The translations under genes were made by a program, and so were the position numbers. A model generated the notes under the pieces. It ran no database searches and was not told the origin of the DNA. It was given only the letters and a program-made list of their open reading frames with translations. Source: Acidobacteriota bacterium (lineage in GTDB: Bacteria > Acidobacteriota > Thermoanaerobaculia > Thermoanaerobaculales > Thermoanaerobaculaceae). From it: 62,610 bases of DNA. The stretch spans positions 1,657-64,266 of the forward strand of contig PMLC01000065.1 in NCBI GenBank assembly GCA_003158745.1, read 5' to 3'. How positions within the stretch are numbered: position 1 is the first letter of the stretch; every line of letters begins with the position of its first letter. This document shows positions 1 through 62,610 of the stretch, piece by piece.

Positions 1-929
1 GCGCGGAAGTACTCGATGGTTCGCCGGAGCCCTTCCTCGAGCGACACCTTCGGCTCCCACCCGAGAAAGGCCCGGGCCTGCGAGATGTCGGGCTGGCGGA
101 CCTTGGGATCGTCCACCGGGAGCGGTTTGAACTCGATCGGCGCCAGGCTTCCCACGAGGCGCCGGATCGTGTCGGCGAACTGCAGAACCGTCATCTCGCC
201 CGGGTTGCCGATGTTGACCGGCTCGTCGATCTCGGAGAAAAGCAACCGGATGATCCCCTCGATCTCATCGTCGACGTAGCAGAACGAACGGGTCTGGCTC
301 CCGTCTCCGAAGATGGTCAACGGCTCGCCCGCCAGCGCTTGCGACACGAACGCCGGCACGACGCGGCCGTCGTGGGCGCGCATCCGCGGCCCGAACGTGT
401 TGAAGATACGCACGATCCGGGTGGAGACGCCGTGAAATCGCTGGTACGCCATCGTCATGGCCTCGGCGAAGCGCTTGGCCTCGTCGTAGACGCCGCGCGG
501 ACCGACGGGGTTCACGTTTCCCCAGTAGCTCTCGGGCTGCGGATGCACGAGAGGATCGCCGTAGACCTCAGAGGTCGACGCAAGCAGGAACCTCGCGCCC
601 TTGGCCTTGGCGAGCCCAAGCGCTTTGTGCGTCCCGAGCGAGCCGACCTTGAGCGTCTGAATTGGCAACTCCAGATAGTCGATCGGTGAGGCCGGCGAAG
701 CGAAGTGAAGGACGAAGTCCACTCTTCCGGGCACATGGATGTAGTTGGTGACGTCGTACTTTTCGAAAGCGAATCCGTTGACGCCGAAGAGGTGTTCGAT
801 GTTCGCGAGGTTGCCCGTCAGGAGGTTGTCGATGCAGACGACGTCCATGCCCTCCCCGAGCAACCGCTCGCAGAGGTGCGACCCCAGGAAACCCGCGCCA
901 CCGGTGACCACTGCCCGCGCTCGCTCCAT
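1..929 (-). CDS. UDP-glucuronate decarboxylase-like epimerase/dehydratase (C-terminus beyond window)
   Basis: Read from ATG at 929, the gene leaves the window after about 309 codons, so only a short C-terminal tail is missing. It is an extended short-chain dehydrogenase. TGGAGFLG (residues 9-16) is the NAD-binding glycine motif, and the serine in STSEVYGDP with the Tyr and Lys of YDEAK forms the catalytic set. The stretches [11 protein letters not shown] and [10 protein letters not shown] are typical of the UDP-glucuronate decarboxylase (UDP-xylose synthase) subgroup, which converts UDP-glucuronate to UDP-xylose in the cytoplasm for surface polysaccharides. A GGAGG lies six bases before the ATG. 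The gene diverges from an acyl-CoA dehydrogenase. A different nucleotide-sugar epimerase activity cannot be excluded. Confidence 0.85.
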
Positions 930-943
930 GCATCGCCTCCAGC

Positions 944-956
944 GTGCATTATGCAC
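944..956. promoter_or_regulatory. 13-bp perfect palindrome upstream of the epimerase gene
   Basis: The sequence GTGCATTATGCAC is a perfect odd-length palindrome. On the minus strand it contains CATAAT, a plausible -10 hexamer for the epimerase gene that starts at 929. A regulator may bind here, but no matching regulator gene is in the window. Confidence 0.3.
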
Positions 957-1037
957 TGGTCCCCGGGTGTTTCGCGCTTCGGGCCGATCCTGCCGGAGAC
1001 GGCACAACGCCACTTGCATTCGGTCGGAGGCGTGGGG

Positions 1038-1059
1038 AGAATGAACGAGCGTTCACTCT
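1038..1059. promoter_or_regulatory. TetR-type operator before the acyl-CoA dehydrogenase
   Basis: TGAACG-AG-CGTTCA (1042-1055) is a perfect inverted repeat, extended on both sides by AGA and TCT to 22 bp with one mismatch. TGAAC/GTTCA half-sites with a two-base centre are typical of TetR-family fatty-acid and acyl-CoA regulators. It lies about 40 bp before the start codon of an acyl-CoA dehydrogenase, so acyl-CoA-responsive repression is a reasonable inference. Confidence 0.55.
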
Positions 1060-1099
1060 GGTTCGGCGTGACGCGTCGCCAGAAGAAGAGGGGGGCTCC

Positions 1100-2941
1100 G
1101 TGGGTTACCAAGCGGACATGCGCGACATCAGATTCCAGCTCTTCGAGTGGCTGCCGACGGAGGATCTCCTCGAGCGGGAAGCTTTCTCCCAATGGGAACG
1201 CGCGGATGTCGAGATGGTGCTCGACGAGGCGCTCAGGCTCGCGCAGGAGCAGCTCGATCCCGCAAATCGCGAGGGTGACAAGGTGGGAGCCCGCTTCGAG
1301 AACGGGCGCGTGATCATGCCGGCGTCGTTCCACTCGGTGTACCAGAAGATCAGGGAGGGGGGCTGGATCGGCTGCATCAACACCCCCGAGTACGGCGGAA
1401 TGGGCCTGCCGGACACCGTCGGCACCGCGGTGAACGAGCTCTTCTTCGGGGCGAACATGGCGTTATCTCTCACCGCTCTCCTCACCCGGGGTGCTTCATA
1501 CCTGGTCGAGAAGTTCGGTACCGACGAGATGCGCGCTCTCTTTTGCGAGCGCATGTACTCCGGGCAATGGGCAGGCACGATGTGCCTCACCGAGCCCCAG
1601 GCAGGCTCCGACGTTGGGGCATCCAAGGCCCGCGCCGTCAGGCAGCCCAACGGTCGCTACCTGATCCAGGGCGAGAAGATCTTCATCACGTCGGGCGATC
1701 ACGACCTCACCGAGAACATCATTCACGCGGTGCTGGCCCGCACTCCGGGTGCGCCGGACGGGACTTCGGGACTGTCCCTCTTCATCGTTCCGAAGATACG
1801 AGTCAACGCCGACGGCTCGCTCGGGGAGCCGAACGACGTCGTCTGCTCGCGCCTCGAGGAGAAGCTCGGCATTCACGGCTCGCCGACCTGCTCCCTGGTC
1901 TTCGGCGGCAACGACCGGTGCGAGGGGTTCCTGCTCGGCGAAGAGAAGTCCGGCATGAAGCTGATGTTCCACATGATGAACCCGGCACGCATTGAGGTGG
2001 GGCTGCAGGGCGCCGCGCTCGCGGCGGCTGCCTACCAGGCCGCCCTCGACTACGCGCGCACACGGCTGCAGAGCCGCCACTGGACGCGCATGAAGGAACA
2101 CGGCGCACCCCAGGTACCGATCATCGAGCACCTGGACGTGCGCCGGATGCTGTTCACCTCGAACGCTTACGTTCAGGCGATGCGCGCCCTGCTCATGCAG
2201 ACCTCGTACTTCATGGACATGACCCACGTCACCAGCGGTGAAGAGCAGGAGCGCTACCAGTCCTACGTCGAGGTTCTGACGCCGATCTGCAAGGCATGGG
2301 CGTCCGATTGGGGCTTCCGGGTCACCGAGTGGTGCCTGCAGGTCTATGGCGGCTACGGTTATACGTCCGACTATCCGGCAGAGCAATACCTGCGCGACGC
2401 GAAGATCGCCTCGATCTACGAAGGAACCAACGGCATCCAGGCCCTTGACCTGGTCGCCCGGAAACTGCCCGCCAAGGGCGGCAAGCCGATTCGCGAGCTG
2501 CTGGGGCTGGCCGAGCGCACGTTCAAGAAGCTCCGGAACGACCCACAGTTCATGGAGCCTGCGTGGATGCTCGGTGCAGCGCTCAAGCAGATCGAAGACA
2601 TCTCCAAGGGTCTCACCAAGCGGCCGGATGCGCCGATCGTCGTGCTGCTCAACTCCGTTCCGTTCCTGGACATGATCGGCGACGTCCTCGGTGCGCACTT
2701 CCTCCTCGATCAGGCGACGATCGCCCGGACCAAGTTGCAGGCTATGCTCACCAAGGACGGCGTGGACGCGTCGGACAAGGACGCCGTCCGGCACTACGCC
2801 GAGGGCAAGCCCGAGGCCGCCTTCTATCACAACAAGATCCAGACCGCGATCCACTTCGCGTATCGCGTCCTCCCGAACGTGACGGCACGTGCGGTCGCGA
2901 TCCGCGCCGGAGAATCCGGCCCCGTTGAGGCGATCCTCTGA
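1100..2941 (+). CDS. Acyl-CoA dehydrogenase, ~600-residue type
   Basis: This flavoenzyme oxidises acyl-CoA to enoyl-CoA in beta-oxidation or a related pathway. I chose GTG at 1100 (613 residues) because GAGGGGGG lies just upstream and the product begins GYQADMRDIRFQLFEWL, as in this subfamily. An ATG at 944 in the same frame would add an unlikely leader. The flavin/substrate signature TMCLTEPQAGSD is followed by the C-terminal signature YEGTNGIQALDL, whose Glu (about residue 441) is the expected catalytic base. The extra C-terminal segment of the long family is present. A TetR-type operator precedes the gene. The chain length of the substrate cannot be read from sequence. Confidence 0.9.
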   Translation: MGYQADMRDIRFQLFEWLPTEDLLEREAFSQWERADVEMVLDEALRLAQEQLDPANREGDKVGARFENGRVIMPASFHSVYQKIREGGWIGCINTPEYGGMGLPDTVGTAVNELFFGANMALSLTALLTRGASYLVEKFGTDEMRALFCERMYSGQWAGTMCLTEPQAGSDVGASKARAVRQPNGRYLIQGEKIFITSGDHDLTENIIHAVLARTPGAPDGTSGLSLFIVPKIRVNADGSLGEPNDVVCSRLEEKLGIHGSPTCSLVFGGNDRCEGFLLGEEKSGMKLMFHMMNPARIEVGLQGAALAAAAYQAALDYARTRLQSRHWTRMKEHGAPQVPIIEHLDVRRMLFTSNAYVQAMRALLMQTSYFMDMTHVTSGEEQERYQSYVEVLTPICKAWASDWGFRVTEWCLQVYGGYGYTSDYPAEQYLRDAKIASIYEGTNGIQALDLVARKLPAKGGKPIRELLGLAERTFKKLRNDPQFMEPAWMLGAALKQIEDISKGLTKRPDAPIVVLLNSVPFLDMIGDVLGAHFLLDQATIARTKLQAMLTKDGVDASDKDAVRHYAEGKPEAAFYHNKIQTAIHFAYRVLPNVTARAVAIRAGESGPVEAIL

Positions 2942-3042
2942 TCTTTGCCAGGCGCTAGAAATCCGTAGCCAAGCGCGGAGAGACGTGCCCGAGGCTGCGG
3001 CCTCGCCTGCACGTCGCGCCGGGAATGGTCCGTTCGGGGTCG

Positions 3043-4962
3043 CTACTCCAGCTCCGCCAGGCGCTGCGCCAGGGCTTCCGCGTCCTCCTCAGCCTCGCCC
3101 CATGCTTCGAGCAGCGCCTCGAGGTCGTCCCTCAGCTCGTCAGCCTCGCGCCCCAGCTCACGGGCCCGCCGTCCGTCGGCAAACACTTCGGGCTCGCACA
3201 GGAGCACCTCGACGTCGCGAAGGCGCTGCTCGGCCGCCTCCAGCTCTCCGGCCAAGGTATCGGCCTTGACCCTCGCGCGGGCCGCGTCGCGCCGCAGCCG
3301 TCGCCGCTCCACCTCCAGTGCGCTTCGCCGCGGGGTAGCACCCTCTTCCTCCGGCGTCCGCCCCGGGGCCTGGACCAGCCCAAGCCTGGCGAACGCCTCA
3401 TCGACCCGATTGACCGGGACGGCAGAAGCGCCGTCGAGGAGCAGAACGCCCGTGGCTACCCGCTCGATCAGGCGGCGGTCGTGGCTGACGAGCAGCAATG
3501 CTCCCGGGAACTCCGAAAGGGCCTGTTCCAGGACTTCGCACGTGACGAGATCCAGGTGGTTCGTTGGCTCGTCGAGGAGCATCAGGTTCGGAGCCAGGGC
3601 GATCAACCTAGCCAGCGCGAGTCGTGCCCGCTCCCCGCCCGAGAGCGAATCGGTGACGGCCTCCGCCGCCTCGCCCGAGAACGCGAATCGGGCGGCCCAT
3701 GCCCTCGCCTCCGCCGGCGTCCACTCCGGACGGGCCGAAAGGAGCACCTCCAGCACACTCACGCCGCTCGGGATATCGGCCTGTTCCTGGTCGTACCACG
3801 CCGGTACCACGCCCGTCCCGAGTCGCAGCCTCCCGGAAAGCGCCGGCAGGCGTCCCGCGAGTGTGTGCAGCAGCGTCGTCTTCCCGGCCCCGTTGCGGCC
3901 GACGATGGCCAGGCGGTCTCCCCGCCGCACCGAGAGCGTTACGCCCCGGAGGACAGGCCGCTCCCACCCGACCGCGAGGTCATTCACCTCTATCACCATC
4001 TCCCCGCTTCGTCCGGCCTCGGGCCAGCGAAGCCTGAGCGGGCCGGAATCGGGCTCTGGCGCCTCGAGGCGGTCCATACGTGAAAGCAACTTCTGCCGCG
4101 CCTGGGCTTGCCGCGTGTTCTGGCCGGCGATGTTGCGCCGGATGAACTCCTCCTGCCGCTCGATCTCGGCCCGTTGCAGATCGAATGCCTTTTGCGCATG
4201 TTCCCTTCGCCTTTCACGCTCACGGCGGTAGCGCGCATACCCCGCCGGGAACCGTTCCAACCTGCCCCCGTGCAGCTCGAGCACTTCGCCTCCGACGCGG
4301 TCGACCAGCTCCCGGTCGTGCGTCACCAACAGAAGCGCGCCGTTCCGCCTCGCGAGCTCCTGTGCGAGGAACTCGACGCCCAAGAGGTCCAGGTGGTTCG
4401 TCGGCTCATCCAGCAGCAGCAACGCGGGCGAGAGCAGCGCGCGGGCCAGGGCGACTCGTGTGCGCTCACCTCCAGAAAGCGAGTCGAGCGTCCTCGAGTG
4501 CATTGCTGCGGGGATGCCGAGGCCCTCAAGGGCGGTCTGGGCATGCGGCCGTGCCCGGTAACCGTCGAGCCGCTCGAACTCCTCCTGCAGCCGGTGGTGC
4601 TCGGCGATAAGAGCCTCATCACCGCTCCCCAGCCGGGCCCCGAGATCGGCAAGCGCAAACTCGACCTCGACCACCCGGGCCAGCGCCGAAAGGCAATAGT
4701 CGAGAACCGAGACCCCGGCCCCGGCTTCGACGCGCTGCTCCAGCCGGGCGATCTCCAAGCCGCGGGCGCGTTCCACCGCGCCGCCCTCGGGTTCGAGCTC
4801 CCCTGCGATTACTTTCAGCAGGGTGGTCTTCCCGCAGCCGTTGCGACCGAGCAGGATGAGCTTCTCTCCGGGGTTGTGCTGGAGCGACGCTCCGCGAAGC
4901 ACCATCCGCCCCGCGAAGGAGACGCGCACGTCCTCCAGGCGATACAGCAAGTTAGGCTGCAC
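3043..4962 (-). CDS. ABC-F family ATPase (duplicated ABC domains)
   Basis: The 639-residue soluble protein has two ABC ATPase domains and no membrane segments. The first holds Walker A GRNGCGKTT (residues 39-47) and LSGGERTRVALARALL; the second holds GRNGAGKTT and LSGGERARLALARLI; both have LLDEPTNHLDL. A charged linker separates them and a coiled-coil-like C-terminal arm follows. This is the ABC-F layout (Uup, EttA, ribosome-protection factors), whose members act on ribosomes or on DNA structures rather than in transport. The Uup-like C-terminal arm favours Uup, but this is inference. The GTG start overlaps the end of the phosphorylase gene by 11 bases, which implies translational coupling. 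Confidence 0.88.
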   Translation of the reverse strand: MQPNLLYRLEDVRVSFAGRMVLRGASLQHNPGEKLILLGRNGCGKTTLLKVIAGELEPEGGAVERARGLEIARLEQRVEAGAGVSVLDYCLSALARVVEVEFALADLGARLGSGDEALIAEHHRLQEEFERLDGYRARPHAQTALEGLGIPAAMHSRTLDSLSGGERTRVALARALLSPALLLLDEPTNHLDLLGVEFLAQELARRNGALLLVTHDRELVDRVGGEVLELHGGRLERFPAGYARYRRERERRREHAQKAFDLQRAEIERQEEFIRRNIAGQNTRQAQARQKLLSRMDRLEAPEPDSGPLRLRWPEAGRSGEMVIEVNDLAVGWERPVLRGVTLSVRRGDRLAIVGRNGAGKTTLLHTLAGRLPALSGRLRLGTGVVPAWYDQEQADIPSGVSVLEVLLSARPEWTPAEARAWAARFAFSGEAAEAVTDSLSGGERARLALARLIALAPNLMLLDEPTNHLDLVTCEVLEQALSEFPGALLLVSHDRRLIERVATGVLLLDGASAVPVNRVDEAFARLGLVQAPGRTPEEEGATPRRSALEVERRRLRRDAARARVKADTLAGELEAAEQRLRDVEVLLCEPEVFADGRRARELGREADELRDDLEALLEAWGEAEEDAEALAQRLAELE

Positions 4963-6250
4963 CCCCGAGCCGGGCGAGGATCAGCGGCGTCTTGGGCGGC
5001 GGATCGCCCTCGATGCGAAACGCGGCAGCCGCTCGCGACACGAGCGCATCGATCTCGACCGACCTGTCACCCACCTCGAGCGTAGCCAGCGGCTGTCCCG
5101 GCTCGATCCGGTCTCCGACCCGTGCGTGGACCCTGAGTCCGGCCGAAAGATCGACGCGGTCCCCCTGTCGGCGGCGGCCCGCCCCCAGAGCGACGGCGAT
5201 CCAACCGAGCCCCTCCCCGTCGATTGCGGCGACGAAGCCTCCGTGCCGCGCCGGGACCAAAACCGTACGGGACGGGCGCGCAAGACGCGACTCGTCGGGG
5301 TCGCCGCCGTGCGCCCGGACGACCTCCGCCCATCGGGCCAGGGCGCTTCCATCGGCGAGCCTTCGCTCGAGCTCGGCCCGTGCAGACTCGGCTGTCCTCC
5401 CGGCGAGAACGAGCCCCTCGACCGCCAGCTCCACAGTGAGCTCGCGCAAGCGCCTATCACCGGCCCCGCTCAGAACCTCGATGGCGGCGCGGACCTCGTT
5501 GGCGCAGCCAAGCCGGTCGCCGAGCGGCTGGCTCATATCGGTGATGAGGGTGCGCAGCGTGACGCCGGCCCGCTGGCCGACGCCCATCAACGCGTCGGCG
5601 AGCCGCCTCGCCACCTCGGGCGTTTTGCAGAAGGCGCCGGAACCGCATTTCACGTCGAGCACCAGCCGGTGTGCGCCGACTGCGAGCTTCTTGGACATGA
5701 TCGAGGCCACGATCAGGGGGAGCGATGGCACCGTGGCGGTCACGTCGCGGAGGAGATAGAGCTTGCGGTCGGCAGGAGCGATGTCTTCACTCTGGGCAGC
5801 GATGCTCACGCCGCACCTTGCGAGTCTGTCGAGCGCTTCCGAGCCGCCTAGGACGGTCCGAAAACCCGGGATCGCGGCGAGTTTGTCCAGCGTCCCCTGC
5901 GTGTGACCGAGGCCGGCGCCTGCCATCATCACAACCGGGACGCCGCACGCCGCGACGAGCGGCGCGAACACCAACGAGACGCTGTCGCCGACGCCACCGG
6001 TAGAGTGCTTGTCCACGGCATCGGGGACTGCCTCCCCGAGTTTCCAGGAGGCTCCGGAGTCCCGCATGGCTTCAACCAGATCCTGCGTCTCCCGCTCGCT
6101 TGCGCCGCGGATACAGATGGCCATCAGCATCGCAGCAAGCTGCTCGTCACCGATCTGACCGTGGCTGGCGCCGCGCACGAACGCCTGGACCTCGGCCGAC
6201 GTGAGCTCGAGGCCATCCCGCTTCCTCGCGATTGCCTCAACGAAGTTCAC
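4952..6250 (-). CDS. deoA: Pyrimidine-nucleoside (thymidine) phosphorylase
   Basis: The enzyme cleaves thymidine, and often uridine, with phosphate to base plus pentose 1-phosphate in nucleoside salvage. The 432-residue protein carries the family signature in pieces: KHSTGGVGD (phosphate site), AGAGLGHTQGTLDKL and KCGSGAFCKT, followed by a C-terminal alpha/beta domain. The length matches the bacterial family. It starts at GTG 6250, with GGAGG seven bases upstream. It lies in a minus-strand run of ompH, a TPR protein, this gene and the ABC-F gene. Whether it prefers thymidine (DeoA) or is broad (Pdp) cannot be decided, so the symbol is the generic one. Confidence 0.88.
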   Translation of the reverse strand: MNFVEAIARKRDGLELTSAEVQAFVRGASHGQIGDEQLAAMLMAICIRGASERETQDLVEAMRDSGASWKLGEAVPDAVDKHSTGGVGDSVSLVFAPLVAACGVPVVMMAGAGLGHTQGTLDKLAAIPGFRTVLGGSEALDRLARCGVSIAAQSEDIAPADRKLYLLRDVTATVPSLPLIVASIMSKKLAVGAHRLVLDVKCGSGAFCKTPEVARRLADALMGVGQRAGVTLRTLITDMSQPLGDRLGCANEVRAAIEVLSGAGDRRLRELTVELAVEGLVLAGRTAESARAELERRLADGSALARWAEVVRAHGGDPDESRLARPSRTVLVPARHGGFVAAIDGEGLGWIAVALGAGRRRQGDRVDLSAGLRVHARVGDRIEPGQPLATLEVGDRSVEIDALVSRAAAAFRIEGDPPPKTPLILARLGGAA

Positions 6251-6341
6251 CCACTACCTCCGAGACCCTTCGGCTCAGCTGCAACGGCTGGCCATGGGAG
6301 CACGTCTCGTGCCGGCCGACCGCGCCACCCGGGTTGCAGCG

Positions 6342-7055
6342 TCAGCTCGCCGAAGATAGGCGCTGCTGTGCGTCGAGGCGGTACGGCGATTCCGGGAAAT
6401 CCTCGACGAGTTTGCGGTACAGCCGGTTGGCCTCCTCCGGCTTGGCCTCGTGGTCCCAGAGCTTCGCGAGCTCGAAGAGCGCGGTGTCGCGCGGTAGTCG
6501 GGGGTCCTTGCCAGCAACCATCGCCTCCAGGTCGCTCACGAGCTGCGGGCCCTCTCCTCGTGCCACGCGCAGCCTGATCAGGTCAAGCATGGCGAGACGG
6601 ACCAGCGGATCGCTCGACCGCTTGCTCGTGATTTCGCCCAGCTTGCGGATCGCCAGCGTCTGGTCACCCCGGTCCTCGGCGATACGTGCCAGGTACAGGT
6701 CGGCAATGCGAGCCTGAGGAGTCAGCCAGTAGCTCGACCGGATGGCCTCGAAGGCTTTCTCCGAGGCGGAGAGGCGCTCCGTGTCGGTGGCGAAAGTCGA
6801 CTTCCCGACTGCCGTCCCGGCGCTGCCGACGGGCGTCTCATAGATGGCGAGGGCGTCAGCCATCGCCTGGCCTCCCGCTTCACTGCGACTGCCGATGAAA
6901 GCCGTTACACCCCACCACAACAGGGCAACCACTAGGACGGCGGCGAGACCCATGGCTGCCTGGCGCCAGTTCTGTCCGATCCAGTGGACGCTCTGGTCCA
7001 CCAGCGAGATGAACTCGTCCTGCTTGATCTGCTTGCGTGTAAGTCGGCGTCCCAC
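6342..7055 (-). CDS. Membrane-anchored tetratricopeptide-repeat protein, YfgM-like
   Basis: The 237-residue protein has a basic N-terminus, one membrane helix at about residues 33-53 (AAVLVVALLWWGVTAFIG) and a periplasmic helical tail made of TPR-like repeats, for example DHEAKPEEANRLYRKLVEDFPESPY near the C-terminus. This is the layout of YfgM-type proteins, which associate with the Sec translocon and periplasmic chaperones. Its position 22 bases downstream of an OmpH/Skp gene supports a role in envelope protein transit. It starts at GTG 7055, with GAGGAG upstream. The exact function is inferred. Confidence 0.7.
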   Translation of the reverse strand: MGRRLTRKQIKQDEFISLVDQSVHWIGQNWRQAAMGLAAVLVVALLWWGVTAFIGSRSEAGGQAMADALAIYETPVGSAGTAVGKSTFATDTERLSASEKAFEAIRSSYWLTPQARIADLYLARIAEDRGDQTLAIRKLGEITSKRSSDPLVRLAMLDLIRLRVARGEGPQLVSDLEAMVAGKDPRLPRDTALFELAKLWDHEAKPEEANRLYRKLVEDFPESPYRLDAQQRLSSAS

Positions 7056-7077
7056 GGTGCGGCTCCTCGGTATGCGT

Positions 7078-7647
7078 CTACTTCACTGGCGCGGGCGTGT
7101 TCGCCGCGGCCAGTGGGTAGCGGTCGTTGTAGAGCTTGATCACGGCGTCGGTGATGTCGGCGGAGTTTGCGAGGTACGCAAGTTGGTCCGGGTTGAAGAT
7201 GAAGACCGCAGCGTAGCGGTTCTGGTCTGCGTACTTCGTGATGAGCTCCTGGAGCTTCCCGCCCAGCTCCTTGAGCAGCGCCTGCTGCTTGGCTTCGAAG
7301 TCACGCTTCCCCGTTCGCTGCTTGTCCTCGAACTCGCGCTGCTTGGCAACAACCCGCTTGTTGAGCTCGGCGATCGCGTCGTCGTTGGCAACGCCCTGCT
7401 TGGTGATCATCTCGCCCTTGAGTTCGTTTATCTCCTTGTCCAGCTTAGCGAGTTCATCCTGCCTGGGTCGCGCCCAGGTGTCGAGTTCCTTCAAGCGCGC
7501 CTTTCCCTCGTCCGTGCTGGCAAGGGCCTTTTGGACGTAAACGAAAGCGATTTTCGACGGGGCGGGTTCCTGCGGCTGTTGCGCCCACGCCATCGTCGCC
7601 AGCAAAACCCCCGCGAGAACCGCTCCAGAAAGCCTCGTGCAACTCAT
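7078..7647 (-). CDS. OmpH/Skp-family periplasmic chaperone
   Basis: The 189-residue product begins with a cleavable signal peptide (MSCTRLSGAVLAGVLLATMAWA). IAFVYVQKALASTDEGKARL follows, matching the start of mature Skp/OmpH, then a long charged coiled coil forms the tentacle arms and a short beta segment ends the protein. Skp trimers hold unfolded outer-membrane proteins in the periplasm. I chose ATG 7647 over an upstream in-frame codon because GGAGG lies six bases before it and the signal peptide then starts at residue 1. It heads the run into the YfgM-like gene. Confidence 0.8.
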   Translation of the reverse strand: MSCTRLSGAVLAGVLLATMAWAQQPQEPAPSKIAFVYVQKALASTDEGKARLKELDTWARPRQDELAKLDKEINELKGEMITKQGVANDDAIAELNKRVVAKQREFEDKQRTGKRDFEAKQQALLKELGGKLQELITKYADQNRYAAVFIFNPDQLAYLANSADITDAVIKLYNDRYPLAAANTPAPVK

Positions 7648-7750
7648 GGAAACCTCCGGCCGCGTTTGCGGCAAGGGATTCTAGCACGCAGTTTGCAGCA
7701 GCACCCCCGTAGACAGTCCAGGCTAGAATTCCCATAGGAGCTCTCGAAAC

Positions 7751-8749
7751 GTGAAGGCTATGGTGCTGGAAAAGCCGGGTCCCATCGAAACCCGCCCGCT
7801 CGTGGCCAGGGAAGTTGCAGAGGACCTGCTGGGCCCTGGAGAGCTGCGCCTGCGGGTGCTCGCTTGTGGAGTCTGTAGGACCGATCTTCACACGGTCGAA
7901 GGAGATCTGCCCGAGGCGCGGGCCCCTCTCATCCCAGGCCACGAGATTGTCGGCCTCGTCGAAGAGGTAGGGCCCGGCGTCTCGTTGGTCTTGCTCGGCC
8001 GGCGGGTGGGCGTCGCATGGATGGCCGGCGCCTGCGGCTCCTGCACTTGGTGCCGCAGCGGACGGGAGAACCTCTGCCCGGATGCCAGCTTCACGGGACT
8101 TCACCGCGACGGTGGTTACGCGGAGCGCGCGGTTGTCCGGGCTGATTTCACCTACCCCCTTCCGGAGGCGTTCGACGATGTCCAGGTAGCGCCACTGCTG
8201 TGTGCCGGCGTGATCGGGTATCGGGCCCTGATGCTTGCAGGCGCGCTCGCCGGAGGGAGGCTCGGCATCTTCGGCTTCGGGTCCTCCGCCCATATCGCGA
8301 TCCAGGTCGCGCGGCATTCGGGCTGCGAGGTCTCGGTGTTCACTCGCGCGTCGCGCCACGCCCAGCACGCCCGTTCGCTCGGCGCCACCTGGGTTGGGGC
8401 GCCTGAGGAACCCCCGCCCGACCCTCTCGACCACGCAGTGATCTTCTCTCCTGCAGGAGAGCAGGTGCCGCTGGCGCTCCGCTACCTCGCACGGGGCGGC
8501 ACGGTCGCCTGCGCCGGCGTCACGATGACCGACCTTCCCGGCTTTCCCTACGCTCATTTGTACCAGGAACGGACGATCCGCTCGGTGGCAAACGCGACCC
8601 GTGCGGACGCGCGGGAGCTGCTCAACCTGGCGATGGCGATTCCCATCACCACGAGCGTCGAGGTACTCGGGCTGGAAGACGCCAACGAGGCTCTCTTGCG
8701 CATCAAACAGTCGGCCGTCAGCGGTACGCTGGTGCTGAGGCCGGGCTAA
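7751..8749 (+). CDS. Zinc-dependent alcohol dehydrogenase (MDR family)
   Basis: This is a 332-residue medium-chain dehydrogenase. The GroES-like N-terminal domain carries catalytic zinc ligands in ACGVCRTDLH and PGHEIVG, and the structural zinc loop C-x2-C-x2-C-x7-C (CGSCTWCRSGRENLC). The Rossmann domain has GIFGFGSSAH. It oxidises an alcohol with NAD(P)+. The order resembles the AdhA/CAD-2 branch. The GTG start at 7751 is set by AGGAG ten bases upstream, and a TAGAAT -10-like box precedes that. Its substrate is unknown, and its neighbours do not point to a pathway. Confidence 0.85.
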   Translation: MKAMVLEKPGPIETRPLVAREVAEDLLGPGELRLRVLACGVCRTDLHTVEGDLPEARAPLIPGHEIVGLVEEVGPGVSLVLLGRRVGVAWMAGACGSCTWCRSGRENLCPDASFTGLHRDGGYAERAVVRADFTYPLPEAFDDVQVAPLLCAGVIGYRALMLAGALAGGRLGIFGFGSSAHIAIQVARHSGCEVSVFTRASRHAQHARSLGATWVGAPEEPPPDPLDHAVIFSPAGEQVPLALRYLARGGTVACAGVTMTDLPGFPYAHLYQERTIRSVANATRADARELLNLAMAIPITTSVEVLGLEDANEALLRIKQSAVSGTLVLRPG

Positions 8750-8963
8750 CGAGAAGCGGCAATGTCGTTGAGGGGTCACTCGAGCCCGGCTATTGCATGA
8801 TGCTCGCGAGCGGCGAAGCGCTTTCCGAGGCTTCCGACTTCCCGGGCCTGGGCCGGGTGGTCGGTCGCGATGAGTTCAAGGCAGCGGTTTCAGCGCTCGC
8901 GTGTTTCAGCCGGAGTCGCGACACGCTGGTCCGGCAGTACCCGGGGTCGAGCGTCGGAAAGCG

Positions 8964-9398
8964 CTACCCGGTGATGCGGTCCGGCCCGATCCCCCGGACC
9001 TCACGGACGGAGAAGCCAGTGGCCTCCCAGGCCTCCCTTTTCCCCTCGTCCTCGGCTGCGGCGGTCACGAGGTCGTGCACCTCCGACCACTCGAGTGCCA
9101 CCGTCGGGTCCGGGAGGCGGTCGGCAACAACCAGCGTCTCGGCCCGGTTCGGGTTCACGAGGGTCCCGGCCACGATGGCGACCGGCTCGTCGGCATCCCC
9201 GTTGCCGTCCCAGAGTGCGTGCGGGACAAACGAGTTCTGGGCGAACGTCCAGAGGTACTCGTCGAGAACGGCAGCCCGACCCCTGTCCGACATCCACACA
9301 GCGACCCGCTTTCCCGACGAGTAGAGCCGCTCGATGAGGCGACACGCCTCGAGCGCCTTCTTGCTGCCAGTCAGGCGATGCAGGATCACCTCTCCCAC
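8964..9398 (-). CDS. holC: DNA polymerase III chi subunit-like protein
   Basis: The 144-residue protein matches HolC in order: an N-terminal segment VILHRLTGS, then SGKRVAVWMSDRGRAAVLDE, LWTFAQNSFVPHAL, PVAIVAG, and a C-terminal AWEATGFSVREVRG. The core LDEYLW...SFVPH block is the family hallmark. Chi links the clamp loader to single-strand-binding protein during replication. The start is GTG 9398, with AAGGGAG nine bases before it; an upstream in-frame extension lacks a site. It lies alone between a plus-strand dehydrogenase and a plus-strand pseudogene. HolC is best known from Proteobacteria, so its presence is notable if the host is not one. Confidence 0.72.
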   Translation of the reverse strand: MGEVILHRLTGSKKALEACRLIERLYSSGKRVAVWMSDRGRAAVLDEYLWTFAQNSFVPHALWDGNGDADEPVAIVAGTLVNPNRAETLVVADRLPDPTVALEWSEVHDLVTAAAEDEGKREAWEATGFSVREVRGIGPDRITG

Positions 9399-9533
9399 GG
9401 CCGATATCTCCCTTGCTCCAAATCCCCCCGATTCCTTTGCTGTGGGCTGTCTCTGGGGGCGCCCGCGAGGATAGCAGAGGCGCTCGGCGCCCAAGCCGGC
9501 AGTCTATGCTTCCTCCCGGTCAGAGAGGTGACG

Positions 9534-11018
9534 ATGCGAACAACCCCACTTGCCGCTGCCCTTCTGGTGACGGCGCCGCTACGAGCAGCGGGCCCGACGG
9601 AGACAACGGCGATGCTCGAGAAGTTCCGTGCGTTCGTGCGAGGCCTCGAGGCCAAGGTCGCTCCCATGGAACGCGCGGCCAACCTCGAATGGTGGGAGGC
9701 GGCGACGACAGGCAACGACGACGCCTACAAGCGCCAGAGCGACTTCCAGACGAAGCTCGAGACGGTCTACACCGACCGTGAGGCCTATGCCCTCTTGAAA
9801 GAGGTCAGGTCGTCGGGAGTCTTTAGCGACCCTCTCGAGAAACGCCTTCTCGAGCGTGTCTACCTGGCCTACCTGGGGCGCCAGCTCGACCCCGAGCTGC
9901 TTGAGAAGGTGATCGCGGCCTCGTCCGCGCTCGAGCAGAGGTTCTCGACCTTCCGCAGCAAGGTCGCCGGCAAGGAGGTCACGGACAACCAGATCGAGGA
10001 GACGCTGATTTCGTCGAGGAGCCGAGACGAGCGCAAGACGTACTGACTCGCATCCAAGCAGGTAGGCGCGGCGCTCGCGGCAGATGTGGTCCGGCTCGTC
10101 AAGCTGAGCAACGAGGCTGCGGTCAAGCTCGGCTTTCGCGACTTCTACGCGCTTCAGCTTGCCCTCAACGAACAGGACGAGACTTCGCTTCTCGGTTTTT
10201 TCGACCAGCTCGACGCCCTGACCACCGCCTCATTCACGGAAGCCAAGACGCGGATCGACGGCGTGCAGGCTAGACGCCTCGATGTGCCGGCCTCGGAGCT
10301 GATGCCGTGGGACTACACCGACCGGTTCTTCCAGGAGGCGCCGAACCTCTCGGACGTCGACATGGATGCGCCATTGGCAGGCAAGGACATCGGCAAGCTT
10401 GTGGCGTCGTTCTACCGCGGCATCGGCCTCGACGCCGAGCCGATCCTCGCCAGGTCCGACCTTTACGAACACAAGGGTAAGAACCCGCACGCTTTCTCGC
10501 AGGACATCGACCGCAACGGCGACGTGCGCGCCCTCCTCAACATCAAGCCGAACCAGACCTGGCTCGGCACCACGCCGCACGAGCTCGGACACGGCGTGCA
10601 CGAGTACAACATCAACCGCTCGCTCCCCAACCTGCTGCGCGTGGAGGACAGCATATTCGCCACGGAAGGGTTCGCGATGATGATGGAGCGCCTTGCCGAG
10701 AACGCGGCATTCTACCGCGCGATGGCCCTTGTTGACGAGACCACGCTGGCGAAACTTGGCGCTCCCATGGAGGAGAAGGAGCGCATGCAGGGCCTCATCT
10801 TCTCCCGCTGGACACAGGTGATGCTGCGCTTCGAGAAGGACCTGTACGCCAACCCAGAGAAGGATCTGGACGCCCTCTGGTGGAGGCTGGTCGAGCGCTA
10901 CCAGGGGATCAAGCGGCCGGCCGTCCCGTTCCGATCAGCGGCGGGATCCGCCGCCAACTCGAGGCCCTCAAGCTCTAGATCACCAGGGAGGCTAGTACAG
11001 GCCATGGCTGTAGAATGA
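9534..11018 (+). pseudogene. M2 (ACE-like) metallopeptidase, broken by a nonsense codon and a lost C-terminus
   Basis: From ATG 9534 a signal peptide leads into NLEWWEAATTGNDDAY and onward. The frame is open for 170 codons, then meets TGA at 10044-10046 and continues in the same frame with LASKQVGAALAADVV. In M2 peptidases this point normally reads W-x-A-S-K, so TGG to TGA is the simplest cause. Downstream are PHELGHGVHEYN (the HExxH zinc site, near 10576) and IFATEGFAMMMERLAE (the third ligand). After WWRLVERYQGIKRP the expected C-terminal region, roughly 90-100 residues, is absent and replaced by low-complexity sequence. Intact members cleave peptides in the periplasm. A restart at GTG 10086 could make only a fragment. 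Confidence 0.75.
11011..11016 (+). promoter_or_regulatory. -10 box TAGAAT of a probable leaderless mRNA
   Basis: TAGAAT ends six bases before the ATG at 11023, and no ribosome-binding site lies between. Transcription starting about seven bases after the box would begin at the start codon. Confidence 0.5.
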
Positions 11019-11022
11019 TGCG

Positions 11023-11475
11023 ATGTCCGTTCTGGTCTGCTCTGCGGCAGCCGTGCTTGCGCTCTTCCAGGATGCAGCCCCTCCGACGCCCGTTGCCGCG
11101 CCCGGTGCCGAGGCGATGGTGATGTCGACCCTTGAGGATCTCCGCAAGGGTGAGCTTTTCCTTGATGCGAGCGCACTCGAGCAGGGCCTAGCCGCTTCGT
11201 TCACGCTGATCGAGGGAGGGTCGCGCATCTCGGGGTCGTTCGCCTATCTTGAACCGATCCGTCGTCTGCGGGAGCGCGGCGGCGAGGTCAAGGAGCTCCG
11301 ATTCGAGCAGACCCTCGTGCGGGTCTACGGCGGCAGCGCAGTCGCAACCTACCGATACACCAAGAGCTGGAACGAGACGGGCGTTCATCACCGGGAGCAG
11401 GGTTGGTCGAGCGACGTCTTCGAGCTTCGGGACGACGGAGCCTGGCTCCTCGTCCTGCGCCACCGCGGAAAGTAG
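11023..11475 (+). CDS. Exported NTF2/SnoaL-like domain protein
   Basis: The 150-residue product has a short hydrophobic N-terminus ending near AVLALFQDAAPP, probably a signal peptide. A cone-shaped alpha+beta NTF2-like fold follows: a helical front half containing ALEQGLAASFTLIEGGSRISG, then beta strands FEQTLVRVYGGSAVATYRYT, WSSDVFELRDDGAWLLVLRHRG. Such DUF4440/SnoaL-like domains bind small ligands or act as isomerase-like scaffolds, and no catalytic set can be assigned. A TAGAAT box six bases before the ATG suggests leaderless transcription. The gene converges on queF across a repeat hairpin. Confidence 0.7.
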   Translation: MSVLVCSAAAVLALFQDAAPPTPVAAPGAEAMVMSTLEDLRKGELFLDASALEQGLAASFTLIEGGSRISGSFAYLEPIRRLRERGGEVKELRFEQTLVRVYGGSAVATYRYTKSWNETGVHHREQGWSSDVFELRDDGAWLLVLRHRGK

Positions 11476-11488
11476 ACGACAGGAAGAA

Positions 11489-11606
11489 GTTGACAGTCGA
11501 CAGTTCACAGTCGACAGTTACAACCCCTCAAAAGCGGTCGCCTGAGCCGAGTGAAACCGGTAGGAGCGGAGATTTGACTGTCGACTGTTGACTGTCAACT
11601 GTTGAC
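11489..11606. repeat. Hairpin of 7-bp words (SACAGYY) between convergent genes
   Basis: The left arm is four consecutive heptamers at 11492-11519: GACAGTC, GACAGTT, CACAGTC, GACAGTT. The right arm, 11576-11603, is GACTGTC, GACTGTT, GACTGTC, AACTGTT. The arms are inverted relative to each other (26 of 32 positions pair) around a 50-base unstructured spacer. It sits between the 3' ends of the NTF2-like gene and queF and could act as a two-way terminator. It is not a CRISPR because the units are too short and have no spacers. Confidence 0.8.
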
Positions 11607-11611
11607 TTGTT

Positions 11612-12004
11612 TCACGACGGGTGGCGGACAGTCACCACGGTGCGGATGCCGCCGCGAAGGCGGTAGTCGAGGGTGACCTCCATGCGCCGTGGCTGACACG
11701 CCGCGGCTAGATGCTTGAGCAAGAGGTTCGCGGCGTGCTCCTGGTACACCCCAACGCTGCGGAATGTCGTCAGGTAGTACTTGAGGGACTTGAGCTCGAT
11801 GCAGTAGCGGTCCGGTACGTAGGTGACCTTGAGAGTCCCGAAGTCAGGCAACCCCGAGAAAGGGCACACGCACGTCCACTCGTCCGTGACGACAAAGACC
11901 TCCGCCTCGCGGTCGGGGAACTCGTAAGGGAACGTCTCCAAGAGACCCGGATCGGCCTTCTCGACACCGTCGAACGGGAACGTCCTGCCTTCGGCCTCCA
12001 CCAC
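11612..12004 (-). CDS. queF: NADPH-dependent 7-cyano-7-deazaguanine reductase
   Basis: QueF reduces the nitrile preQ0 to the amine preQ1 in queuosine tRNA modification. The 130-residue protein is the short (unimodular) T-fold form. It contains the catalytic cysteine in CVCPFSGLPDFG and the family signature ELKSLKYYLTTFRSVGVYQEH, seen as ELKSLKYYL and FRS. The start is GTG 12004, with GGAGG six bases before it; a second GTG follows directly. The gene is 21 bases downstream of the UbiA-like gene on the same strand. No other queuosine gene is nearby, so preQ0 must come from elsewhere in the genome or from outside. Confidence 0.92.
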   Translation of the reverse strand: MVEAEGRTFPFDGVEKADPGLLETFPYEFPDREAEVFVVTDEWTCVCPFSGLPDFGTLKVTYVPDRYCIELKSLKYYLTTFRSVGVYQEHAANLLLKHLAAACQPRRMEVTLDYRLRGGIRTVVTVRHPS

Positions 12005-12025
12005 CTGCCACCTCCGTTGTTCGAT

Positions 12026-12964
12026 TCAGCGCACGAACCAGTGAGCGACCGCAAGCGCTGCCGCGAGTGCCCCTCCCCCGACCGTCGCCGCCCCGGCCGC
12101 AGCTCGGGTCAGGTTAGCAAACCCTTCGAAACCGGAGTCGGGCGACACCTTCGACAGAGCGCCCGCCAGCATTGCCGGGGCCGCAAGGGCGATCAGGGCC
12201 GGCCACGGAAGGAGGTGCGCGACTACGAGCCCGATGAGGGACGCCGCCGAGAGTGCCGGCAGGAGCCACGCGAGCCGAATCCCCGCCGCCACCCCCAGGG
12301 TAGCGACGGGACTCATCTTCCCCACCGCGCGGTCGGCCTCCGGGTGCGTGAAGTGGTGGCAGTAGAGGATCGCCACGATGTTGATCCCAATGAACACCCC
12401 TGCGGCCGCCGCCCCCCAGCTCCAACGCCCGGAGGAGGCCCACGCTGCGCCGCCCACGGTCAGCGGACCAAACGCGATGAGAATGCCAACCTCTCCGAGA
12501 CCGCGCCCGAAGTACCCGAACCGCAGTGGCGGCGCCACGTACTCGAAGGCGATGAACGCTCCGAGCAAGGCAGGCACCAACACGCCCCACCCCGCAGTCA
12601 CCGCGATCGCGGCTCCCAAGCCCAGGGCAACGGCGGCGAAACCGACGCCCCACCCGGTGGCCTCGCGCGGCGTCATCAGCCCCTTCGTCAGGACGTCCGA
12701 ACCTCCGAAATCCGGGGAGTCCTTGGTGGGCGCCAGGGTGTCGACGCCGGAGCGGAAGTCGTACACGTCGTTGACGACGTTGGCGGCCAGATGGGCAAAG
12801 AAAGCACCCGCCATCGCCATTCCGAGGTTTGTCCACCGGATAGTTGCTCCACGCCAGAGCTCGTACAACCCTCCGGACAACGTGGCTGTGATCACGATGG
12901 GCGTGTAATGCGCCCGGGCAAGCCTCAGTGCCAGCCGGAGCCGGCTGGGTAACGATGCGCTCAC
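12026..12964 (-). CDS. UbiA-family prenyltransferase, MenA-like
   Basis: The 312-residue polytopic membrane protein has about eight or nine hydrophobic helices and the two aspartate-rich motifs of the UbiA superfamily: NVVNDVYDFRSGVD (residues about 62-75) and the loop HPEADRAVGK. These bind prenyl diphosphate through magnesium. The pattern near the first motif is closest to MenA-type enzymes that prenylate 1,4-dihydroxy-2-naphthoate for menaquinone, though other quinone or lipid substrates are possible. The GTG start overlaps the stop of the upstream glycosylase gene (GTGA), so the two are translationally coupled. Confidence 0.8.
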   Translation of the reverse strand: MSASLPSRLRLALRLARAHYTPIVITATLSGGLYELWRGATIRWTNLGMAMAGAFFAHLAANVVNDVYDFRSGVDTLAPTKDSPDFGGSDVLTKGLMTPREATGWGVGFAAVALGLGAAIAVTAGWGVLVPALLGAFIAFEYVAPPLRFGYFGRGLGEVGILIAFGPLTVGGAAWASSGRWSWGAAAAGVFIGINIVAILYCHHFTHPEADRAVGKMSPVATLGVAAGIRLAWLLPALSAASLIGLVVAHLLPWPALIALAAPAMLAGALSKVSPDSGFEGFANLTRAAAGAATVGGGALAAALAVAHWFVR

Positions 12965-13689
12965 CGTTCCTCCCTTTCTTCTGCGAGCCGACGGCAGAGC
13001 TGCAGGATCTCATCGAACATAGTAGCCGTGAGCCGCCCCGTGAACGTGTTCTGCTGCGAGACATGATACGAGTCGACGAGCCAAACTCCGCCTGGCAGGA
13101 GCCACGCCGCGCCGTGGCCGAAACGGATGCCGGTCGGCGTGGCGAGGCCCTGGTCGCGAAGCAGCCGCAGCAGGCTTTCCTGTGCGAGCCGCCCGAGCGC
13201 CAGCACGACACGCAGCTGACGGCGCGATGCGAGATCCGCCTGAAGGTAGGGACGGCAGCGAGTCAGCTCCGCGGGCGTCGGGCGATTGGCGGGCGGGGCG
13301 CAGCGCAGCGGCGCCGTGATCAGAACGCCCTGCAGCTTCAGGCCGTCGCGGCGATGCTCGCTGGTCGGCCTGTCGGCCATCCCGGCGCGGTGCAGGGCCG
13401 CATAGAGGAAGTCTCCGGATCGGTCCCCGGTGAACATCCTCCCCGTGCGGTTGGCGCCCTGCGCCGCGGGCGCGAGGCCGACGATGACGAGCCAGGCGGA
13501 TCGGTCGCCGAACGCGGGCACCGGTCGCGCCCAGAAGCCATGCGTCCGGACCCAGCCGCGATAGCGAGGCGGGACCCGGGCTGCCTGGCTCTCACGCCAG
13601 GCCACGAGCCGAGGGCAGGCGCGGCACTCGACGAGGCCCGCGGACCTCTCCCCGACCCGGGGTTCGTGAAACGGGTTTGACACTTCCAC
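12961..13689 (-). CDS. Uracil-DNA glycosylase, family 5 (UdgB type)
   Basis: The 242-residue enzyme removes uracil and other deaminated bases from DNA. It shows the iron-sulfur type layout: CRACPRLVAWRE near the N-terminus, motif A GLAPAAQGANRTGRMFTGD, and motif B HVSQQNTFTGRLT. Motif A has no catalytic Asp or Asn after GLAPA, which is the mark of family 5 as opposed to family 4. Further cysteines for the cluster lie at LRCAPP and elsewhere. The start is GTG 13689; TAAGAT lies six bases upstream without a ribosome-binding site, so the mRNA may be leaderless. It heads the operon UDG-UbiA-queF. Confidence 0.88.
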   Translation of the reverse strand: MEVSNPFHEPRVGERSAGLVECRACPRLVAWRESQAARVPPRYRGWVRTHGFWARPVPAFGDRSAWLVIVGLAPAAQGANRTGRMFTGDRSGDFLYAALHRAGMADRPTSEHRRDGLKLQGVLITAPLRCAPPANRPTPAELTRCRPYLQADLASRRQLRVVLALGRLAQESLLRLLRDQGLATPTGIRFGHGAAWLLPGGVWLVDSYHVSQQNTFTGRLTATMFDEILQLCRRLAEEREER

Positions 13690-13695
13690 CCGCTC

Positions 13696-13701
13696 ATCTT
13701 A
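13696..13701 (-). promoter_or_regulatory. -10 box TAAGAT of a probable leaderless mRNA for the glycosylase
   Basis: On the minus strand TAAGAT is followed by six bases and the GTG at 13689. It is half of the palindrome CATCTTAAGATG (13695-13706), which offers the same hexamer on the plus strand for the divergent gene. Confidence 0.45.
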
Positions 13702-13705
13702 AGAT
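13700..13705 (+). promoter_or_regulatory. -10 box TAAGAT facing the cNMP-binding protein gene
   Basis: This is the plus-strand copy of the hexamer in the palindrome CATCTTAAGATG. It would give a leader of about 15 bases before ATG 13728. The two divergent -10 boxes overlap, so the two directions may compete for polymerase. Confidence 0.35.
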
Positions 13706-13727
13706 GAATAAAAGGGTTTTAGGCCCC

Positions 13728-15446
13728 ATGACCGACAGCGACGTCCAGCCCCACCCCGTCTTTGCGCAGCGTCTCATCACGCTCGCCGAGCAACTCGAAC
13801 GCGCGGGCCAGCCCGGCTTCGCTGCCGAACTCTATGAGCTTGCCGCGAGCCTGACTCCAAAAGGTGAGGCCTACCGCCAGCGCGCGTCGGTCCTGCGTCG
13901 GGCTTCACCGAACCCCGAGGACGCCGAGCGGGAGCACAAGAGGCACAACCTCGAGGCGTCGCATGCCGTCGGGATGGCACGAGTCCTGGAGGTACGCGGG
14001 GAACTGTCCCGCGCCCAGGAGATGTTCGACCTCGCCAAGCTCAGGGCCCCGTTCCACTACCTGGCATACGCCGGCGCCGGCTACCTCCACTTACGGCGGC
14101 GTGACCTGCGGGCGGCGCTCGAGGAGTTCGTCCAGGCACGCCGTCTCAACCCGCTCGACCGGAAGCTCGCGGTGGAGGCGGCCCGGATCGCCCTCGAACT
14201 CGAGGACTACGCGGAGGCGCTGCGCCACGCGACCGACGCCTTGCTGCTCAGTCAGGGACTCAGCGAAGGCGAGGTCGCAGCGGCGCGGCGACGGGTCGAG
14301 ACGCTCGCGGCGTTGTGCCGCATGTCCAAGGACGAACTCTCCGAACAACACCGGCAGCGAGCCAGCGCCCTCCAGCGTGCGAGCGAGCAGGTAGCGCTCA
14401 CGCGCGCCCGCCTCTTCTCGACCTTCACAATGAGCGATACCTACACGCAACGGGCCGTCCCGACCCCGAAACGGGAGGAATTGCTCCGCGTCGCGCTCGA
14501 CCTCAGGCGCTTCCGCGTCTTCCGCCACTTCTCGGACGCGCACCTGGTCCTCCTGGCGCAGATCGGGCGCAGGGAGACGATCGGGCACGCCAACGTGCTG
14601 ACCCGCGAGGGCCACGAGGAACGCGACATCTCCATCGTGATGACCGGCCGATTGCAGGAGACCAGGAAAACGCCTATTGGCACCCAGCTTCTCGGCCAGC
14701 CCGGCCTCGGTGACGTCATCGGCGAGATCTCCTACATCGACAGGAAGCCGCGCTACTCGACCGTTATCGCCGTCGATGCCGGCACCATCCTCCGCTTCCC
14801 AGCCGCCGACCTCGACCACCTCGTCAGCTCCAACCGCGAGCTCGGCGTCGCGCTGCTGTGGTCGTTCTGGCACTCGCTCTCCGCCAAGGTCCGCGCCGCC
14901 AACAGCGCCATGACTGAACTGATCACACCCGGCCTCGGCCCGGGCCGCAACGCTCCGGGCCAACCCGGCGAGCGTGTGTTCCTCGACCAGTCTGCCAAGG
15001 TGGACGTGCTGCGCGAGCAGGGGCTGTCGGCGGCGGAGCTGCGGCTCCTCGCCACCTACTCCCAGGAGGAGCGCTTCCAGCCCAACGCCCTGATCTTCTC
15101 CGAAGGCGAGCGCGGCGACAAGCTCTACATCGTCGTGGACGGCCAGGTGCGCATCTCCCGCCGCCTCCAGGGTATGGGAGAGGAAGCCTTGACGATCCTC
15201 GGTCGCGGCGACGTCTTCGGCGAGATGGCGCTCATCGATGAGCAGCCTCGCAGCGCCGACGCGCGGGCTCACACCGCAGGCGGCACGGTCTTCACAGTCG
15301 ACAGCCACCGTCTCGAGGAGGTGCTCGAGATGGATCCGGACGCGGCGCACCAATTCTTGGGACTCCTCTGTCAGATCCTCTGCCGCCGCATCCGCGCGAT
15401 GACCGATCGACTGGTGGCGTGGCGGCTCATGGCGGGTCACGAGTAA
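13728..15446 (+). CDS. TPR protein with two cyclic-nucleotide-binding domains
   Basis: The product (572 residues from ATG 13728) starts with a helical TPR-like region of about 190 residues. Two cNMP-binding beta-barrel domains follow: one around FRHFSDAHLVLLAQIG to FPAADLDHLV, and one around LATYSQEERFQPNALIFSEGERGDKLYIVVDGQVRISRR, seen in parts, with GRGDVFGEMALIDEQPRSA as its phosphate-binding cassette. The second cassette has the canonical GEMAL...RSA pattern, so it may bind a cyclic nucleotide. The first, GDVIGEISYIDRKPRYS, is less canonical. There is no helix-turn-helix, so this is not a Crp-type regulator. A scaffold or signal-sensing role is inferred. An in-frame ATG at 13704 is a weaker start. 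Confidence 0.75.
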   Translation: MTDSDVQPHPVFAQRLITLAEQLERAGQPGFAAELYELAASLTPKGEAYRQRASVLRRASPNPEDAEREHKRHNLEASHAVGMARVLEVRGELSRAQEMFDLAKLRAPFHYLAYAGAGYLHLRRRDLRAALEEFVQARRLNPLDRKLAVEAARIALELEDYAEALRHATDALLLSQGLSEGEVAAARRRVETLAALCRMSKDELSEQHRQRASALQRASEQVALTRARLFSTFTMSDTYTQRAVPTPKREELLRVALDLRRFRVFRHFSDAHLVLLAQIGRRETIGHANVLTREGHEERDISIVMTGRLQETRKTPIGTQLLGQPGLGDVIGEISYIDRKPRYSTVIAVDAGTILRFPAADLDHLVSSNRELGVALLWSFWHSLSAKVRAANSAMTELITPGLGPGRNAPGQPGERVFLDQSAKVDVLREQGLSAAELRLLATYSQEERFQPNALIFSEGERGDKLYIVVDGQVRISRRLQGMGEEALTILGRGDVFGEMALIDEQPRSADARAHTAGGTVFTVDSHRLEEVLEMDPDAAHQFLGLLCQILCRRIRAMTDRLVAWRLMAGHE

Positions 15447-15507
15447 GAGCCGTCCGACCAGCGCAGTAGAGGTCAGAGCGAGCGTTCTTCTGGAGGCGCT
15501 TGGGGCG

Positions 15508-15537
15508 TTGAAGCTTCACCCCGAAGCGTGTTACCAT
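15508..15537 (+). promoter_or_regulatory. Probable sigma70-type promoter of typA
   Basis: TTGAAG (15508-15513) and TACCAT (15532-15537) are separated by 18 bases. Transcription would start near 15544, directly before a stable hairpin in the typA leader. Confidence 0.45.
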
Positions 15538-15544
15538 CAGAACG

Positions 15545-15573
15545 CACCGGCGACGAGCCGGTGATTTGTTTTT
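15545..15573 (+). terminator. Terminator-like hairpin at the 5' end of the typA leader
   Basis: CACCGGC (15545-15551), loop GACGA, GCCGGTG (15557-15563) form a perfect 7-bp stem, followed by ATTTGTTTTT. It looks like an intrinsic terminator, but it lies between the best promoter candidate and typA, so it may be an attenuator or a 5' stabilising hairpin. It could also end transcription from the gene upstream. Confidence 0.5.
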
Positions 15574-15625
15574 CGGTCCCTCTCGCGCATCGAGTGCGAC
15601 GGAGACCGGACGGAGAGGCCGGGCG

Positions 15626-17431
15626 ATGGCGATTCAGACACGCGACACGATCAGGAACGTGGCGATCATCGCGCACGTGGACCACGGCAAGACCACGCTC
15701 GTGGACGCGATGCTGTGGCAAAGCGGGATCTTCCGCCAGAACGAGGCTGTCATGGAGCGCGTCATGGACTCCATCGACCTCGAGCGGGAGAAGGGCATTA
15801 CCATCATGGCGAAGAACACCGCCATCACCTACCGAGGGACCCGGATCAACATCGTTGACACCCCCGGGCACGCCGACTTCGGCGGCGAGGTGGAGCGCAC
15901 CCTCATGATGGTCGACGGCGTGATGCTGCTGGTCGATGCCAGCGAGGGGCCGCTGCCGCAGACCCGCTTCGTCCTGCGCAAGGCGCTCGAATCGAAGCTT
16001 CCCCCCATCGTGGTGATCAACAAGATCGATCGCCCGGACGCTCGCCCTCAGGAGGTGCTCAATGAGGTCTACGACCTCTTCATCGACCTCGACGCCGACG
16101 AGGACCAGCTCGACTTCCCGGTGCTGTACTGCAACGCCCGCCGCGGCACCTGCCGGCCCTCGCCCGACGGCCCCGAGACGCTGCTCGAGCCTCTCTTCGA
16201 GGCGATCCTGAGCGCCGTGCCCGCTCCCCGCTTCGACCCGGAGATGCCGCTGCAGCTCCTCATCACGAACCTGGACTGGGACGACTACGTCGGCCGCCTC
16301 GCCATCGGGCGCGTGTTCAACGGCGCCGTCGCGAAGGGCCAGGAAGTCAGCCTCTGCCGCCACGACGGCACCGTCTCGAAGGCCAAGGTCACGGGCCTGT
16401 ACGGCTACCAGGGGCTCAAGCGGGTCGAGATTCCCGATGCCGGCCCGGGCGACATCGTGGCTGTGGCCGGGCTCGACGACGTCTGGATCGGCGAGACGAT
16501 CTGTACCGGTGACGATCCGCGGCCGCTCCCGCACATCAAGGTGGACGAGCCGACGATCGCCATGGTCATCGGCGTGAACTCCTCCCCGATGGCGGGCCGC
16601 GACGGCCAGCACGTGACCTCGCGGAAGATCAAGGAACGCCTTGAGAAGGAGACCCTCACCAACGTCTCGATCCGCGTCGAGCCGACCGAGACGCCGGACG
16701 CTTTCAAGGTCTCCGGGCGCGGCGAGCTCCAGCTCGCGATCCTGATCGAGATGATGCGCCGCGAGGGGTTCGAGATGTCGGTCGGCAAGCCCGAGGTGCT
16801 CACCAAGGAGGTCGACGGCGCCCGCCACGAGCCGATGGAAGCGCTCGTCGTGGACTGCCCCGAGGAGTTCATCGGCGTCGTCACCCAGAAGGTGGGCTCG
16901 CGCCGGGGACGTATGACCAAGATGGTGAACCACGGCACCGGACGCGTCCGCATGGAGTTCCGCCTCCCCTCCCGTGGCCTCATCGGGTTCCGCAGCGAGT
17001 TCCTCACCGACACCAAGGGGACCGGGATCGCCAACCACCTCTTCGACGGCTACGAGCCGTGGCAGGGCGAGATCGCGCACCGGAGCACGGGAGCGATGGT
17101 GGCGGACCGCACGGGGCGCACGACCGGCTACGCCATCGAGCACCTGCAACCGCGCGGCGAGCTATTCATCAACCCGGGCGACGAGGTCTACGAGGGGATG
17201 GTCGTCGGCGAGAACGCCCGCGAGAAGGACATCGACGTCAACATCACCAAAGAGAAGAAGCTCACCAACATGCGCGCTTCGACCTCGGACGAGGCCGTCC
17301 ACCTCGTGCCGCCGCGCATCATGAGCCTCGAGCAGTCGCTCGAGTTCCTCGCCGAGGACGAGCTGCTCGAGGTCACCCCGACGGCCCTGCGCCTGCGCAA
17401 GAAGATCCTCCCCGCAGTGCGCCGCAGGTAG
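15626..17431 (+). CDS. typA: Ribosome-associated GTPase TypA/BipA
   Basis: The 601-residue translational GTPase is related to EF-G and LepA. It shows G1 [12 protein letters not shown] (residues about 15-26), switch region [12 protein letters not shown]3 [15 protein letters not shown]4 [10 protein letters not shown], the EF-Tu-like beta-barrel, the two alpha/beta domains and the TypA-specific C-terminal domain ending [10 protein letters not shown]. The length is normal. TypA binds 70S ribosomes and aids large-subunit assembly and growth under stress. I chose ATG 15626 because the family starts just before [14 protein letters not shown]; an upstream in-frame extension of 20 codons is not conserved. 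A promoter and a leader hairpin precede it. Confidence 0.95.
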
Positions 17432-17446
17432 TCCACCCGCCTTCGC

Positions 17447-18658
17447 CTATCCGCTGCGAGGAGCTCTTCTCGCACCCCCCGGGGACGCGGTCATTCGGGA
17501 GGGGTTGTTCCGTGTATCCCACCAATTGAATGCGGATCCGGCGAGATGGAGCACCGCCGCAGCCACCACAAGCAGAGCAACCAGCCCCAACCAGAAGTCG
17601 AGACTGAACCGCCAGCTTGCGAAGCCGGAATCTGTCATGGTGCTCGCCAAATGAAAGCGCCCCAGCTCCTCTGGCGGCAAGCCAACGGCAAGAACCACGT
17701 TGGCACCGAGGAGCCAAACGAGCACCTTCTTTGCGGCCTGAAATCGTGCCTCTTCGGCGCTGCGCGCACTCACGCTCTTGATGCCCGCTACGCGCCGCAC
17801 AACTGCGGAGGCCACCAAGCCAAACGCCCACGAGGTCGCCGCGAGGGCTAGCGTCAGCCCAACCCAAGCCGGCCACGAAGCATCTCCAAACCAGAAATGA
17901 AAGTGATGGTCGGACAGCGAGAATCCAAACAAATGAAACGGGATGACCTCGCCCTCCCAGAAGAACCAGCCACTCGGCCTGAACTCGCGAGCGATGCTCT
18001 CGGCGGCAACTGGAAGGAACATCAAGAGGGCAAACCCGGCGATGATCTCGACGCACCCGACTGCCACCTGCTTGGCCCACGCATGCGTTGACATGACGGT
18101 TGGAGTCGGCACGTCTCGGTGACGAGAGCACCCAAGAGCACCACTGAGGTACCACAATGCGACCGCCGCGCACGCAACGAGAAAGCCCAGGCCTGCAGCA
18201 TTCCCCCCAACCAGGGTGGCCGACCACCGGTACACACCAAGGCCGACCTTGAGCGATGATCTCGTGAAGACTATTGGCGGAACGCTGTTCGCTCGGTGGG
18301 CGAGAACAACGAGCAGTTGTAGGAGAAGCAGACTGGCGAGAAAGAGCTGAGGTGGCCGAACCGTATCGAGCTCGGAGAGCCACGCGCCTCGTACCACCCT
18401 TCGACCCAGAACCACGAGGGCAATCCACCCGACGGCCCATGCCGCCACGAGTAGATCCACGCCCAGCAGAAGCCTGTATCCAGCCGAGACTGAGAAACGG
18501 GTGGCCTGGCTCGACCCGTAGGGTACAAGTCCGGGGCGAAGACTGATCAACCAGAGAGATCCTGCGAGAACTGTCGCCCCGCTGAGGATCATGCCAGCTG
18601 CCTGGGCAACCTTGCTGATCATCGGATGGGTGCCAGGGTCGACGTTCATTGCTTGCAT
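17447..18658 (-). CDS. Multi-pass membrane protein of unknown function
   Basis: I do not recognise this 403-residue protein. It has about eight hydrophobic helices, for example LLLGVDLLVAAWAVGWIALVV, FLASLLLLQLLVVLA and FWLGLVALLVVAAAVLHLAG, with loops rich in Trp and His (a central loop reads SDHHFHFWFGDASW). Codon use looks less GC-biased than in neighbouring typA. The ATG at 18658 is preceded by TATGGT with a six-base spacer and no ribosome-binding site, so it may be leaderless. It sits convergent to typA and next to the ndk-bounded island, which suggests accessory DNA. No function is proposed. Confidence 0.55.
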   Translation of the reverse strand: MQAMNVDPGTHPMISKVAQAAGMILSGATVLAGSLWLISLRPGLVPYGSSQATRFSVSAGYRLLLGVDLLVAAWAVGWIALVVLGRRVVRGAWLSELDTVRPPQLFLASLLLLQLLVVLAHRANSVPPIVFTRSSLKVGLGVYRWSATLVGGNAAGLGFLVACAAVALWYLSGALGCSRHRDVPTPTVMSTHAWAKQVAVGCVEIIAGFALLMFLPVAAESIAREFRPSGWFFWEGEVIPFHLFGFSLSDHHFHFWFGDASWPAWVGLTLALAATSWAFGLVASAVVRRVAGIKSVSARSAEEARFQAAKKVLVWLLGANVVLAVGLPPEELGRFHLASTMTDSGFASWRFSLDFWLGLVALLVVAAAVLHLAGSAFNWWDTRNNPSRMTASPGGARRAPRSG

Positions 18659-18664
18659 TGGAGC

Positions 18665-18670
18665 ACCATA
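18665..18670 (-). promoter_or_regulatory. -10 box TATGGT of a probable leaderless mRNA
   Basis: On the minus strand TATGGT is followed by GCTCCA and the ATG at 18658. No ribosome-binding site is present. The remainder of the gap up to 18839 shows nothing I can identify. Confidence 0.4.
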
Positions 18671-18839
18671 GCCCTTGTCGCGGCAAGCTCTCAGCCCAGG
18701 TTCTCGTCCACGAGGGACGATCCCCCAAGAGGCATACAGCATTGACCCGCTCAGCCGTCACCCTATCTTGGCTCGGCCGTGTCCACCGCATTGCTGGGCG
18801 CTGCTGACAACCGGAGGTTCAGTTGGGACGACCGCCAGG

Positions 18840-18960
18840 TTCAGGCCAGCTCAGCGGCGGAGAAGAAGAACGAGAGCTCGATGCGGGCGTTCTCGGGCGA
18901 GTCGGAGCCGCGGATCGCGTTGCCCTCGACGTTGCTCGCGAACTGCTGGCGGACCGTGCC
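18840..18960 (-). pseudogene. Partial duplicate of the ndk 3' end (39 codons and stop)
   Basis: On the minus strand this segment reads GTVRQQFASNVEGNAIRGSD, then SPENARIELSFFFSAAELA and TGA. The intact Ndk at 23671 ends GTLRQQFASNIERNAIHGSD and the same tail. About 110 of 121 bases agree. The active-site histidine is Arg here. About six of the ten codon changes are silent, which suggests this is the 3' end of a related ndk rather than a randomly decayed copy. It begins three bases after the stop codon of the spermidine-synthase-like gene. It cannot be translated alone. Confidence 0.88.
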
Positions 18961-18963
18961 GGA

Positions 18964-21474
18964 TCACGGCCGACCGAGGTCGGTCAGGTACTCGAGCACC
19001 TCGGGCTCGCGGGGCCAGCGGTCGAGGTTGTGCCTGGGTGTCGCGTACTCGAGGTAGCGGTTGCGGTCGGTGTTGACCGGGACCTTGAGCGCTGCAGCTC
19101 GCTGCGCGAGGCGTGTGACGGCTGCGGCGTCGAGCAACCTGAACCGGGGCAGGTCGGTCGGCGCAAGTCCACCGATCCTGGCGAAGGCCTTGAGGTCGTT
19201 GGCCAAGCCCGGCGCCGCCATCACGCGGTCGAGGGCCTTACGTTGCAGTCGCAACGGGGCGGGCGAGGCGACAACGAGCCCCTGCCCTCCCAGGTACCAC
19301 ACCGCCGCATGCGGGAAGACCTTTCGAACCGTCACAACGACGGAGGCCACCTCCTCCGGGTCGATGTGATGAAACTGGATCCACTGCTGGAAGATACCAT
19401 TCTCACTCAACCGCGAGCGCGCCAGACGGTAGAACTCCTCGCTATACAGATTGGTGGAACCCGCAAACCAAATCGATGTGATCTCCATCGTGATGAGGTC
19501 GTAGCGCTCCGTCGTCCGCAGGAGGAAGTTGCGCCCGTCCTCGAGGTGGAGCGCGACATTGGGCCGCCCCAGAACTCCGTGATTCACGTGGCCGAAACAC
19601 TCGTTCGATGCCGCGACGATCCCGGGCGCGATCTCAGCGACGTCCACGTGGCCAAAACCGGCCGCCTCCACGATGTGCGCCGAGTGGCCGGTCCCGAGAC
19701 CTATGACCAGCGCACGATCCCACGCGGTCGAATGGAGGATGGGCACCAAAGCAAAGGCCATTTGGGCCGCCATCTCGCCGGTGTCATTGCCCTGAAACTT
19801 GCCGTTGGTGAGCAGCACCCGCGTGGTCTCGCCGGTAGGGGCGATGGGGTTCGCGACGACAGTCGTGAAGCCGCCGGACGTGTCCTCGTGGAAGAACAGG
19901 AGCCTCGACTCCTCCGTCACGTGAAGCGGGCTGAAGTACACATTAACTCCGGAAGTGAGTGCCAGGTGGTCCCACCCCGGCTGACACCACACACCGGCAC
20001 ACACGATCCCTCCCATCGCCGCGAGCACCGCTCCAACCCGCCGCGGGGGCGCCCAACGGGATTCTCGCTGACCTGACCTCAGCTCAACGAGACCGAGAGC
20101 CAGCGCACAAGGAACGAGGAGCAGCACGAGGGTGCGGAATGCGACCTCGGAGCCGAGAGCCGGGAGAAGCACGAAACCCGTGAGGAGCGCACCGAGGATG
20201 CTCCCTATAGCGTTGACGGCCGCCAGCAGTCCTGTTGCCGCGTCCCGGCGTTCGGGCGGCAGCCATGGCGTTCGCAAGAGGATCGGGAAGACAGTGCCCA
20301 TGAAGGCGGCCGGTATGGTGACCAGTGCGATCAGCACGACAAGGCGAAGCAGCTCACCCTCTACGAACGTGGTCGCCCCAGCTCCCCACCTTCCGAGGAA
20401 ACCCGGCACTTGAGGCCACGCAGAGAGCGTCGCGGCAAGCACCGCCGCTGCGGAAAGCATGGCGATCGGCACCAGCCACGCGGGCACCGTGTTGTTCGCT
20501 GCGCGCAGTCGGCTGGTGACACCACTGCCGACCCAAAGGCCGCCAAGTACCGCCGCGAGCATGAGCCCGAATGCGTACACAGAGTTCCCGAGCACGGCTC
20601 CGATGAGATGCACCCAGACAACCTCAAAACCAAAAGCGATGAAGCCGGACACAAAGGCCGCGATGACCAACAGGCGTCCAGAGGTGCCTCCAACCAGGGT
20701 TCGGTACGCGAGGAGTGGCGGGTCAGTCTGGGAGATCCCCGTGACGGGGACCGGTCTCGCTGCCGGCCACCACCTCCCCAGTACCGTTGTGGTCGCCAGG
20801 ATTGTGGCACCCACCGCAGCGGCGAAGAATAGTGTTCCCGTCATTCCAAGCGCCGGGAAGATCAGGTAGGGACCGCAGCCCGCTCCCGCCATCGCGCCCA
20901 GCAGGTTGAGGGTGTAGAACCTCGTGAGAAGGCGCTGCGGCCGGGCGACCGCGAAACCGTCCAGCACGGCCACAACAGCAGGGAACGTCATGCCCATGGC
21001 GACCGTAGGCGGCAGGATGAGGGTCGACGAGACCAGCGCCCGCATCAGAAAGACGGCAAGAGCGGACTCGCCTGCCAGGTGCATCAAGGAGCCGGCCAGG
21101 CCCTGGACCGGCGAGAACAGGAGCGAGAGTCCGAACGCCCATGAGGCGATGCAACCCTCAAGCGCTCCGTAGAGCAGCACCGGCCGCCTCGGCCGTGGGG
21201 CGGCGGCTCCGTAGAGTGCTCCGCCAAGGGTAAGGCCGAGGAAATAGACGGCGAGAACGATGGCGCTAGCCGGCGTGCTGGCGCCAACGACGGTCGAGAG
21301 CATACGCTCGAAGACCTGCTCGGCCAGAAGGGCTGTTGCGCCGCTCGCGGTCACGAGGGCACCGAGGACCGTTAGCCGCCGCCGGTCGCCTGAGGTCAAC
21401 TCGACCAAGAGGAGAGAACTCGGGCGACGAGAATCAACCAGCGGCTCACCACTCTCCCAATCCCCCGAGGCCAC
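18964..21474 (-). CDS. Fused multi-pass membrane domain and spermidine-synthase-like domain
   Basis: The first ~500 of 836 residues form a polytopic membrane region resembling a transporter (many helices, for example LVTASGATALLAEQVFERML and VIAAFVSGFIAFGFEVVWVH). The C-terminal ~300 residues form a Rossmann methyltransferase-like fold of the polyamine aminopropyltransferase type, with GLGTGHSAHIVEAAG, EIAPGIVAAS and LYSEEFYRLARSRL. Where true spermidine synthases have an acidic D-S-x-D-P-like site this protein reads MEITSIWF, so aminopropyl transfer is doubtful. Fused proteins of this kind are widespread and poorly understood. The start codon (GTG 21474) is uncertain. Its stop abuts the ndk fragment. 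Confidence 0.75.
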   Translation of the reverse strand: MASGDWESGEPLVDSRRPSSLLLVELTSGDRRRLTVLGALVTASGATALLAEQVFERMLSTVVGASTPASAIVLAVYFLGLTLGGALYGAAAPRPRRPVLLYGALEGCIASWAFGLSLLFSPVQGLAGSLMHLAGESALAVFLMRALVSSTLILPPTVAMGMTFPAVVAVLDGFAVARPQRLLTRFYTLNLLGAMAGAGCGPYLIFPALGMTGTLFFAAAVGATILATTTVLGRWWPAARPVPVTGISQTDPPLLAYRTLVGGTSGRLLVIAAFVSGFIAFGFEVVWVHLIGAVLGNSVYAFGLMLAAVLGGLWVGSGVTSRLRAANNTVPAWLVPIAMLSAAAVLAATLSAWPQVPGFLGRWGAGATTFVEGELLRLVVLIALVTIPAAFMGTVFPILLRTPWLPPERRDAATGLLAAVNAIGSILGALLTGFVLLPALGSEVAFRTLVLLLVPCALALGLVELRSGQRESRWAPPRRVGAVLAAMGGIVCAGVWCQPGWDHLALTSGVNVYFSPLHVTEESRLLFFHEDTSGGFTTVVANPIAPTGETTRVLLTNGKFQGNDTGEMAAQMAFALVPILHSTAWDRALVIGLGTGHSAHIVEAAGFGHVDVAEIAPGIVAASNECFGHVNHGVLGRPNVALHLEDGRNFLLRTTERYDLITMEITSIWFAGSTNLYSEEFYRLARSRLSENGIFQQWIQFHHIDPEEVASVVVTVRKVFPHAAVWYLGGQGLVVASPAPLRLQRKALDRVMAAPGLANDLKAFARIGGLAPTDLPRFRLLDAAAVTRLAQRAAALKVPVNTDRNRYLEYATPRHNLDRWPREPEVLEYLTDLGRP

Positions 21475-21599
21475 ACTGCAAGCATACCTGAACGCCGATG
21501 TCGTGCCGACGACCTGGGCGCCGGAACGAAACGCCGTTCCCGTCAGTAGCGACCGAGAGGGTGCCCTCGCCCTCTTGTGCCTGGAGGATTGCTCCTTGA

Positions 21600-21717
21600 T
21601 ATAATTTCATGCGGAGGTGAGTCCGATCAAGCCGGCGACGTACGCGACCTCGACCAGCGTTGGGTTTGCTCCTTTTGGCGCAGGCGGGTCGGATCCCGCA
21701 GGACGGCGCTGCCGTCC
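21600..21717 (+). promoter_or_regulatory. Promoter and structured leader before the TPR gene
   Basis: TATAAT at 21600-21605 is a consensus -10 box; a TTGTGC 19 bases upstream is a weak -35. The leader of about 135 bases holds a GGAGG followed by a short GTG open frame of about 38 codons, and a perfect hairpin GGACGGC-GCT-GCCGTCC (21701-21717). No known riboswitch is recognised. Confidence 0.35.
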
Positions 21718-21745
21718 GCAAGGCAGACGGTAGGCCGGCCCGTCA

Positions 21746-22534
21746 ATGTTCATTTTCGTTGTGGCCATCTCTCGGCTCGTTGTCCTGCTTCTCGCGCTTT
21801 CGGCGATACTCGTGGCTGGCCGCTTCTGCCACGACCGGTACCTCGGTGCAGGCCGTAGACTGGCACGGGGCCTATTCGCCGCGGTCGGGGTCGTCGGAGT
21901 TGCGGCTCTCACTCCGTTTTTGCTTGCTTCCGCGGCCTTGATAAGAGGAACCGCCGCCTCATATTCCTACGATTGGGCGACCGCGGATCACTACTACTGG
22001 TTGCACGAGCAGTTTGGGGGACACAAGACCGACGTGGTGATGGATCTGTGGGCGGCAGCCCAGATAAACCGCGGTCACTTTGCGGATGCGTACGCATTGT
22101 TGCTCTCCCGATCACGAGATCGGGAGGGATTGGTCATGAGTGCCAACCGCCTCGCCTTGGTCGCCATGTGCGAGTACTATCTTGGGCGTTTTTCGGATGC
22201 CAACCTGACGTTCCAAGCACTTTCGGCACGAGGGGCGGGTTTCCTTCCCGACTACTTCCTTGGCCGGCTGGCCGAGCGAGACGGTTCCATCGTTCGAGCT
22301 TTGCTCCACTACCGCCGCTCATTCGCTCAGGTGCCCCACTTCTACCCCACTGTCTACCAGCTCGTTCGGCTCGATGTCGCGACCGGAGACCGGTCGGCAG
22401 CGCTCGCCGACCTCGAGCGTTACCTTGCGGCAACCCGCCTCAAGGAGCCGACCGAAATCGCATCCTGGCGAGCTGCCCTTGTCGCAGGCGTCCTCTGCCT
22501 CCCGGAGAAGGAGTTCAGGGTCATTGTTCACTAG
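21746..22534 (+). CDS. Membrane-anchored TPR protein
   Basis: The 262-residue product has two hydrophobic helices at the N-terminus (ISRLVVLLLALSAILVAG and GLFAAVGVVGVAALTPFLLASAALI). A soluble helical-repeat region follows, made of TPR-like units such as INRGHFADAYALLLSRSRD, CEYYLGRFSDANLTFQALSA and ATGDRSAALADLERYLAATR. Such proteins usually hold partners together; no enzyme domain is seen. The ATG at 21746 has no good ribosome-binding site. The PAP2 phosphatase gene overlaps its end by 11 bases, so the two are probably expressed together within the ndk-bounded island. Confidence 0.6.
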   Translation: MFIFVVAISRLVVLLLALSAILVAGRFCHDRYLGAGRRLARGLFAAVGVVGVAALTPFLLASAALIRGTAASYSYDWATADHYYWLHEQFGGHKTDVVMDLWAAAQINRGHFADAYALLLSRSRDREGLVMSANRLALVAMCEYYLGRFSDANLTFQALSARGAGFLPDYFLGRLAERDGSIVRALLHYRRSFAQVPHFYPTVYQLVRLDVATGDRSAALADLERYLAATRLKEPTEIASWRAALVAGVLCLPEKEFRVIVH

Positions 22535-23489
22535 AATCCGAGTCGAGGATCTGCTTGCCGCGAGCTTTGGCCTCGCGCTCGCCGGTATCGCCGGCGTCGG
22601 GGCCGTCCTGCGCGGTCTCCACCTAGACGAAAGTACGTACTGGGAACTGACCTTCATCCTTGCGCCGTTGGCTGTGCTCGTGTTCCTCGCCTCCCTTCGA
22701 TATGCAATCGCGGGCGGCGCTCCCGTCCTCAACGAGACGCTGCGGGAGATCGGGGGCACGTTCCGTGACTGGCTGCCATTCCTGTTCTTCCTCATGTTCT
22801 ACGGTGCCTTCCACGCCCAGGTCTGGCTCGTGCTGAATCCCGAGGATCGCGACGCCGCGCTGCTCGCTTGGGACCTACGGCTGTTCGGCCAGACCCCCGC
22901 GGTCTTCTTCGATCGCTTCGTCCACAAACCAATCACAGACGTCCTTTCCGTCGCCTACCTCTCCCACCTGATCCTGCCGCCGCTGCTCGCTTTCGCGTGG
23001 TATGTGCGCAACCGACGGATCTTCCGTGAATTTCTGCTGGCGGTCCTTCTCTCGGGTGTGTTTGGGGCGATCGGCTACCTCCTCGTGCCTGCAGTGGGTC
23101 CGGCGATTGCGTTCCCGCACCTCTTCCAGCATGAATTGAACGGGATTTTCTACGGGCCCATCAACGACATACTCGACAAAGTACGAGCGCCGCGTGATGT
23201 CTTCCCCAGCCTGCACGTGGGAATCTCGACCATCGTGCTCTTCTACGTCGCCCGTTTCAGCCGTCGCTGGCTCCTGGTTTTTCTGCCCTTCATCCTCGGG
23301 AACTGGCTCTCGACCCTCTACCTGCGCTGTCACTATCTCGTTGATGTCCTTGCCGGCTGGGCCGTGGCTGTGCTCGTGATCGTTCTGGCAAAGCAGCTCA
23401 TCCGGACTGAAGAGCGGCTACGCCCGCCACCATCGGAGAGTGTTCCTGGCCCACCCGCCGACGCGAAGGCCTCAACCGCCCCGCAGTGA
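22524..23489 (+). CDS. PAP2-superfamily membrane phosphatase
   Basis: The 321-residue polytopic protein has the PAP2 signature split across helices: FPSLHVGIST (the PSxH block) and RCHYLVDVLAG (the RxxxxxHxxxD block); the first KxxxxxxRP block is weak. Members remove phosphate from lipid phosphates or transfer head groups, with the active site facing the periplasm; inositol-phosphate synthases of mycobacteria have a similar layout. I chose TTG 22524 because GGAG lies ten bases upstream and the frame then begins LFTRIRVEDLLAASFG; this start overlaps the TPR gene. The C-terminal tail is proline-rich. The exact lipid substrate is unknown. Confidence 0.72.
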   Translation: MFTRIRVEDLLAASFGLALAGIAGVGAVLRGLHLDESTYWELTFILAPLAVLVFLASLRYAIAGGAPVLNETLREIGGTFRDWLPFLFFLMFYGAFHAQVWLVLNPEDRDAALLAWDLRLFGQTPAVFFDRFVHKPITDVLSVAYLSHLILPPLLAFAWYVRNRRIFREFLLAVLLSGVFGAIGYLLVPAVGPAIAFPHLFQHELNGIFYGPINDILDKVRAPRDVFPSLHVGISTIVLFYVARFSRRWLLVFLPFILGNWLSTLYLRCHYLVDVLAGWAVAVLVIVLAKQLIRTEERLRPPPSESVPGPPADAKASTAPQ

Positions 23490-23670
23490 GCCGCCGACAG
23501 ACGGCATTGGAACAGACAACGCCCCTGTCCTCGGGACAAGATGAACCAACAGGCCGTCAAGTTGAGCGAACGCCAGTCCGAGCAAGCGTGCAGCCCCGCC
23601 GGAAACAACTCCGCCACCTGGCTACCACTCTGCGACTAGCGGAGGAAGCAGTGGTTAACGGTCCGCGCCT

Positions 23671-24087
23671 TCAGGCCAGTTCCGCGGCGGAGAAGAAGAA
23701 CGAGAGCTCGATGCGCGCGTTCTCGGGCGAGTCGGAGCCGTGGATGGCGTTGCGCTCTATGTTGCTCGCGAACTGCTGTCGGAGGGTGCCCGGCGCGGCC
23801 TTGGCGGGGTCGGTGGCGCCCATCACCTTGCGCAGGTGTTCCACCGCGCTGTCGCGCTCCAGCGCCATCACCCACACCGGCCCCGACGTCATGAACTCGA
23901 CCAGCGGCCGGTAGAACGGTTTGTCCTTATGGACCGCATAGAACGCCATCGCTTGATCCTCGGAGAGGCGCAGCATGTGGGCGGCCAGGATCTGAAACCC
24001 CTCCTCCTCGAGCCGGGCGATGACCGCGCCGCAGTTGCGGCGAGCCACGGTATCAGGCTTCAGAATCGTCAGTGTCCTCTGCTTCAT
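23671..24087 (-). CDS. ndk: Nucleoside diphosphate kinase
   Basis: Ndk moves the gamma phosphate from ATP to other nucleoside diphosphates. The 138-residue protein is full length: KQRTLTILKPDTVARR at the N-terminus, RNAIHGSDSPENA containing the phosphorylated active-site histidine, and the C-terminal ELSFFF. ATG 24087 has GGAGAG upstream. It is the last gene of a sucC-sucD-ndk run, which makes metabolic sense because succinyl-CoA synthetase yields ATP or GTP. Its last 121 bases are duplicated at 18840-18960. The sequence is otherwise ordinary. Confidence 0.95.
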   Translation of the reverse strand: MKQRTLTILKPDTVARRNCGAVIARLEEEGFQILAAHMLRLSEDQAMAFYAVHKDKPFYRPLVEFMTSGPVWVMALERDSAVEHLRKVMGATDPAKAAPGTLRQQFASNIERNAIHGSDSPENARIELSFFFSAAELA

Positions 24088-24172
24088 GTGAGCACTCTCC
24101 TTCCTCGGTGACAGCGTGGCGGCCGCGGTACGCGGCGGCCGCGGCCGTGGCGTGCGGAGCAAGCCCATTCCC

Positions 24173-25045
24173 TCAGACCCTGCCGAGGGCTCGCGCCATC
24201 GTGATGCCGATGTCGGCGGGGCTCACCGCCACGGCGATGCCGGCCGCCTGGAGCGCCGCAATCTTCTCGGCCGCAGTCCCCTTCCCGCCCGAGATGATCG
24301 CGCCCGCGTGGCCCATCCGCCGTCCGGGCGGCGCGGTCTGACCGGCGATGAACGCCACGACCGGCTTCTTCATGGAGGCCTTGACGTACGCCGCGGCCTC
24401 CTCCTCGGCGCTGCCGCCGATCTCGCCGATCATGACAATCCCCTCGGTCTGTGGATCGGCGTTGAACGCCTGGAGCACGTCGACGAAGCTGGTCCCCGGC
24501 ACCGGGTCGCCACCGATGCCGACGCAGGTGGACTGGCCGAGCCCGAGCTTGGTGAGCTGGTCCACGGCCTCGTAGGTTAGGGTTCCCGAGCGGGACACCA
24601 CGCCGACGCTCCCCTCCTTGTGGATGTGGGCCGGCATGATCCCAAGCTTGGCCTTGCCCGGCGAGATGATCCCAGGGCAGTTCGGGCCAATCAGGCGCGC
24701 GCCCTTCGTGCGGGCGTGCTGGACGATGACCTCATCGCGTGCGGGGATCCCCTCGGTGATGCAGACGATCAGCTCGATGCCCGCGTCCGCGGCCTCGAGG
24801 ATCGCGTCGGCGGCCGCGAGCGGTGGCACGAAAATGAGCGACGCGGTGCAGCCGGTCGCCGCTCTCGCGTCCGCCACGGTGTTGAAAACGGGCACGCCGT
24901 CCACCGCCATGCCGCCCTTGCCCGGGGTCATCCCGGCGACGATCTTGGTGCCGTAATCGCGGCACTTCGCGGCGTGGAACTGTCCTTCCTTGCCGGTGAG
25001 GCCCTGCACGACAACGCGCGTCGAGGAGTCGAGCCAGATAGCCAT
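24173..25045 (-). CDS. sucD: Succinyl-CoA synthetase alpha subunit
   Basis: The 290-residue alpha subunit binds CoA and carries the phosphohistidine. The N-terminal CoA-binding Rossmann part reads [14 protein letters not shown] and GMTPGKGG. The histidine signature [18 protein letters not shown] lies near residue 245. The enzyme converts succinyl-CoA plus phosphate and NDP to succinate, CoA and NTP in the TCA cycle. The start at 25045 follows sucC by 11 bases, with GAGGGGA upstream. The length equals the family norm. Confidence 0.96.
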
Positions 25046-25056
25046 ATTCCCCTCCT

Positions 25057-26214
<1,158 letters not shown>

Positions 26215-26322
26215 CCGTGCCTCCAAGGTACAGACAACCGAGGCATTGTGCACACCCACCCGGCTCTCTGCAACACCACGTCGCGGCCTTCTCAGGAAAC
26301 TGCCCGGTTCAACGCCGGGGAC

Positions 26323-27573
26323 TCAGGACCAGCCGCCATCAGCTGGAGCAGAAGCAATTCTCTCCAGCTCCTCGTCCGAGAGTGTGTGATCGGATCCCTT
26401 TGCGGCCGAGAGCATGCGGCTCAGTACCGCACGGTCTTCGGCGCGGCCATGGCTGGCGAGCCACGCCCTCACATTCGACGAACCTGACATGGGTCCGATC
26501 TCGATCTCCTGCCTCCGTCCGACCCACCGCGCCGGCACCGCCGAGTAGATCAGGTCGACGAGTTCCTCGTCGCCGGTGAGTCCGGCCTTGATGATTGCCG
26601 AGGCGTGCACGCCCGTCGTCGTCCGGAAGGCGTCACGCCCGACCACCGGAGCGCCCGGGGGGATCGGGACACCCACCATCCGGCTGGCGTGTTCCGTGTA
26701 CTCCGTCAGGCGCAGGAGGTCGGGCGTCGCCCACCCGAGGAGACGCGCGTTCACCAGGAGCTGCTCCATCGGCGGGTTCCCCACCCGCTCGCCGACGCCG
26801 AGCGCCGTCGCGTGGAGGCGGTCCGCTCCGCCCCAGGCAGCGGCGAGCGCGTTGGCGACTGCGAGCCCCCTGTCGTTGTGCCCGTGCCAGTCGAGGCCGA
26901 CGCCGCCTGCACCGAGTTCCGCCAACGCCTGCCTCACGAACTTCGCCACCCGATACGCTCCGACCGGCGTTGCCTGCCCCGCGGTGTCGGCGATGCAGAT
27001 CCGGGTCGCACCTGCGCCCACCGCCGCCGCGAATAGCCGCCGGAGATCGTCCGGCTGGGAGCGGGTGGCGTCCTCGGCCACAAAGGTCACCGGCGCACCG
27101 TTCTTCACCCCGAACGCGACCCACCGCTCCGCGCGCTCCGCAAGCTCGTCGAGCGACCAGCCTTCAACGTGACACCGTATCGGAGATGACGCCAAAAAGA
27201 GCGCGATCTCGACCGGTCTGCCCAACCGCTGTGAGATCTCGAGGACCGCCCTGATGTCGTCGGCGGTGGCCCGGGCCGCGCAGTTGGGCTCGATCGGGAG
27301 GCCGGCGCCCGCAATACCCGCGCAGAGGGCCTCGGCGTCGCGCGCTGCCGCGGCGCCCGCCCCGGGAAGACCGACGTCCGCAGAAGTGACGCCTACGGCG
27401 GCGGCGAGTTCGAGCATCGCGAGCTTCTCCTCGACAGCCGGGTGCCTGGCCGAAGGGCTCTGGAGCCCGTCCCTCAATGTCTCGTCGTCAAATGCCACGT
27501 TGCCGGGGAACGGCAGAGCCGCGGACTCCGTGCTGTTCCAGTCGAATACCAGCGTCTCGAGCAAACCGTTCAT
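26323..27573 (-). CDS. DRE-TIM metallolyase of the isopropylmalate/homocitrate synthase group
   Basis: The 416-residue enzyme has the family signature DDETLRDGLQSPS near residue 30 and the metal-binding HGHNDRGLAVAN near residue 230, plus GVGERVGNPPMEQLL and TTTGVHASAI. These enzymes condense acetyl-CoA with an alpha-keto acid. It lacks the C-terminal leucine-binding regulatory domain of classical LeuA, so isopropylmalate synthase without feedback control, citramalate or homocitrate synthase, or Re-type citrate synthase are all possible. It lies 108 bases upstream of sucC on the same strand and no other leucine gene is near. The start is ATG 27573; an upstream in-frame start is less likely. 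Confidence 0.75.
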   Translation of the reverse strand: MNGLLETLVFDWNSTESAALPFPGNVAFDDETLRDGLQSPSARHPAVEEKLAMLELAAAVGVTSADVGLPGAGAAAARDAEALCAGIAGAGLPIEPNCAARATADDIRAVLEISQRLGRPVEIALFLASSPIRCHVEGWSLDELAERAERWVAFGVKNGAPVTFVAEDATRSQPDDLRRLFAAAVGAGATRICIADTAGQATPVGAYRVAKFVRQALAELGAGGVGLDWHGHNDRGLAVANALAAAWGGADRLHATALGVGERVGNPPMEQLLVNARLLGWATPDLLRLTEYTEHASRMVGVPIPPGAPVVGRDAFRTTTGVHASAIIKAGLTGDEELVDLIYSAVPARWVGRRQEIEIGPMSGSSNVRAWLASHGRAEDRAVLSRMLSAAKGSDHTLSDEELERIASAPADGGWS

Positions 27574-27715
27574 ACGGGTTCCATCATCGCTCAACTCACG
27601 CAACTCTCAAGGTCCGCTTCGCCGGCAGCCCGAAGCGATGTAGGGGCAGTGGCAGCCGCCGGACGCGTGCGACCGATCGGGGGGCGAGGGATGGTACGAA
27701 AGGACCAGTGAGTCC

Positions 27716-28498
27716 TCACCGCCCGGTGAAATGCGCTGGGCGCTTCTCCAGAAAGGCCGACGTGCCTTCGCGCATGTCCTCGCTCGTGAAGCACAGCCCG
27801 AAGAGCGCCGCCTCCATCTCCAGCGCATCGTCAAGCGGCAGCCCGAGCCCAACGCGGATGGCCGTGAGGCAGCGAGACACAGCCAAGGGCGACACGGCGG
27901 CGATTTCCCCGGCCAGCCGCTGAGCGGCAGACCTGAGCTCCGCAGGCTCGACGACACGGTTCACCAGTCCCCATGCGAGCGCTGTTGCCGCGTCGGTCAT
28001 TCCACCGGTCAGAAGCAGCTCGAGAGCCCTCCCCTGGCCGACAAGCCGTGCGAGGCGCTGGGTGCCGCCGTAACCCGGTATGAGTCCGAGCTTGGCCTCG
28101 GGCTGACCGAAGCGGGCCGCGGACGAGGCCAGGCGGATGTGGCAGGCAAGCGCCAGCTCGCAGCCCCCACCGAGCGCGAAGCCGTTCACGGCAGCAATCA
28201 CCGGCTTGGACAACGCTGCGATACCGCCGAAAACCGCCTGGCCGGCTCGCGCCAGCTCCTCCGCGTCACCAGAACTCAGCCCGACGAACTCGGCTATGTC
28301 GGCCCCGGCAGCAAAGGCCTTTTCGCCCTGCCCCGTGATGACGACAACTCGAACCCCCGCATCCTCGTCGGCGGCGGCGACGGCGGTTGCAAGCTCCGCG
28401 AGAAGAGCCCGGTTCAAAGCGTTCAGCCTGGCCGGCCGGTTGAGGATGATCCAACGCGCGCCGTCCTTGTCTTCGATCAGCAAGTTCTCGTAGGTCAT
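27716..28498 (-). CDS. Enoyl-CoA hydratase/isomerase family protein
   Basis: The 260-residue crotonase-fold enzyme has the oxyanion-hole segment KAFAAGADIAEF, the signature PVIAAVNGFALGGGCELALAC with one catalytic Glu, and PEAKLGLIPGYGGTQRL with the second. Both glutamates of true hydratases are present, so it probably hydrates trans-2-enoyl-CoA in beta-oxidation. GGGGAG abuts a first ATG at 28504 and lies six to seven bases before the second ATG at 28498, so I chose the second (protein start MTYENLLIEDKDG). It complements the acyl-CoA dehydrogenase at 1100 functionally. Confidence 0.88.
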   Translation of the reverse strand: MTYENLLIEDKDGARWIILNRPARLNALNRALLAELATAVAAADEDAGVRVVVITGQGEKAFAAGADIAEFVGLSSGDAEELARAGQAVFGGIAALSKPVIAAVNGFALGGGCELALACHIRLASSAARFGQPEAKLGLIPGYGGTQRLARLVGQGRALELLLTGGMTDAATALAWGLVNRVVEPAELRSAAQRLAGEIAAVSPLAVSRCLTAIRVGLGLPLDDALEMEAALFGLCFTSEDMREGTSAFLEKRPAHFTGR

Positions 28499-28645
28499 GG
28501 TCATCTCCCCTTGCCGGACCCAGAGCCTATCATTTGTCGAACACTGATTGTGCCCGACCGAGACCGCGAAGGACAGAGGCGATCCCTTCACCCGTCGCTC
28601 CGGGCGGCGCTACCCAGGATCGCAAACCTCGACCGCGGAGTTCCG

Positions 28646-28651
28646 TATACT
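28646..28651 (+). promoter_or_regulatory. -10 box TATACT of a probable leaderless mRNA
   Basis: TATACT is followed by TTCCTC and the GTG at 28658. There is no ribosome-binding site and no convincing -35 element. Confidence 0.5.
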
Positions 28652-28657
28652 TTCCTC

Positions 28658-29785
28658 GTGAAATCACACGGAGCGGTCGTGGTGCTCGCGTTGTCGGCCG
28701 TAGGCTGTGCCAGCACCAAAGAGAGCTACGTCTACCTCTCCCCCGAGAGGTGGACCCAGGAAATGGTCAAGCGCGGCGTCGACGTGCGTGAGGTCCCAAA
28801 CCCGCTGGCGGTCAACGACGAGATCCGGAAGAGGGCGGACAGCTTCGCCGGCGTTGGCACACCACCGGAACGCCTTCAGCGTCTCCAGAGCGCCCTGTTC
28901 AAGGAAGAGACGTTCCCCTTCCGATACGAGCATCGCGAGACCTTCACGGCGATCGAAGCGTTCGCCCGACGTGAGGGCAACTGCCTCTCTTTCACGAACC
29001 TCTTCGTCGCTATGGGCCGGTCGCTCAATCTCCCCGTGACCACTGCCCTGGTCAAGCGCGCCCAGGCCAGCGAGAAGGACGGCGACCTTATCATCGTGAA
29101 CAATCATGTGGTGGCTGCTCTGCAGTACGCAACCGACTGGCAGTACTTCGACTTCGATCGGCGCCAGCACGAACGGCCGATGGCGGTCCAGCCGCTGGAC
29201 GACCTCTGGATCACAGCCCTCTACCTCAACAACCGGGGCGCGGACGAGCTCCGCATCGGTCACCCCGACATTGCGCTCCGTTTCTTCGGATACGCGACCA
29301 GGCTGGCACCGACATTTGCGCCGACCTGGGGGAACGTGGGTGTTGCGCTGCGTCGTCTCGGAGAAACTCAGGGCGCGCTTGGTGCCTACTCCCATGCATT
29401 GACCATCTCGGCCGACGATCCGACGATCCTCGGGAACCTCGCGTCGCTCTACCGCTCCCTAGGCAAGGAAAAGGAAGCCGAAACGGCTCTCCGGGCCATC
29501 AAGGTCGGGAATGCCACCCCTCACACGCTGATCGTGCGCGGGGACCTTGAGCTTGCCCGGGGACGCATGAGCGCCGCGATTCGCCTCTATAAACGAGCCA
29601 GCTACCTCGGGCCGAGATTCGCGGATCCCTGGGTGGCTCTAGCTCGGGTGGAGATGGCCCGGTCTAGACCCGACCGCGCCAGGAACGACCTCAAGCGGGC
29701 GCTGAAGCTCGAACCGGACAATGGGGATGCGATCCTCTTGGAGAACCAGCTCGCCGGGCAACCCGTGCCAGCCAGCCCGCACTGA
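28658..29785 (+). CDS. Lipoprotein with transglutaminase-like and TPR regions
   Basis: The 375-residue product begins with a lipoprotein signal, VVVLALSAVGCAS, so Cys18 is the likely acylated residue. A region around EGNCLSFTNLFVAMGRSLNLPV resembles a transglutaminase-like (papain-fold) core with its cysteine; the histidine may be that in NNHVVAALQY. The second half carries TPR units such as GHPDIALRFFGYATRLAPTFA, GETQGALGAYSHALTISADD and ARGRMSAAIRLYKRASYLGP. It is probably anchored in the outer membrane. The GTG at 28658 is six bases after TATACT, so the mRNA may be leaderless. The gene runs ahead of a SpoIIE-type phosphatase. Confidence 0.75.
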   Translation: MKSHGAVVVLALSAVGCASTKESYVYLSPERWTQEMVKRGVDVREVPNPLAVNDEIRKRADSFAGVGTPPERLQRLQSALFKEETFPFRYEHRETFTAIEAFARREGNCLSFTNLFVAMGRSLNLPVTTALVKRAQASEKDGDLIIVNNHVVAALQYATDWQYFDFDRRQHERPMAVQPLDDLWITALYLNNRGADELRIGHPDIALRFFGYATRLAPTFAPTWGNVGVALRRLGETQGALGAYSHALTISADDPTILGNLASLYRSLGKEKEAETALRAIKVGNATPHTLIVRGDLELARGRMSAAIRLYKRASYLGPRFADPWVALARVEMARSRPDRARNDLKRALKLEPDNGDAILLENQLAGQPVPASPH

Positions 29786-29881
29786 CATTCGAAAGCAACA
29801 GAGCAAAGTGGTAAGCTCTCCCGGCCGGTCCCGGGGCAGTATTGTGCCGCGGACCCATGAGAACCATGTGAGGAAAACACG

Positions 29882-31138
29882 ATGAGCCGCCGCAAGCGTC
29901 AGGTGCAGGCCTCTGCCAGCGCGCCGAAATCGCTGTTCCGCAGGGTCGAGCGCACCCTCGATGCAATCGAGCACGCCGGTGACATCCTGGGGACGATTCG
30001 CAATGTTACAAGCTACATGACTGTGAACTTCCGCGATGATCTCGGAATCCTCGGAGGACGTATTTACCGCCTCGAGGGCAACGAGTACGAGCTCGTTCAG
30101 GTGTTCGGCACGGCCGATCAGGCTCCCCTCGGGACCCACGTCCCACGCGACTACGCGGCCATCGAGGCGGTGCTCGAGTCGGGCCTCGTCGTGATGCCCC
30201 GCAACGCGCCCGAGTTGGACCCCGCACTCGAGGCTCAGCTCGGGACTCATGAGCGCTTTGCCGCCATCGCGGTTGCGGACGGCGACTACCTTATCTCTTT
30301 CGATGTGGACCCGGCGCGCGGATCGACTGAGGACCTCCAGTCATCGCTCAACATCGTGCGTCTCGCCGTCAACCAGAAGCTGCGCCAGGAGCGCTTCGAG
30401 TCGATCCTGCAGGACGCGCGCCTGATTCAAAGTTCGATCCTGCCGAAACGCACCCCTCGCTACGGGGACTTCGATATCGCAGGCGACTCGCGCCCAGCCG
30501 AGACGGTCGGCGGTGACTTCTTCGACTATATCCGGGTGACCCCTGAGATCTTCGATCTCGCGATCGCGGACGCATCCGGTCACGGCCTTCCCGCCGCCCT
30601 GCAGGTCCGAGACGTATACATGGGCCTCCGAATGGGTCTGACTCGCGACTTCAAGTTAACGCGGACCGTCGAAAGGCTCAACGCGATCATCAACCGATCG
30701 CAACTTGCTTCGAAGTTCGTCTCCCTCTTCCTCGCAGAGCTCGAGACCACCGGCAACCTGATCTACGTGAACGCCGGTCACGTGCTTCCGTTCATCATCC
30801 ATCGGCGGGGGGACGTCGAGTACCTCCGCGAAGGCGGCATGGTCCTCGGCCCTTCGCCGAACGCCACGTACCTCCGCGGCTTCGCGCAGCTCCTGCCGGA
30901 CGACATCCTCGTGCTCTACACCGACGGAATCACTGAGTGTCACCACCACCGCACGGACGAGGAGTTCGGCGTCGCACGCCTCCTACGGCTTGTGTCCCGG
31001 CACGCGGACCGCCCGGCAAGCGAAATCGTGCAGACGGTTTTTCAGGCCGTCTCGCGCTACGCCGCGACCTCCATTCCGGAAGACGACCAGACCCTGGTCA
31101 TCGTAAAGCGGCCTTCGTCAGACACCACGACCGCTTAG
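29882..31138 (+). CDS. PP2C-type (SpoIIE/RsbU) serine phosphatase with N-terminal sensor domain
   Basis: The 418-residue protein has an N-terminal region of about 170 residues that resembles a GAF-type sensor (GRIYRLEGNEYELVQVFG and IAVADGDYLISFDVDP). A linker helix LQDARLIQSSILP leads to the phosphatase domain with VGGDFFDY, DASGHGLPAAL, VNAGHVLPF, LYTDGITE and EDDQTLVIVK, which supply the metal-binding aspartates. Members dephosphorylate anti-anti-sigma factors in partner-switching pathways. No STAS or anti-sigma kinase gene is in the window, so the target is elsewhere. The ATG at 29882 follows GAGGAAAACACG. Confidence 0.85.
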   Translation: MSRRKRQVQASASAPKSLFRRVERTLDAIEHAGDILGTIRNVTSYMTVNFRDDLGILGGRIYRLEGNEYELVQVFGTADQAPLGTHVPRDYAAIEAVLESGLVVMPRNAPELDPALEAQLGTHERFAAIAVADGDYLISFDVDPARGSTEDLQSSLNIVRLAVNQKLRQERFESILQDARLIQSSILPKRTPRYGDFDIAGDSRPAETVGGDFFDYIRVTPEIFDLAIADASGHGLPAALQVRDVYMGLRMGLTRDFKLTRTVERLNAIINRSQLASKFVSLFLAELETTGNLIYVNAGHVLPFIIHRRGDVEYLREGGMVLGPSPNATYLRGFAQLLPDDILVLYTDGITECHHHRTDEEFGVARLLRLVSRHADRPASEIVQTVFQAVSRYAATSIPEDDQTLVIVKRPSSDTTTA

Positions 31139-31231
31139 CCTGGACCATTCATGAGGGCTCTGCTGCGAACGCGGATCTGGAGGGCCCGGCAGGCGTAGTC
31201 GGGATTCGGAGCCTGCAACGGATCGCAGAGC

Positions 31232-31237
31232 TATACT
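31232..31237 (+). promoter_or_regulatory. -10 box TATACT of a probable leaderless mRNA
   Basis: TATACT is followed by seven bases and the ATG at 31245, with no ribosome-binding site between. Confidence 0.5.
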
Positions 31238-31244
31238 CCCGGCC

Positions 31245-31949
31245 ATGACACCGTTCTCAGCGACCAACTTCTTTACTCTCGCGGACTTCGATCACGCCGC
31301 CCTGTTTGATCCCGAGCGCCCGGTCTGGGAGGCGCTGGGTCAGGCCCTCGACGCCTACATCGCCGCCTGGGACCGGTGGGAGGTGCTGACACCGCTGAGC
31401 GAGAGCGTCCACGTCCTCGGAGGGCCGTTGTTCATCGGCGCGGAGTGCCGGATCGAGCCGGGCGCGGTGCTGCGAGGGCCGCTGATCGTAGGGAACGGGT
31501 GCGAGATCCGCACAGGAGCGTACGTCCGCGGTCGTGTGGTGATGGGAAAGGGCTGCGTCGTCGGTGCCCACTCCGAGGTCAAGACCGCCATCTTCCTGAA
31601 CGGCGCTCACGCGCCGCATCAGAACTACGTCGGTGACAGCATCCTGGGCTGCGACGTCAACCTCGGGGCGGGGACCATCCTCTCGAACGTCAAGAACGTA
31701 GGGCGTGAAGTTACTTTCCGCCACCAGGAGCAGCTGATCTCTACCGGCCTCCGCAAGTTCGGCGCGGTCCTCGGCGACGGGTGCAGGACCGGCTGCAATA
31801 CGGTCCTCAACCCCGGAGTCCTGATGGGCCCCGGGTGCGTCACCTACCCCGGCGTCTGTCTCCGCTCGGGGCATTACCCGGCGGGCACTCTGGTTAAACT
31901 CCGGCAGTCGCAGCAGCAGGTGGTGCTCGACCGTCTGCTCGCGCGGTGA
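31245..31949 (+). CDS. Left-handed beta-helix (hexapeptide) acyl- or nucleotidyl-transferase-like protein
   Basis: The 234-residue protein starts with a helical segment (PVWEALGQALDAYIAAWDRWE). At least six hexapeptide-repeat coils follow, for example LFIGAECRIEPGAVLRGPL, IVGNGCEIRTGAYVRG and RVVMGKGCVVGAHSEVK. The loop GAHAPHQNYVGDSILGCDVNLGAGT resembles the acetyl-CoA site of GlmU-type acetyltransferases and sugar-nucleotidyl transferases, but there is no nucleotidyltransferase domain. It may acetylate an amino sugar for envelope synthesis; this is inference from the fold. TATACT seven bases before ATG 31245 suggests leaderless transcription. Confidence 0.7.
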   Translation: MTPFSATNFFTLADFDHAALFDPERPVWEALGQALDAYIAAWDRWEVLTPLSESVHVLGGPLFIGAECRIEPGAVLRGPLIVGNGCEIRTGAYVRGRVVMGKGCVVGAHSEVKTAIFLNGAHAPHQNYVGDSILGCDVNLGAGTILSNVKNVGREVTFRHQEQLISTGLRKFGAVLGDGCRTGCNTVLNPGVLMGPGCVTYPGVCLRSGHYPAGTLVKLRQSQQQVVLDRLLAR

Positions 31950-31997
31950 TGGCACGGTAGTTGCAGCCGGAATCAGCGAGGTTTCGGGAGGTCGACC

Positions 31998-34064
31998 ATG
32001 AGATGCGCTCTTTCGGCACCCACCGCGGTCCTGGCCGGGTTGTTGCTGGCTCCGGTGGCCTTTGCCGGGGACGACATGACCTCGCTGAGCTACATCTCCT
32101 ACCTCGAGCGGTACGCCACGGTGCGCCCGGCGCACGCCGAAGACACCCTCGATGTCGTCGTCAACATGCCCGTCCTCGCGGGTGACCGCCTGGACACCGC
32201 TCGCGGCGCCCGCGTGGAGGTGCAGCTGGCGGACGGAAGCACCCTGTGGCTCGACGGGTTCACCACGGTCGACTTCGATGCCATCGCCCTCTCGCGCGAC
32301 GACACCTCTCCCCGTACGGCTCTCTATCTGGCTGACGGAACGGCGGCCATCGAGATCCCCACCACGGCGGCGGGCGATGGCTCTCTGCGTTTCGACAGTC
32401 CGGCCGGCGCGATCTTCCTCAACCGACCCGGCCTGTACCGCATGGAGCTTCGCGGCAGCGAGATCCGGGTCCAGGCGCACAGCGGTTTTGCCGAGCTCCC
32501 GGCCGGCGTGGGCTCGGAGATCCTGCGGAGCGGTGAGGAAGCCGTTGTCGGCCAGCAGGAAGGCGGCCTCCAGCGGGCCTCGATATCCGACGGCAGCGAC
32601 GATTTCTGGAACTGGGTGCAGGAGCGCCGTCACGTTCCGAGCGGTACTACGGCCCAGTACGTCGGCTCGCGGGACGCCAACCGGGCCGGGGTGCTCGATG
32701 CCTACGGCGACTGGGTCTACGTCCCAACCTTCTCAAGCTGGATGTGGCAGCCCAGGGTCAATAACGACTGGGTGCCCTACTCCCACGGCCGCTGGTACTG
32801 GACGCCGGTCGGCTGGTCGTGGATCTCGTACGAACCCTGGGGATGGTACCCGTTCCACTACGGTTCGTGGTACTTGGACGAGAGCTTCGGATGGGTCTGG
32901 GGTTTCGACTCCGTTTGGGGCCCCGCCTGGGTGGACTGGCTCTATTCCCCCGGTTACGTCGGATGGTGCCCCCGCGGCTACTACGACTGGTGGTACTACC
33001 ACAATTGCAGTCAGTGCTGGGGCGAGGGTTGGCGCTATCCGCGGCGCTGGAGCGAGGTGAGCTTCAACTTCTCCGGACGCGTGCGGCTGGGCCAGATCGA
33101 TCCGCGACCGTGGACTGTGGTGCCGAGCGGCCATTTCTCGTCACTGCACATCGATCGTGTGCGCCTTGACTCGCAGCGTTTCCTCCATGAAGGAGAGACA
33201 GGGCGTGAGGGGTTCGTGCGCTCCGGGCCGCTCATCACGTCTTTCCCCGGGCGCTCACCGGGCGACGGCGCAGTCGAGTCGTTCTTCAGGCAGGGACCAT
33301 CGACCCGCGAGATCCCGGATCTGTCATCGGTCATGGGCCGCGAGCCTATGACCGGAATGCGATCGGCCACGGGCTCGCCAAACCTCCGCCTCACCAGCAC
33401 CACGGAGGTCACGAGGGGTGTTCGCTCCGCAACCGAAGTCACGAGGCTGACTTCGTCCGGCGGCAGTGGCGTCGGTCGCTCACCAGGCCGGGACTTCCCG
33501 GGACGGGTCAGCACCGGCACCGTGCCCGGCTCCGGCAGGAATCAGACGGAAGTGCGGCGTGGGCCCACCACCGTCGAGAGAGGCTCGAATCCTCCGGTCG
33601 TGAGGCGAGAGGTCGTTCACCGGGACAGCCCCCCGGCCACCTCACGCGATACCGGCCAGTCGACCCGATCGCAGGGGACGGGTCCCAACAGCAGTGGTCC
33701 GCGGACGGTTGACCAGCCGAAGTCGTCTCCGCCTGAGCGCCCGCACAGCAACTTCTCGAGCCGGGTGGGAGATTCGAGCCACTCGCTGTACAACAGAAAT
33801 CTCGGCCGTTCGCGCGAGAGCTGGGGTTCGATGACGACGCGCCGCGACATCGGGGGGCCGGTGGCCCACAGGTCGTATGTGGCCGAGCCCCGAGTCTCGG
33901 GCCCCTCGGTCGTGTCCTCCCGCTCGTTCGTACGCTCTTCTTCGGCCGAACGGGCCCAGGTGCACAGCGTTCCGGTCCGAACCACGACCTCTCACGTCGG
34001 CTCTCACTCCGGTTCGACCTCTCACAGCTCCAGCAGCGGCTCGAGCCATAGCCACCGACCGTAG
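31998..34064 (+). CDS. Exported FecR-domain protein with a Trp-rich middle and Ser/Arg-rich tail
   Basis: After a signal peptide (ending PVAFAGDD) the 688-residue protein has a FecR-like beta domain at about residues 55-190 (VVVNMPVLAGDRLDTARG, VQLADGSTLWLDGFTTVDF). A stretch of about 130 residues extraordinarily rich in Trp, Tyr and Gly follows (WVYVPTFSSWMWQPRV, GRWYWTPVGWSWISYEPW, SWYLDESFGWVWGF), like the DUF6600-type repeat region. The last ~300 residues are low-complexity Ser, Arg, Thr and Pro, ending in Ser/His. GGGAGG before ATG 31998 is a good ribosome-binding site. It is probably periplasmic or surface-exposed. The function is unknown; the FecR part senses or binds in other proteins. 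Confidence 0.75.
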   Translation: MRCALSAPTAVLAGLLLAPVAFAGDDMTSLSYISYLERYATVRPAHAEDTLDVVVNMPVLAGDRLDTARGARVEVQLADGSTLWLDGFTTVDFDAIALSRDDTSPRTALYLADGTAAIEIPTTAAGDGSLRFDSPAGAIFLNRPGLYRMELRGSEIRVQAHSGFAELPAGVGSEILRSGEEAVVGQQEGGLQRASISDGSDDFWNWVQERRHVPSGTTAQYVGSRDANRAGVLDAYGDWVYVPTFSSWMWQPRVNNDWVPYSHGRWYWTPVGWSWISYEPWGWYPFHYGSWYLDESFGWVWGFDSVWGPAWVDWLYSPGYVGWCPRGYYDWWYYHNCSQCWGEGWRYPRRWSEVSFNFSGRVRLGQIDPRPWTVVPSGHFSSLHIDRVRLDSQRFLHEGETGREGFVRSGPLITSFPGRSPGDGAVESFFRQGPSTREIPDLSSVMGREPMTGMRSATGSPNLRLTSTTEVTRGVRSATEVTRLTSSGGSGVGRSPGRDFPGRVSTGTVPGSGRNQTEVRRGPTTVERGSNPPVVRREVVHRDSPPATSRDTGQSTRSQGTGPNSSGPRTVDQPKSSPPERPHSNFSSRVGDSSHSLYNRNLGRSRESWGSMTTRRDIGGPVAHRSYVAEPRVSGPSVVSSRSFVRSSSAERAQVHSVPVRTTTSHVGSHSGSTSHSSSSGSSHSHRP

Positions 34065-34085
34065 CAGTCGGGCACCGCGCGCGAT

Positions 34086-34091
34086 TACAAT
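34086..34091 (+). promoter_or_regulatory. -10 box TACAAT of a probable leaderless mRNA
   Basis: TACAAT is followed by CCTGAC and the GTG at 34098. There is no ribosome-binding site. Confidence 0.5.
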
Positions 34092-34097
34092 CCTGAC

Positions 34098-34964
34098 GTG
34101 CTGACGCGCGCCAAACGGCAAGATCACTGCAGCCGTGACAGGCACCGCCCTTTTGTTTGGCCGATGGCCTTGGTCGTGGTCGGGTTGTGGTCGTGCCACG
34201 CGTTGCCCGGCCAGCTGCCCGCTCCGGCTGCAGCGCCCGACTGGGCCTCCGCTCTCCCTGCAACCCACGAGGCTCTCTCTGCCGCGCTCGCAGCCTTGTC
34301 CGCAGGGGGGCAATCCCAGGCGTCGAGCCTAGCCCGCGGCGGCGCGCTTCGGGGCTACCTCGCCGATCTGGCCCAGCGCGGACCGCTGTCCCACCCCGAG
34401 CTGTTTCCCACGGACGAATCTGTGCTGGCGTATCTCGTTGATGCCCACGTGGCGTGGGCGTTTGCACTCGGTCAGGCCAGCCGGTTCTCGAAGCTTGGTG
34501 TGGACGGTCTGAGGGAGGAGCCGATCACGATCGACGGACGGATCAGCTGCCTGCGCGCGCTGATGGAGGAGCTTGCCTGGCGGGCGCCGTGGGAGCCTCG
34601 TCTCGCGCTTTTCCTCAACGCCGGTTGGCGTGGCGGACCACCACTCCCCACGAGTGCGGTCGAGGGCCGGTCCCTCGACTGGCAGCTGACGCTCCAGGCG
34701 GAACGCTGCGGGAGGTCGAGCGGCTTCTGGACGCTCGACGCCCCGGGAAAGCGTCTTGGAGTGTCCGCCTACACGGAGCTGATGTGGGGATTACCGAACA
34801 GCCAGCCGGCCCGGGCGCGGCGCCTCCTCGATCTTGTTCCTCCGCCTGACGCCCTGAGGGAAGCGGTCATCGCAGCGTGCGGTGCCTCGCTCCAGCACTG
34901 CGTCGTGGTTCCGACGCCGTTGGATACCAGCCGGCTGTTTACGCCTCCCGGGGTACGTCGTTAG
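34098..34964 (+). CDS. Exported protein of unknown function, distantly DUF547-like
   Basis: The 288-residue product has a hydrophobic N-terminal segment (FVWPMALVVVGLWSCHALPG) that could be a signal peptide or a lipoprotein signal at the Cys. The order YLVDAHVAWAFALG, EEPITIDGRISCLRALMEEL, WEPRLALFLNAGWRGGPPLP and SLDWQLTLQAERCG loosely follows DUF547 proteins, but the usual cysteine of their GCPPL motif is missing (GGPPL here). So even if related it is probably divergent in activity. It starts at GTG 34098, six bases after TACAAT. Treat it as hypothetical. Confidence 0.5.
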   Translation: MLTRAKRQDHCSRDRHRPFVWPMALVVVGLWSCHALPGQLPAPAAAPDWASALPATHEALSAALAALSAGGQSQASSLARGGALRGYLADLAQRGPLSHPELFPTDESVLAYLVDAHVAWAFALGQASRFSKLGVDGLREEPITIDGRISCLRALMEELAWRAPWEPRLALFLNAGWRGGPPLPTSAVEGRSLDWQLTLQAERCGRSSGFWTLDAPGKRLGVSAYTELMWGLPNSQPARARRLLDLVPPPDALREAVIAACGASLQHCVVVPTPLDTSRLFTPPGVRR

Positions 34965-35110
34965 CAAGAGCAAACCCGGAGTCAGCCGGCAGCAGTCTCC
35001 GACGAACTCATGTGCGAGATGGGATTCAAGCCGCTGTCACGGGCATCGAGTGCGGTCTGATCGGTTCGAGCCTTCCCGACCAGGGACAGGAGTGCCACGA
35101 GGCCCACGGG

Positions 35111-35116
35111 TATACT
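35111..35116 (+). promoter_or_regulatory. -10 box TATACT of a probable leaderless mRNA
   Basis: TATACT is followed by CGGCGC and the GTG at 35123, with no ribosome-binding site. It also fixes the aminotransferase start. Confidence 0.5.
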
Positions 35117-35122
35117 CGGCGC

Positions 35123-36259
35123 GTGCCGCTCGACCTCGCTCGCTGGCTCCCTGAATTCCCGGTGCGGCAGCATTGCCTCTACCTTAACCACGCGGCCGTC
35201 GCCCCGCTCCCGCGACGGGTGGCCGACGCGATGCGCGACCGGATCGCCGACCAGGAGAGCGTCGGCTCCCACAACTGGCAGCGCTGGCGCGAGACCGAGC
35301 TGTCCACCCGGGCGCTCGCTGCCGAGCTGATGGGCTGCCGAGCCGAGGACGTCTCGCTCGTACGCAGCACCTCTGAGGGGCTCTCACTGATCGCTCAAGG
35401 GCTGACCTGGAAGAAGGGCGACGCGGTTCTGGTCGGCGAGGAGGAGTTTGCCGCCAACGTCGCACCCTATCTCGCCCTGCATCGGCGTGGGGTCAGCGTA
35501 CGGCGCTTCCCTACTCCGGGCGGCCGGCTCACTCCGGAAGTCGTGCTGCCCCTCCTCAAGCCGCCGGTGCGCATGCTGGCCCTTTCGTGGGTCGCGTTCC
35601 ACACCGGATGGGTAGCACCGGTGGCCGAACTCGCCTATGCCGCGCACGAGCGCGACGTCCTTGTGGTTCTCGACGCAATTCAAGGGCTCGGCGTCCTTCC
35701 CGACCGGTTCGACGAGCTGGGCGTGGATGCGATGGTCGCGGACGGACATAAGTGGCTGCTGGGTCCCGAGGGCGTCGGCGTGATGGCGACGAAGCCGGCG
35801 TTGCGGTCAGCACTTCACCCCGTCCTGGCTGGATGGCTCAACGTGCGGCGTCCGGACAACCAACTTTTCCTCCATGAACTCGAGTTTCACGCGGACGGGC
35901 GGCGATTCGAGCCCGGCGCGATGCCGAATATCCTCGTCGCCGGACTGGCGGCCGCGCTCGATCTGTTGCTGGAGGCCGGGATCGGTGAGATCCACACCCG
36001 CGTAGTCAGCCACGCTCGCGCGTTGACCCAGGTCCTCCTCAAGGCAGGGTGGCGCGTAGGATCGCCGGGCTCAGGGCACCCGATTGCCGGGATCGTCGCT
36101 GCGCGTCACCCGATCCTGCCGGCCGACGATGTCGCGCGCCGCCTCCGCGAGCGCCACATCGAGGTCACTGCGCGGCAGGGCTGGGCCCGTTTCTCGCCCC
36201 ACTTCTACGCCACCGCTGGCGAGATCGATGCCCTCGGGGTTATCCTCGGGAAACTATAA
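35123..36259 (+). CDS. Class V aminotransferase-fold PLP enzyme
   Basis: The 378-residue enzyme has the fold type I core: YLNHAAVAPLPRRVADAM at the N-terminus, VLVVLDAIQGLGVLP with the PLP-nitrogen Asp, and DGHKWLLGPEGVG with the Schiff-base lysine. The sequence is near the isopenicillin-N-epimerase/selenocysteine-lyase branch, so it may be a lyase, epimerase or transaminase. I chose GTG 35123 because it follows TATACT by six bases and the product starts just before the conserved N-terminus. The next gene, a flavin-dependent oxidoreductase, follows after 22 bases and an ABC exporter after that, which suggests a small biosynthetic unit. Confidence 0.82.
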   Translation: MPLDLARWLPEFPVRQHCLYLNHAAVAPLPRRVADAMRDRIADQESVGSHNWQRWRETELSTRALAAELMGCRAEDVSLVRSTSEGLSLIAQGLTWKKGDAVLVGEEEFAANVAPYLALHRRGVSVRRFPTPGGRLTPEVVLPLLKPPVRMLALSWVAFHTGWVAPVAELAYAAHERDVLVVLDAIQGLGVLPDRFDELGVDAMVADGHKWLLGPEGVGVMATKPALRSALHPVLAGWLNVRRPDNQLFLHELEFHADGRRFEPGAMPNILVAGLAAALDLLLEAGIGEIHTRVVSHARALTQVLLKAGWRVGSPGSGHPIAGIVAARHPILPADDVARRLRERHIEVTARQGWARFSPHFYATAGEIDALGVILGKL

Positions 36260-36269
36260 CGAGACGAGG

Positions 36270-36275
36270 TACAAT
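36270..36275 (+). promoter_or_regulatory. -10 box TACAAT of a probable leaderless mRNA
   Basis: TACAAT is followed by TTAGCC and the GTG at 36282. It lies in the 22-base gap after the aminotransferase gene, so the oxidoreductase may have its own promoter. Confidence 0.5.
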
Positions 36276-36281
36276 TTAGCC

Positions 36282-37586
36282 GTGGCCGGTGAGCGCGCGG
36301 TAGACGTGTTGATCCTCGGAGGGGGACCTGCCGGAAGCACCGCCGGGACGCTCCTCGCTGCGGCTGGTCTCGAGACCGTGATCCTGGAGGGCGAGCGCTT
36401 CCCCCGCTTCCATGTCGGGGAGTCGCTCCTGCCCCACACCTTGCCGCTCCTTGACCGCCTCGGCGTCCATGAGGCCGTGCGGGCCCTCCCGCACACCCGC
36501 CGCAAGGACGGCGCCAGCTTCGTGAGCCACGACGGAAGCCGGCACGTAGTCTACTGGTTCGAAGACGCATTTGCCCCGGTAATCCCCCACGCGTACCAGG
36601 TTCGGCGGGACGAGTTCGACGCCGCGTTGCTCGCAAACGCCAGGGCCAAAGGCGCCGACGTCCTGGAGGGTTGGCACGCCGGGGCGCCACGGTGGGAGGG
36701 CAAGCGCCTCGTCGGGCTCGTCGTTCGGGAGCCCGGGGGCGGCGAGCGCGTGATCCGATGCCGCGCTTTCCTGGACGCGAGCGGCCAGTCGTCGTTCCTC
36801 GCCAGCCGGATGGGGTGGCGTTTCCCGTACCCGATGCACCGGAAGGTCGCGGCAGTGTCGCACTTCAAGGGAGTCTGGCTGCCCCCGGAGCGGGAGGCTG
36901 GCAACATCACGATCGTACTGGCGGATGGGGGATGGTTCTGGCTGATCCCCTTCGCCGACGACACCGTCTCGGTCGGAGCGGTGCTCGACGTGGAGAAGTG
37001 GCGGGCCTCAGGGGGCACCCCGGAGAGCCTCTTCAGCGCCGCAGTGCAGGCGACGCCGGAAGTCGCGCGCAGGCTGGAGCACGCCGAGCGCCTAATCCCT
37101 TTCAGCGCAGTCCAGAACTTCTCCTACCGGGTGATGCAGATCGGCGGTGACGGGTACTGCCTCATAGGCGACGCCGCGGGGTTCCTCGACCCCATCTTCT
37201 CGACTGGCGTCTTCATTTCAACCACCACGGCTGCCTCGGCCGCCCAGGACATCATTGAATCTCTGATGCGCCACGGACGCGTCGATGCGAGCGACCTCGG
37301 GCCCACCATCTCGCTCACCCGGAGCCTGCACCGGCTCTTCTTCTCCTTCATCCGAGCGTACTACGACAGGCACTTCCTGGCGTTCTTCTTCAGCCCGACC
37401 GACGCTTCCCGGCTGACGGCCGCGATCGTTTCGCTGCTCGCGGCGGACGTGGTGCGGCCGGGACGGTGGAAGAAGACGATTCGGTTCCGAGCGCTGCAGG
37501 GCCTCGCGCGCGTCCAGCAGGTCGGAGCGCGCCTCGGGCGCCCAATCGTCGAGCCCCTCGCGGCCGGGCCGACCAGCGGGTCATGA
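36282..37586 (+). CDS. FAD-dependent oxidoreductase of the flavin halogenase/geranylgeranyl reductase group
   Basis: The 434-residue flavoprotein has the FAD motif VLILGGGPAGSTAG, FPRFHVGESLLP (typical of flavin-dependent halogenases), GWFWLIPFADDTVSVG (like the WxWxIP halogenase signature) and the second FAD motif GDAAGFLDPIFSTGV. It may halogenate or oxidise a carrier- or lipid-bound substrate; the conserved catalytic lysine of halogenases cannot be placed with certainty by eye. It lies between a class V PLP enzyme and an ABC exporter with gaps of 22 and 16 bases. It starts at GTG 36282 without a ribosome-binding site. Confidence 0.78.
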   Translation: MAGERAVDVLILGGGPAGSTAGTLLAAAGLETVILEGERFPRFHVGESLLPHTLPLLDRLGVHEAVRALPHTRRKDGASFVSHDGSRHVVYWFEDAFAPVIPHAYQVRRDEFDAALLANARAKGADVLEGWHAGAPRWEGKRLVGLVVREPGGGERVIRCRAFLDASGQSSFLASRMGWRFPYPMHRKVAAVSHFKGVWLPPEREAGNITIVLADGGWFWLIPFADDTVSVGAVLDVEKWRASGGTPESLFSAAVQATPEVARRLEHAERLIPFSAVQNFSYRVMQIGGDGYCLIGDAAGFLDPIFSTGVFISTTTAASAAQDIIESLMRHGRVDASDLGPTISLTRSLHRLFFSFIRAYYDRHFLAFFFSPTDASRLTAAIVSLLAADVVRPGRWKKTIRFRALQGLARVQQVGARLGRPIVEPLAAGPTSGS

Positions 37587-37602
37587 GCCGCCGAACCCAC
37601 CG

Positions 37603-39471
37603 ATGAGCGCCGAGCCCGACGCCGCCCCAGCGCCCTCCGACACCGGAGCCGATCGAGCCCTACTGCGCTGGCTGATCTCGTGGACCCGCCCCTACCGGGG
37701 TCGCATCGTAGGGGCGATCGCCCTGGTCCTGGCGGGCTCGGCGTTCCAGATCGCCGGCCCTCTCCTGACGGCAGCCGCGATCGACCTCTACATGAAGCCG
37801 CAGCCCGGCACCAGCGCCCAGCATGTGCTGCACTTCATGCAGGCGCTCCACCTGCCAACCGTGGGCCCTGCGGGCCTGGCCGCCTTGGTGGCTCTCTACC
37901 TCGCGAGCGTGATGGGCTCTGCTTTCCTGCTGATCCTGCAGGCACGCACGATGCTGATGACCGGTCAGCTCGTGATGCGCGACCTGCGCGATGCGCTCTT
38001 CGCCCACCTCCAGCGTCTCGATGTCGCATGGTTCAACCGCACGCCGGCCGGACGCGTCATCACGCGGCTCACCAGCGACGTCGAGGCTCTCAACGAGCTC
38101 TTCACCTCCGGCCTCGTCGAGATCCTGGCCGATCTTTCGGTGCTTGGCGGGATCGCGACCATCCTGTTTGCCCTGGACTGGCGCCTCGCCTTCGTCGCCT
38201 TTGCCGTTCTGCCTTTCATGATCCTCCTGTCCGGGTGGTTCCGGAGGCGGGCACGGTCGATCTACCGAGAGGTGAGAACGCGCGTCGCCGCAATCAACAC
38301 GCACCTCCAGGAGCACTTGTCCGGGATGTCTGTGGTCCAGTTGGCCCGCGCCGAGCAGCGCACCTCGGCAGCGTTCAGGGAGCTGGATGCGGCTCACCGC
38401 GACATCAACATCCGCGGCGTCTTCTACTACGCGGTGTTCTACCCGATGGTGGAGATTCTGATCGCGAGCGGCATGGCGCTGCTGCTTGTGTTCGGCGGGG
38501 CGTGGAAGTACGGAGGAACCCTCTCCATCGGCGTGCTATTCGCGTTCCTGCAGTATGTCCAGCGGTTCTTCCGGCCGATCGCCGACCTGGCCGAGAACTA
38601 CAACATCCTGCAGGCCTCGTTCGCGGCTGCCGAACGCCTCAAGGGACTCCTGTCCACCGTGCCCGGGATCGCTCAGCCGGCGCTGCCCTTTTCGCCTCCC
38701 GAGCATGCGAGCACGTTCGCGTTCGACCGGGTCTGGTTTGCCTACGAGGGGGAGAACTGGGTCCTACGAGACGTCGCGTTCTCGGCTCGCGGTGGCGAGC
38801 GCCTCGCCGTCGTGGGTCACACAGGGGCCGGGAAGAGCACGCTTGTCAACCTCCTCCTGCGCTTCTACGACGTCCAGCGCGGCAGCGTGACGGTCGCCGG
38901 GACGGACGTCCGCCAGTGGGACCTCGCCCACCTTCGCAGGCGCTTTGCGGTGGTTCTTCAGGAGATCGATTGCTTTGCTGGCAGTCTCCGCGAGAACGTG
39001 TCGCTCGGGCGTCGTGGCGTGGACGACGCCCGCATCCGCTGGGCACTCGAGCAGGTCGGGGCCGGACCGCTCCTCGACCGGCTCCCCCAGGCGCTGGACA
39101 CGGTTCTCGCCGAGCGCGGCACCGGGCTCTCGGTGGGCGAGCGTCAGCTCGTCTCCTTCGCCCGAGCGCTTGTGGGCGACCCCGAGTTCCTTCTGCTGGA
39201 CGAGGCGACAGCGTCCGTCGACCCGCTCACGGAGGCCGTTATCCAGCACGCTCTCGAGAGAGTCCTCGCCGGGCGCACGGCCCTCATCATCGCCCACCGA
39301 CTCGCAACCGTGGTGGGCTGCGACCGTGTGATGGTGATGCACTCCGGCCAGCTGGTCGAGCAGGGCACCCATGTGGAACTGCTCGCGCGCGGAGGACTTT
39401 ACCGCGCACTGTACGAGCTTCAGCTCCTGCGGCCGCCCGAGGAACGCGACTCTGCCGCAGGGCAACGGTAG
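37603..39471 (+). CDS. ABC exporter half-transporter, MsbA-like
   Basis: The 622-residue protein has six transmembrane helices (residues about 25-320) followed by an ATPase domain. The domain has Walker A GHTGAGKSTLVNLLLR, the Q-loop VVLQEIDCFAGSLRENV, signature LSVGERQLVSFARAL (LSVGE in place of LSGGQ) and Walker B LLLDEATASVD. Type IV exporters of this kind work as homodimers and export lipids, peptides or small molecules. It follows the flavin oxidoreductase by 16 bases and precedes a lipid A-type acyltransferase, so a lipid or lipid-like cargo is plausible. Confidence 0.88.
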   Translation: MSAEPDAAPAPSDTGADRALLRWLISWTRPYRGRIVGAIALVLAGSAFQIAGPLLTAAAIDLYMKPQPGTSAQHVLHFMQALHLPTVGPAGLAALVALYLASVMGSAFLLILQARTMLMTGQLVMRDLRDALFAHLQRLDVAWFNRTPAGRVITRLTSDVEALNELFTSGLVEILADLSVLGGIATILFALDWRLAFVAFAVLPFMILLSGWFRRRARSIYREVRTRVAAINTHLQEHLSGMSVVQLARAEQRTSAAFRELDAAHRDINIRGVFYYAVFYPMVEILIASGMALLLVFGGAWKYGGTLSIGVLFAFLQYVQRFFRPIADLAENYNILQASFAAAERLKGLLSTVPGIAQPALPFSPPEHASTFAFDRVWFAYEGENWVLRDVAFSARGGERLAVVGHTGAGKSTLVNLLLRFYDVQRGSVTVAGTDVRQWDLAHLRRRFAVVLQEIDCFAGSLRENVSLGRRGVDDARIRWALEQVGAGPLLDRLPQALDTVLAERGTGLSVGERQLVSFARALVGDPEFLLLDEATASVDPLTEAVIQHALERVLAGRTALIIAHRLATVVGCDRVMVMHSGQLVEQGTHVELLARGGLYRALYELQLLRPPEERDSAAGQR

Positions 39472-39610
39472 ACCGGAACGACAGAGGGCCACATTCCGGA
39501 CCGGCTCAGAAGGCTCCACCGAGTAAGTGGCCACCTGGTCATGCCCGATGGAGCCGGACTCTGGTAGATTTGTCGCGGTCGCTTCGACACGTCGTACACC
39601 GGGAGGTGCG

Positions 39611-39820
39611 ATGGCTGATACAGGGCGGCTTTCCGGCTTGCGCGACTCGATCGCAGACGTCGTCCGTGCGCTGCTCAAGCTGCTCCGGTGGCACATGACC
39701 CTTACCCCGCAGATCGGGCCCATCAAGGCGGAACCAGCGGAGCCCGTCGTGGTCCTGGACGTGGGGGGTTTCCACTCCGCCCTGACGCTAGCGCGGCGGG
39801 TGCTGAACGGCGACGCATGA
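39611..39820 (+). CDS. Small protein (69 aa) coupled to the acyltransferase
   Basis: I do not recognise this small protein. It starts at ATG 39611, with GGGAGG five bases upstream, and its stop overlaps the start of the acyltransferase in an ATGA, so the two are translationally coupled. The first half is amphipathic and basic (GLRDSIADVVRALLKLLRWH), and the second is more polar (AEPAEPVVVLDVGGFHSALT). It is not strongly hydrophobic, so a membrane-surface or partner role is possible. The strong ribosome-binding site and the overlap support a real gene. Confidence 0.6.
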   Translation: MADTGRLSGLRDSIADVVRALLKLLRWHMTLTPQIGPIKAEPAEPVVVLDVGGFHSALTLARRVLNGDA

Positions 39821-40731
39821 AGCCGCGCTACTACCTCGAGCATGCCTGCGTGCTCGGTCTGTCGGCGATTCTGCGCGCCCTCCCGAGACCGGTCGCGCTT
39901 GAGGCGGGCGCGGCGCTGGGGCAGCTCGGCTGGTGGCTCCGGATCCGGCGCGGGGTTGTCCTTGCCAACCTGGAGCAGGCGTTCCCCGAGATCGACGCGG
40001 CCGGGAGGCGCCTCATCGCCGCACGGGCCGCCCGCAACTTCGGCCGGACGGTGGCGGAGTTCGTCCGCTTTGCAGGGTCCGATCGCAACCGCGTGGGCGA
40101 CCTCGTTAGGCTCAGCGGGACGGAAGCGCTTCGGGCCTCGCTCGAGGGCGGCGGCGCGATCGTCGTTACGGCCCACGTCGGCGCCTGGGCGCTCTACGTG
40201 ACGGCTCTGGCGGCCTCCGAGATCCCGAGCGCGCTTCTCGTTGGGCGCCAACACAACCCGATGGTCCAGCGTTTCATCTTGGGAATCCCCGGCGAGGCGG
40301 TGCGCTTCGTGCCGAAGGCCAGCGGCGCGCCGCGAGAGATCCTGCACTGCCTCCGAGACGGCCGGGCCGTCGTGATGGTCGCCGACCACCGGGCCGGGCG
40401 GAGCGGGTTGTTGGCGCCGTTCCTGGGACGCGATGCGGTGACCCTCCCGCTACCGGGCGCGATCGCGGCGCGCTACCAAACCCCGATTTTCGTAATGACC
40501 GGCCATCGGATGCCGGACGGTCGCCACCAGGTCGCCATCGCCCCGCTCGCGGTCCACGACGATCGGGCCGACGAGGAGCAGCTTCGCCTCGCCGTCACAG
40601 CTGCCTGCAACGACGCGCTCGGCGCCGCGATCAGGGCATGCCCCGAGCAGTACTTCTGGTACCACCGTCGGTGGCTCAACGCCCCGGCGACCGATGGGGC
40701 CACCGGATCGCTGGCCGGCAACACGCCCTGA
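39817..40731 (+). CDS. Lipid A-type (LpxL/HtrB-like) acyltransferase with altered catalytic motif
   Basis: The 304-residue protein has the fold and motif order of lipid A late acyltransferases: an N-terminal hydrophobic anchor, RGVVLANLEQAFPE, a catalytic-region block VVTAHVGAWALY, LLVGRQHNPMVQRFI, VMVADHRAGRSGLLAPFLG and the C-terminal PEQYFWYHRRW. In LpxL the motif is H-x4-D/E; here it is H-V-G-A-W-A, so the acidic partner is Ala. Either another residue serves or activity has changed. It sits at the inner face of the inner membrane. It overlaps the upstream small protein gene. Its stop codon directly abuts the stop of the SRAP gene on the other strand. Confidence 0.8.
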   Translation: MKPRYYLEHACVLGLSAILRALPRPVALEAGAALGQLGWWLRIRRGVVLANLEQAFPEIDAAGRRLIAARAARNFGRTVAEFVRFAGSDRNRVGDLVRLSGTEALRASLEGGGAIVVTAHVGAWALYVTALAASEIPSALLVGRQHNPMVQRFILGIPGEAVRFVPKASGAPREILHCLRDGRAVVMVADHRAGRSGLLAPFLGRDAVTLPLPGAIAARYQTPIFVMTGHRMPDGRHQVAIAPLAVHDDRADEEQLRLAVTAACNDALGAAIRACPEQYFWYHRRWLNAPATDGATGSLAGNTP

Positions 40732-41406
40732 CTACCGCGGAGCGAGTGGCTCCCGACAGGCCGGCACGTCGTTGGCCGGGTTGTTCACGAGCAGGCCAAC
40801 TGGAAACGCCCGGACCGCTTCGGCCGGCTGAGGCCGGAGCACCGGCAGGAGTTCTGAAGCTCCCTCGACGCCAGAGTCGAGCCACAGTGCGTGGTCCTGC
40901 GCGTCGAGGATCACGGGCATCCGGTCGTGGATCGGAGCAATCACCTCGTTTGCACTGGTGGTCAGGATCGTACACGATTCGATCGGCTCCGATCCGTTGG
41001 GAGCCCAACGCTCCCACAGGCCGGCGAAGGCGAACGGGCCGCCGTTGCGCAACCCGATGAAGTACGGCTGCTTGCGCGCGCCGAGGCGCTGCCACTCGTA
41101 GAAACCGTCGGCGAGGACCAGACACCGCCGGCTCCGGAGCGCGGCCCTGAAAGCCGGCTTGTCGGCAACGGTCTCGGCGCGTGCATTGATCATCCGCGAC
41201 CCAATCGAACGGTCCTTCGCCCACGATGGGATCAGGCCCCAGCGCAACTCCACGAGAACGCGGCCGCCTTCGACCCCGGCCCGCACCGCCGCGACGTCCT
41301 GTGTGGGCGCGATGTTGTAGCGAGGCGTCAGCTTCGGCACCTCCGGAAGGTCAAAGAGCTCGGCGATGACCTCGCCAGGCGCCGCCTGGGTGAACCGGCC
41401 ACACAT
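40732..41406 (-). CDS. SRAP-domain abasic-site-processing protein (YedK/HMCES)
   Basis: The 224-residue protein caps abasic sites in single-stranded DNA by a covalent bond through Cys2. It begins MCGRFTQ as required, and has NIAPTQDVAAV, RWGLIPSWAKD, MINARAETV, LVLADGFYEW (active-site Glu) and HDRMPVIL (active-site His). The length is normal. TATCAT six bases before the ATG suggests a leaderless mRNA, which would start exactly at the AUG whose next codon is the catalytic Cys. The 3' end touches the acyltransferase 3' end. Confidence 0.95.
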   Translation of the reverse strand: MCGRFTQAAPGEVIAELFDLPEVPKLTPRYNIAPTQDVAAVRAGVEGGRVLVELRWGLIPSWAKDRSIGSRMINARAETVADKPAFRAALRSRRCLVLADGFYEWQRLGARKQPYFIGLRNGGPFAFAGLWERWAPNGSEPIESCTILTTSANEVIAPIHDRMPVILDAQDHALWLDSGVEGASELLPVLRPQPAEAVRAFPVGLLVNNPANDVPACREPLAPR

Positions 41407-41412
41407 GGGTCA

Positions 41413-41418
41413 ATGATA
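41413..41418 (-). promoter_or_regulatory. -10 box TATCAT of a probable leaderless mRNA
   Basis: On the minus strand TATCAT is followed by TGACCC and the ATG at 41406, without a ribosome-binding site. Confidence 0.45.
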
Positions 41419-41423
41419 GGCCC

Positions 41424-41618
41424 GTTCGAACGTCCGCCCTTTTGAAGGTTCTCAGATTCGTTTGTCCGGATGTTCAGAACGTCGAATAGAGGGAAGAAGG
41501 AAGACGGAAGATGGAATGCAAGAAGGAGCGGTAGACCACTCGTGTCTTTCCCCTTCCAGCGATCCTCTCCCCTTCCACGGGAACTTCCGAACCTTCGAAC
41601 GTGCGAACCTGTGAACGG
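41424..41618. repeat. Nested hairpin repeat of 8-bp and 7-bp words
   Basis: Outer arms have an 8-bp period. On the left, 41445-41476, the words are AAGGTTCT, CAGATTCG, TTTGTCCG, GATGTTCA. On the right, 41588-41618, they are CGAACCTT, CGAACGTG, CGAACCTG, TGAACGG, which pair as NNNGTTCN with NGAACNNN. Inside, on the left, is a 7-bp series GGAAGAA, GGAAGAC, GGAAGAT, GGAATGC (41492-41519), and on the right a TTCC-rich complement (41547-41588). It fills the gap between the SRAP gene's 5' end and the hydrolase gene's 3' end. No open frame is convincing. Confidence 0.75.
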
Positions 41619-41627
41619 AACCTGGGC

Positions 41628-42467
41628 TCAGACCGCTCCGGAACGTCGCAGGGGCCGGATCCGGGCAGCAGGCTGCGGGAAGTGCTCCCTCAGGAAACCG
41701 AGGATCGCTTCGGCGGTCGGGATCGGCCTCTCCATGCTCGGGGTGTGACCGGCCGACGCCATCTCGACAAGGCGTGCTTTGGGCATGGCGGCAGCCATCG
41801 CGCGGGACGAGGCCGGGGGCGTGAGGGAGTCCTCGTGGCCCACGATCACGAGCGCAGGGAGGTCCAGAGCGGGCAGCAATGCGGCGCTGTCGGGTCGGTC
41901 GCGCATCCCTGCGAGGCATCCGGTGAGCGCATCCGGGGCAGCGTCCGCCGCGATCGCCCGCAGCTCCTCGAGCAGCCTCGGCGCCCGCGCCTTGCTCGAC
42001 GGACCCACGAGGCCCGCGACAAATTCGTCGAGGAAAGCGGAAACCTCGCCAGCGGCGATTCTACCGATGCTCGCGTCACGACGCTGCATCCCCTCCGGCG
42101 TGTCCGCCTCCGCCCTGGTGTCGACCAGGATCAGACCGGCTAGGCGCTCCGGGCGAACGGCCGCGACGCGGAGGGCGATGTAGCCACCCATCGAGTGACC
42201 CCCGAGGACGAAGCGGCCGAGTCCAAGCGCATCGGCCACACGGACGACGTCGTCCGCCAGTTCGATCATGGCGTAGCCCGTCTTTGGCTTGTCGGACGCC
42301 CCGAACCCCCGCAGGTCCGGCGTGATGAGTCGCGCGGCCTGTTCGACCGCTGTCCGTATCGGCGTCCACATCGCCGATGAGAGCGGAAACCCGTGCAGCA
42401 GGACGACCGGCACGCCCTCGCCGTGATCCTCAACCTCCAAGGTCACAGCACCCAGGTCGATCCGCAT
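41628..42467 (-). CDS. Alpha/beta hydrolase
   Basis: The 279-residue enzyme has the alpha/beta-hydrolase fold: VVLLHGFPLSSAMW (oxyanion region), the nucleophile elbow GGHSMGGYIAL, the acid strand VIVGHEDSLTPP and the histidine AGHTPSME. It probably hydrolyses an ester, lactone or similar bond; 3-oxoadipate enol-lactonase-like proteins have the same order, but the substrate cannot be set from sequence. I chose ATG 42467, with GGAGGCGCG upstream, over a long upstream extension that runs into repeat sequence. It lies between two repeat hairpins. Confidence 0.85.
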   Translation of the reverse strand: MRIDLGAVTLEVEDHGEGVPVVLLHGFPLSSAMWTPIRTAVEQAARLITPDLRGFGASDKPKTGYAMIELADDVVRVADALGLGRFVLGGHSMGGYIALRVAAVRPERLAGLILVDTRAEADTPEGMQRRDASIGRIAAGEVSAFLDEFVAGLVGPSSKARAPRLLEELRAIAADAAPDALTGCLAGMRDRPDSAALLPALDLPALVIVGHEDSLTPPASSRAMAAAMPKARLVEMASAGHTPSMERPIPTAEAILGFLREHFPQPAARIRPLRRSGAV

Positions 42468-42530
42468 CGCGCCTCCCTTGTTGGTCAGTGTATGCCTCTC
42501 GCCGCCTCTCCGCCGCGCCTCAGCAATCGG

Positions 42531-42694
42531 AGGTTCAAACGTCCAACGGCAGCAGAGGGGCAGAGGAGGCGGGGAGCAGAGGAGCACGAGACGCACCCAC
42601 CATTTGCGTGTCTGTCCCCTCTGCACCTCTGCTGTTGAAGAACCCCCGAACTTGCGAACGTTCCTCAGCTCCTCCGCTCCTCTGCCCGCCGCTC
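42531..42694. repeat. Nested hairpin repeat of 8-bp words
   Basis: The series GCAGAGGG, GCAGAGGA, GGCGGGGA, GCAGAGGA, GCACGAGA (42552-42591, exact 8-bp steps) pairs with CCCCTCTG, CACCTCTG, CTG (42616-42634) across the apical stem AGACGCA/TGCGT. A second 8-bp series CCTCAGCT, CCTCCGCT, CCTCTGCC (42663-42686) could pair with the same left arm instead. Outer words AGGTTCAA, ACGTCCAA on the left and CGAACTTG, CGAACGTT on the right match the outer words of the hairpin at 41424. The DNA up to the TPP riboswitch holds no gene. Confidence 0.75.
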
Positions 42695-42764
42695 TTGACG
42701 TTCCATCCCACTAGTGCGAGATTGTCTCCGGCACCTTTGTTCTTTGAGTTGTTCGATTGGCTTT

Positions 42765-42846
42765 CCGTGGGGGTGCCCCGCCGCGGGCGGGGCTGAGATC
42801 ACACCCTTGGAACCTGATCCGGGTCATGCCGGCGTAGGGAACGGGC
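42765..42846 (+). promoter_or_regulatory. TPP riboswitch (THI element)
   Basis: The conserved blocks are in order: GGGGGTGCCCC, GGGGCTGAGATCACACCC, TTGGAACCTGATCCGGGT and CATGCCGGCGTAGGGAAC, with P1 closed by CCGT and ACGG. These include the CTGAGA pyrimidine-sensing bulge and the ACCTGATC...GTAGGGAA diphosphate-sensing helix. Downstream, CCCTCCCC (about 42875) can pair with the ribosome-binding site GGAGGAG at 42901, so translational control of the TonB receptor is likely. A short GACGG-CACC-CCGTC hairpin also lies between them. Confidence 0.93.
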
Positions 42847-42909
42847 CACGAGGCGTCAGAGACGGCACCCCGTCCCTCCCCTGAACCCGGTCGCCCGGAA
42901 GGAGGAGTG

Positions 42910-45321
42910 ATGAGGTCGGTGATTCTGGCGCCGTTCGTGTTTCTTGCCGCCGCAAGCGTCGCGACGGCGGTGGTCCTGCGGGGTAAAGTCCTTGACTCTT
43001 CGAGCGACAAGCCGCTGTCCAGCGCCCTCGTCGAAGAGCTCTCGACTCACATGACCGCCATGACGGACGCGGCTGGCGTGTTCACGCTCGAGGTCGCTGC
43101 CGGGCCGCTCGAGTTGGCTGTGTCGCATACCGGCTACCGCGTGGTTCGCCTGACCCTCGCAGCACCAACGGTTCAGCCTCTCGCCGTTCGCCTGGACCCC
43201 GTGATCTCCATCGCCGACCGCGTTGAGGTCACTGCCGCCCGTGCCCGTGAGGGAACCGACCCCGTGAGCTTCACCAACCTGCCACAGGAGCGGATCCAGG
43301 AAACCTACTGGGGGCAGGACCCCGCGATCCTGCTTTCGCAGACCGTGCCCGGCTACTTCGCTTACAACGACAGCGGCAACGGCATCGGCTACTCGTACTT
43401 CTGGATCCGCGGCTTCAATCAGGCCCAGACGAGGGTTTCGCTCGACGGCGTGCCTCTCAACGACGCCTCGGACGGCGAGCTGTACTTCATCGACCTCGCC
43501 GACTTCCTCGCCACCGCCGGCGACGTGCAGATCCAGCGCGGCGTGTTCGGCCTCTCGGGCATCGGCGGTGCGGTGGACATCACTACGGCTCCTCCTTCGA
43601 TGACGCCCTCGTTCACGATCACGAGCGGGTTCGGGTCCTACAACACGCAGCGTGTGTCTACCCGCTGGGACTCCGGGCTGATCGACGGCAAGTGGGCCAT
43701 AACTGCTCGCTACTCGAAGGTCAAGACCGATGGCTACCGCGATCAGTCGTGGGTTGACATGTGGAACTACTACCTCTCTCTCGCGCACTTCGGCGAGCGC
43801 TCCCGCTGGCGCCTCGTCCTCTTCGGCGGCCCGGAGCAGACGCACCTCGCCTACGATGGCGTGCCCAAATCCGTGCTCGCCGGCGGCCTCACCGGCAGTG
43901 TCGACCGGGACCGGCGATTCAACCCGCTGACCTACCCTGGCGAGCAGGACAACTTCACACAGCCGCACTACGAGATCCTCCATGACGTGGCGATCTCGCC
44001 GCGGACCCAATTCTCCGAGGCGTTCTTCCTTTTCACCGGTAGCGGCTACTACACGGAGCACAAGACTGACGAGCCCCTCTCCTTCTACGACCTGCCGCCC
44101 GTCACGCTGTCCGACGGCACGGTCGTGACCAACACGGATCTCGTCCGCCACCGGCAGATCGACGAGTGGGACGCCGGATGGGTGCCGACGCTCACGACGA
44201 CCGTCGGAACCTGGACGCTTACCGCCAAAGGCGAGTTGCGCCTCCACGACGGCCACAGCTACGGCTCAGTGCAGTGGGCGCAGTACTACCCTCCGAACGT
44301 GGCGCCGGACCACCGCTACTACGACTACCAGCTCGGCAAGCGCAGCGCTGCGCTGTCGGGCACCGCCACATGGAAGGTCAGCGAGGCGCTCGCCCTCACC
44401 GCCGGCATCGAGGCCTCGCAGCAGCGCTACAACCTGTCACACGACGTGCTCGCCGCTGTCGATTTCGCACAAGCGTACGATTTCATCCTCCCCCGTTTCG
44501 GCGCCCTCCTCCACGTCAACGGCACGACCGACCTCTACTTCAACGTCGCGAAGGGCGGGCACGAGCCCGCGTTCCGCGAGATCTACGATCCGGAGGGCGA
44601 GTACTCGACGGAGCGGGTCAACCTACGCCCAGAGGACCTCTGGGACTGGGAGACCGGCGTCTCAACCCGTCACGAGCATTGGCGCGCGCGGGCCAACCTC
44701 TTCTTCATGAACTTCCTGAATGAGATCGTCTACAGCGGCGCCCTGGACTCAAGCGGCGTCCCGATCTACGGCAACGGCGCGCACTCCCACCACGAGGGGC
44801 TCGAGCTCGATGCCAGCGCCGACCCGCTCCCCTCCCTCGGATTCGACGGCACCTTGACGCTGTCGCACAACACGTTCGTTTCCTACCACGACTACAACAG
44901 CGACGGCAGCGTCAACGTGTACGACGGCAACGTCCTCGGCGGCTACCCCGAGGGGCTCGCGTCGCTCACCGCCCGCCTCAAACTCGGCGCCGCTCAGGTC
45001 GCGCTTGCCGGGCGCTACGTCGGCCAGTTCTACCTCGACAACACCCAGGACAACCGCCGCGACCCGGAACTGCGCCAGGCGTCCGGTTACGTGCCGCTCA
45101 TCAACCCAGCGTTCACCGTGCTTGACGCGTCGCTCCGCGCCCCTCTGCCAAGGGCGTTCGTGGCGTCGCTCGGCGTGAGCCGGCTCGACATCGAGGTCCG
45201 CCTCAACAACCTGCTCAACCGCCAGTACACCGCCTTTGGCTACATCGGCGACGATGGCGCCCCGCTGTTCATTCCGGCCGCCATGCGCAACGTCTACGTC
45301 GGGTTCACGCTCGGACTCTGA
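42910..45321 (+). CDS. TonB-dependent outer-membrane receptor under TPP control (thiamine-type uptake)
   Basis: The 803-residue protein has a signal peptide, a carboxypeptidase-like beta-sandwich domain (VLRGKVLDSSSDKPLSSALV to VRLDPVIS, about residues 20-100), a plug domain (VEVTAARAREGTDPVSFTNL, WIRGFNQAQTRVSLDGVPLND, GDVQIQRGVFGLSGIGGAVDI) and a beta-barrel ending in a typical aromatic-rich last strand NVYVGFTLGL. It imports a ligand across the outer membrane with TonB energy. The TPP riboswitch upstream implies that the ligand is thiamine, its phosphates or precursors, as known for TPP-controlled receptors in Bacteroidetes. ATG 42910 is favoured over GTG 42907 by spacing from GGAGG. Confidence 0.92.
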   Translation: MRSVILAPFVFLAAASVATAVVLRGKVLDSSSDKPLSSALVEELSTHMTAMTDAAGVFTLEVAAGPLELAVSHTGYRVVRLTLAAPTVQPLAVRLDPVISIADRVEVTAARAREGTDPVSFTNLPQERIQETYWGQDPAILLSQTVPGYFAYNDSGNGIGYSYFWIRGFNQAQTRVSLDGVPLNDASDGELYFIDLADFLATAGDVQIQRGVFGLSGIGGAVDITTAPPSMTPSFTITSGFGSYNTQRVSTRWDSGLIDGKWAITARYSKVKTDGYRDQSWVDMWNYYLSLAHFGERSRWRLVLFGGPEQTHLAYDGVPKSVLAGGLTGSVDRDRRFNPLTYPGEQDNFTQPHYEILHDVAISPRTQFSEAFFLFTGSGYYTEHKTDEPLSFYDLPPVTLSDGTVVTNTDLVRHRQIDEWDAGWVPTLTTTVGTWTLTAKGELRLHDGHSYGSVQWAQYYPPNVAPDHRYYDYQLGKRSAALSGTATWKVSEALALTAGIEASQQRYNLSHDVLAAVDFAQAYDFILPRFGALLHVNGTTDLYFNVAKGGHEPAFREIYDPEGEYSTERVNLRPEDLWDWETGVSTRHEHWRARANLFFMNFLNEIVYSGALDSSGVPIYGNGAHSHHEGLELDASADPLPSLGFDGTLTLSHNTFVSYHDYNSDGSVNVYDGNVLGGYPEGLASLTARLKLGAAQVALAGRYVGQFYLDNTQDNRRDPELRQASGYVPLINPAFTVLDASLRAPLPRAFVASLGVSRLDIEVRLNNLLNRQYTAFGYIGDDGAPLFIPAAMRNVYVGFTLGL

Positions 45322-45401
45322 CCTCGGCGCCACGCGGTACGAGCGCGGCCCCTGCGAAGGACCGCGAGTTCCTGTGGAGGGGCGAGGTCGAACCGCAGGC
45401 G

Positions 45402-45440
45402 TCTGGTACCGGCCGGCCAGCGGCCGGCCGGTACATCAGA
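45402..45440. terminator. Strong bidirectional hairpin between convergent genes
   Basis: GTACCGGCCGGCC (45406-45418), loop AGC, and GGCCGGCCGGTAC (45422-45434) form a perfect 13-bp stem, extendable by TCTG and CAGA past a two-base bulge. It lies 84 bases after the receptor stop and 53 bases before the NYN gene's stop. There is no U-run, so it may act as a Rho-independent-like or RNA-protecting structure for both transcripts. Confidence 0.6.
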
Positions 45441-45493
45441 AACCACCGCTGTCTCTAGGCTGCGGGGCCGCGCGCGGCCGGGCACGTGCGACG

Positions 45494-46390
45494 TCAGGCG
45501 CTCTCGGATCCGGGCGACGGTTCGGCGGCCGCCTTGGGCGTCTTGCGCGAGCGGCGCCGCGGACGTCGCGTCTTCTCCGCCGGCTTTTCCTCGGCAGCCG
45601 TTTCGCTGATGGAATCCTCCGCGCTCGCTTCCCCGCTGCCGGAGTCGAACCCCGTCACGACGTAGGTCCCCGAGCGCTGATCGCGGCGGAGCTTGACGAC
45701 GTGGTGTTTCTCGGCATCTTCGAGGAGCGCGGAGAACGTCGAGTACCCGAAGTACTCCTCGTTGAACTCCGGGCGCTTGCGCTGCATCGTCTGCTTGATC
45801 ATCGAGCCCCAGAGGACCTCCTTGCCGTCGCGCATGACCGCCTTGATCGAGTCTGCGAGAAGCGCGAAGCACTCCCTCTGCTTCTTCGGAAGCCCGACGA
45901 GCGGCGGCGCCTCTTGCACGGAGCGAATGAGGTCCTCGTAGAAGACGAACTCGTCGCAGCTCGAGACCAGGAGCTCTGACGTCGAGTTCTTCACCCCCAG
46001 TCCGATCACGTACTTGTCGTTCTCCCGCAGCTTTCCCACGAGGGGCGAGAAGTCCGAGTCGCCCGAGCAAAGCGCGAACGTCGTCACGTGCTCTTTGGCA
46101 TAGCAGAGGTCGAGGGCATCCACCACCATCCGAATGTCGGCCGAGTTCTTACCCGAGTAACCTCTGAGCGGAATGTCGATCAGCTCGATCCCGGCCTCGT
46201 GGAACGGGCGCTTGTAGGCGCCGTAACGCTCCCAGTCGGCGTAAGCCCGGCGGGCGACGACCTTTCCCTTCTCCAGGAGCCGCGCGAGGACGAGCTGGAT
46301 GTCGAACGTCTTGTAGCTGGTGTCGCGGACGCCCAGGGCGATGTTCTCGAAATCGATGAAGCACGCGATCTTGTGATCTTCCAGCGGCAT
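45494..46390 (-). CDS. NYN-domain (LabA-like) ribonuclease with LOTUS/OST-HTH domain
   Basis: The 298-residue protein has an N-terminal NYN nuclease domain of the PIN-like fold. Its metal-binding aspartates sit in CFIDFENIALG, NSADIRMVVDALDLCYA and LCSGDSDFSPLVGKL. A LOTUS-type winged-helix region follows at about 165-240 (ALLADSIKAVMRD, EYFGYSTFSALLEDAEKHHVVKL), then a basic low-complexity tail (KTRRPRRRSRKTPKAA). LOTUS domains bind RNA, often G-quadruplex RNA, so an RNA-processing role is inferred. All three aspartates are present. It starts at ATG 46390, with GGGGGTGG upstream. Confidence 0.85.
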   Translation of the reverse strand: MPLEDHKIACFIDFENIALGVRDTSYKTFDIQLVLARLLEKGKVVARRAYADWERYGAYKRPFHEAGIELIDIPLRGYSGKNSADIRMVVDALDLCYAKEHVTTFALCSGDSDFSPLVGKLRENDKYVIGLGVKNSTSELLVSSCDEFVFYEDLIRSVQEAPPLVGLPKKQRECFALLADSIKAVMRDGKEVLWGSMIKQTMQRKRPEFNEEYFGYSTFSALLEDAEKHHVVKLRRDQRSGTYVVTGFDSGSGEASAEDSISETAAEEKPAEKTRRPRRRSRKTPKAAAEPSPGSESA

Positions 46391-46505
46391 CACGCCACCC
46401 CCAAGGCACGGCCCGAATTCCAGCCTTGCTTCTCGATGCTACTGGCCGCAAGCTGCGGGCGCAACTGGCGGCCACGAGGACCACCACTCCTTGGGTCTGT
46501 GTTCC

Positions 46506-47987
46506 TTAGACCTGTGCAGGGACGAGGGAGGGCTTGGAGACCTCACCCTTCGCGAGCCGGTCGAGCCATGCCTGAATCCCGAGCGCGGCCTGCTTGCCGG
46601 CACCCATCGCCAGGATCACGGTGGCCGCGCCGGTCACGATGTCGCCGCCGGCGAAGACCCCCGGGATCGAGGTCATCATGGTCGCCTCGTCCACGACGAT
46701 GTTGCCGTGGCGGTTGAGTTCGAGGCCCGGCGTGGACTTCGTGGCGAGAGGGTTGGGGCCCTGGCCGATCGCGATCACCATTGTGTCAATCGGTATCTCG
46801 TACTCCGACCCCTCGATCGGCACGGGCCGCCGCCGCCCGGAGGCATCGGGCTCCCCGAGTTCCATGCGCTGGATCCTCAGGCCGGTCACGAACCCGTCGT
46901 TGTTCCCGAGGATCGCGACCGGAGCCGAGAGCCAGCGGAAGTCGATCGTCTCTTCCTCGGCGTGCTCGAGCTCCTCGCGGCGCGCCGGCGACTCGTTGCG
47001 GGTGCGCCGGTAGACGCAGATGACCTCCTCCGCGCCCAGCCTCTTGGCCACGCGGAGACAGTCCATCGCGACGTTCCCGGAGCCCACGACCGCGACCCGC
47101 CTGCCCGTACGGACCGGCGTGTCGGTACGCGGGAAGTTGTAGGCCTTCATCAGGTTCACGCGGGTCAGGAACTCGTTGGCGGAGAGCACCCCGATGTAGT
47201 TCTCGCCCGGGATGCCGAGGAAGTACGGCAGGCCGGCGCCGGTCCCCAGGAACACCGCGTCGTACCCGTGACCGTTCAGGAGTTCGTGCACGGTAGCGGT
47301 CTTGCCGATCACAAAGTCCGTCCGCATCTCGACGCCCATGCCGCTGAGGTTGTCGATCTCGAACCTGACGATCTCCTTCGGAAGACGGAACTGCGGTATC
47401 CCGTACACGAGCACGCCGCCCGGCTTGTGGAGCGCCTCGAAGATCGTGACCTTGTGCCCGAAGCGCGCGAGCTCCGCGGCGCAGGCGAGGCCCGCCGGTC
47501 CGGAGCCGACGATCGCGACCGTGTGCCCCGACGCCGGCGCGAGCTGTGGCGTCGAGGAGAGCCCGAGCCGCCGTTCCCAGTCCGCGACGAAGCGTTCGAG
47601 GCGGCCGATCGCCACGGGCTTGTACTTCTTGCCGAGCACGCACACGACCTCGCACTGCTCCTCCTGGGGGCAGACGCGACCGCAGATCGCGGGGAGCGTG
47701 TTGGTCTCCTTGATCTTCGCGAGCGAGCCCGTGAAGTCGCCCTCGCGGATGAGCTGGACGAAGGCGGGGATGTCGATGCCGACCGGGCACCCTTTCACGC
47801 ACGGCGGGTTGGCGCACTGCAGGCAGCGCTGCGCCTCCTCGAGGGCGAACTCGGGCTTGTACCCAAGCGCCACCTCCTCGAAGTTCCGGATGCGCTCGAG
47901 CGGCTCCTGGGTCGCCATCGGGTGCCGGGGCACCTTCATGCGCTCGGCCTTCGGGAGCTCGGGAACGCCGCGAACCTCGTCAGCCAT
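46506..47987 (-). CDS. nfnB: NfnB/GltD-type NADPH oxidoreductase subunit
   Basis: The 493-residue protein has N-terminal 4Fe-4S cysteines (CLQCANPPCVKGCPVGIDIP and CGRVCPQEEQCEVVC), then an FAD domain (VAIVGSGPAGLACAAELA), an NAD(P)H domain (VAVVGSGNVAMDCLRVAKRL) and the C-terminal FAD block GVFAGGDIVTGAATVILAMG. This is the large subunit layout of NADH-dependent reduced ferredoxin:NADP oxidoreductase, also shared with the glutamate synthase small subunit. The NfnA-like partner gene upstream overlaps its start by eight bases, which favours NfnAB or sulfide dehydrogenase over GltD; no large glutamate synthase subunit is here. I chose ATG 47987. Confidence 0.85.
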   Translation of the reverse strand: MADEVRGVPELPKAERMKVPRHPMATQEPLERIRNFEEVALGYKPEFALEEAQRCLQCANPPCVKGCPVGIDIPAFVQLIREGDFTGSLAKIKETNTLPAICGRVCPQEEQCEVVCVLGKKYKPVAIGRLERFVADWERRLGLSSTPQLAPASGHTVAIVGSGPAGLACAAELARFGHKVTIFEALHKPGGVLVYGIPQFRLPKEIVRFEIDNLSGMGVEMRTDFVIGKTATVHELLNGHGYDAVFLGTGAGLPYFLGIPGENYIGVLSANEFLTRVNLMKAYNFPRTDTPVRTGRRVAVVGSGNVAMDCLRVAKRLGAEEVICVYRRTRNESPARREELEHAEEETIDFRWLSAPVAILGNNDGFVTGLRIQRMELGEPDASGRRRPVPIEGSEYEIPIDTMVIAIGQGPNPLATKSTPGLELNRHGNIVVDEATMMTSIPGVFAGGDIVTGAATVILAMGAGKQAALGIQAWLDRLAKGEVSKPSLVPAQV

Positions 47988-48846
47988 TGGCGACCCCCTT
48001 GAGGGCACGGCACTCGTGGCTTGCGAGGAAGCTCTCTCGTGCGACCTGCTCCTCGGGCAGGTACATCCTCAGACGCTTGATCAGCAGGTCGAAGTCGACC
48101 TGGTGGGCGTCGAACTCGGGCCCGTCCACGCACACGAACTTGGTCTTGCCGTCGACCGAGATCCGGCAGGCGCCGCACATCCCGGTGCCGTCCACCATGA
48201 TCGAGTTCAACGAGGCCAGCGTTGGGATCGCGAGCGGCCGGGTCATCTCCGCGACCGCCTTCATCATGATCGCGGGTCCGATCGCGACCACGAGGTCGGG
48301 CTTCCCCTTCTCCGCGATCAGGTCGGCGAGCGCATGCGTCACCAGGCCCTTGCGCCCGAAGGAGCCGTCGTCGGTCGTGTAGACGATCTCGTCCGAAACC
48401 GCCTCCATCTCGGCCCTCAGGATCACGAGCTCCTGGGTGCGGCCGCCCAGGATCGAGAGGACGCGGTTGCCGGCTTTGCGCAAGCCGCCCGCGATCGGCA
48501 GCATGGGTGCGATCCCGGCCCCGCCGCCGATGCACACGACGGTCCCGAAGCGCTCGAGATGAGTCGGGGTCCCGAGCGGCCCCACCACCGAGAGGAACGC
48601 GTCCCCCGCCGACATCAGGCCCATGGCCATGGTCGTCTTGCCGACTTCCTGGACCACGAGCGTGATCGTCCCGGCCTCGGCATCCGACGCCGCGATCGTG
48701 AGAGGGATGCGCTCGCCGGTCTCCGCCGGGAGGACCATGACGAACTGCCCCGGCCTGTGCTTGCGGGCGATCTCGGGGGCTTCGACGACGAAGCGGTGGA
48801 ACTTGGGCGCGATTTCTTCTCTGGAGAGAACCGTGAACACGCTCAT
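47980..48846 (-). CDS. nfnA: NfnA/SudB-type FAD and 2Fe-2S subunit
   Basis: The 288-residue subunit has a ferredoxin-reductase-like FAD domain (RPGQFVMVLPAETGERIPLTIA), an NAD-binding region (VCIGGGAGIAPMLPIAGGLRKAG) and a 2Fe-2S site DGTGMCGACRISVDGKTKFVCVDG, whose Asp and three Cys match the unusual Asp-coordinated cluster of NfnA. With NfnB it may couple NADH and reduced ferredoxin to NADPH formation by flavin-based electron bifurcation, or act as sulfide:NADP oxidoreductase. A good promoter lies at 48933-48961. The start is ATG 48846. Confidence 0.88.
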   Translation of the reverse strand: MSVFTVLSREEIAPKFHRFVVEAPEIARKHRPGQFVMVLPAETGERIPLTIAASDAEAGTITLVVQEVGKTTMAMGLMSAGDAFLSVVGPLGTPTHLERFGTVVCIGGGAGIAPMLPIAGGLRKAGNRVLSILGGRTQELVILRAEMEAVSDEIVYTTDDGSFGRKGLVTHALADLIAEKGKPDLVVAIGPAIMMKAVAEMTRPLAIPTLASLNSIMVDGTGMCGACRISVDGKTKFVCVDGPEFDAHQVDFDLLIKRLRMYLPEEQVARESFLASHECRALKGVANG

Positions 48847-48932
48847 GCCTCCGTCGGCTGCGGACGTTGGTCGCCACGTTTGGACTGTCGGTTGGGGTAC
48901 CGGCGTGCGCCGCTGAAGCCTTGCACCGGGTC

Positions 48933-48961
48933 ATACTATGATCCGGGGAGAGGTTTGGCAA
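48933..48961 (-). promoter_or_regulatory. Sigma70-type promoter of nfnAB
   Basis: On the minus strand TTGCCA (48961-48956) and TAGTAT (48938-48933) are 17 bases apart, near consensus. Transcription would begin around 48926, leaving an 80-base leader before nfnA. The remaining bases up to 49067 show nothing else recognisable. Confidence 0.6.
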
Positions 48962-49067
48962 CAGTCCGCTTTCCTCAGGCGACCGGGCATCATTGAGACG
49001 ACGTATCACAACTGCCCACGGCCCCCTCCGGGCCGCTCTGCCCGCGCCTACCCTGCAACGGCGATGC

Positions 49068-49073
49068 TACGCT
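49068..49073 (+). promoter_or_regulatory. -10 box TACGCT of a probable leaderless mRNA
   Basis: TACGCT is followed by TGCTTT and the GTG at 49080. There is no ribosome-binding site. Confidence 0.4.
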
Positions 49074-49079
49074 TGCTTT

Positions 49080-50054
49080 GTGGACATCGAGGTCGCGAGC
49101 GCCGTGGAGCGTCTGGTTGGAGAGGGAAACCTCACACCCGAGCAGGCGCTCGTGCCCCGGCGCGCGGCGCGCGGCGAGCTGCTGTCCGTCAGGTTCGAGC
49201 TCCGCACCCTGCTCTGGCTGGGCGTTTCCCTCGTCGTCTCGGGCGTCGGTCTGCTCGTCAAGGAGAACCTCGATCGCATCGGGCCGCTGACGATCGCCGT
49301 GACGCTCGGCGCAGCGGCCGCGGCGTGCCTCACCTGGGTGGCGCGGGTCTCCCCCCCGTTCTCATGGGGCGAGCAGCCCTCACCCAACCTCGCGTTCGAC
49401 TACGTCCTTCTCCTCGGCGCCGCCCTCATCGGCGCCGACCTCGCGTTCATCGAGGTGAAGTTCACGCCCCTGGGCCCCAACTGGCCGTGGCACCTCTTCT
49501 GGACCTCGCTCGCCTTCGCCGCGCTCGCCGTGCGCTTCGACTCGCGAGTCGTCTGGTCGCTCGCCCTCTCCACCTTCGCCGCGTGGCGCGGAGTTTCCAT
49601 GGGGACGCTCGCGAGCGCGCCGCTCGGTAACTGGCAACCCGCTCCACTGCGCGCCAACTCTATCGCGTGCGGCGCGATCTTCGTTCTCGGCGGGTTTCTC
49701 CTTCTCCACCTCCGAAGGAAACCGCACTTCGAGCCTGTCGCAGTGCACATGGGCTGGCTGCTCGTGCTCGGCGGGCTCGCTGCCGGCATGCTCGACCCGG
49801 GGGCGAGGACGAGGTGGGCTGCATGGGCGCTTGCACTTCTTGCCGTTGCGGGAGCGTTGACGTGGCTGGCGGCGCGCGCGCATCGGTTCTGGCTCTTCGC
49901 GATAGGCCTGCTCGGCGCGTACGCCGCCGTCAGCAGGTTCGTCGTCGAATCGGTGAGCGGGGATACCCAGCGTCAGGTATGGTTCCTCGCGTCCTCGATC
50001 GCCCTGGTCGTCGCCCTGGTCAGGATGAGGCATCGGCTGGAGGAGGCTCTGTGA
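49080..50054 (+). CDS. DUF2157-like polytopic membrane protein
   Basis: The 324-residue protein has a short N-terminal helical region (ASAVERLVGEGNLTPEQAL, the DUF2157-type pattern of a helix with GxxTxEQA). Eight or more membrane helices follow (for example LLWLGVSLVVSGVGLLV and HMGWLLVLGGLAAGML). The family is widespread and has no known function. It starts at GTG 49080, six bases after TACGCT. Its end overlaps the next gene by four bases (GTGA), and the second protein has a similar layout, so the two may form a pair in the membrane. Confidence 0.7.
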   Translation: MDIEVASAVERLVGEGNLTPEQALVPRRAARGELLSVRFELRTLLWLGVSLVVSGVGLLVKENLDRIGPLTIAVTLGAAAAACLTWVARVSPPFSWGEQPSPNLAFDYVLLLGAALIGADLAFIEVKFTPLGPNWPWHLFWTSLAFAALAVRFDSRVVWSLALSTFAAWRGVSMGTLASAPLGNWQPAPLRANSIACGAIFVLGGFLLLHLRRKPHFEPVAVHMGWLLVLGGLAAGMLDPGARTRWAAWALALLAVAGALTWLAARAHRFWLFAIGLLGAYAAVSRFVVESVSGDTQRQVWFLASSIALVVALVRMRHRLEEAL

Positions 50055-51220
50055 ACGCGGCTTCGGTCACGGCCGACCGCCACCGCGAGGTGCGCCTAGC
50101 CGCCCGCGACTGGAGGGCCGCCCGCATCATCGACGACGACAAGGTCGCCCGGATCGACCGGCTCTACCCGGACGACCGCGTGCGGTTCGGCCTGGTCATC
50201 AGGCTGGTGCTGTTCGTGTTCGCGCTCGTCGCCATCGTCGCGGCGTTCGGGCTGACGTCGCTCGTGCTGCGCTCGGGCGCGCTCCTTCTGATCCTCGGCG
50301 GGGCGCTGTGGGTGGCCAACGAGCTGCTGTCCGGCACGTTCCGGCTCAGCGGCAGCGGCGCTGATGAAGCGACCTCGCTGGCCTCCGTGGTTTCCCTCGC
50401 TGCCGGGATCGGCTGGGTTGCGACCAACTCGAGCGCTCCCCGGAGCTCGACGTTGGCGGTCGTGATCGGCCTTGCTCTTCTGGCGTTCTCCGTCTGTGCG
50501 GGCTGGCGCTTCGGCACACCGATGTTCGGCGCGCTGGCGGTCGTCGGCCTCGCGGTGGCCCTGACCCAGGCCCCCGCGGCGCGTCTCCTCTGCCTCGCCG
50601 TACCCTGCATCCTCGTCCCGCTCCTGGAGAGGCTCCGGCGCACCGGCGCCGCCGCGCCGTCTCAGCGCGACGCGGCGACGGTCGCATCGGCTGCTCTGGC
50701 TGCCCTCGCCTATTTCGCCGCCAATCTCTGGAGTTGCGACGCTCGCACGATCGAGGATCTGCGTGAGGCCACGATCCACGCGCCGTTCCTCCCCCATCTG
50801 CTCGCCGCTGCCCTGACGGTGCTGTTGCCCCTCGCCGCTCTGGCGGCCGGAGCGCTCCGCCGCGACCGGCTCTGGTTGTGGCTGGGATGCGGGATGCTCG
50901 CGGCCTCGGGAATCACGCTGCGGCACTACATGCATATCGCGCCGCTCTGGGCGTTGCTCGTGGGCGTCGGCGTGACCCTGAGCGCCGTCACCCTGGCGAT
51001 CCAGCGATGGCTCGACACGGGACCGTCGGGCGAGCGATCGGGATTCACGGCCCGGCCGCTCTTCGAGGGCCGTCTGCAGCAGTCGGCCGAACTCGTGGCT
51101 GCCCTCGCGACCCTCGCGCCGGCAGCGAGGGCGCTGCCCGCCGAAGGCGCTGCCGGCGGCGGCGATCTCAAACCCGGCGGGGGCTCGTTCGGCGGCGGGG
51201 GCGCTTCGGATTCGTTCTGA
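50051..51220 (+). CDS. Second polytopic membrane protein of the DUF2157-like pair
   Basis: The 389-residue product starts with a soluble helical segment (RDWRAARIIDDDKVARIDRLYPDD, reminiscent of its neighbour). About ten membrane helices follow (for example LVIRLVLFVFALVAIVAAFGL and LAAALTVLLPLAALAAGALR), and the protein ends in GGGSFGGGGASDSF, a Gly-rich tail like those of TPM/YgcG-type proteins. GTG 50051 overlaps the upstream stop. The function is unknown. The shared N-terminal layout with the preceding protein suggests gene duplication, but sequence identity is low by eye. Confidence 0.65.
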   Translation: MNAASVTADRHREVRLAARDWRAARIIDDDKVARIDRLYPDDRVRFGLVIRLVLFVFALVAIVAAFGLTSLVLRSGALLLILGGALWVANELLSGTFRLSGSGADEATSLASVVSLAAGIGWVATNSSAPRSSTLAVVIGLALLAFSVCAGWRFGTPMFGALAVVGLAVALTQAPAARLLCLAVPCILVPLLERLRRTGAAAPSQRDAATVASAALAALAYFAANLWSCDARTIEDLREATIHAPFLPHLLAAALTVLLPLAALAAGALRRDRLWLWLGCGMLAASGITLRHYMHIAPLWALLVGVGVTLSAVTLAIQRWLDTGPSGERSGFTARPLFEGRLQQSAELVAALATLAPAARALPAEGAAGGGDLKPGGGSFGGGGASDSF

Positions 51221-51256
51221 CCGGTCGCAGGCCCGGCGGCACCGCGAGCAGTGCGC

Positions 51257-51262
51257 TATCCT
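51257..51262 (+). promoter_or_regulatory. -10 box TATCCT of a probable leaderless mRNA
   Basis: TATCCT is followed by CGCTGG and the GTG at 51269, in frame with the helicase. An upstream in-frame GTG at 51251 is the alternative start. Confidence 0.4.
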
Positions 51263-51268
51263 CGCTGG

Positions 51269-53332
51269 GTGCCGGAAAAACCAGCCACCCGCAGGATCTC
51301 AATCCGCCCGGCGGAGGGATTGCGCCGGACGGTGGACTACGCGAGTGAACTCAACCCCGAGCAGCTCGCCGTCGTCATGCACCCCGCCGGCGCGATGCTC
51401 GTGCTCGCGGGCGCGGGCTCCGGCAAGACCCGCACCCTCGTGTACCGCGTCGCCCGGTTCCTTGAGGACGGGATCGAGCCGGGCGCGATCCTGCTGCTCA
51501 CCTTCACGAACCGGGCTGCTCGGGAGATGCTCTCCCGCGTCGGGCTGCTGCTCGGACGCGATGCCGGTCGCGTGACCGGCGGCACGTTCCACTCCGTCGG
51601 CAACCGGCTCCTGCGGAGGTACGGCGACCGCCTCGGCTACCCGTCCAACTACGGCATCCTCGACCGGGAGGACTCGCGCGACCTGATGGGAACCGCGCTC
51701 GCCGACGTGGTGCCTTCCACGCCGAACCGCCGGTTGCCAGGCGGCGCGGTGCTAGTCGAGATCTACTCGTTCGTCATCAACACCGGGCGCCCTCTGGAGG
51801 AGGTCGTGGCGACGCGCTTCCCCCAGTTCTCGGGCGACGTCGACACGATGCAGGCGGTGTTCCGGCGCTACCTGGAGCGGAAGCGCGCCGCTTCGGTCAT
51901 GGACTACGACGACCTCCTGCTCAACTGGCTCCTGCTCCTCCGCCGCCACGACGATGTCCGCCGGCAGCTGGCCGCGCGCTTCCGTCACGTCCTGGTCGAC
52001 GAGTACCAGGACACGAACCGCCTCCAGGCCGACATCGTCGATCTCTCGCTTGGGCCGGAGCGGAACCTGATGGTCGTCGGCGACGACGCCCAATCGATCT
52101 ACGCCTTCCGCGGCGCCGAGTACGCCAACATCCTCACCTTCCCCGAGCGCTACCCGGGGTGCGCGACGTTCCGCCTCGAGACCAACTACCGCTCGCTCCC
52201 GCCGATCCTGGGTCTGGCCAACGCGTCGATCGGCCGCAACGAGCGGCAGTTCCCCAAGCACCTGCGGGCGGTCCGCGAGGGCGGCGAGCCGCCGGTGCTC
52301 TGCGTCACGCCTTCACCCGAGTCGCAGGCGGCTTTCGTGGCGCAGCGGATCCTCGAGCAGATCGACGAGGGCTTCGCCCTCTCCGAGATTGCGGTCCTGT
52401 ACCGGAACCACTCGCACTCGCTCGAGCTCGAGGTCGAGCTGACCCGGAGGAACATACCGTACGAGGTCCGCTCGGGGCTGCGTTTCTTCGAGCAACGCCA
52501 CGTCAAGGACGTGCTCGCGCACCTGCGCTTCGTGGCGAACCCCCGCGACGAGGTCGCCTTCACCCGGATGGCGCGGCTCAAACCGCGCCTCGGGCAGAGG
52601 CTTGCGAGTCGGGTTTGGGAATCGCTCTCGGCCTCCGGTGACCCGCACGACGCGCTCACCCGGCTGGACGCGAAGGGACTCGGACTGCCGGGCGCCGCCG
52701 CCAACTCGGTGAAGAACATCGCCGAGCTGGTTTCGCGTCTGCTCAAGCTCCGTTCCCGCCCGGGCGAGATGGTCCGGGAGGTTGTCGGGTCGGGCTACCG
52801 CGACTACGTGCGCGCGCAGCTCGACAACGCCAGCGTGCGCCTCGACGACCTCGAGCAGCTGGCCCTCTTCGCCGACGGGTACGACTCCCTCGACCCCTTC
52901 CTCGACGAGGTCACGCTCATGAACGAGCTCTCGGGCGAGGACGTTACGGTCGAGGAGGGGGAGCGAGAACGCGTGACGCTGTCCACGATCCACCAGGCCA
53001 AGGGGCTCGAGTGGCGCGCGGTCTTCATCGTCTGGCTCGCGGAGGGCCGGTTCCCCACTGCGCGCGCCGAGGACATGGAGGAGGAGCGCAGGCTCTTCTA
53101 CGTCGCGTGCACTCGGGCGAAGGACGAGCTCATCCTTTGCTATCCGCTCGTCGCGCGCGACCGCTACCGCGTGGACGTAATCCTCGAGCCGTCGCGGTTC
53201 GTAACCGAGCTGCCGGACAACTCGTACCAGCGCTGGCAGGTCCAGGAGGGCGAGCCTCAGCAGGAGCTGCCGGAGGGCGGCAGGTACGAGCTGCCGGGCT
53301 TTTTCGGCGACGGAGGTGATGATGTCAACTGA
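51269..53332 (+). CDS. UvrD/Rep-family (superfamily 1A) DNA helicase
   Basis: The 687-residue helicase has motif Q and Walker A LNPEQLAVV and AGAGSGKT (residues 47-54), motif Ia TFTNRAAREML, motif II LVDEYQDTN, motif III GDDAQSIYAFRGA, motif IV FRLETNYRS, motif V STIHQAKGLEWRAVFI and motif VI EEERRLFYVACTRAKDEL. It unwinds DNA 3' to 5' in repair or replication restart. UvrD, Rep and PcrA cannot be told apart safely by eye. Its end overlaps the next gene by 11 bases. The start is probably GTG 51269, after TATCCT. Confidence 0.93.
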   Translation: MPEKPATRRISIRPAEGLRRTVDYASELNPEQLAVVMHPAGAMLVLAGAGSGKTRTLVYRVARFLEDGIEPGAILLLTFTNRAAREMLSRVGLLLGRDAGRVTGGTFHSVGNRLLRRYGDRLGYPSNYGILDREDSRDLMGTALADVVPSTPNRRLPGGAVLVEIYSFVINTGRPLEEVVATRFPQFSGDVDTMQAVFRRYLERKRAASVMDYDDLLLNWLLLLRRHDDVRRQLAARFRHVLVDEYQDTNRLQADIVDLSLGPERNLMVVGDDAQSIYAFRGAEYANILTFPERYPGCATFRLETNYRSLPPILGLANASIGRNERQFPKHLRAVREGGEPPVLCVTPSPESQAAFVAQRILEQIDEGFALSEIAVLYRNHSHSLELEVELTRRNIPYEVRSGLRFFEQRHVKDVLAHLRFVANPRDEVAFTRMARLKPRLGQRLASRVWESLSASGDPHDALTRLDAKGLGLPGAAANSVKNIAELVSRLLKLRSRPGEMVREVVGSGYRDYVRAQLDNASVRLDDLEQLALFADGYDSLDPFLDEVTLMNELSGEDVTVEEGERERVTLSTIHQAKGLEWRAVFIVWLAEGRFPTARAEDMEEERRLFYVACTRAKDELILCYPLVARDRYRVDVILEPSRFVTELPDNSYQRWQVQEGEPQQELPEGGRYELPGFFGDGGDDVN

Positions 53333-54632
53333 CATTGCGATCGTGGGGGCGGGACTCACTGGCCTGGTCGCCGCGTATCGGCTCGCCAGCGCCGGCCGGA
53401 AGGTCACGGTGTTCGAGCGCTATCCGGAGGCAGGTGGCCTGGTCGCTTGCTTCGACGCCGGCGGCGAGCGCCTGGAGTGCTTCTACCACCACATCTTCAC
53501 GACGGACACCGATTACGTCGCCCTCGCCGAGGAACTCGAACTCGGCCACACGGTCGATTGGCTCCCTTCCCGGATGGGCATCTACTCCCGGAATCGCCTT
53601 TGGGACTTCGGCACTCCGGTCTCTCTCCTGAGGTTCAAGCCCCTCCCGTGGGTGGACAAGATCCGCTTCGGGTGGTCCACCCTTTTCCTTAACCGCACGG
53701 CCGACTACCACGAGTTCGAGACGGTGACGGCCCGCGACTGGATCCTAACCCACGCGGGACACAAGGTGTACGACACCGTGTGGGGCCCCCTCCTCCATCA
53801 GAAGTTCGCCGAGAAGGCCGATGACGTGGCGATGGTCTGGCTGTGGGGCAAGGTCTACCTGCGGGGAAGGTCGCGCTCGACCACCGGCATGGGCGAGCGT
53901 CTCGGCTACATGCGGGGGTCGTTCGGCCGGCTGGTCGAGGTCCTCGTTGCCCGGCTGCGTGACGCCGGCGTGCAACTCGAGTTCGCCAACCCCGTCAAAC
54001 GGATCACGCGCACAGGAGACGGACTCGAGGTCCAGTCGCGGACTGGCGCCGAGCGCTTCGCTCGCGTGCTCTTCACGGCGGCGCCCCAGGAGCTCTCCCG
54101 CGTCGCCGGGGAGCAGTTCCCCGGCGAGTACCAGGCGAACCTCACCGCTCTGCCGGCCACGGCTGCGCTCTGCGTCGTGCTCGAACTTTCTCGCTCGCTC
54201 ACGCCGTACTACTGGCTCAACATCGCGGACCCCGAGTTTCCGTTCGGTGGCCTGATCGAGCATACCAACTACATACCCCGCGAACGCTACGGTGGCCGGT
54301 TCGTGCTCTACATCTCCAAGTACATGTTCCCGGACAACCCCCTGTGGAGCGCCCGGGACAACGAGGTGTGGTCGGTCTACCGACCGTTCCTCCAGCGGGT
54401 CAACCCCAAGTTCGACGACTCGTGGGTGCTCGCCCGCCACCACTTCAAGGCCGCATACGCCCAGCCTGTGATTCCGCGCAACTACCCCAGCGTGATGCCG
54501 CGGTTCGAGACGCCTGTGCCCGGGCTCTACCACGCCTGCATGGCGCAGATCTACCCCGAGGATCGCGGCCAGAACTACGCGGTGCGCTCCGGAAATCGGG
54601 CCGCTCAAGCGCTGCTTGACGGTGGCGCGTGA
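53322..54632 (+). CDS. FAD-dependent amine-oxidase/UDP-galactopyranose-mutase-like protein
   Basis: The 436-residue flavoprotein has the dinucleotide motif IAIVGAGLTGLVAAYRLASAGRKVTVFE, given here in parts: IAIVGAGLTGLVAAYRL then VTVFERYPEAGGL. It also has ECFYHHIFTTDTDY, an insertion, and the C-terminal FAD-contact stretch PGLYHACMAQIYPEDRGQNYA. Such proteins include phytoene-desaturase-like and UDP-sugar mutase-like enzymes; many occur in surface-polysaccharide loci. The substrate is not evident. ATG 53322 is set by GGAGG five bases upstream; the gene overlaps the helicase end, so it may be co-transcribed without functional linkage. Confidence 0.75.
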   Translation: MSTDIAIVGAGLTGLVAAYRLASAGRKVTVFERYPEAGGLVACFDAGGERLECFYHHIFTTDTDYVALAEELELGHTVDWLPSRMGIYSRNRLWDFGTPVSLLRFKPLPWVDKIRFGWSTLFLNRTADYHEFETVTARDWILTHAGHKVYDTVWGPLLHQKFAEKADDVAMVWLWGKVYLRGRSRSTTGMGERLGYMRGSFGRLVEVLVARLRDAGVQLEFANPVKRITRTGDGLEVQSRTGAERFARVLFTAAPQELSRVAGEQFPGEYQANLTALPATAALCVVLELSRSLTPYYWLNIADPEFPFGGLIEHTNYIPRERYGGRFVLYISKYMFPDNPLWSARDNEVWSVYRPFLQRVNPKFDDSWVLARHHFKAAYAQPVIPRNYPSVMPRFETPVPGLYHACMAQIYPEDRGQNYAVRSGNRAAQALLDGGA

Positions 54633-54732
54633 ACCCAGCGCCCGGGGTTCCCGATCCTAGAGCGGGAACGGCCGGGGGTATCCTGTAATCGTCGGAGGTC
54701 GGATGGCCGTGAATCCCGAATGGAGGACGGTA

Positions 54733-55872
54733 ATGAGAATCACACGCATGGTCGTACCGCTTCTTCTGGCATTTCCCGCGCTCGCCATCGGCCAGGCCGC
54801 GATGCAACCGGCGGGGACGCCGCCGACCGCCGAGGAGGTCCGCAAGGGCATGGGGATCGCGTCGCAAGGCGACGTGCGCGGCCAGCAGGATGCGGTCGGC
54901 TTCGCGTCGAAAGTCGACCAGATGGCCCGCGTCTGGGATCTGTCGGCCACGCCGCCCGCACCGGAGCGTTTGGGAGAGGCTCCCGATCCGGGGGTTGCCG
55001 GCGTGATCTGCCCCCACGACGACTACCTGTTCGCGGGCCGCGTCTACAGGAAAACGCTGCCCCTCGTGACGGCCAAGACAGTTGTCATGATCGGCGTGTT
55101 CCACAAGTATCGCCGGTTCGGGGCGCACGACGTGCTCGTCTTCGACTCCTATCGCGCGTGGCGCACGCCGGACGGCGAGGCCCGTGTTTCGCCCCTGCGA
55201 GAGGAGCTGTTGGGGCGCCTGGCTGGCGGCGACGTCGTCCAGGACAACACCGCCCACGACTCGGAGCACTCGCTGGAGGCGCTGCTTTTCTGGCTCAAAC
55301 ACGCCCGGGCCGACGTCGAGTTCGTACCGGTCATCGTGCCGGCGATGGGCTTCGACCGCATGCAGGCGCTCGCCGGGCGCCTCGCCACGGCGCTGGCCGA
55401 GTTGATGGACCGCCGCGGGTGGCGGCTCGGCCGCGACGTCGCCGTGGTGATCTCGTCCGACGCCGTGCACTATGGCGACGACTTCAAGTACACGTCGTTC
55501 GGCGAGGGCGGAGTCGACGCGTATGTGAAGGCAGGCGACCAGGATCGGCGGCTGCTGACCGGGCCCCTCGCGGGTCCGGTGACCACCGCCAAGGCGGAGA
55601 AGTTCTTCACGACCTGCGTGAACCCACTGCAGCCATCCGAGTACCGGCTGACCTGGTGCGGCCGCTTCTCAGTCCCGTTCGGACTCCTCCTGCTGGAGCG
55701 CACGACGGCCGCGCTCGGCCTCCCGACACCGGTCGGGCACCCGCTGGCGTACGGGACCTCGATCGGCGCCCCTGAGCTTCCGGTCAAGGAGATCGGAATG
55801 GGAGCGACGGCTCCGGCCAACCTCTACCACTTCGTCGGGTACCCCGCAGTGGCGTACACGGTCGGGCCGTAG
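54733..55872 (+). CDS. MEMO-family protein with an N-terminal signal peptide
   Basis: The 379-residue protein matches MEMO1/AmmeMemoRadiSam protein B in order: GVICPHDDYLFAGRVY, IGVFHKYRRFG, DSEHSLEALLFWLKHA, VISSDAVHYGDDFKY and TWCGRFSVPFGLLLLE. The two histidines and the cysteine that line the MEMO1 pocket are present. Unusually it begins with a signal peptide (MRITRMVVPLLLAFPALAIG), so it should be periplasmic. Two starts each have a GGAGG: ATG 54703 (spacing 4) and ATG 54733 (spacing 6). I chose the latter, where the signal peptide starts. No AMMECR1 or radical-SAM partner is adjacent. Confidence 0.82.
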   Translation: MRITRMVVPLLLAFPALAIGQAAMQPAGTPPTAEEVRKGMGIASQGDVRGQQDAVGFASKVDQMARVWDLSATPPAPERLGEAPDPGVAGVICPHDDYLFAGRVYRKTLPLVTAKTVVMIGVFHKYRRFGAHDVLVFDSYRAWRTPDGEARVSPLREELLGRLAGGDVVQDNTAHDSEHSLEALLFWLKHARADVEFVPVIVPAMGFDRMQALAGRLATALAELMDRRGWRLGRDVAVVISSDAVHYGDDFKYTSFGEGGVDAYVKAGDQDRRLLTGPLAGPVTTAKAEKFFTTCVNPLQPSEYRLTWCGRFSVPFGLLLLERTTAALGLPTPVGHPLAYGTSIGAPELPVKEIGMGATAPANLYHFVGYPAVAYTVGP

Positions 55873-55920
55873 GCGCCGAACAGGCCCCCTGTCTGCGCTC
55901 GGCGGGTCTGGGGCCGGACG

Positions 55921-56706
55921 TTACTGGAAGACCTCAGCGAGGAAGTTCTTCAGCGCCTGCCACGAGCGCCGATCGGCCGCGGCGTTGTAGGCCGCGCCCT
56001 TCGAAGCGTCGTTGCCGGCTTCCTTCTGGGTAAAGGAGTGGACCGCCCCGCCGTAGTAGACCATCTGCCAGTCCACGCCACCGGACCGCATCTCCTGCTG
56101 GAAGGCCGCGACGTCTTTGGGCTGGTTGAACGGGTCGTCGGCTCCGTGCAGGACCAGAACCCTGGCCTTGATCGCCTTTCCGTCGGCGGGATCCGGGGCG
56201 TCGAGGCCGCCATGGAAACTCACGACGCCGGCGACATCCGCTCCCGTTCGGGCCAGCTCGAGCACCGTCGTGCCGCCGAAGCAATATCCGATGGCTGCGA
56301 TCTTCTTCGCGTCTACCATTTCGTTCGCCCGCAGTGCATCGAGGCCGGCGGTGACGCGTGACCGGAGAAGTGCGCGGTCGCCCTTGTACTTCCCAGCCAG
56401 GGAGCCGGCTTCACCAGCGTTCTTGGGGTGGACACCCTTGCCGTAGACGTCCACCGCGAAGGCGACGTAACCGAGCTGGGCGAGTTGCTGTGCTCTCATC
56501 CTCTCGTAGTCCGTCAGCCCCATCCACTGGTGGACCACGAGCACGCCCGGCCGCTTGCCCGCCACAGCATCGTCCCACGCGAGGAAACCTTCGAGAGTCG
56601 AATCCCCCTGTTTGTACTCCACCACCTTCGTGCGGATCTCACCGCGGGCCACCGTCGCCACCGTCGCCACCGTCATGACCACCCCCACCAGAGCCAGCAG
56701 ACGCAT
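55921..56706 (-). CDS. Exported dienelactone hydrolase-family protein
   Basis: The 261-residue protein has a signal peptide whose core contains a triple TVA repeat (encoded by a 9-bp tandem repeat near 56650-56676). It then has the dienelactone-hydrolase fold: VLVVHQWMGLTDYERM, the nucleophile cysteine in IGYCFGGTTVLEL, the acid in LVLHGADDPFN and the histidine in GGAVHSFTQKEAG. The Cys-Asp-His triad is complete. The family hydrolyses dienelactone or other esters; an exported member may act on a periplasmic ester. ATG 56706 has GGGGGA upstream. Confidence 0.85.
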   Translation of the reverse strand: MRLLALVGVVMTVATVATVARGEIRTKVVEYKQGDSTLEGFLAWDDAVAGKRPGVLVVHQWMGLTDYERMRAQQLAQLGYVAFAVDVYGKGVHPKNAGEAGSLAGKYKGDRALLRSRVTAGLDALRANEMVDAKKIAAIGYCFGGTTVLELARTGADVAGVVSFHGGLDAPDPADGKAIKARVLVLHGADDPFNQPKDVAAFQQEMRSGGVDWQMVYYGGAVHSFTQKEAGNDASKGAAYNAAADRRSWQALKNFLAEVFQ

Positions 56707-56846
56707 GCGGAGTCCCCCTTTTCGCTGTCGCTCTGTTCCAAGGGAATCCTCCAGGTCGCTATTCCCACTCCCTGGTTTCACGCCTCTGGCGCGAAAGAAC
56801 TCCGCGGGCGACCGACGATGACCATCCGCCTGAGTGCCTTCTGCCT

Positions 56847-57092
56847 TCAGTCGTAGCCTTGCTCGGCCATCGCCGCGAGGACCACGGCTTCGAGCCGCCC
56901 CGCGAGGTCGCCCGTTGCGGCGGCGGTCTCCTCCACCCATTCGGCAAGCGCGGCATCGAGCGAAGCTTCCGGCAGCGACGCGATCGTCCGCGGCAGCCAC
57001 TCCCGCCGCAACTTCCCGCGCCAATCCTCTCCCGCATCAGCCGCACCGCGGGCGAGCATCACCAGGTCGCCGACAGGGTCACCGGACGGCAC
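56847..57092 (-). CDS. Small hypothetical protein (81 aa)
   Basis: I do not recognise this protein. It is acidic and helical (LAEWVEETAAATGDLAGRLEAVVLAAMAEQGYD at its end, here as LAEWVEETAAATGDLAGRL). The start is GTG 57092, with GGAGG six bases upstream, which supports a real gene. It lies between the hydrolase and cysS on the same strand. The 243-base gap to cysS holds nothing I can identify. Confidence 0.5.
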   Translation of the reverse strand: MPSGDPVGDLVMLARGAADAGEDWRGKLRREWLPRTIASLPEASLDAALAEWVEETAAATGDLAGRLEAVVLAAMAEQGYD

Positions 57093-57335
57093 GCGGAACC
57101 TCCACGAACAACTCTACCCCAAACCCCCAGCGCGACCCGGCGTCTCCCGCTCTACCCCGCCGTTGGGATCGCGCTCGCTGGCGATTGCATGAGGAGCCCC
57201 CGGGCCTCCTACCGCCTCGCCATCGCCGTCGCGCGCCTCTCTGGCGTGAAAAGGCGCTCTGCCGACAACGCCATGGGAGGCGGAGCCGCACCCAACCAGG
57301 CCGCCTCTTCCACTGGGAAGCGTCCGCCGGTTCGG

Positions 57336-58742
57336 TCACCCTGCCCGGTGCCACACAGTGCCGTGCGGAGTGTCCTCGAGGACGATGCCGCGCTCCGTCA
57401 ACTCCGTGCGGATCTCGTCGGCGCGGGCGAAGTCGCGGCTCCGGCGCGCGGCGGTGCGCTCCGCGACCAGCGCATCGATCTCGGCATCGGAGCCGGCCGG
57501 GCTCTGCGACCTCGGGACGATCCCCAACACCCCGTCCACATGCGCAATGGCAGCGGCGAGGCGGTCGCGGACATCGGTGGTGATTCCGCCGCCGTCGAGA
57601 GCCTGGTTCACCCGCGTCAGAAGCGTGTGCAGAGCCCCGAGGGCCCGAGCGGTGTTGAGGTCGTCCGCAAGCCCCCCGTCGAACTCCTCGACGAAGGCAT
57701 CCACCTCGGAGGCCACGAGGGCCTCCCCGCTCGCGGCTGGCGGCGTGTGGGCCAGGCGCCGGAGCGTGTTGCCGATCCGCTCCACGCCGGCGGCCGCCGC
57801 GTGCAGCCCGTCGAACGTGAAGTTGAGCTTCTGCCGGTACGGCACCGAGATGAGGAGGTAGCGGATCGCCAGCGGGTCGTGGCCGCGCTCCAGCAGGTCG
57901 CGAAGCGTGAAGAAGTTGCCGAGCGACTTCGCCATCTTCTGCCCCTCGACGATGAGGTGCTCGGCGTGCAGCCAGGTATGGACGAACGGCCGACCAGTCG
58001 CGCCCTCGCTCTGGGCAATTTCGTTCTCGTGGTGCGGGAAGATGTTGTCGACCGCGCCTGTGTGGATGTCGAAGCTCTCTCCGAGGAGAGCCATCGCCAT
58101 CGCAGAGCACTCGAGGTGCCACCCAGGGCGGCCGGCCCCGAGCACCGTCTCCCATGAGGGCTCTCCCGGCTTGGAAGCCTTCCACAGAACGAAGTCGCGC
58201 ACGTCCTCCTTCTCGTACTCGTCGGCGTCCACCCGGGCGCCCGCCCTCACCTGATCGACGTCGATGCCGGAGAGCTTGCCGTAGTCGCGGAACGTGGCGA
58301 TGCGGAAGTACGTGGAGCCGTCCTGCACGTAGGTGTGCCCGCGCTCGGTCAACTTCTCCACCAACTCGACCTGCTGAGGGATGAAATCGGTCGCGCGCGG
58401 GTAGTGCTCTGCCCGCTGGAACCTGAGCGCATCGATGTCCTGGAAGAACGCGGCAATGTAGCGGTCGGTGAACTCGCGCAGCGAGACGCCCTCGGCGGCC
58501 GCGCCCTTGATCGTCTTGTCGTCGATGTCGGTCAGGTTCATCACCTGCGTGACCCTGTAGCCGAAGGCCTGGAGAGTGCGCCGCAAAACGTCCTCGAAGA
58601 GGAAGGTCCGCAGGTTGCCGATGTGGACGAAGTTGTAGACGGTCGGGCCGCAGTTGTACATACGGACGTGGCCGGTTTCAAGCGGATGGAAGACCTCCAC
58701 CCGCCGGGTCATCGTGTTGAGGAATCGGATCTCGCGCGGCAT
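57336..58742 (-). CDS. cysS: Cysteinyl-tRNA synthetase
   Basis: The 468-residue class I synthetase has the zinc-binding cysteine and HIGH-like motif in MYNCGPTVYNFVHIGNLRTF, LTDIDDKTIKGAA, the second zinc block GWHLECSAMA, HHENEIAQSEGATG, and the KMSKS-like loop QKMAKSLGNFFTL. The C-terminal DALR and anticodon-recognition regions follow, ending AHVDG onward. It loads cysteine on tRNA-Cys. I chose ATG 58742 (GGGAGG upstream); a TTG directly before it is less likely. A TACAAT -10-like box lies 17 bases upstream of the ATG. Confidence 0.95.
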   Translation of the reverse strand: MPREIRFLNTMTRRVEVFHPLETGHVRMYNCGPTVYNFVHIGNLRTFLFEDVLRRTLQAFGYRVTQVMNLTDIDDKTIKGAAAEGVSLREFTDRYIAAFFQDIDALRFQRAEHYPRATDFIPQQVELVEKLTERGHTYVQDGSTYFRIATFRDYGKLSGIDVDQVRAGARVDADEYEKEDVRDFVLWKASKPGEPSWETVLGAGRPGWHLECSAMAMALLGESFDIHTGAVDNIFPHHENEIAQSEGATGRPFVHTWLHAEHLIVEGQKMAKSLGNFFTLRDLLERGHDPLAIRYLLISVPYRQKLNFTFDGLHAAAAGVERIGNTLRRLAHTPPAASGEALVASEVDAFVEEFDGGLADDLNTARALGALHTLLTRVNQALDGGGITTDVRDRLAAAIAHVDGVLGIVPRSQSPAGSDAEIDALVAERTAARRSRDFARADEIRTELTERGIVLEDTPHGTVWHRAG

Positions 58743-58812
58743 CAAACCTCCCGCCCGCGATTGTACGATGCGATCGCGGCCTTCGCAGAACGAGGCTCGA
58801 CCTGGGAGGCGT

Positions 58813-59172
58813 TCAGCGCCTTGGCGGCTCCTCGACGATCACGACGAGGTGGGCCGCTCCGAGTGAGAATGCCTGGTTCACCTTGCCCTTGACCGTCACG
58901 CTTTTGCCCTCGCCCGGGAGAGCGCTGGCCGTCACGACCGGGATCTTGCCGGTCCCGTCGTCGACCTCGTAGTACTTGACGATCAGGAGATTGTGGGCAC
59001 TCGTGACCTTGCCGGCGACAGTGACGCTCCGGCCGTCATACTTCCCGGGGGCTTTCTGAATATCGCCGATCTTGGTCGCCAGCAGGGACGCACACGCCGC
59101 AATCAGGAGAAAACCGAGAAGCCACGGAGTCGGCCCCGCACGGAGAGGAAAGCGTGGGCGTTCGGTACGCAT
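58813..59172 (-). CDS. OB-fold lipoprotein (tRNA_anti-like)
   Basis: The 119-residue product has a basic start, a hydrophobic core and a lipobox LLIAACAS, so it should be lipidated at Cys27. The mature part is a small OB-fold: IGDIQKAPGKYDGRSVTVAGKV, a strand pair YYEVDDGTGKIPVV, and KSVTVKGKV. Such tRNA_anti-like domains in exported proteins bind unknown ligands. ATG 59172 has GGGAGG upstream. It follows cysS on the opposite side of a short gap; no link is evident. Confidence 0.75.
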   Translation of the reverse strand: MRTERPRFPLRAGPTPWLLGFLLIAACASLLATKIGDIQKAPGKYDGRSVTVAGKVTSAHNLLIVKYYEVDDGTGKIPVVTASALPGEGKSVTVKGKVNQAFSLGAAHLVVIVEEPPRR

Positions 59173-59316
59173 TGGAACCTCCCTTGAGTAGGGTGGATTT
59201 TAGTCCAGACTCGTCACCCAGCAACGCTAGTCGCCCCTGGGTGTCCCCGGGCTCCCTTTCTCGCACCGCACCGATGGCCCGGCGCGGGTTGCCGTGTAGC
59301 GCGCCGGAGCGAGTGC

Positions 59317-60255
59317 TCAACATCCCGTTCCGGTTGCCGTGGCCCCGGCGGCGAACGCCCCGAACCGCCCGAGAGCGCCGACCAGCTCTCCGTTGCGCTC
59401 CCAAGACAGGGGGTACTCGACGCCGAGATCCGCGCCGTCGCGCCCGGAGAAGGCTCGCCACGCCTTCTCGTTGGGGGCGACCATCCGTAGGGAGCCGTCA
59501 TCCGCTCTATCGACCCAGCGCTCGATCGCTGCGGCCGCGCTCGCTTCGCTGCGGCGTTGAAGCAGCTCGAGCAGCGCTCCGCCGAGCGCCGGTCGGGCAA
59601 CGGCGGGAACCGGAAATCCGCAGACAACGTCCCACCCTAGAGCGTCGGCGGCCCATGGCATCGCGCCTTGGAAAGCCATCCCCACGCCGCCCCAGAGGAG
59701 GCGCGTCGCTCCGCCCAACTCGACCGACTCCGGCCCCCATCCGGCTGGGAATGCGGCCGCGGCTCGAAGGACCCCCCCGGCCTCCACCGCTTCGAGGGTG
59801 CCGAGATCGACCCATTCGGCCGCACCACTCGTGAGGTCCTCGACCGCCACGACGACGGTAGCGCCTCGCCGGGCCAGCCTCTGCGGCGCTGCCGCCATCT
59901 CCGGTACGAGGTGCTCGGCGAGCCCGGCAGGGTCCAACCACCCGGCGAGGGACCACGGGTCGGGCAGAAGGGTCAGGCCCCGAGCGTCGCCGAGCCTGCG
60001 ACGGGCCGCGCCGAGCCGGGACTCGAACATCGGGCAGTCGAGCGCAGCCTCCCGCAACCACCGTCGCTCGGCCTCCGCCGCCTCGTCCAGCAACGCCAGC
60101 ACGGCAATATGCGCTCCGAGACCGGCTCCCGCCCCCCGCTCCCAGCTCGCTCCGCGTCGCGCGAGCTCGGCCACGGCTCCGGCCGCGAACGCCGCATGCA
60201 CGCCATCCGCCAGCACCAGCAGGCCGCGGATCGAGGTCTTCGCAGTCGCGCTCAC
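59317..60255 (-). CDS. Patatin-like protein with catalytic residues missing
   Basis: The 312-residue product (start GTG 60255, eight bases after TAGCAT) follows the patatin fold in order: GLLVLADGVHAAFAAGAVAELARRG, here in parts GLLVLADGVHAAFAAGAVAEL; then the elbow GAGLGAHIAVLAL; later WGGVGMAFQGAMPWAADALG. Active patatins have GxSxG at the elbow and DG(G/A) at the second site. Here Ser is replaced by Leu and the Asp by Trp, so lipase activity is not expected. It may be a ligand-binding or scaffold protein. The assignment rests on pattern order alone; GTG 60273 is an alternative start. Confidence 0.5.
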   Translation of the reverse strand: MSATAKTSIRGLLVLADGVHAAFAAGAVAELARRGASWERGAGAGLGAHIAVLALLDEAAEAERRWLREAALDCPMFESRLGAARRRLGDARGLTLLPDPWSLAGWLDPAGLAEHLVPEMAAAPQRLARRGATVVVAVEDLTSGAAEWVDLGTLEAVEAGGVLRAAAAFPAGWGPESVELGGATRLLWGGVGMAFQGAMPWAADALGWDVVCGFPVPAVARPALGGALLELLQRRSEASAAAAIERWVDRADDGSLRMVAPNEKAWRAFSGRDGADLGVEYPLSWERNGELVGALGRFGAFAAGATATGTGC

Positions 60256-60325
60256 GCCCGGCGATGCTAGCACGCTCCCCGACCCCGCTTTCCGTCTCCC
60301 AACGAACCCTCACGAACAACGCAGG

Positions 60326-61903
60326 CTAGATAATCCGCTTGTACTCCGCGGGCTGGATCCGCCACACCGGGATTCCACAGAATCTCTCACCCTCGGGGCA
60401 AAACGGCCTCCGCCCTGCAAGCTGTCTGACGGCGCAAGGAGGAAGGAGCCAGCGCCCGATCGCCGGCTCGGCCTCGCGGATCTGAAGCGCCTCGTCGAGG
60501 CACGCTTGCCAGATCTCCTCCTGGGCGTTGTAGCACAGGCGCATCCGGTGCTTGTGGTGGAGGTTCAGAAGGTCGGACGACTCGATGAAGCGGATCGCGA
60601 GCGCATTCGGAAGCAGGTACGCCGCGGCCTCCTCTGAGGCGCCGAGGCGCCGGAGCGAGCCGGTTCCCTCCCAGGCCCTCACGACCGCCTCGTCGAAGAC
60701 CCGCCGCGCTTCACCGCCGGCGTGCGCCACGAGCCGAGGCACGACCACGTCCGGCTGCTCGTCCACGACAGCGGCCAACAGCGGCCTGGCGGCGGGCGTC
60801 ATCCGGTGGCGCTGGTCCTGAGAGTCGGCCGCGTGCGAGAGCTTCTTCGCAAAGGTGTAGTGGGCATGGTGCAGGCAGCGTCCGAGCTTCGAAAGGGTCG
60901 AGAGGTTGAGGTCCTCGCCGAGCAGGCGGTTCACTCCCGGGTCGAGCGCGAGTCGTACCGCCTCCTCGTCGGGCAGCCGCCCCGCGGGAAGTCCGAGGAC
61001 CGCCCGGACCGCCGCGGCCACCGCGGCGACGTTCCCCCCAGCGGGGGCAAGCAGCCTCGATGTCAGCCCGGCAAGGTCCCGGTCGAACTCGGACCTGTAC
61101 GCGGCGGACTGCGTCTCGGCCCCGTGGAACGCCGCGAACAGCTCGTACTCCGGAGTCGACTCGAGCGGGATCGGCTCCTCCAACACTGTTGCGAGGTCAG
61201 GGTCGTGTTCCAGGGCTGCGGCCACCATGGCATCGACCACGCGACAAGTCTCGCTTGGCACATCGAACTGCAGGCAGAGTCGGCGGTAGCGGAACAGCGT
61301 CAGGCACGAGACCGTGTGAAGCAACGACGTGTAGGTGGCCACCGGGAGCACAGAGCGCGCCACCTCCTGCGCCCTGCGCCGGGATTGGCGATCGAGACGC
61401 TTGGGATGCCGGCGCCAGGTCGGGAAACGCTTGAGCAACTCCGCCTCCGCGACCGGGCCGAGCAGTTGAACGAGTCTCCCGTAGGCGGCGTGCTGCGCCG
61501 CCACCGTGGTCCTGGCCGACTCCGACGCCGCCGGTGGCAACTCTGGGATCAAGACCTCGTCCGCCGCCACCCTCACGTAGCGCTGGGATACCTGCTCGGA
61601 GTTGGAGTATGGGTGAGCGTGCAGGAACGACCACACGAACTGGCGGCTCACCCGCTCGAGCGAGAAGAGAAAGTGCGCGTGCTGGAACGTCGTATGGTGG
61701 CCTGCGGCGTAGAGCGACCTGGCGAGGGCGTCCCGCCGGCCCCGCACGCCTGCGAGTTCATCCTCGCTGAGGCCCGGCGCGCAAAGCACCCCGTCCGGTG
61801 ACACCGCCCCCGAAGCGGAGGTGCAGGTTCGGGCCGCGGCGACCGCGGTGTCGAGCGGGCGCGCGAACGCCGCCAGCAAACGGACGACAGGGTCGGGTCC
61901 CAT
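60326..61903 (-). CDS. Tandem ThyX-like flavin-dependent thymidylate synthase
   Basis: The 525-residue protein appears to hold two ThyX-like halves. The first has HHTTFQHAHFLFSLERVSRQFV and SNSEQVSQRYVRV, matching the ThyX substrate-binding motif. The second has LSHAADSQDQRHRMTPAARPLL and FIESSDLLNLHHKHRMRLCYNAQEEIWQ. ThyX makes dTMP from dUMP with FAD and methylene-THF. Normal ThyX is about 220-250 residues, so this is a fusion form with divergence in both copies. I chose ATG 61903; TACAAT lies eight bases before it. No thyA is in the window. Confidence 0.72.
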   Translation of the reverse strand: MGPDPVVRLLAAFARPLDTAVAAARTCTSASGAVSPDGVLCAPGLSEDELAGVRGRRDALARSLYAAGHHTTFQHAHFLFSLERVSRQFVWSFLHAHPYSNSEQVSQRYVRVAADEVLIPELPPAASESARTTVAAQHAAYGRLVQLLGPVAEAELLKRFPTWRRHPKRLDRQSRRRAQEVARSVLPVATYTSLLHTVSCLTLFRYRRLCLQFDVPSETCRVVDAMVAAALEHDPDLATVLEEPIPLESTPEYELFAAFHGAETQSAAYRSEFDRDLAGLTSRLLAPAGGNVAAVAAAVRAVLGLPAGRLPDEEAVRLALDPGVNRLLGEDLNLSTLSKLGRCLHHAHYTFAKKLSHAADSQDQRHRMTPAARPLLAAVVDEQPDVVVPRLVAHAGGEARRVFDEAVVRAWEGTGSLRRLGASEEAAAYLLPNALAIRFIESSDLLNLHHKHRMRLCYNAQEEIWQACLDEALQIREAEPAIGRWLLPPCAVRQLAGRRPFCPEGERFCGIPVWRIQPAEYKRII

Positions 61904-61911
61904 TCGGCCGC

Positions 61912-61917
61912 ATTGTA
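61912..61917 (-). promoter_or_regulatory. -10 box TACAAT, possible leaderless mRNA of the ThyX-like gene
   Basis: On the minus strand TACAAT is followed by eight bases and the ATG at 61903, without a ribosome-binding site. The spacing is slightly longer than in the other cases. Confidence 0.35.
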
Positions 61918-62005
61918 ACCCCGGGCGCGACCGTTGCACCTGAGACGCCTTTTCCTCGCCCGGAGAGGGCTAGAATAGCGGCGGAAGTCTGCTGCGAGGT
62001 GCGAT

Positions 62006-62497
62006 GTGCCGATTTTCGAGTTCCTCTGTCCAGCGTGCAACCGAATTTTCAGTTTCCTGTCCCTGACTCCCGGAACGTCGAAGCGGCCGGTCTGCCCGCG
62101 CTGCGGTGCTACCGAGCTTTCTCGGGTTCCTTCGACCTTCTCCGTGAGTGCCCGGGCCAAGACGAAGTTCGACAAGCCGCCCGCGGATGCGCCCGACGAC
62201 GCTTCCTCCGCGCAGATGGAGAGCGAGATGATGCGGATGATGGAGGGGTTCGACGAGAAGGACGCCGAGAACCCCCGGGTCATGGCCCGCATGATGCGCA
62301 GGATGGCCGAGGCCTCCGGCGAGCCAATGACGCCTACGATGGAGGAGATGTTCCGCCGGCTCGAGGCCGGTGAGGACCCCGAGACGCTTGAGGAGGAGCT
62401 CGGTCCCCAGCTCGAGGCCGAGATGGGCGAAGGCGACGGCGGTGACGAAGCAGCGTCCGCCGCGCCGACCCGCGACGACGGCCTGTACTCGCTCTGA
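62006..62497 (+). CDS. FmdB-type zinc-ribbon protein
   Basis: The 163-residue protein starts with a zinc ribbon of the FmdB type: MPIFEFLCPACNRIFSFL and KRPVCPRCGATELSRVPS, with two CxxC pairs. A long acidic, Met-rich helical tail follows (MESEMMRMMEGFDEKDAENP). The family is found near regulators, but its role is unclear. The start is GTG 62006, with a GAGGT close upstream and a TAGAAT -10-like box at 61971-61976. A repeat hairpin follows its stop codon. Confidence 0.8.
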   Translation: MPIFEFLCPACNRIFSFLSLTPGTSKRPVCPRCGATELSRVPSTFSVSARAKTKFDKPPADAPDDASSAQMESEMMRMMEGFDEKDAENPRVMARMMRRMAEASGEPMTPTMEEMFRRLEAGEDPETLEEELGPQLEAEMGEGDGGDEAASAAPTRDDGLYSL

Positions 62498-62530
62498 TCC
62501 AGCCGACAGCTCTCCACCACCCACCCAACC

Positions 62531-62610
62531 AGCTCACAGCTGACAGCTCCTCCACCCGCCCAAACTCCTTATCCCCAAGGAGGAACAGCTGTGAGCTGTG
62601 AGCTGTGAGC
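62531..62610. repeat. Hairpin of 7-bp words, cut by the window edge
   Basis: The left arm has GCTCACA, GCTGACA, GCT (62532-62548). The right arm has AGCTGTG three times in exact 7-bp steps (62587-62607) and continues beyond the edge. Written in the other phase the word is SACAGCT, which fits the SACAGYY word of the hairpin at 11489. It lies after the FmdB-type gene. Confidence 0.7.

Follow-up and report, generated by a model that had tools for sequence, protein, structure and literature searches.

The locus and its surroundings

The window (the whole stretch of DNA that was analysed, 62,610 nucleotides with a G+C content of 67%) contains an intergenic element in which one pair of short periodic arrays is nested inside another, placed between an SRAP gene and the gene of an alpha/beta hydrolase (Table 1). 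The stop codon of the hydrolase gene is 11 nt away from the element, and the SRAP gene starts 17 nt beyond its other end. An earlier note had described a hairpin with steps of eight and seven nucleotides at 41424-41618, and direct reading of the letters confirms both the coordinates and the steps. The cores of the left outer arm are, in order, GTTC, GTCC, TTTT, GTTC, ATTC, GTCC and GTTC, and as only three of the seven are exact, this arm is decayed. The inner 5' arm consists of GGAAGAA, GGAAGAC, GGAAGAT and a final GGAA, and the right outer arm coincides with a match of the genome-wide pattern search (G000:C40:43237-43272). The fold is among the weakest of the class (DNA z = +0.16; RNA z = -1.8 and -3.9 on the two strands), and as a member of that class the hairpin is weak and decayed.

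Three sister elements make up the window's longest inverted repeats. The first is located between convergent DUF4440 and QueF genes, the second between divergent genes, upstream of a TPP riboswitch, and the third lies 33 nt after a zinc-ribbon gene and has an assembly gap (NN, 62611-62612) inside its 3' arm. The riboswitch itself precedes the gene of a TonB-dependent receptor, which suggests thiamin-regulated outer-membrane uptake. Searched at gathering thresholds, known RNA families gave this nearby riboswitch and nothing else, and among the matches listed in a plasmid similarity search there were short ones at the riboswitch only.

Table 1. Arms of the nested element, its sister elements and neighbouring features in the window
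Feature	Position	Strand	Details
SRAP gene	40732-41406	-	PF02586, E=2.1e-75
Left outer arm, word GTTCnnnn	41424-41475	+	7 units, exact 8-nt step; read directly, family matched genome-wide
Inner 5' arm, 7-nt word GGAAGAn	41488-41516	+	lag-7 score 16
Inner 3' arm, TTCC-rich, poorly periodic	41545-41580	+	read directly; weak fold
Right outer arm, 8-nt word GAACnnnn	41581-41616	+	five exact cores; lag-8 score 16
Alpha/beta hydrolase gene	41628-42467	-	PF00561, E=1.9e-35
Sister element, 7-nt word ACAGTnn / nnACTGT	11484-11611	.	RNA z -9.1 and -7.6
Sister element, 8-nt words GCAGAGGn and GAACnnnn	42527-42690	.	RNA z -4.8 and -4.0
Sister element, 7-nt word ACAGCTn	62530-62610	.	RNA z -6.5 and -5.5
TPP riboswitch	42759-42857	+	RF00059, 72.5 bits
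TonB-dependent receptor gene	42919-45321

A genome-wide class of periodic arrays

The genome comprises 3.74 Mb in 163 contigs; 392 kb were analysed in addition to the window, so that 454 kb were scored for periodicity, and genes were called with a simple hexamer model. In the 454 kb, intergenic match-run segments numbered 68 at lag 7 and 42 at lag 8, compared with 1 and 3 after shuffling of the intergenic sequence, and the other lags gave 0-5 segments (0-3 in the shuffles), except for the harmonics 14 and 16. A search for four consecutive GAACn4 units with at most one mismatch gave 47+47 matches in the genome and none with the reversed control pattern. The earlier note had proposed to look for further copies in the genome and in relatives, and both contain them. 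It had also claimed an exact period with degenerate letters, which is borne out across the class, and a set of loci with one architecture and different words. Such a set exists, but it is not confined to the four loci named there: in an enlarged sample of 632 kb, 72 of 337 intergenic regions carry arrays. Extrapolated to the genome, this is roughly 400 array sites if the sample is representative, a number that may be an overestimate because part of the sample was picked for holding arrays.

Sorted by eye, there are about eight word families in this genome. Those with seven nucleotides are A (ACAGTnn), B (AGAGTnn), D (AAAGGTn and relatives), F (ACAGCTn), G (GGAAGAn/GGTAAGA) and H (GGTCCGn), and those with eight are C (GCAGAGGn) and E (GAACnnnn). 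Nesting is seen at some loci, mostly with the 8-mers C and E outside 7-mers. The arrays break assemblies, and in about nine cases a GAAC array is found a few hundred bases or less from a contig end (C5, C9, C12, C24, C48, C60, C67, C132, C158).

Polarity, ends and independence of the arms

In an element of this class, two short arrays converge on a spacer, W(n)-spacer-W'(n); the word W has 7 or 8 nt, of which one to four are variable and the others form an invariant core. Word and complement always follow in one order, as seen in all 44 pairs of two genomes, with no pair in the reversed order. With most words it is the strand richer in G that makes up the 5' arm, and the same is seen in Cyanobacteria and other phyla; in genome G030 the variable letters make this tendency weak. 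Arrays of the families A and B start with AGTnn and end with nnACT, with little conservation outside. The proposed folding of each locus gave a divided result: both strands of A and B elements give strong folds (mean z about -6), but the locus at 41424-41618 folds weakly.

It had been suggested that pairing is what selection or copying acts on, and for a letter-by-letter process this is not supported, as the variable positions in the two arms of one hairpin show no more agreement than those in arms taken from different hairpins. Agreement of the variable letters between arms of the same hairpin and between shuffled arms was 0.458 versus 0.499 in A, 0.567 versus 0.565 in B, and 0.462 versus 0.544 in A of G030. 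Arm lengths within hairpins are uncorrelated, and adjacent units of A, B and E in this genome resemble each other at or below chance expectation. In G030, two elements are copies of each other, and here two of the four variable parts of one arm differ while the other aligned parts are 87-91% alike; such a fast turnover of the variable letters means that the independence of the arms could be secondary. The spacers in this genome are almost all unrelated and the word units are common genome-wide, hence it is the word block that spreads and not the whole element. In G030, an inner box TTCCATCGCA...TGCGATGGAA adjoins ACAGTnn arrays (for example at L200:7999 and 10219, L204:11779 and L209:12069); this box was not seen in the elements of the present genome that were read.

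Other words at the same sites in relatives

Over syntenic stretches, the DNA of congeners is mostly 75-90% identical. At the QueF site, where this genome has A, there is a GGTCC-type hairpin in G001, F in G005 and another word in G007, and short spacers are found in G002, G004 and G006. At the hydrolase site, E around G in this genome corresponds to E plus B in G001, B around G in G006, and B plus GGACC words in G008 (families at both sites were assigned by eye). At two orthologous sites congeners thus bear the same kind of element in other words; relatives swap words wholesale, and the arms cannot be aligned letter by letter. As congeners use other words, a search with a single word had falsely indicated that they lack the arrays. 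Array sites of this genome and of G001 coincide in 2 of 2 cases, against 0 of 23 other sites (p=0.003), and pooled over three relatives the coincidence has p=0.006, both with small numbers.

Within the same phylum the distribution is patchy: of 297 genomes, 13 have B and 16 have E, counts that are lower bounds for the class because each pattern catches one word only. Several of these genomes have variable letters of their own, for example GAACnnTA in G306. Arrays of ACAGTnn are present in Cyanobacteria, Chloroflexi, Desulfobacterales, Bacteroidales, Firmicutes and others, often in metagenome-assembled genomes, and many other 7-mers accompany them there. In Desulfobacterales HSG2 (L114, L170, L174), 7-mer arrays reach 400 bp, and their words GGTTTAC/GGTTGAC and GGGTTAA resemble eukaryotic telomere repeats. 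A metagenome-assembled genome of the Sphingobacteriales (L126:4176-6001) has nested inverted arrays with a 7-mer outside and the 8-mer ATCAGCAC inside, which flank a complete aminotransferase-like gene of 1.2 kb in place of a short spacer.

Position relative to genes

Array density is about 61-fold higher between genes than within them; per kb it amounts to 2.39 between convergent, 1.43 between tandem and 0.56 between divergent genes (p=0.003). Between tandem genes the median distance is about 10.5 nt from the preceding stop codon and 51.5 nt from the next start. A stable stem-loop soon after the stop codon is characteristic of the class and weak at 41424-41618, and a role of the elements as RNA structures, as had been considered for the locus, is possible and fits the position at 3' ends. 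T is somewhat enriched after B arms and not after many A arms, which have a G-rich flank. As some A elements have no T-rich tract past the 3' arm, an ordinary intrinsic terminator is not evident.

Comparison with known repeats

REP, BIME and REPIN elements are short intergenic hairpins near the 3' ends of genes, as are the elements described here. Unlike those, the arms are periodic word arrays of many families, and genes of Y1/RAYT enzymes are not linked to them. A likeness to MITEs is not supported, as near-identical copies with a common internal sequence are absent from the sample of this genome (there is one copied pair in G030), and CRISPR was rejected on repeat architecture, the units being 7-8 nt long and spacerless and the arms mirrored. 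The earlier note was fair in seeing no REP, BIME, ERIC, MITE or CRISPR, yet a close published relative exists in the paired heptamers of Xanthomonas (PMC4692102).

In Xanthomonas campestris and X. axonopodis, GGGAATC heptamers form arrays whose unit is 7 nt long and partly variable (GGGANTN; Rehm et al. 2015, PMC4692102). They mostly have four units, are 89-93% intergenic, lie nearer to the upstream gene, are fewer between divergent genes, and form inverted repeats in 70-75 convergent pairs (PMC4692102). The tandem 7-nt units with variable letters, the number of about four units, the intergenic position, its placement relative to genes and the convergent pairing are common to both. Whereas Xanthomonas has one word of G-quadruplex type per genome, here about eight words are found, two of them 8-mers, with nested composites and words that are not of the G-quadruplex type; neither the GGGAATC word nor runs of three G occur in the core of the main families. 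The present class is a richer variant of the Xanthomonas paired heptamers, with many words per genome, 8-mers and nesting.

Heptamer direct repeats, TAACTGA and others, are known from Beggiatoaceae, Cyanobacteria and Bacteroidetes (MacGregor 2015, PMC4679880). They likewise form intergenic arrays that are patchily distributed over distant phyla and at which assemblies break, but in Beggiatoaceae they are mostly direct repeats upstream of start codons, with one indirect repeat, and not convergent pairs behind stop codons (PMC4679880). The P6b stem of the Nostoc trnL intron (PMC4476775) is also built of a degenerate 7-nt repeat, with wholesale and independent replacement of the repeat class at the site; this is a single locus in a group I intron, whereas here the elements are dispersed between genes and have spacers of tens of nucleotides. 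That heptamers are over-represented in bacteria has been on record since 2007 (cited in PMC4679880 and PMC4692102), and the literature searched contained no accepted cause for it. In the same limited search, which does not prove novelty, elements that unite many words per genome with 8-mers, nesting, independent arms and word change at orthologous sites were not found described.

Formation of the arrays

With its many words, strict polarity, arms that are not copies, sharp ends and word change at orthologous sites, the genus is a tractable handle on the problem. Any mechanism has to comply with these facts, which allow slippage, transposition, selection and templated addition to be tested against each other.

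The reading that we tentatively prefer is a polarised, block-wise addition of words, the products of which are kept as bidirectional stem-loops at 3' ends. The words of an arm would be added as one block, independently of the other arm but in a polarity that never changes; extension of a 3' end at an intergenic break or a stalled fork, with an array from elsewhere in the genome being copied, is one conceivable route. Where elements are nested, the inner one would have formed later, in the loop of one already present. Either strand would yield a stem-loop, which would persist mainly right after stop codons and could act there as a bidirectional transcription terminator or as an mRNA 3'-end stem-loop. 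It is favoured by the unrelated spacers and by the fact that neither reverse transcriptase nor Y1 genes track the arrays: genes with PF00078 were considered as drivers and rejected, G021 and G025 carrying arrays without any RVT_1 match, and Y1_Tnp is found in 48 of 60 relatives irrespective of arrays, so that Y1/RAYT transposases were rejected as well. Counted in its support are also the restriction to periods of 7 and 8, the polarity in 44 of 44 pairs, the independence of the arms, the sharp ends of A and B arrays and their strong folds, the 3'-end position and the change of words at orthologous sites. Counted against it are the turnover of variable letters in G030, the missing T-tracts of some A elements, the weak fold of the locus and the facts that no enzyme or template for the addition was found and that reverse transcriptase genes do not track the arrays. 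A cassette around a special gene was rejected too, since the genes that widely separated array pairs enclose in other phyla look ordinary; named from translations alone, they include a tryptophanyl-tRNA synthetase (L089) and an ornithine-aminotransferase-like protein (L126).

Alternatively, function may come first, with 3'-end stem-loops being selected as bidirectional terminators or mRNA stabilisers and the words, which would carry no message, resulting from repeated local growth of stems at terminator sites. The position at 3' ends and the scarcity between divergent genes agree with this, as do the strong folds on both strands and the recurrence of arrays at orthologous sites in other words. 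It leaves unexplained, however, why the same few cores occur at dozens of sites and in other phyla and why the period is strictly 7 or 8, and the variable letters do not match between arms; we consider this explanation somewhat unlikely.

Sharp ends, nesting and the patchy distribution, together with the two G030 copies whose similarity stops at the array ends, could also point to mobile hairpins, MITE- or REPIN-like, that are moved by a transposase such as a Y1 enzyme. Transposition is weakly supported and altogether improbable, as the spacers in this genome are almost all unrelated, there are many word families per genome, and the Y1 genes mostly have no arrays in the flanks examined, apart from one case within about 1 kb in this genome.

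Hairpin-primed slippage, named in the earlier note as a possible source, or quasi-palindrome correction, would let the arms copy each other at forks, with 7/8 nt as the contact length of the polymerase. Heptamers are indeed the commonest long repeats in many bacterial genomes, and contact with the polymerase has been put forward as the cause (Mrazek 2007, as cited in PMC4679880); between Cyanothece strains, most differences are 7-nt indels (PMC4679880), and the arrays of Microcoleus are near-homogeneous with adjacent units alike, as slippage predicts. In the present genome the arms are not mutual copies, being unmatched at their variable letters and uncorrelated in length, and neighbouring units are alike no more than by chance, so that both fold-back copying and simple slippage are disfavoured; slippage-grown LSSR were rejected on this lack of likeness between adjacent units in A, B and E. 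As the same words also occur at many unrelated sites, this origin is quite improbable.

DRT10 is a known bacterial case of tandem-repeat DNA synthesis from an RNA template, comparable to telomerase (PMC12632851); the likeness is an analogy only, and no such gene is linked to the arrays. A bolder extension of block-wise addition, which we regard as a long shot, is that in several phyla a programmed, polarised polymerase, telomerase-like or template-switching, extends 3' ends at intergenic breaks by 7/8-nt words, with arrays fused head to head as the result, each genome having its own dialect of the same few cores.

A periodic array bound by a DNA- or RNA-binding protein, with the core as the site and the variable letters as spacer, would fit the invariant core and variable part at a fixed step in A, B and E. 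It is very improbable in view of the variable letters, which are not free (in A mainly TG, CG, TC and CA), of the different words of congeners at one site, and of the about eight different proteins that would be needed in one genome. That the arrays are often found at contig ends or gaps might suggest chance, composition or an assembly artefact, which is practically out of the question given the shuffles, the controls with coding sequence and reversed patterns, and the same architecture in independent assemblies of congeners and other phyla.

Further observations

At the threshold used, no 7/8-bp array was found in C157:1-120000 (L253-L258), whereas other contigs have about one site per 9 kb. 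The G+C content of this stretch is 65.7% versus 67.6%, and the contig may have come into the bin from another organism, or the stretch may belong to a different replicon or region. A separate-looking dispersed family, an intergenic inverted repeat TCTCTGGCTGCGC...GCGCAGCCAGAGAGAC with GCCCCGCGGGCTCGGAGGGG, is present at L035:13861-14280 and L036:16381-16800.

Follow-up and report, generated by a model that had tools for sequence, protein, structure and literature searches.

Cyanobacterial STRRs and very small mobile repeats are reportedly the subject of papers by Mazel (1990), Elhai (2008) and Costa (2002). Among the known systems nearest to the repeats described here are REP elements, with which we group REPINs (PMC3116915). 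REP elements are palindromes of 20-40 bp with terminal CGTC or GTAG tags, the GTAG type being linked to RAYT genes (PMC3733652). Our repeats are likewise dispersed intergenic hairpins with dozens of diverged copies and a patchy distribution, but they are word arrays of about 100 bp with no linked RAYT.

Other systems share the short words. Heptamers are the over-represented spacer unit in the account of Rehm 2015 (PMC4692102); in Xanthomonas and Nostoc, GGGNATC heptamers are seldom found in divergent spacers, occur no more than 50 bp from stop codons and are mostly transcribed. The arrays reported here also consist of 7-bp spacer words, are rare in divergent spacers and lie near stops, and some GGGNATC repeats of Xanthomonas form inverted pairs. 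However, GGGNATC is one G-rich word with proposed G-quadruplexes, whereas we find several families, with units of 7 or 8 bp, many of them two-armed and nested. In the cyanobacterial tRNA-Leu intron, the P6b stem (PMC4476775) is similarly built from complementary 7-nt repeats, one class of which repeatedly replaced another at a single site; P6b sits in a self-splicing intron, whereas the word hairpins here stand free in spacers genome-wide. TAACTGA heptamers of Beggiatoaceae are also 7-bp intergenic words, but they are direct repeats ahead of start codons, with hardly any inverted (PMC4679880). The intrastrand triplex motif TMECO (PMC4666352) is like the hairpin studied here in being a purine/pyrimidine hairpin between genes, but it is a fixed 37-nt motif. 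Our arrays thus resemble described systems in single traits, and stand apart in combining nested, two-armed hairpins with more than one unit length (7 and 8 bp) and several word families. A literature search for the word strings returned no match.

A nested hairpin between two promoter-like blocks

The locus lies in a stretch of 62,610 nucleotides (the window) from an Acidobacteriota metagenome-assembled genome. A sequence-only reading had described 42531-42694 as a nested hairpin of 8-bp words with outer words akin to those at 41424, situated between divergent 5′ ends, and all of this stands. The features are as follows.

41424-41617, no strand: second composite hairpin, located in the hydrolase-SRAP spacer, with GTTCGAA words outside and GGAAGA-type words inside
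42486-42493, minus strand: promoter-like CAGTGTAT block upstream of the hydrolase (from relatives)
42531-42546, no strand: outer GTTCGAA-type words, GGTTCAAACGTCC (sequence and fold)
42552-42685, minus strand: member of the ~100-bp GCAGAGGN hairpin family, one arm split by an insertion (18-copy alignment and covariance-model match)
42616-42633, no strand: near section of the pyrimidine arm, CCCCTCTGCACCTCTGCT (sequence and fold)
42634-42662, no strand: 29-bp block made of 8-bp words of the GTTCGAA type, interrupting one arm after word 3 and before word 4 (absent from the other 17 aligned copies)
42663-42685, no strand: far section of the same pyrimidine arm, complement of words 1-3, GCAGAGGA GCGGAGGA GCTGAGG (sequence, fold and alignment)
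42695-42723, plus strand: promoter-like sequence of the TPP-controlled receptor, TTGACG and GAGATT separated by 17 nt (sequence and relatives)
42759-42857, plus strand: TPP riboswitch aptamer RF00059, 72.5 bits

GCAGAGG words begin at 42552, 42560 and 42576, and CCTCTGC words at 42618, 42626 and 42679. Across 42531-42694, lag-8 self-matching is 74 against 41.5 ± 5.2 in 1,000 dinucleotide shuffles, none of which reached as high (z = 6.3); lags 5-7, 9, 10 and 12 remain inside z = 1.5, and lag 11 has z = 2.7. The predicted fold has −96.8 kcal/mol on the plus strand (z = −3.5 versus shuffles) and −115.5 kcal/mol on the minus strand (z = −4.0). The outer words, whose likeness to those at 41424 is that of GTTCAAACGTCC to GTTCGAACGTCC, are predicted to pair in part with the TonB promoter region (42693-42715). 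At Rfam gathering scores the TPP aptamer is the only match in the window, and the hairpin falls in no known Rfam family.

The hydrolase is encoded on the minus strand with its ATG at 42467, and the TPP aptamer lies on the plus strand. TTGACG (42695-42700) occurs at the same place at eight loci of relatives (L054, L055, L056, L057, L061, L062, L063 and L071), and (C/G)AGTGTA is conserved upstream of the hydrolase in L061, L062, L066, L067 and L069. From this conservation of 42486-42493 and 42695-42700, the hairpin sits between two promoter-like blocks. To judge by the promoter positions, it should therefore be outside both leaders and is probably transcribed from neither divergent promoter; its role would be at most that of a spacer or insulator.

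When we looked for the hairpin in the corresponding hydrolase-TPP receptor spacers of relatives, it was absent. TTGACG and the hydrolase start are 228 bp apart in the window versus around 45 bp in L057 and L071, so the comparison of the locus that the earlier reading had proposed as a sign of mobility gives the mobile outcome. Elsewhere at the locus, a TonB-type receptor (window 42910-45321) lies behind the riboswitch, and the aptamer is upstream of it in all ten relatives scanned. In L056 (1183-1404) a CGTCATTGCGAG-type repeat replaces the word hairpin in the hydrolase-TPP spacer. A GAF-like gene (domain named by eye) is found whole between hydrolase and TonB receptor in L061 and L062 and upstream of the hydrolase in L065, L067 and L069; the window has no such gene at that place.

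One arm split by a second word family

The earlier reading held that the words can pair either with the CCTCTG words near 42616 or with the far words near 42663, and that this could give two RNA or cruciform states. Folding contradicts this. In the pairing ensemble of both strands, the far arm (42662-42692) has words 42552-42567 as its partner and, simultaneously, the near arm (42612-42634) has words 42576-42586; the degenerate word 42568-42575 joins the near arm on the plus strand and is split on the minus strand. With the far arm blocked, the minimum free energy changes to −75.9 (plus) and −89.5 (minus) kcal/mol, and with the near arm blocked to −81.4 and −99.0 kcal/mol. Sizeable folds persist with either arm blocked, a point in favour of a switch, but each block costs 15-26 kcal/mol. 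Because both arms are paired at once, and at this cost, they are complementary parts of one nested fold, which rules out competing arms.

The alignment accounts for the appearance of two arms. Followed along the reverse strand, the window copy has words 1-3 and next to them the 29 bp of GTTCGAA-type words (42662 to 42634), after which come word 4, the loop and the right arm; its left arm lies on the minus strand and is read from 42685 downwards. The 29-bp block, which separates the near and far arms, is absent from the other 17 aligned copies. The split is therefore an insertion of one repeat family into another, or a recombination between the two, and one arm interrupted by a GTTCGAA block was taken for two alternatives. 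A stretch similar to the block adjoins GCAGAGG words in L004. With simultaneous pairing, a split unique to this copy among 18, and a hairpin that ends just before TTGACG and lies upstream of the hydrolase's promoter-like block, so probably in neither leader, we regard an RNA switch or cruciform with alternative 3′ arms as highly improbable.

An intrastrand triplex was considered and rejected by a sequence argument: both pyrimidine arms of the window copy run antiparallel to the purine arm, and the three-strand geometry of TMECO is missing. Separately, the hydrolase-SRAP spacer of L070 (G005; 2326-2539) contains CCCTCTCCC-GTG-GGGAGAGGG-ACA-GGGCGAGGG, a match by eye to the triplex consensus of E. 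coli (PMC4666352).

A dispersed element of about 100 bp

A search of the same genome with the hairpin region gave at least 107 matches, with the best 40 of 151 candidates scored. Eighteen copies align as one element of about 100 bp (about 98 bp aligned), in which a left arm, GCAGAGGA GCGGAGGG GCTGAGGA GCAGAGGG, is followed by a loop and a right arm. Each 33-bp arm comprises four 8-bp words (GCAGAGGN) or their complements around a loop of some 30 bp. Variant words recur at fixed positions, the loops of the 18 places are similar and the flanks are unrelated.

We built a covariance model from 11 copies, which match it by construction. The window copy matches as G000:C40:44208-44341:- (39.1 bits, E = 8e-5). 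In the whole genome the model has at least 110 matches over both strands, counted as about 55 places; this is a lower bound, since 150 of 3,460 candidates were scored. At E = 1e-6, with 111 candidates scored per genome, 7 of the 37 genomes of the order are positive and 30 negative; four of the positives are among the nine genomes of the genus, and the other three belong to one genus of another family. Of 396 genomes of the phylum, 10 contain an exact three-word pattern, chiefly in the form of GCAGAGGC runs, and some of these genomes, such as G151 and G064, also form hairpins.

Homology along the whole element is confined to the GCAGAGGN family, in comparison with CAGTNNA and GAGTNNA. A CAGTNNA query recovered no further copies and a GAGTNNA query one weak copy (65%); copies of these two families have words in common, but not loops. 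This last observation would suit a purely mutational origin, in which slippage in place and template switching generate 7/8-bp arrays and inverted copies spacer by spacer, as would the identical 7/8 unit across unrelated word families. Against it stand the positional variants and loop likeness common to the 18 places of the GCAGAGGN family, and an invariant arm polarity (below); we consider such an origin quite unlikely.

Word arrays of 7 and 8 bp across spacers

Related arrays are widespread between genes. We sampled 790,259 bp of the same genome (699 genes from a home-made caller; 80,692 intergenic bp) and counted intergenic array-like segments for each lag. Lags 7 and 8 stand out with 139 and 117 segments, respectively; lags 5, 6, 10, 11, 13 and 18 have 5-9, and the codon lags (9 and 12) have 14. 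The contigs were partly picked for a match to the window hairpin, which biases the absolute density upwards and leaves the lag contrast unbiased. An independent 557-kb sample of a relative (G001) has 83 segments at lag 7, 28 at lag 8 and at most 9 at other lags. The excess of 7-bp units in spacers, by which heptamer and octamer word repeats are recognized, is thus present in both genomes. Among samples of other relatives, the 7/8 excess is present in G004, G020 and G022 and absent from G007, G011 and G024.

Word families with 8-bp units include GCAGAGGN and GGTTCGAA, and those with 7-bp units include CAGTNNA, GAGTNNA, AGGTCAA, CGTGGTC and GTCCGGG. Arm polarity is invariant, all 51 of the two-armed cases having the same word in the 5′ arm. 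Outside the arrays, AAGAC/GTCTT is the top enriched pentamer (46 versus 14.2 expected), and a RAGAC/GTCTY motif is found towards the element centre (58 versus 16). One further 7-bp hairpin in the window is used below.

11476-11611, no strand: CAGTNNA word hairpin (7-bp) between convergent genes, with GTCCGGG-type words there in G001

Further classes of the phylum have similar hairpins built from different words. In other families of the phylum, G151, G207, G275, G223 and G064 (L191-L203 and L208) have 7/8-bp word hairpins or arrays, with words such as CGCAGAGG, CGCAAAGG, GACCTTG and GTCATTG. Similar words may also exist in further phyla.

Pairing, transcription and termination

Across 11 element copies, one pair changed on both sides compared with 3.5 in shuffles, so that compensatory change is rarer than expected, and pairing is 86.2% compared with 87.7% (499 of 500 shuffles at least as high). 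In the stems of 55 tandem array spacers (1,892 Watson-Crick pairs and 320 others), there is no G-U excess on the sense strand (168 G-U versus 153 A-C, p = 0.43). Nor are the hairpins followed by T tracts: TTTT occurs in 0 of 79 tails, and the T fraction is 0.205 versus 0.19. We therefore see no sign of an RNA structure under selection and rejected an intrinsic terminator, the latter in agreement with the earlier remark that the hairpin is not simply a terminator. A consensus scan of 36000-55000 found 13 terminator-like sites against 8.7 expected, and a Rho gene is present.

Word order points the other way. When words were permuted within one array, the best stem fell from 45.4 to 43.6, being lower in 43 and higher in 20 of 66 spacers (p = 4e-4). 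This excess fits past inverted copying or weak selection.

Gene context and word swapping

Arrays are unevenly distributed among spacers. In spacers of at least 100 bp of the same genome, they occupy 62 of 178 tandem, 18 of 37 convergent and 7 of 62 divergent spacers (Fisher p = 8e-5); in G001 the counts are 21 of 94, 18 of 35 and 6 of 48 (p = 0.019). In two of the divergent cases an overlooked gene seems to end immediately ahead of the array; the hairpin at 42531-42694 is genuinely divergent in context. In the 62 tandem spacers, the median distance is 11.5 bp from the stop to the array and 57.5 bp from the array to the following start (p = 0.004). The same trend in G001 is non-significant (36 versus 71, n = 21, p = 0.48).

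Orthologous spacers tend to be occupied jointly. Of 85 pairs, 6 were occupied in both genomes, 5 only in our own, 6 only in the relative and 68 in neither (p = 7e-4), with small numbers and rough gene calls; for non-divergent pairs of at least 100 bp in both, collapsed by own spacer, the corresponding counts are 5, 1, 4 and 11 (p = 0.046). The words of jointly occupied spacers usually differ between the species, and two spacers have a family in common. At 11476-11611, CAGTNNA in our genome is exchanged for GTCCGGG. The hydrolase-SRAP spacer (41407-41627), which in relatives has other words than those of 41424-41617, holds GTTCGAA with GGAAGA in our genome versus GTTCGAA with GAGTNNA and AGTGAAG with GGAAGAG. 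In G001, 130 bp of words are inserted after a stop codon of a gene pair that overlaps by 14 bp in our genome.

Such patterns would be expected if the hairpins punctuated gene ends as terminators or 3′-end protectors, with structure mattering and words not, and with lost hairpins replaced by others. Proximity to stops, avoidance of divergent spacers, joint occupancy mostly with other words, and an arm order above permutation all favour this. Yet T tracts, a G-U excess and covariation are absent, stop proximity is non-significant in G001, the window copy lies between two promoters, and joint occupancy weakens once restricted and collapsed; on balance we think punctuation unlikely. A bolder proposal, which we put forward tentatively and doubt more than we believe, is that spacers are addresses kept occupied by hairpins. 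The fixed traits would be only the 7-/8-bp step, the arm polarity and the AAGAC-type inner linker, and a putative copying machine working in 7-/8-nt steps would exchange the words found at one address in different species.

Spread of the element and candidate enzymes

The element has the inverted terminal repeats and many dispersed places of a MITE (33-bp arms, about 55 places), but it shows no target-site duplication (1.63 bp among 19 copies versus 1.52 bp in permuted flanks, p = 0.42). The best whole-element pairs of at least 80 bp are 85% identical, so no recent jump was caught; one pair reaches 93% over 71 bp. By the traits of REP elements, the aligned length of about 98 bp exceeds 20-40 bp. 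Instead of an unpaired GTAG or CGTC end tag, there is RAGAC/GTCTY towards the centre; inspection by eye of 19 element ends with flanks revealed no common tag of either type.

Y1 transposases occur in nine of nine genomes of the genus, with or without the element, and their presence is uncorrelated with it. Of the Y1_Tnp loci L104-L108, none of which has a RAYT gene flanked by the repeat, a two-armed word hairpin adjoins only one (L106). We found no link between Y1 loci and the element, and a Y1/RAYT transposase was rejected as its driver. The Y1 genes at L105 (337-1421) and L106 (801-1925) are bounded by unrelated terminal inverted repeats of their own, whose cores are of the GGTAC type.

Another repeat, some 150 bp long and marked by CGGCTACG/CGTAGCCG and GATGGTCCG motifs, is also dispersed; its copies are at most 86% identical, and it often lies beside word hairpins. 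Its sites include C4:11036-11468, C7:17887-18272, C82:12174-12338 and C2:29528-30019 in G000, and G001:C63:86114-86572.

Conclusions

We conclude that 42531-42694 is probably a composite of dispersed DNA hairpins, in which one arm of a single ~100-bp GCAGAGGN-family copy is split by a GTTCGAA-family block, and that copies probably spread as DNA and then decay. In favour are the positional variants and unrelated flanks of the 18 copies, the dozens of matching places, the patchy distribution, the absence from relatives' spacers, the G001 insertion, the lack of compensatory change and of a G-U excess, and the uneven use of spacer types. The best reading is a REP/MITE-like dispersed DNA hairpin that decays after insertion. 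Copies would spread as DNA through a putative enzyme or by template switching and may persist mainly where no promoter is harmed, that is, after stop codons and between tandem or convergent genes. Pairing would then be lost through uncompensated mutation. The simplest reading of the pairing data is that the hairpin is fixed in the spreading element and decays without compensation afterwards; it would be a feature of the form that spreads rather than a maintained switch. Against this explanation count the lack of a linked transposase, of a target-site duplication and of a recent jump, and the restriction of element-wide homology to the GCAGAGGN family. Joint occupancy of orthologous spacers and arm order above permutation also count against it and could reflect selection.

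In place of the supposed local RNA switch there is now a class of small hairpin repeats, spread through the genome and filling many spacers in an uncultured acidobacterial lineage. Their strict 7/8-bp unit, nesting and word swapping within the same spacer would bear on the origin of bacterial intergenic repeats and on the question of selection for hairpins at gene ends.
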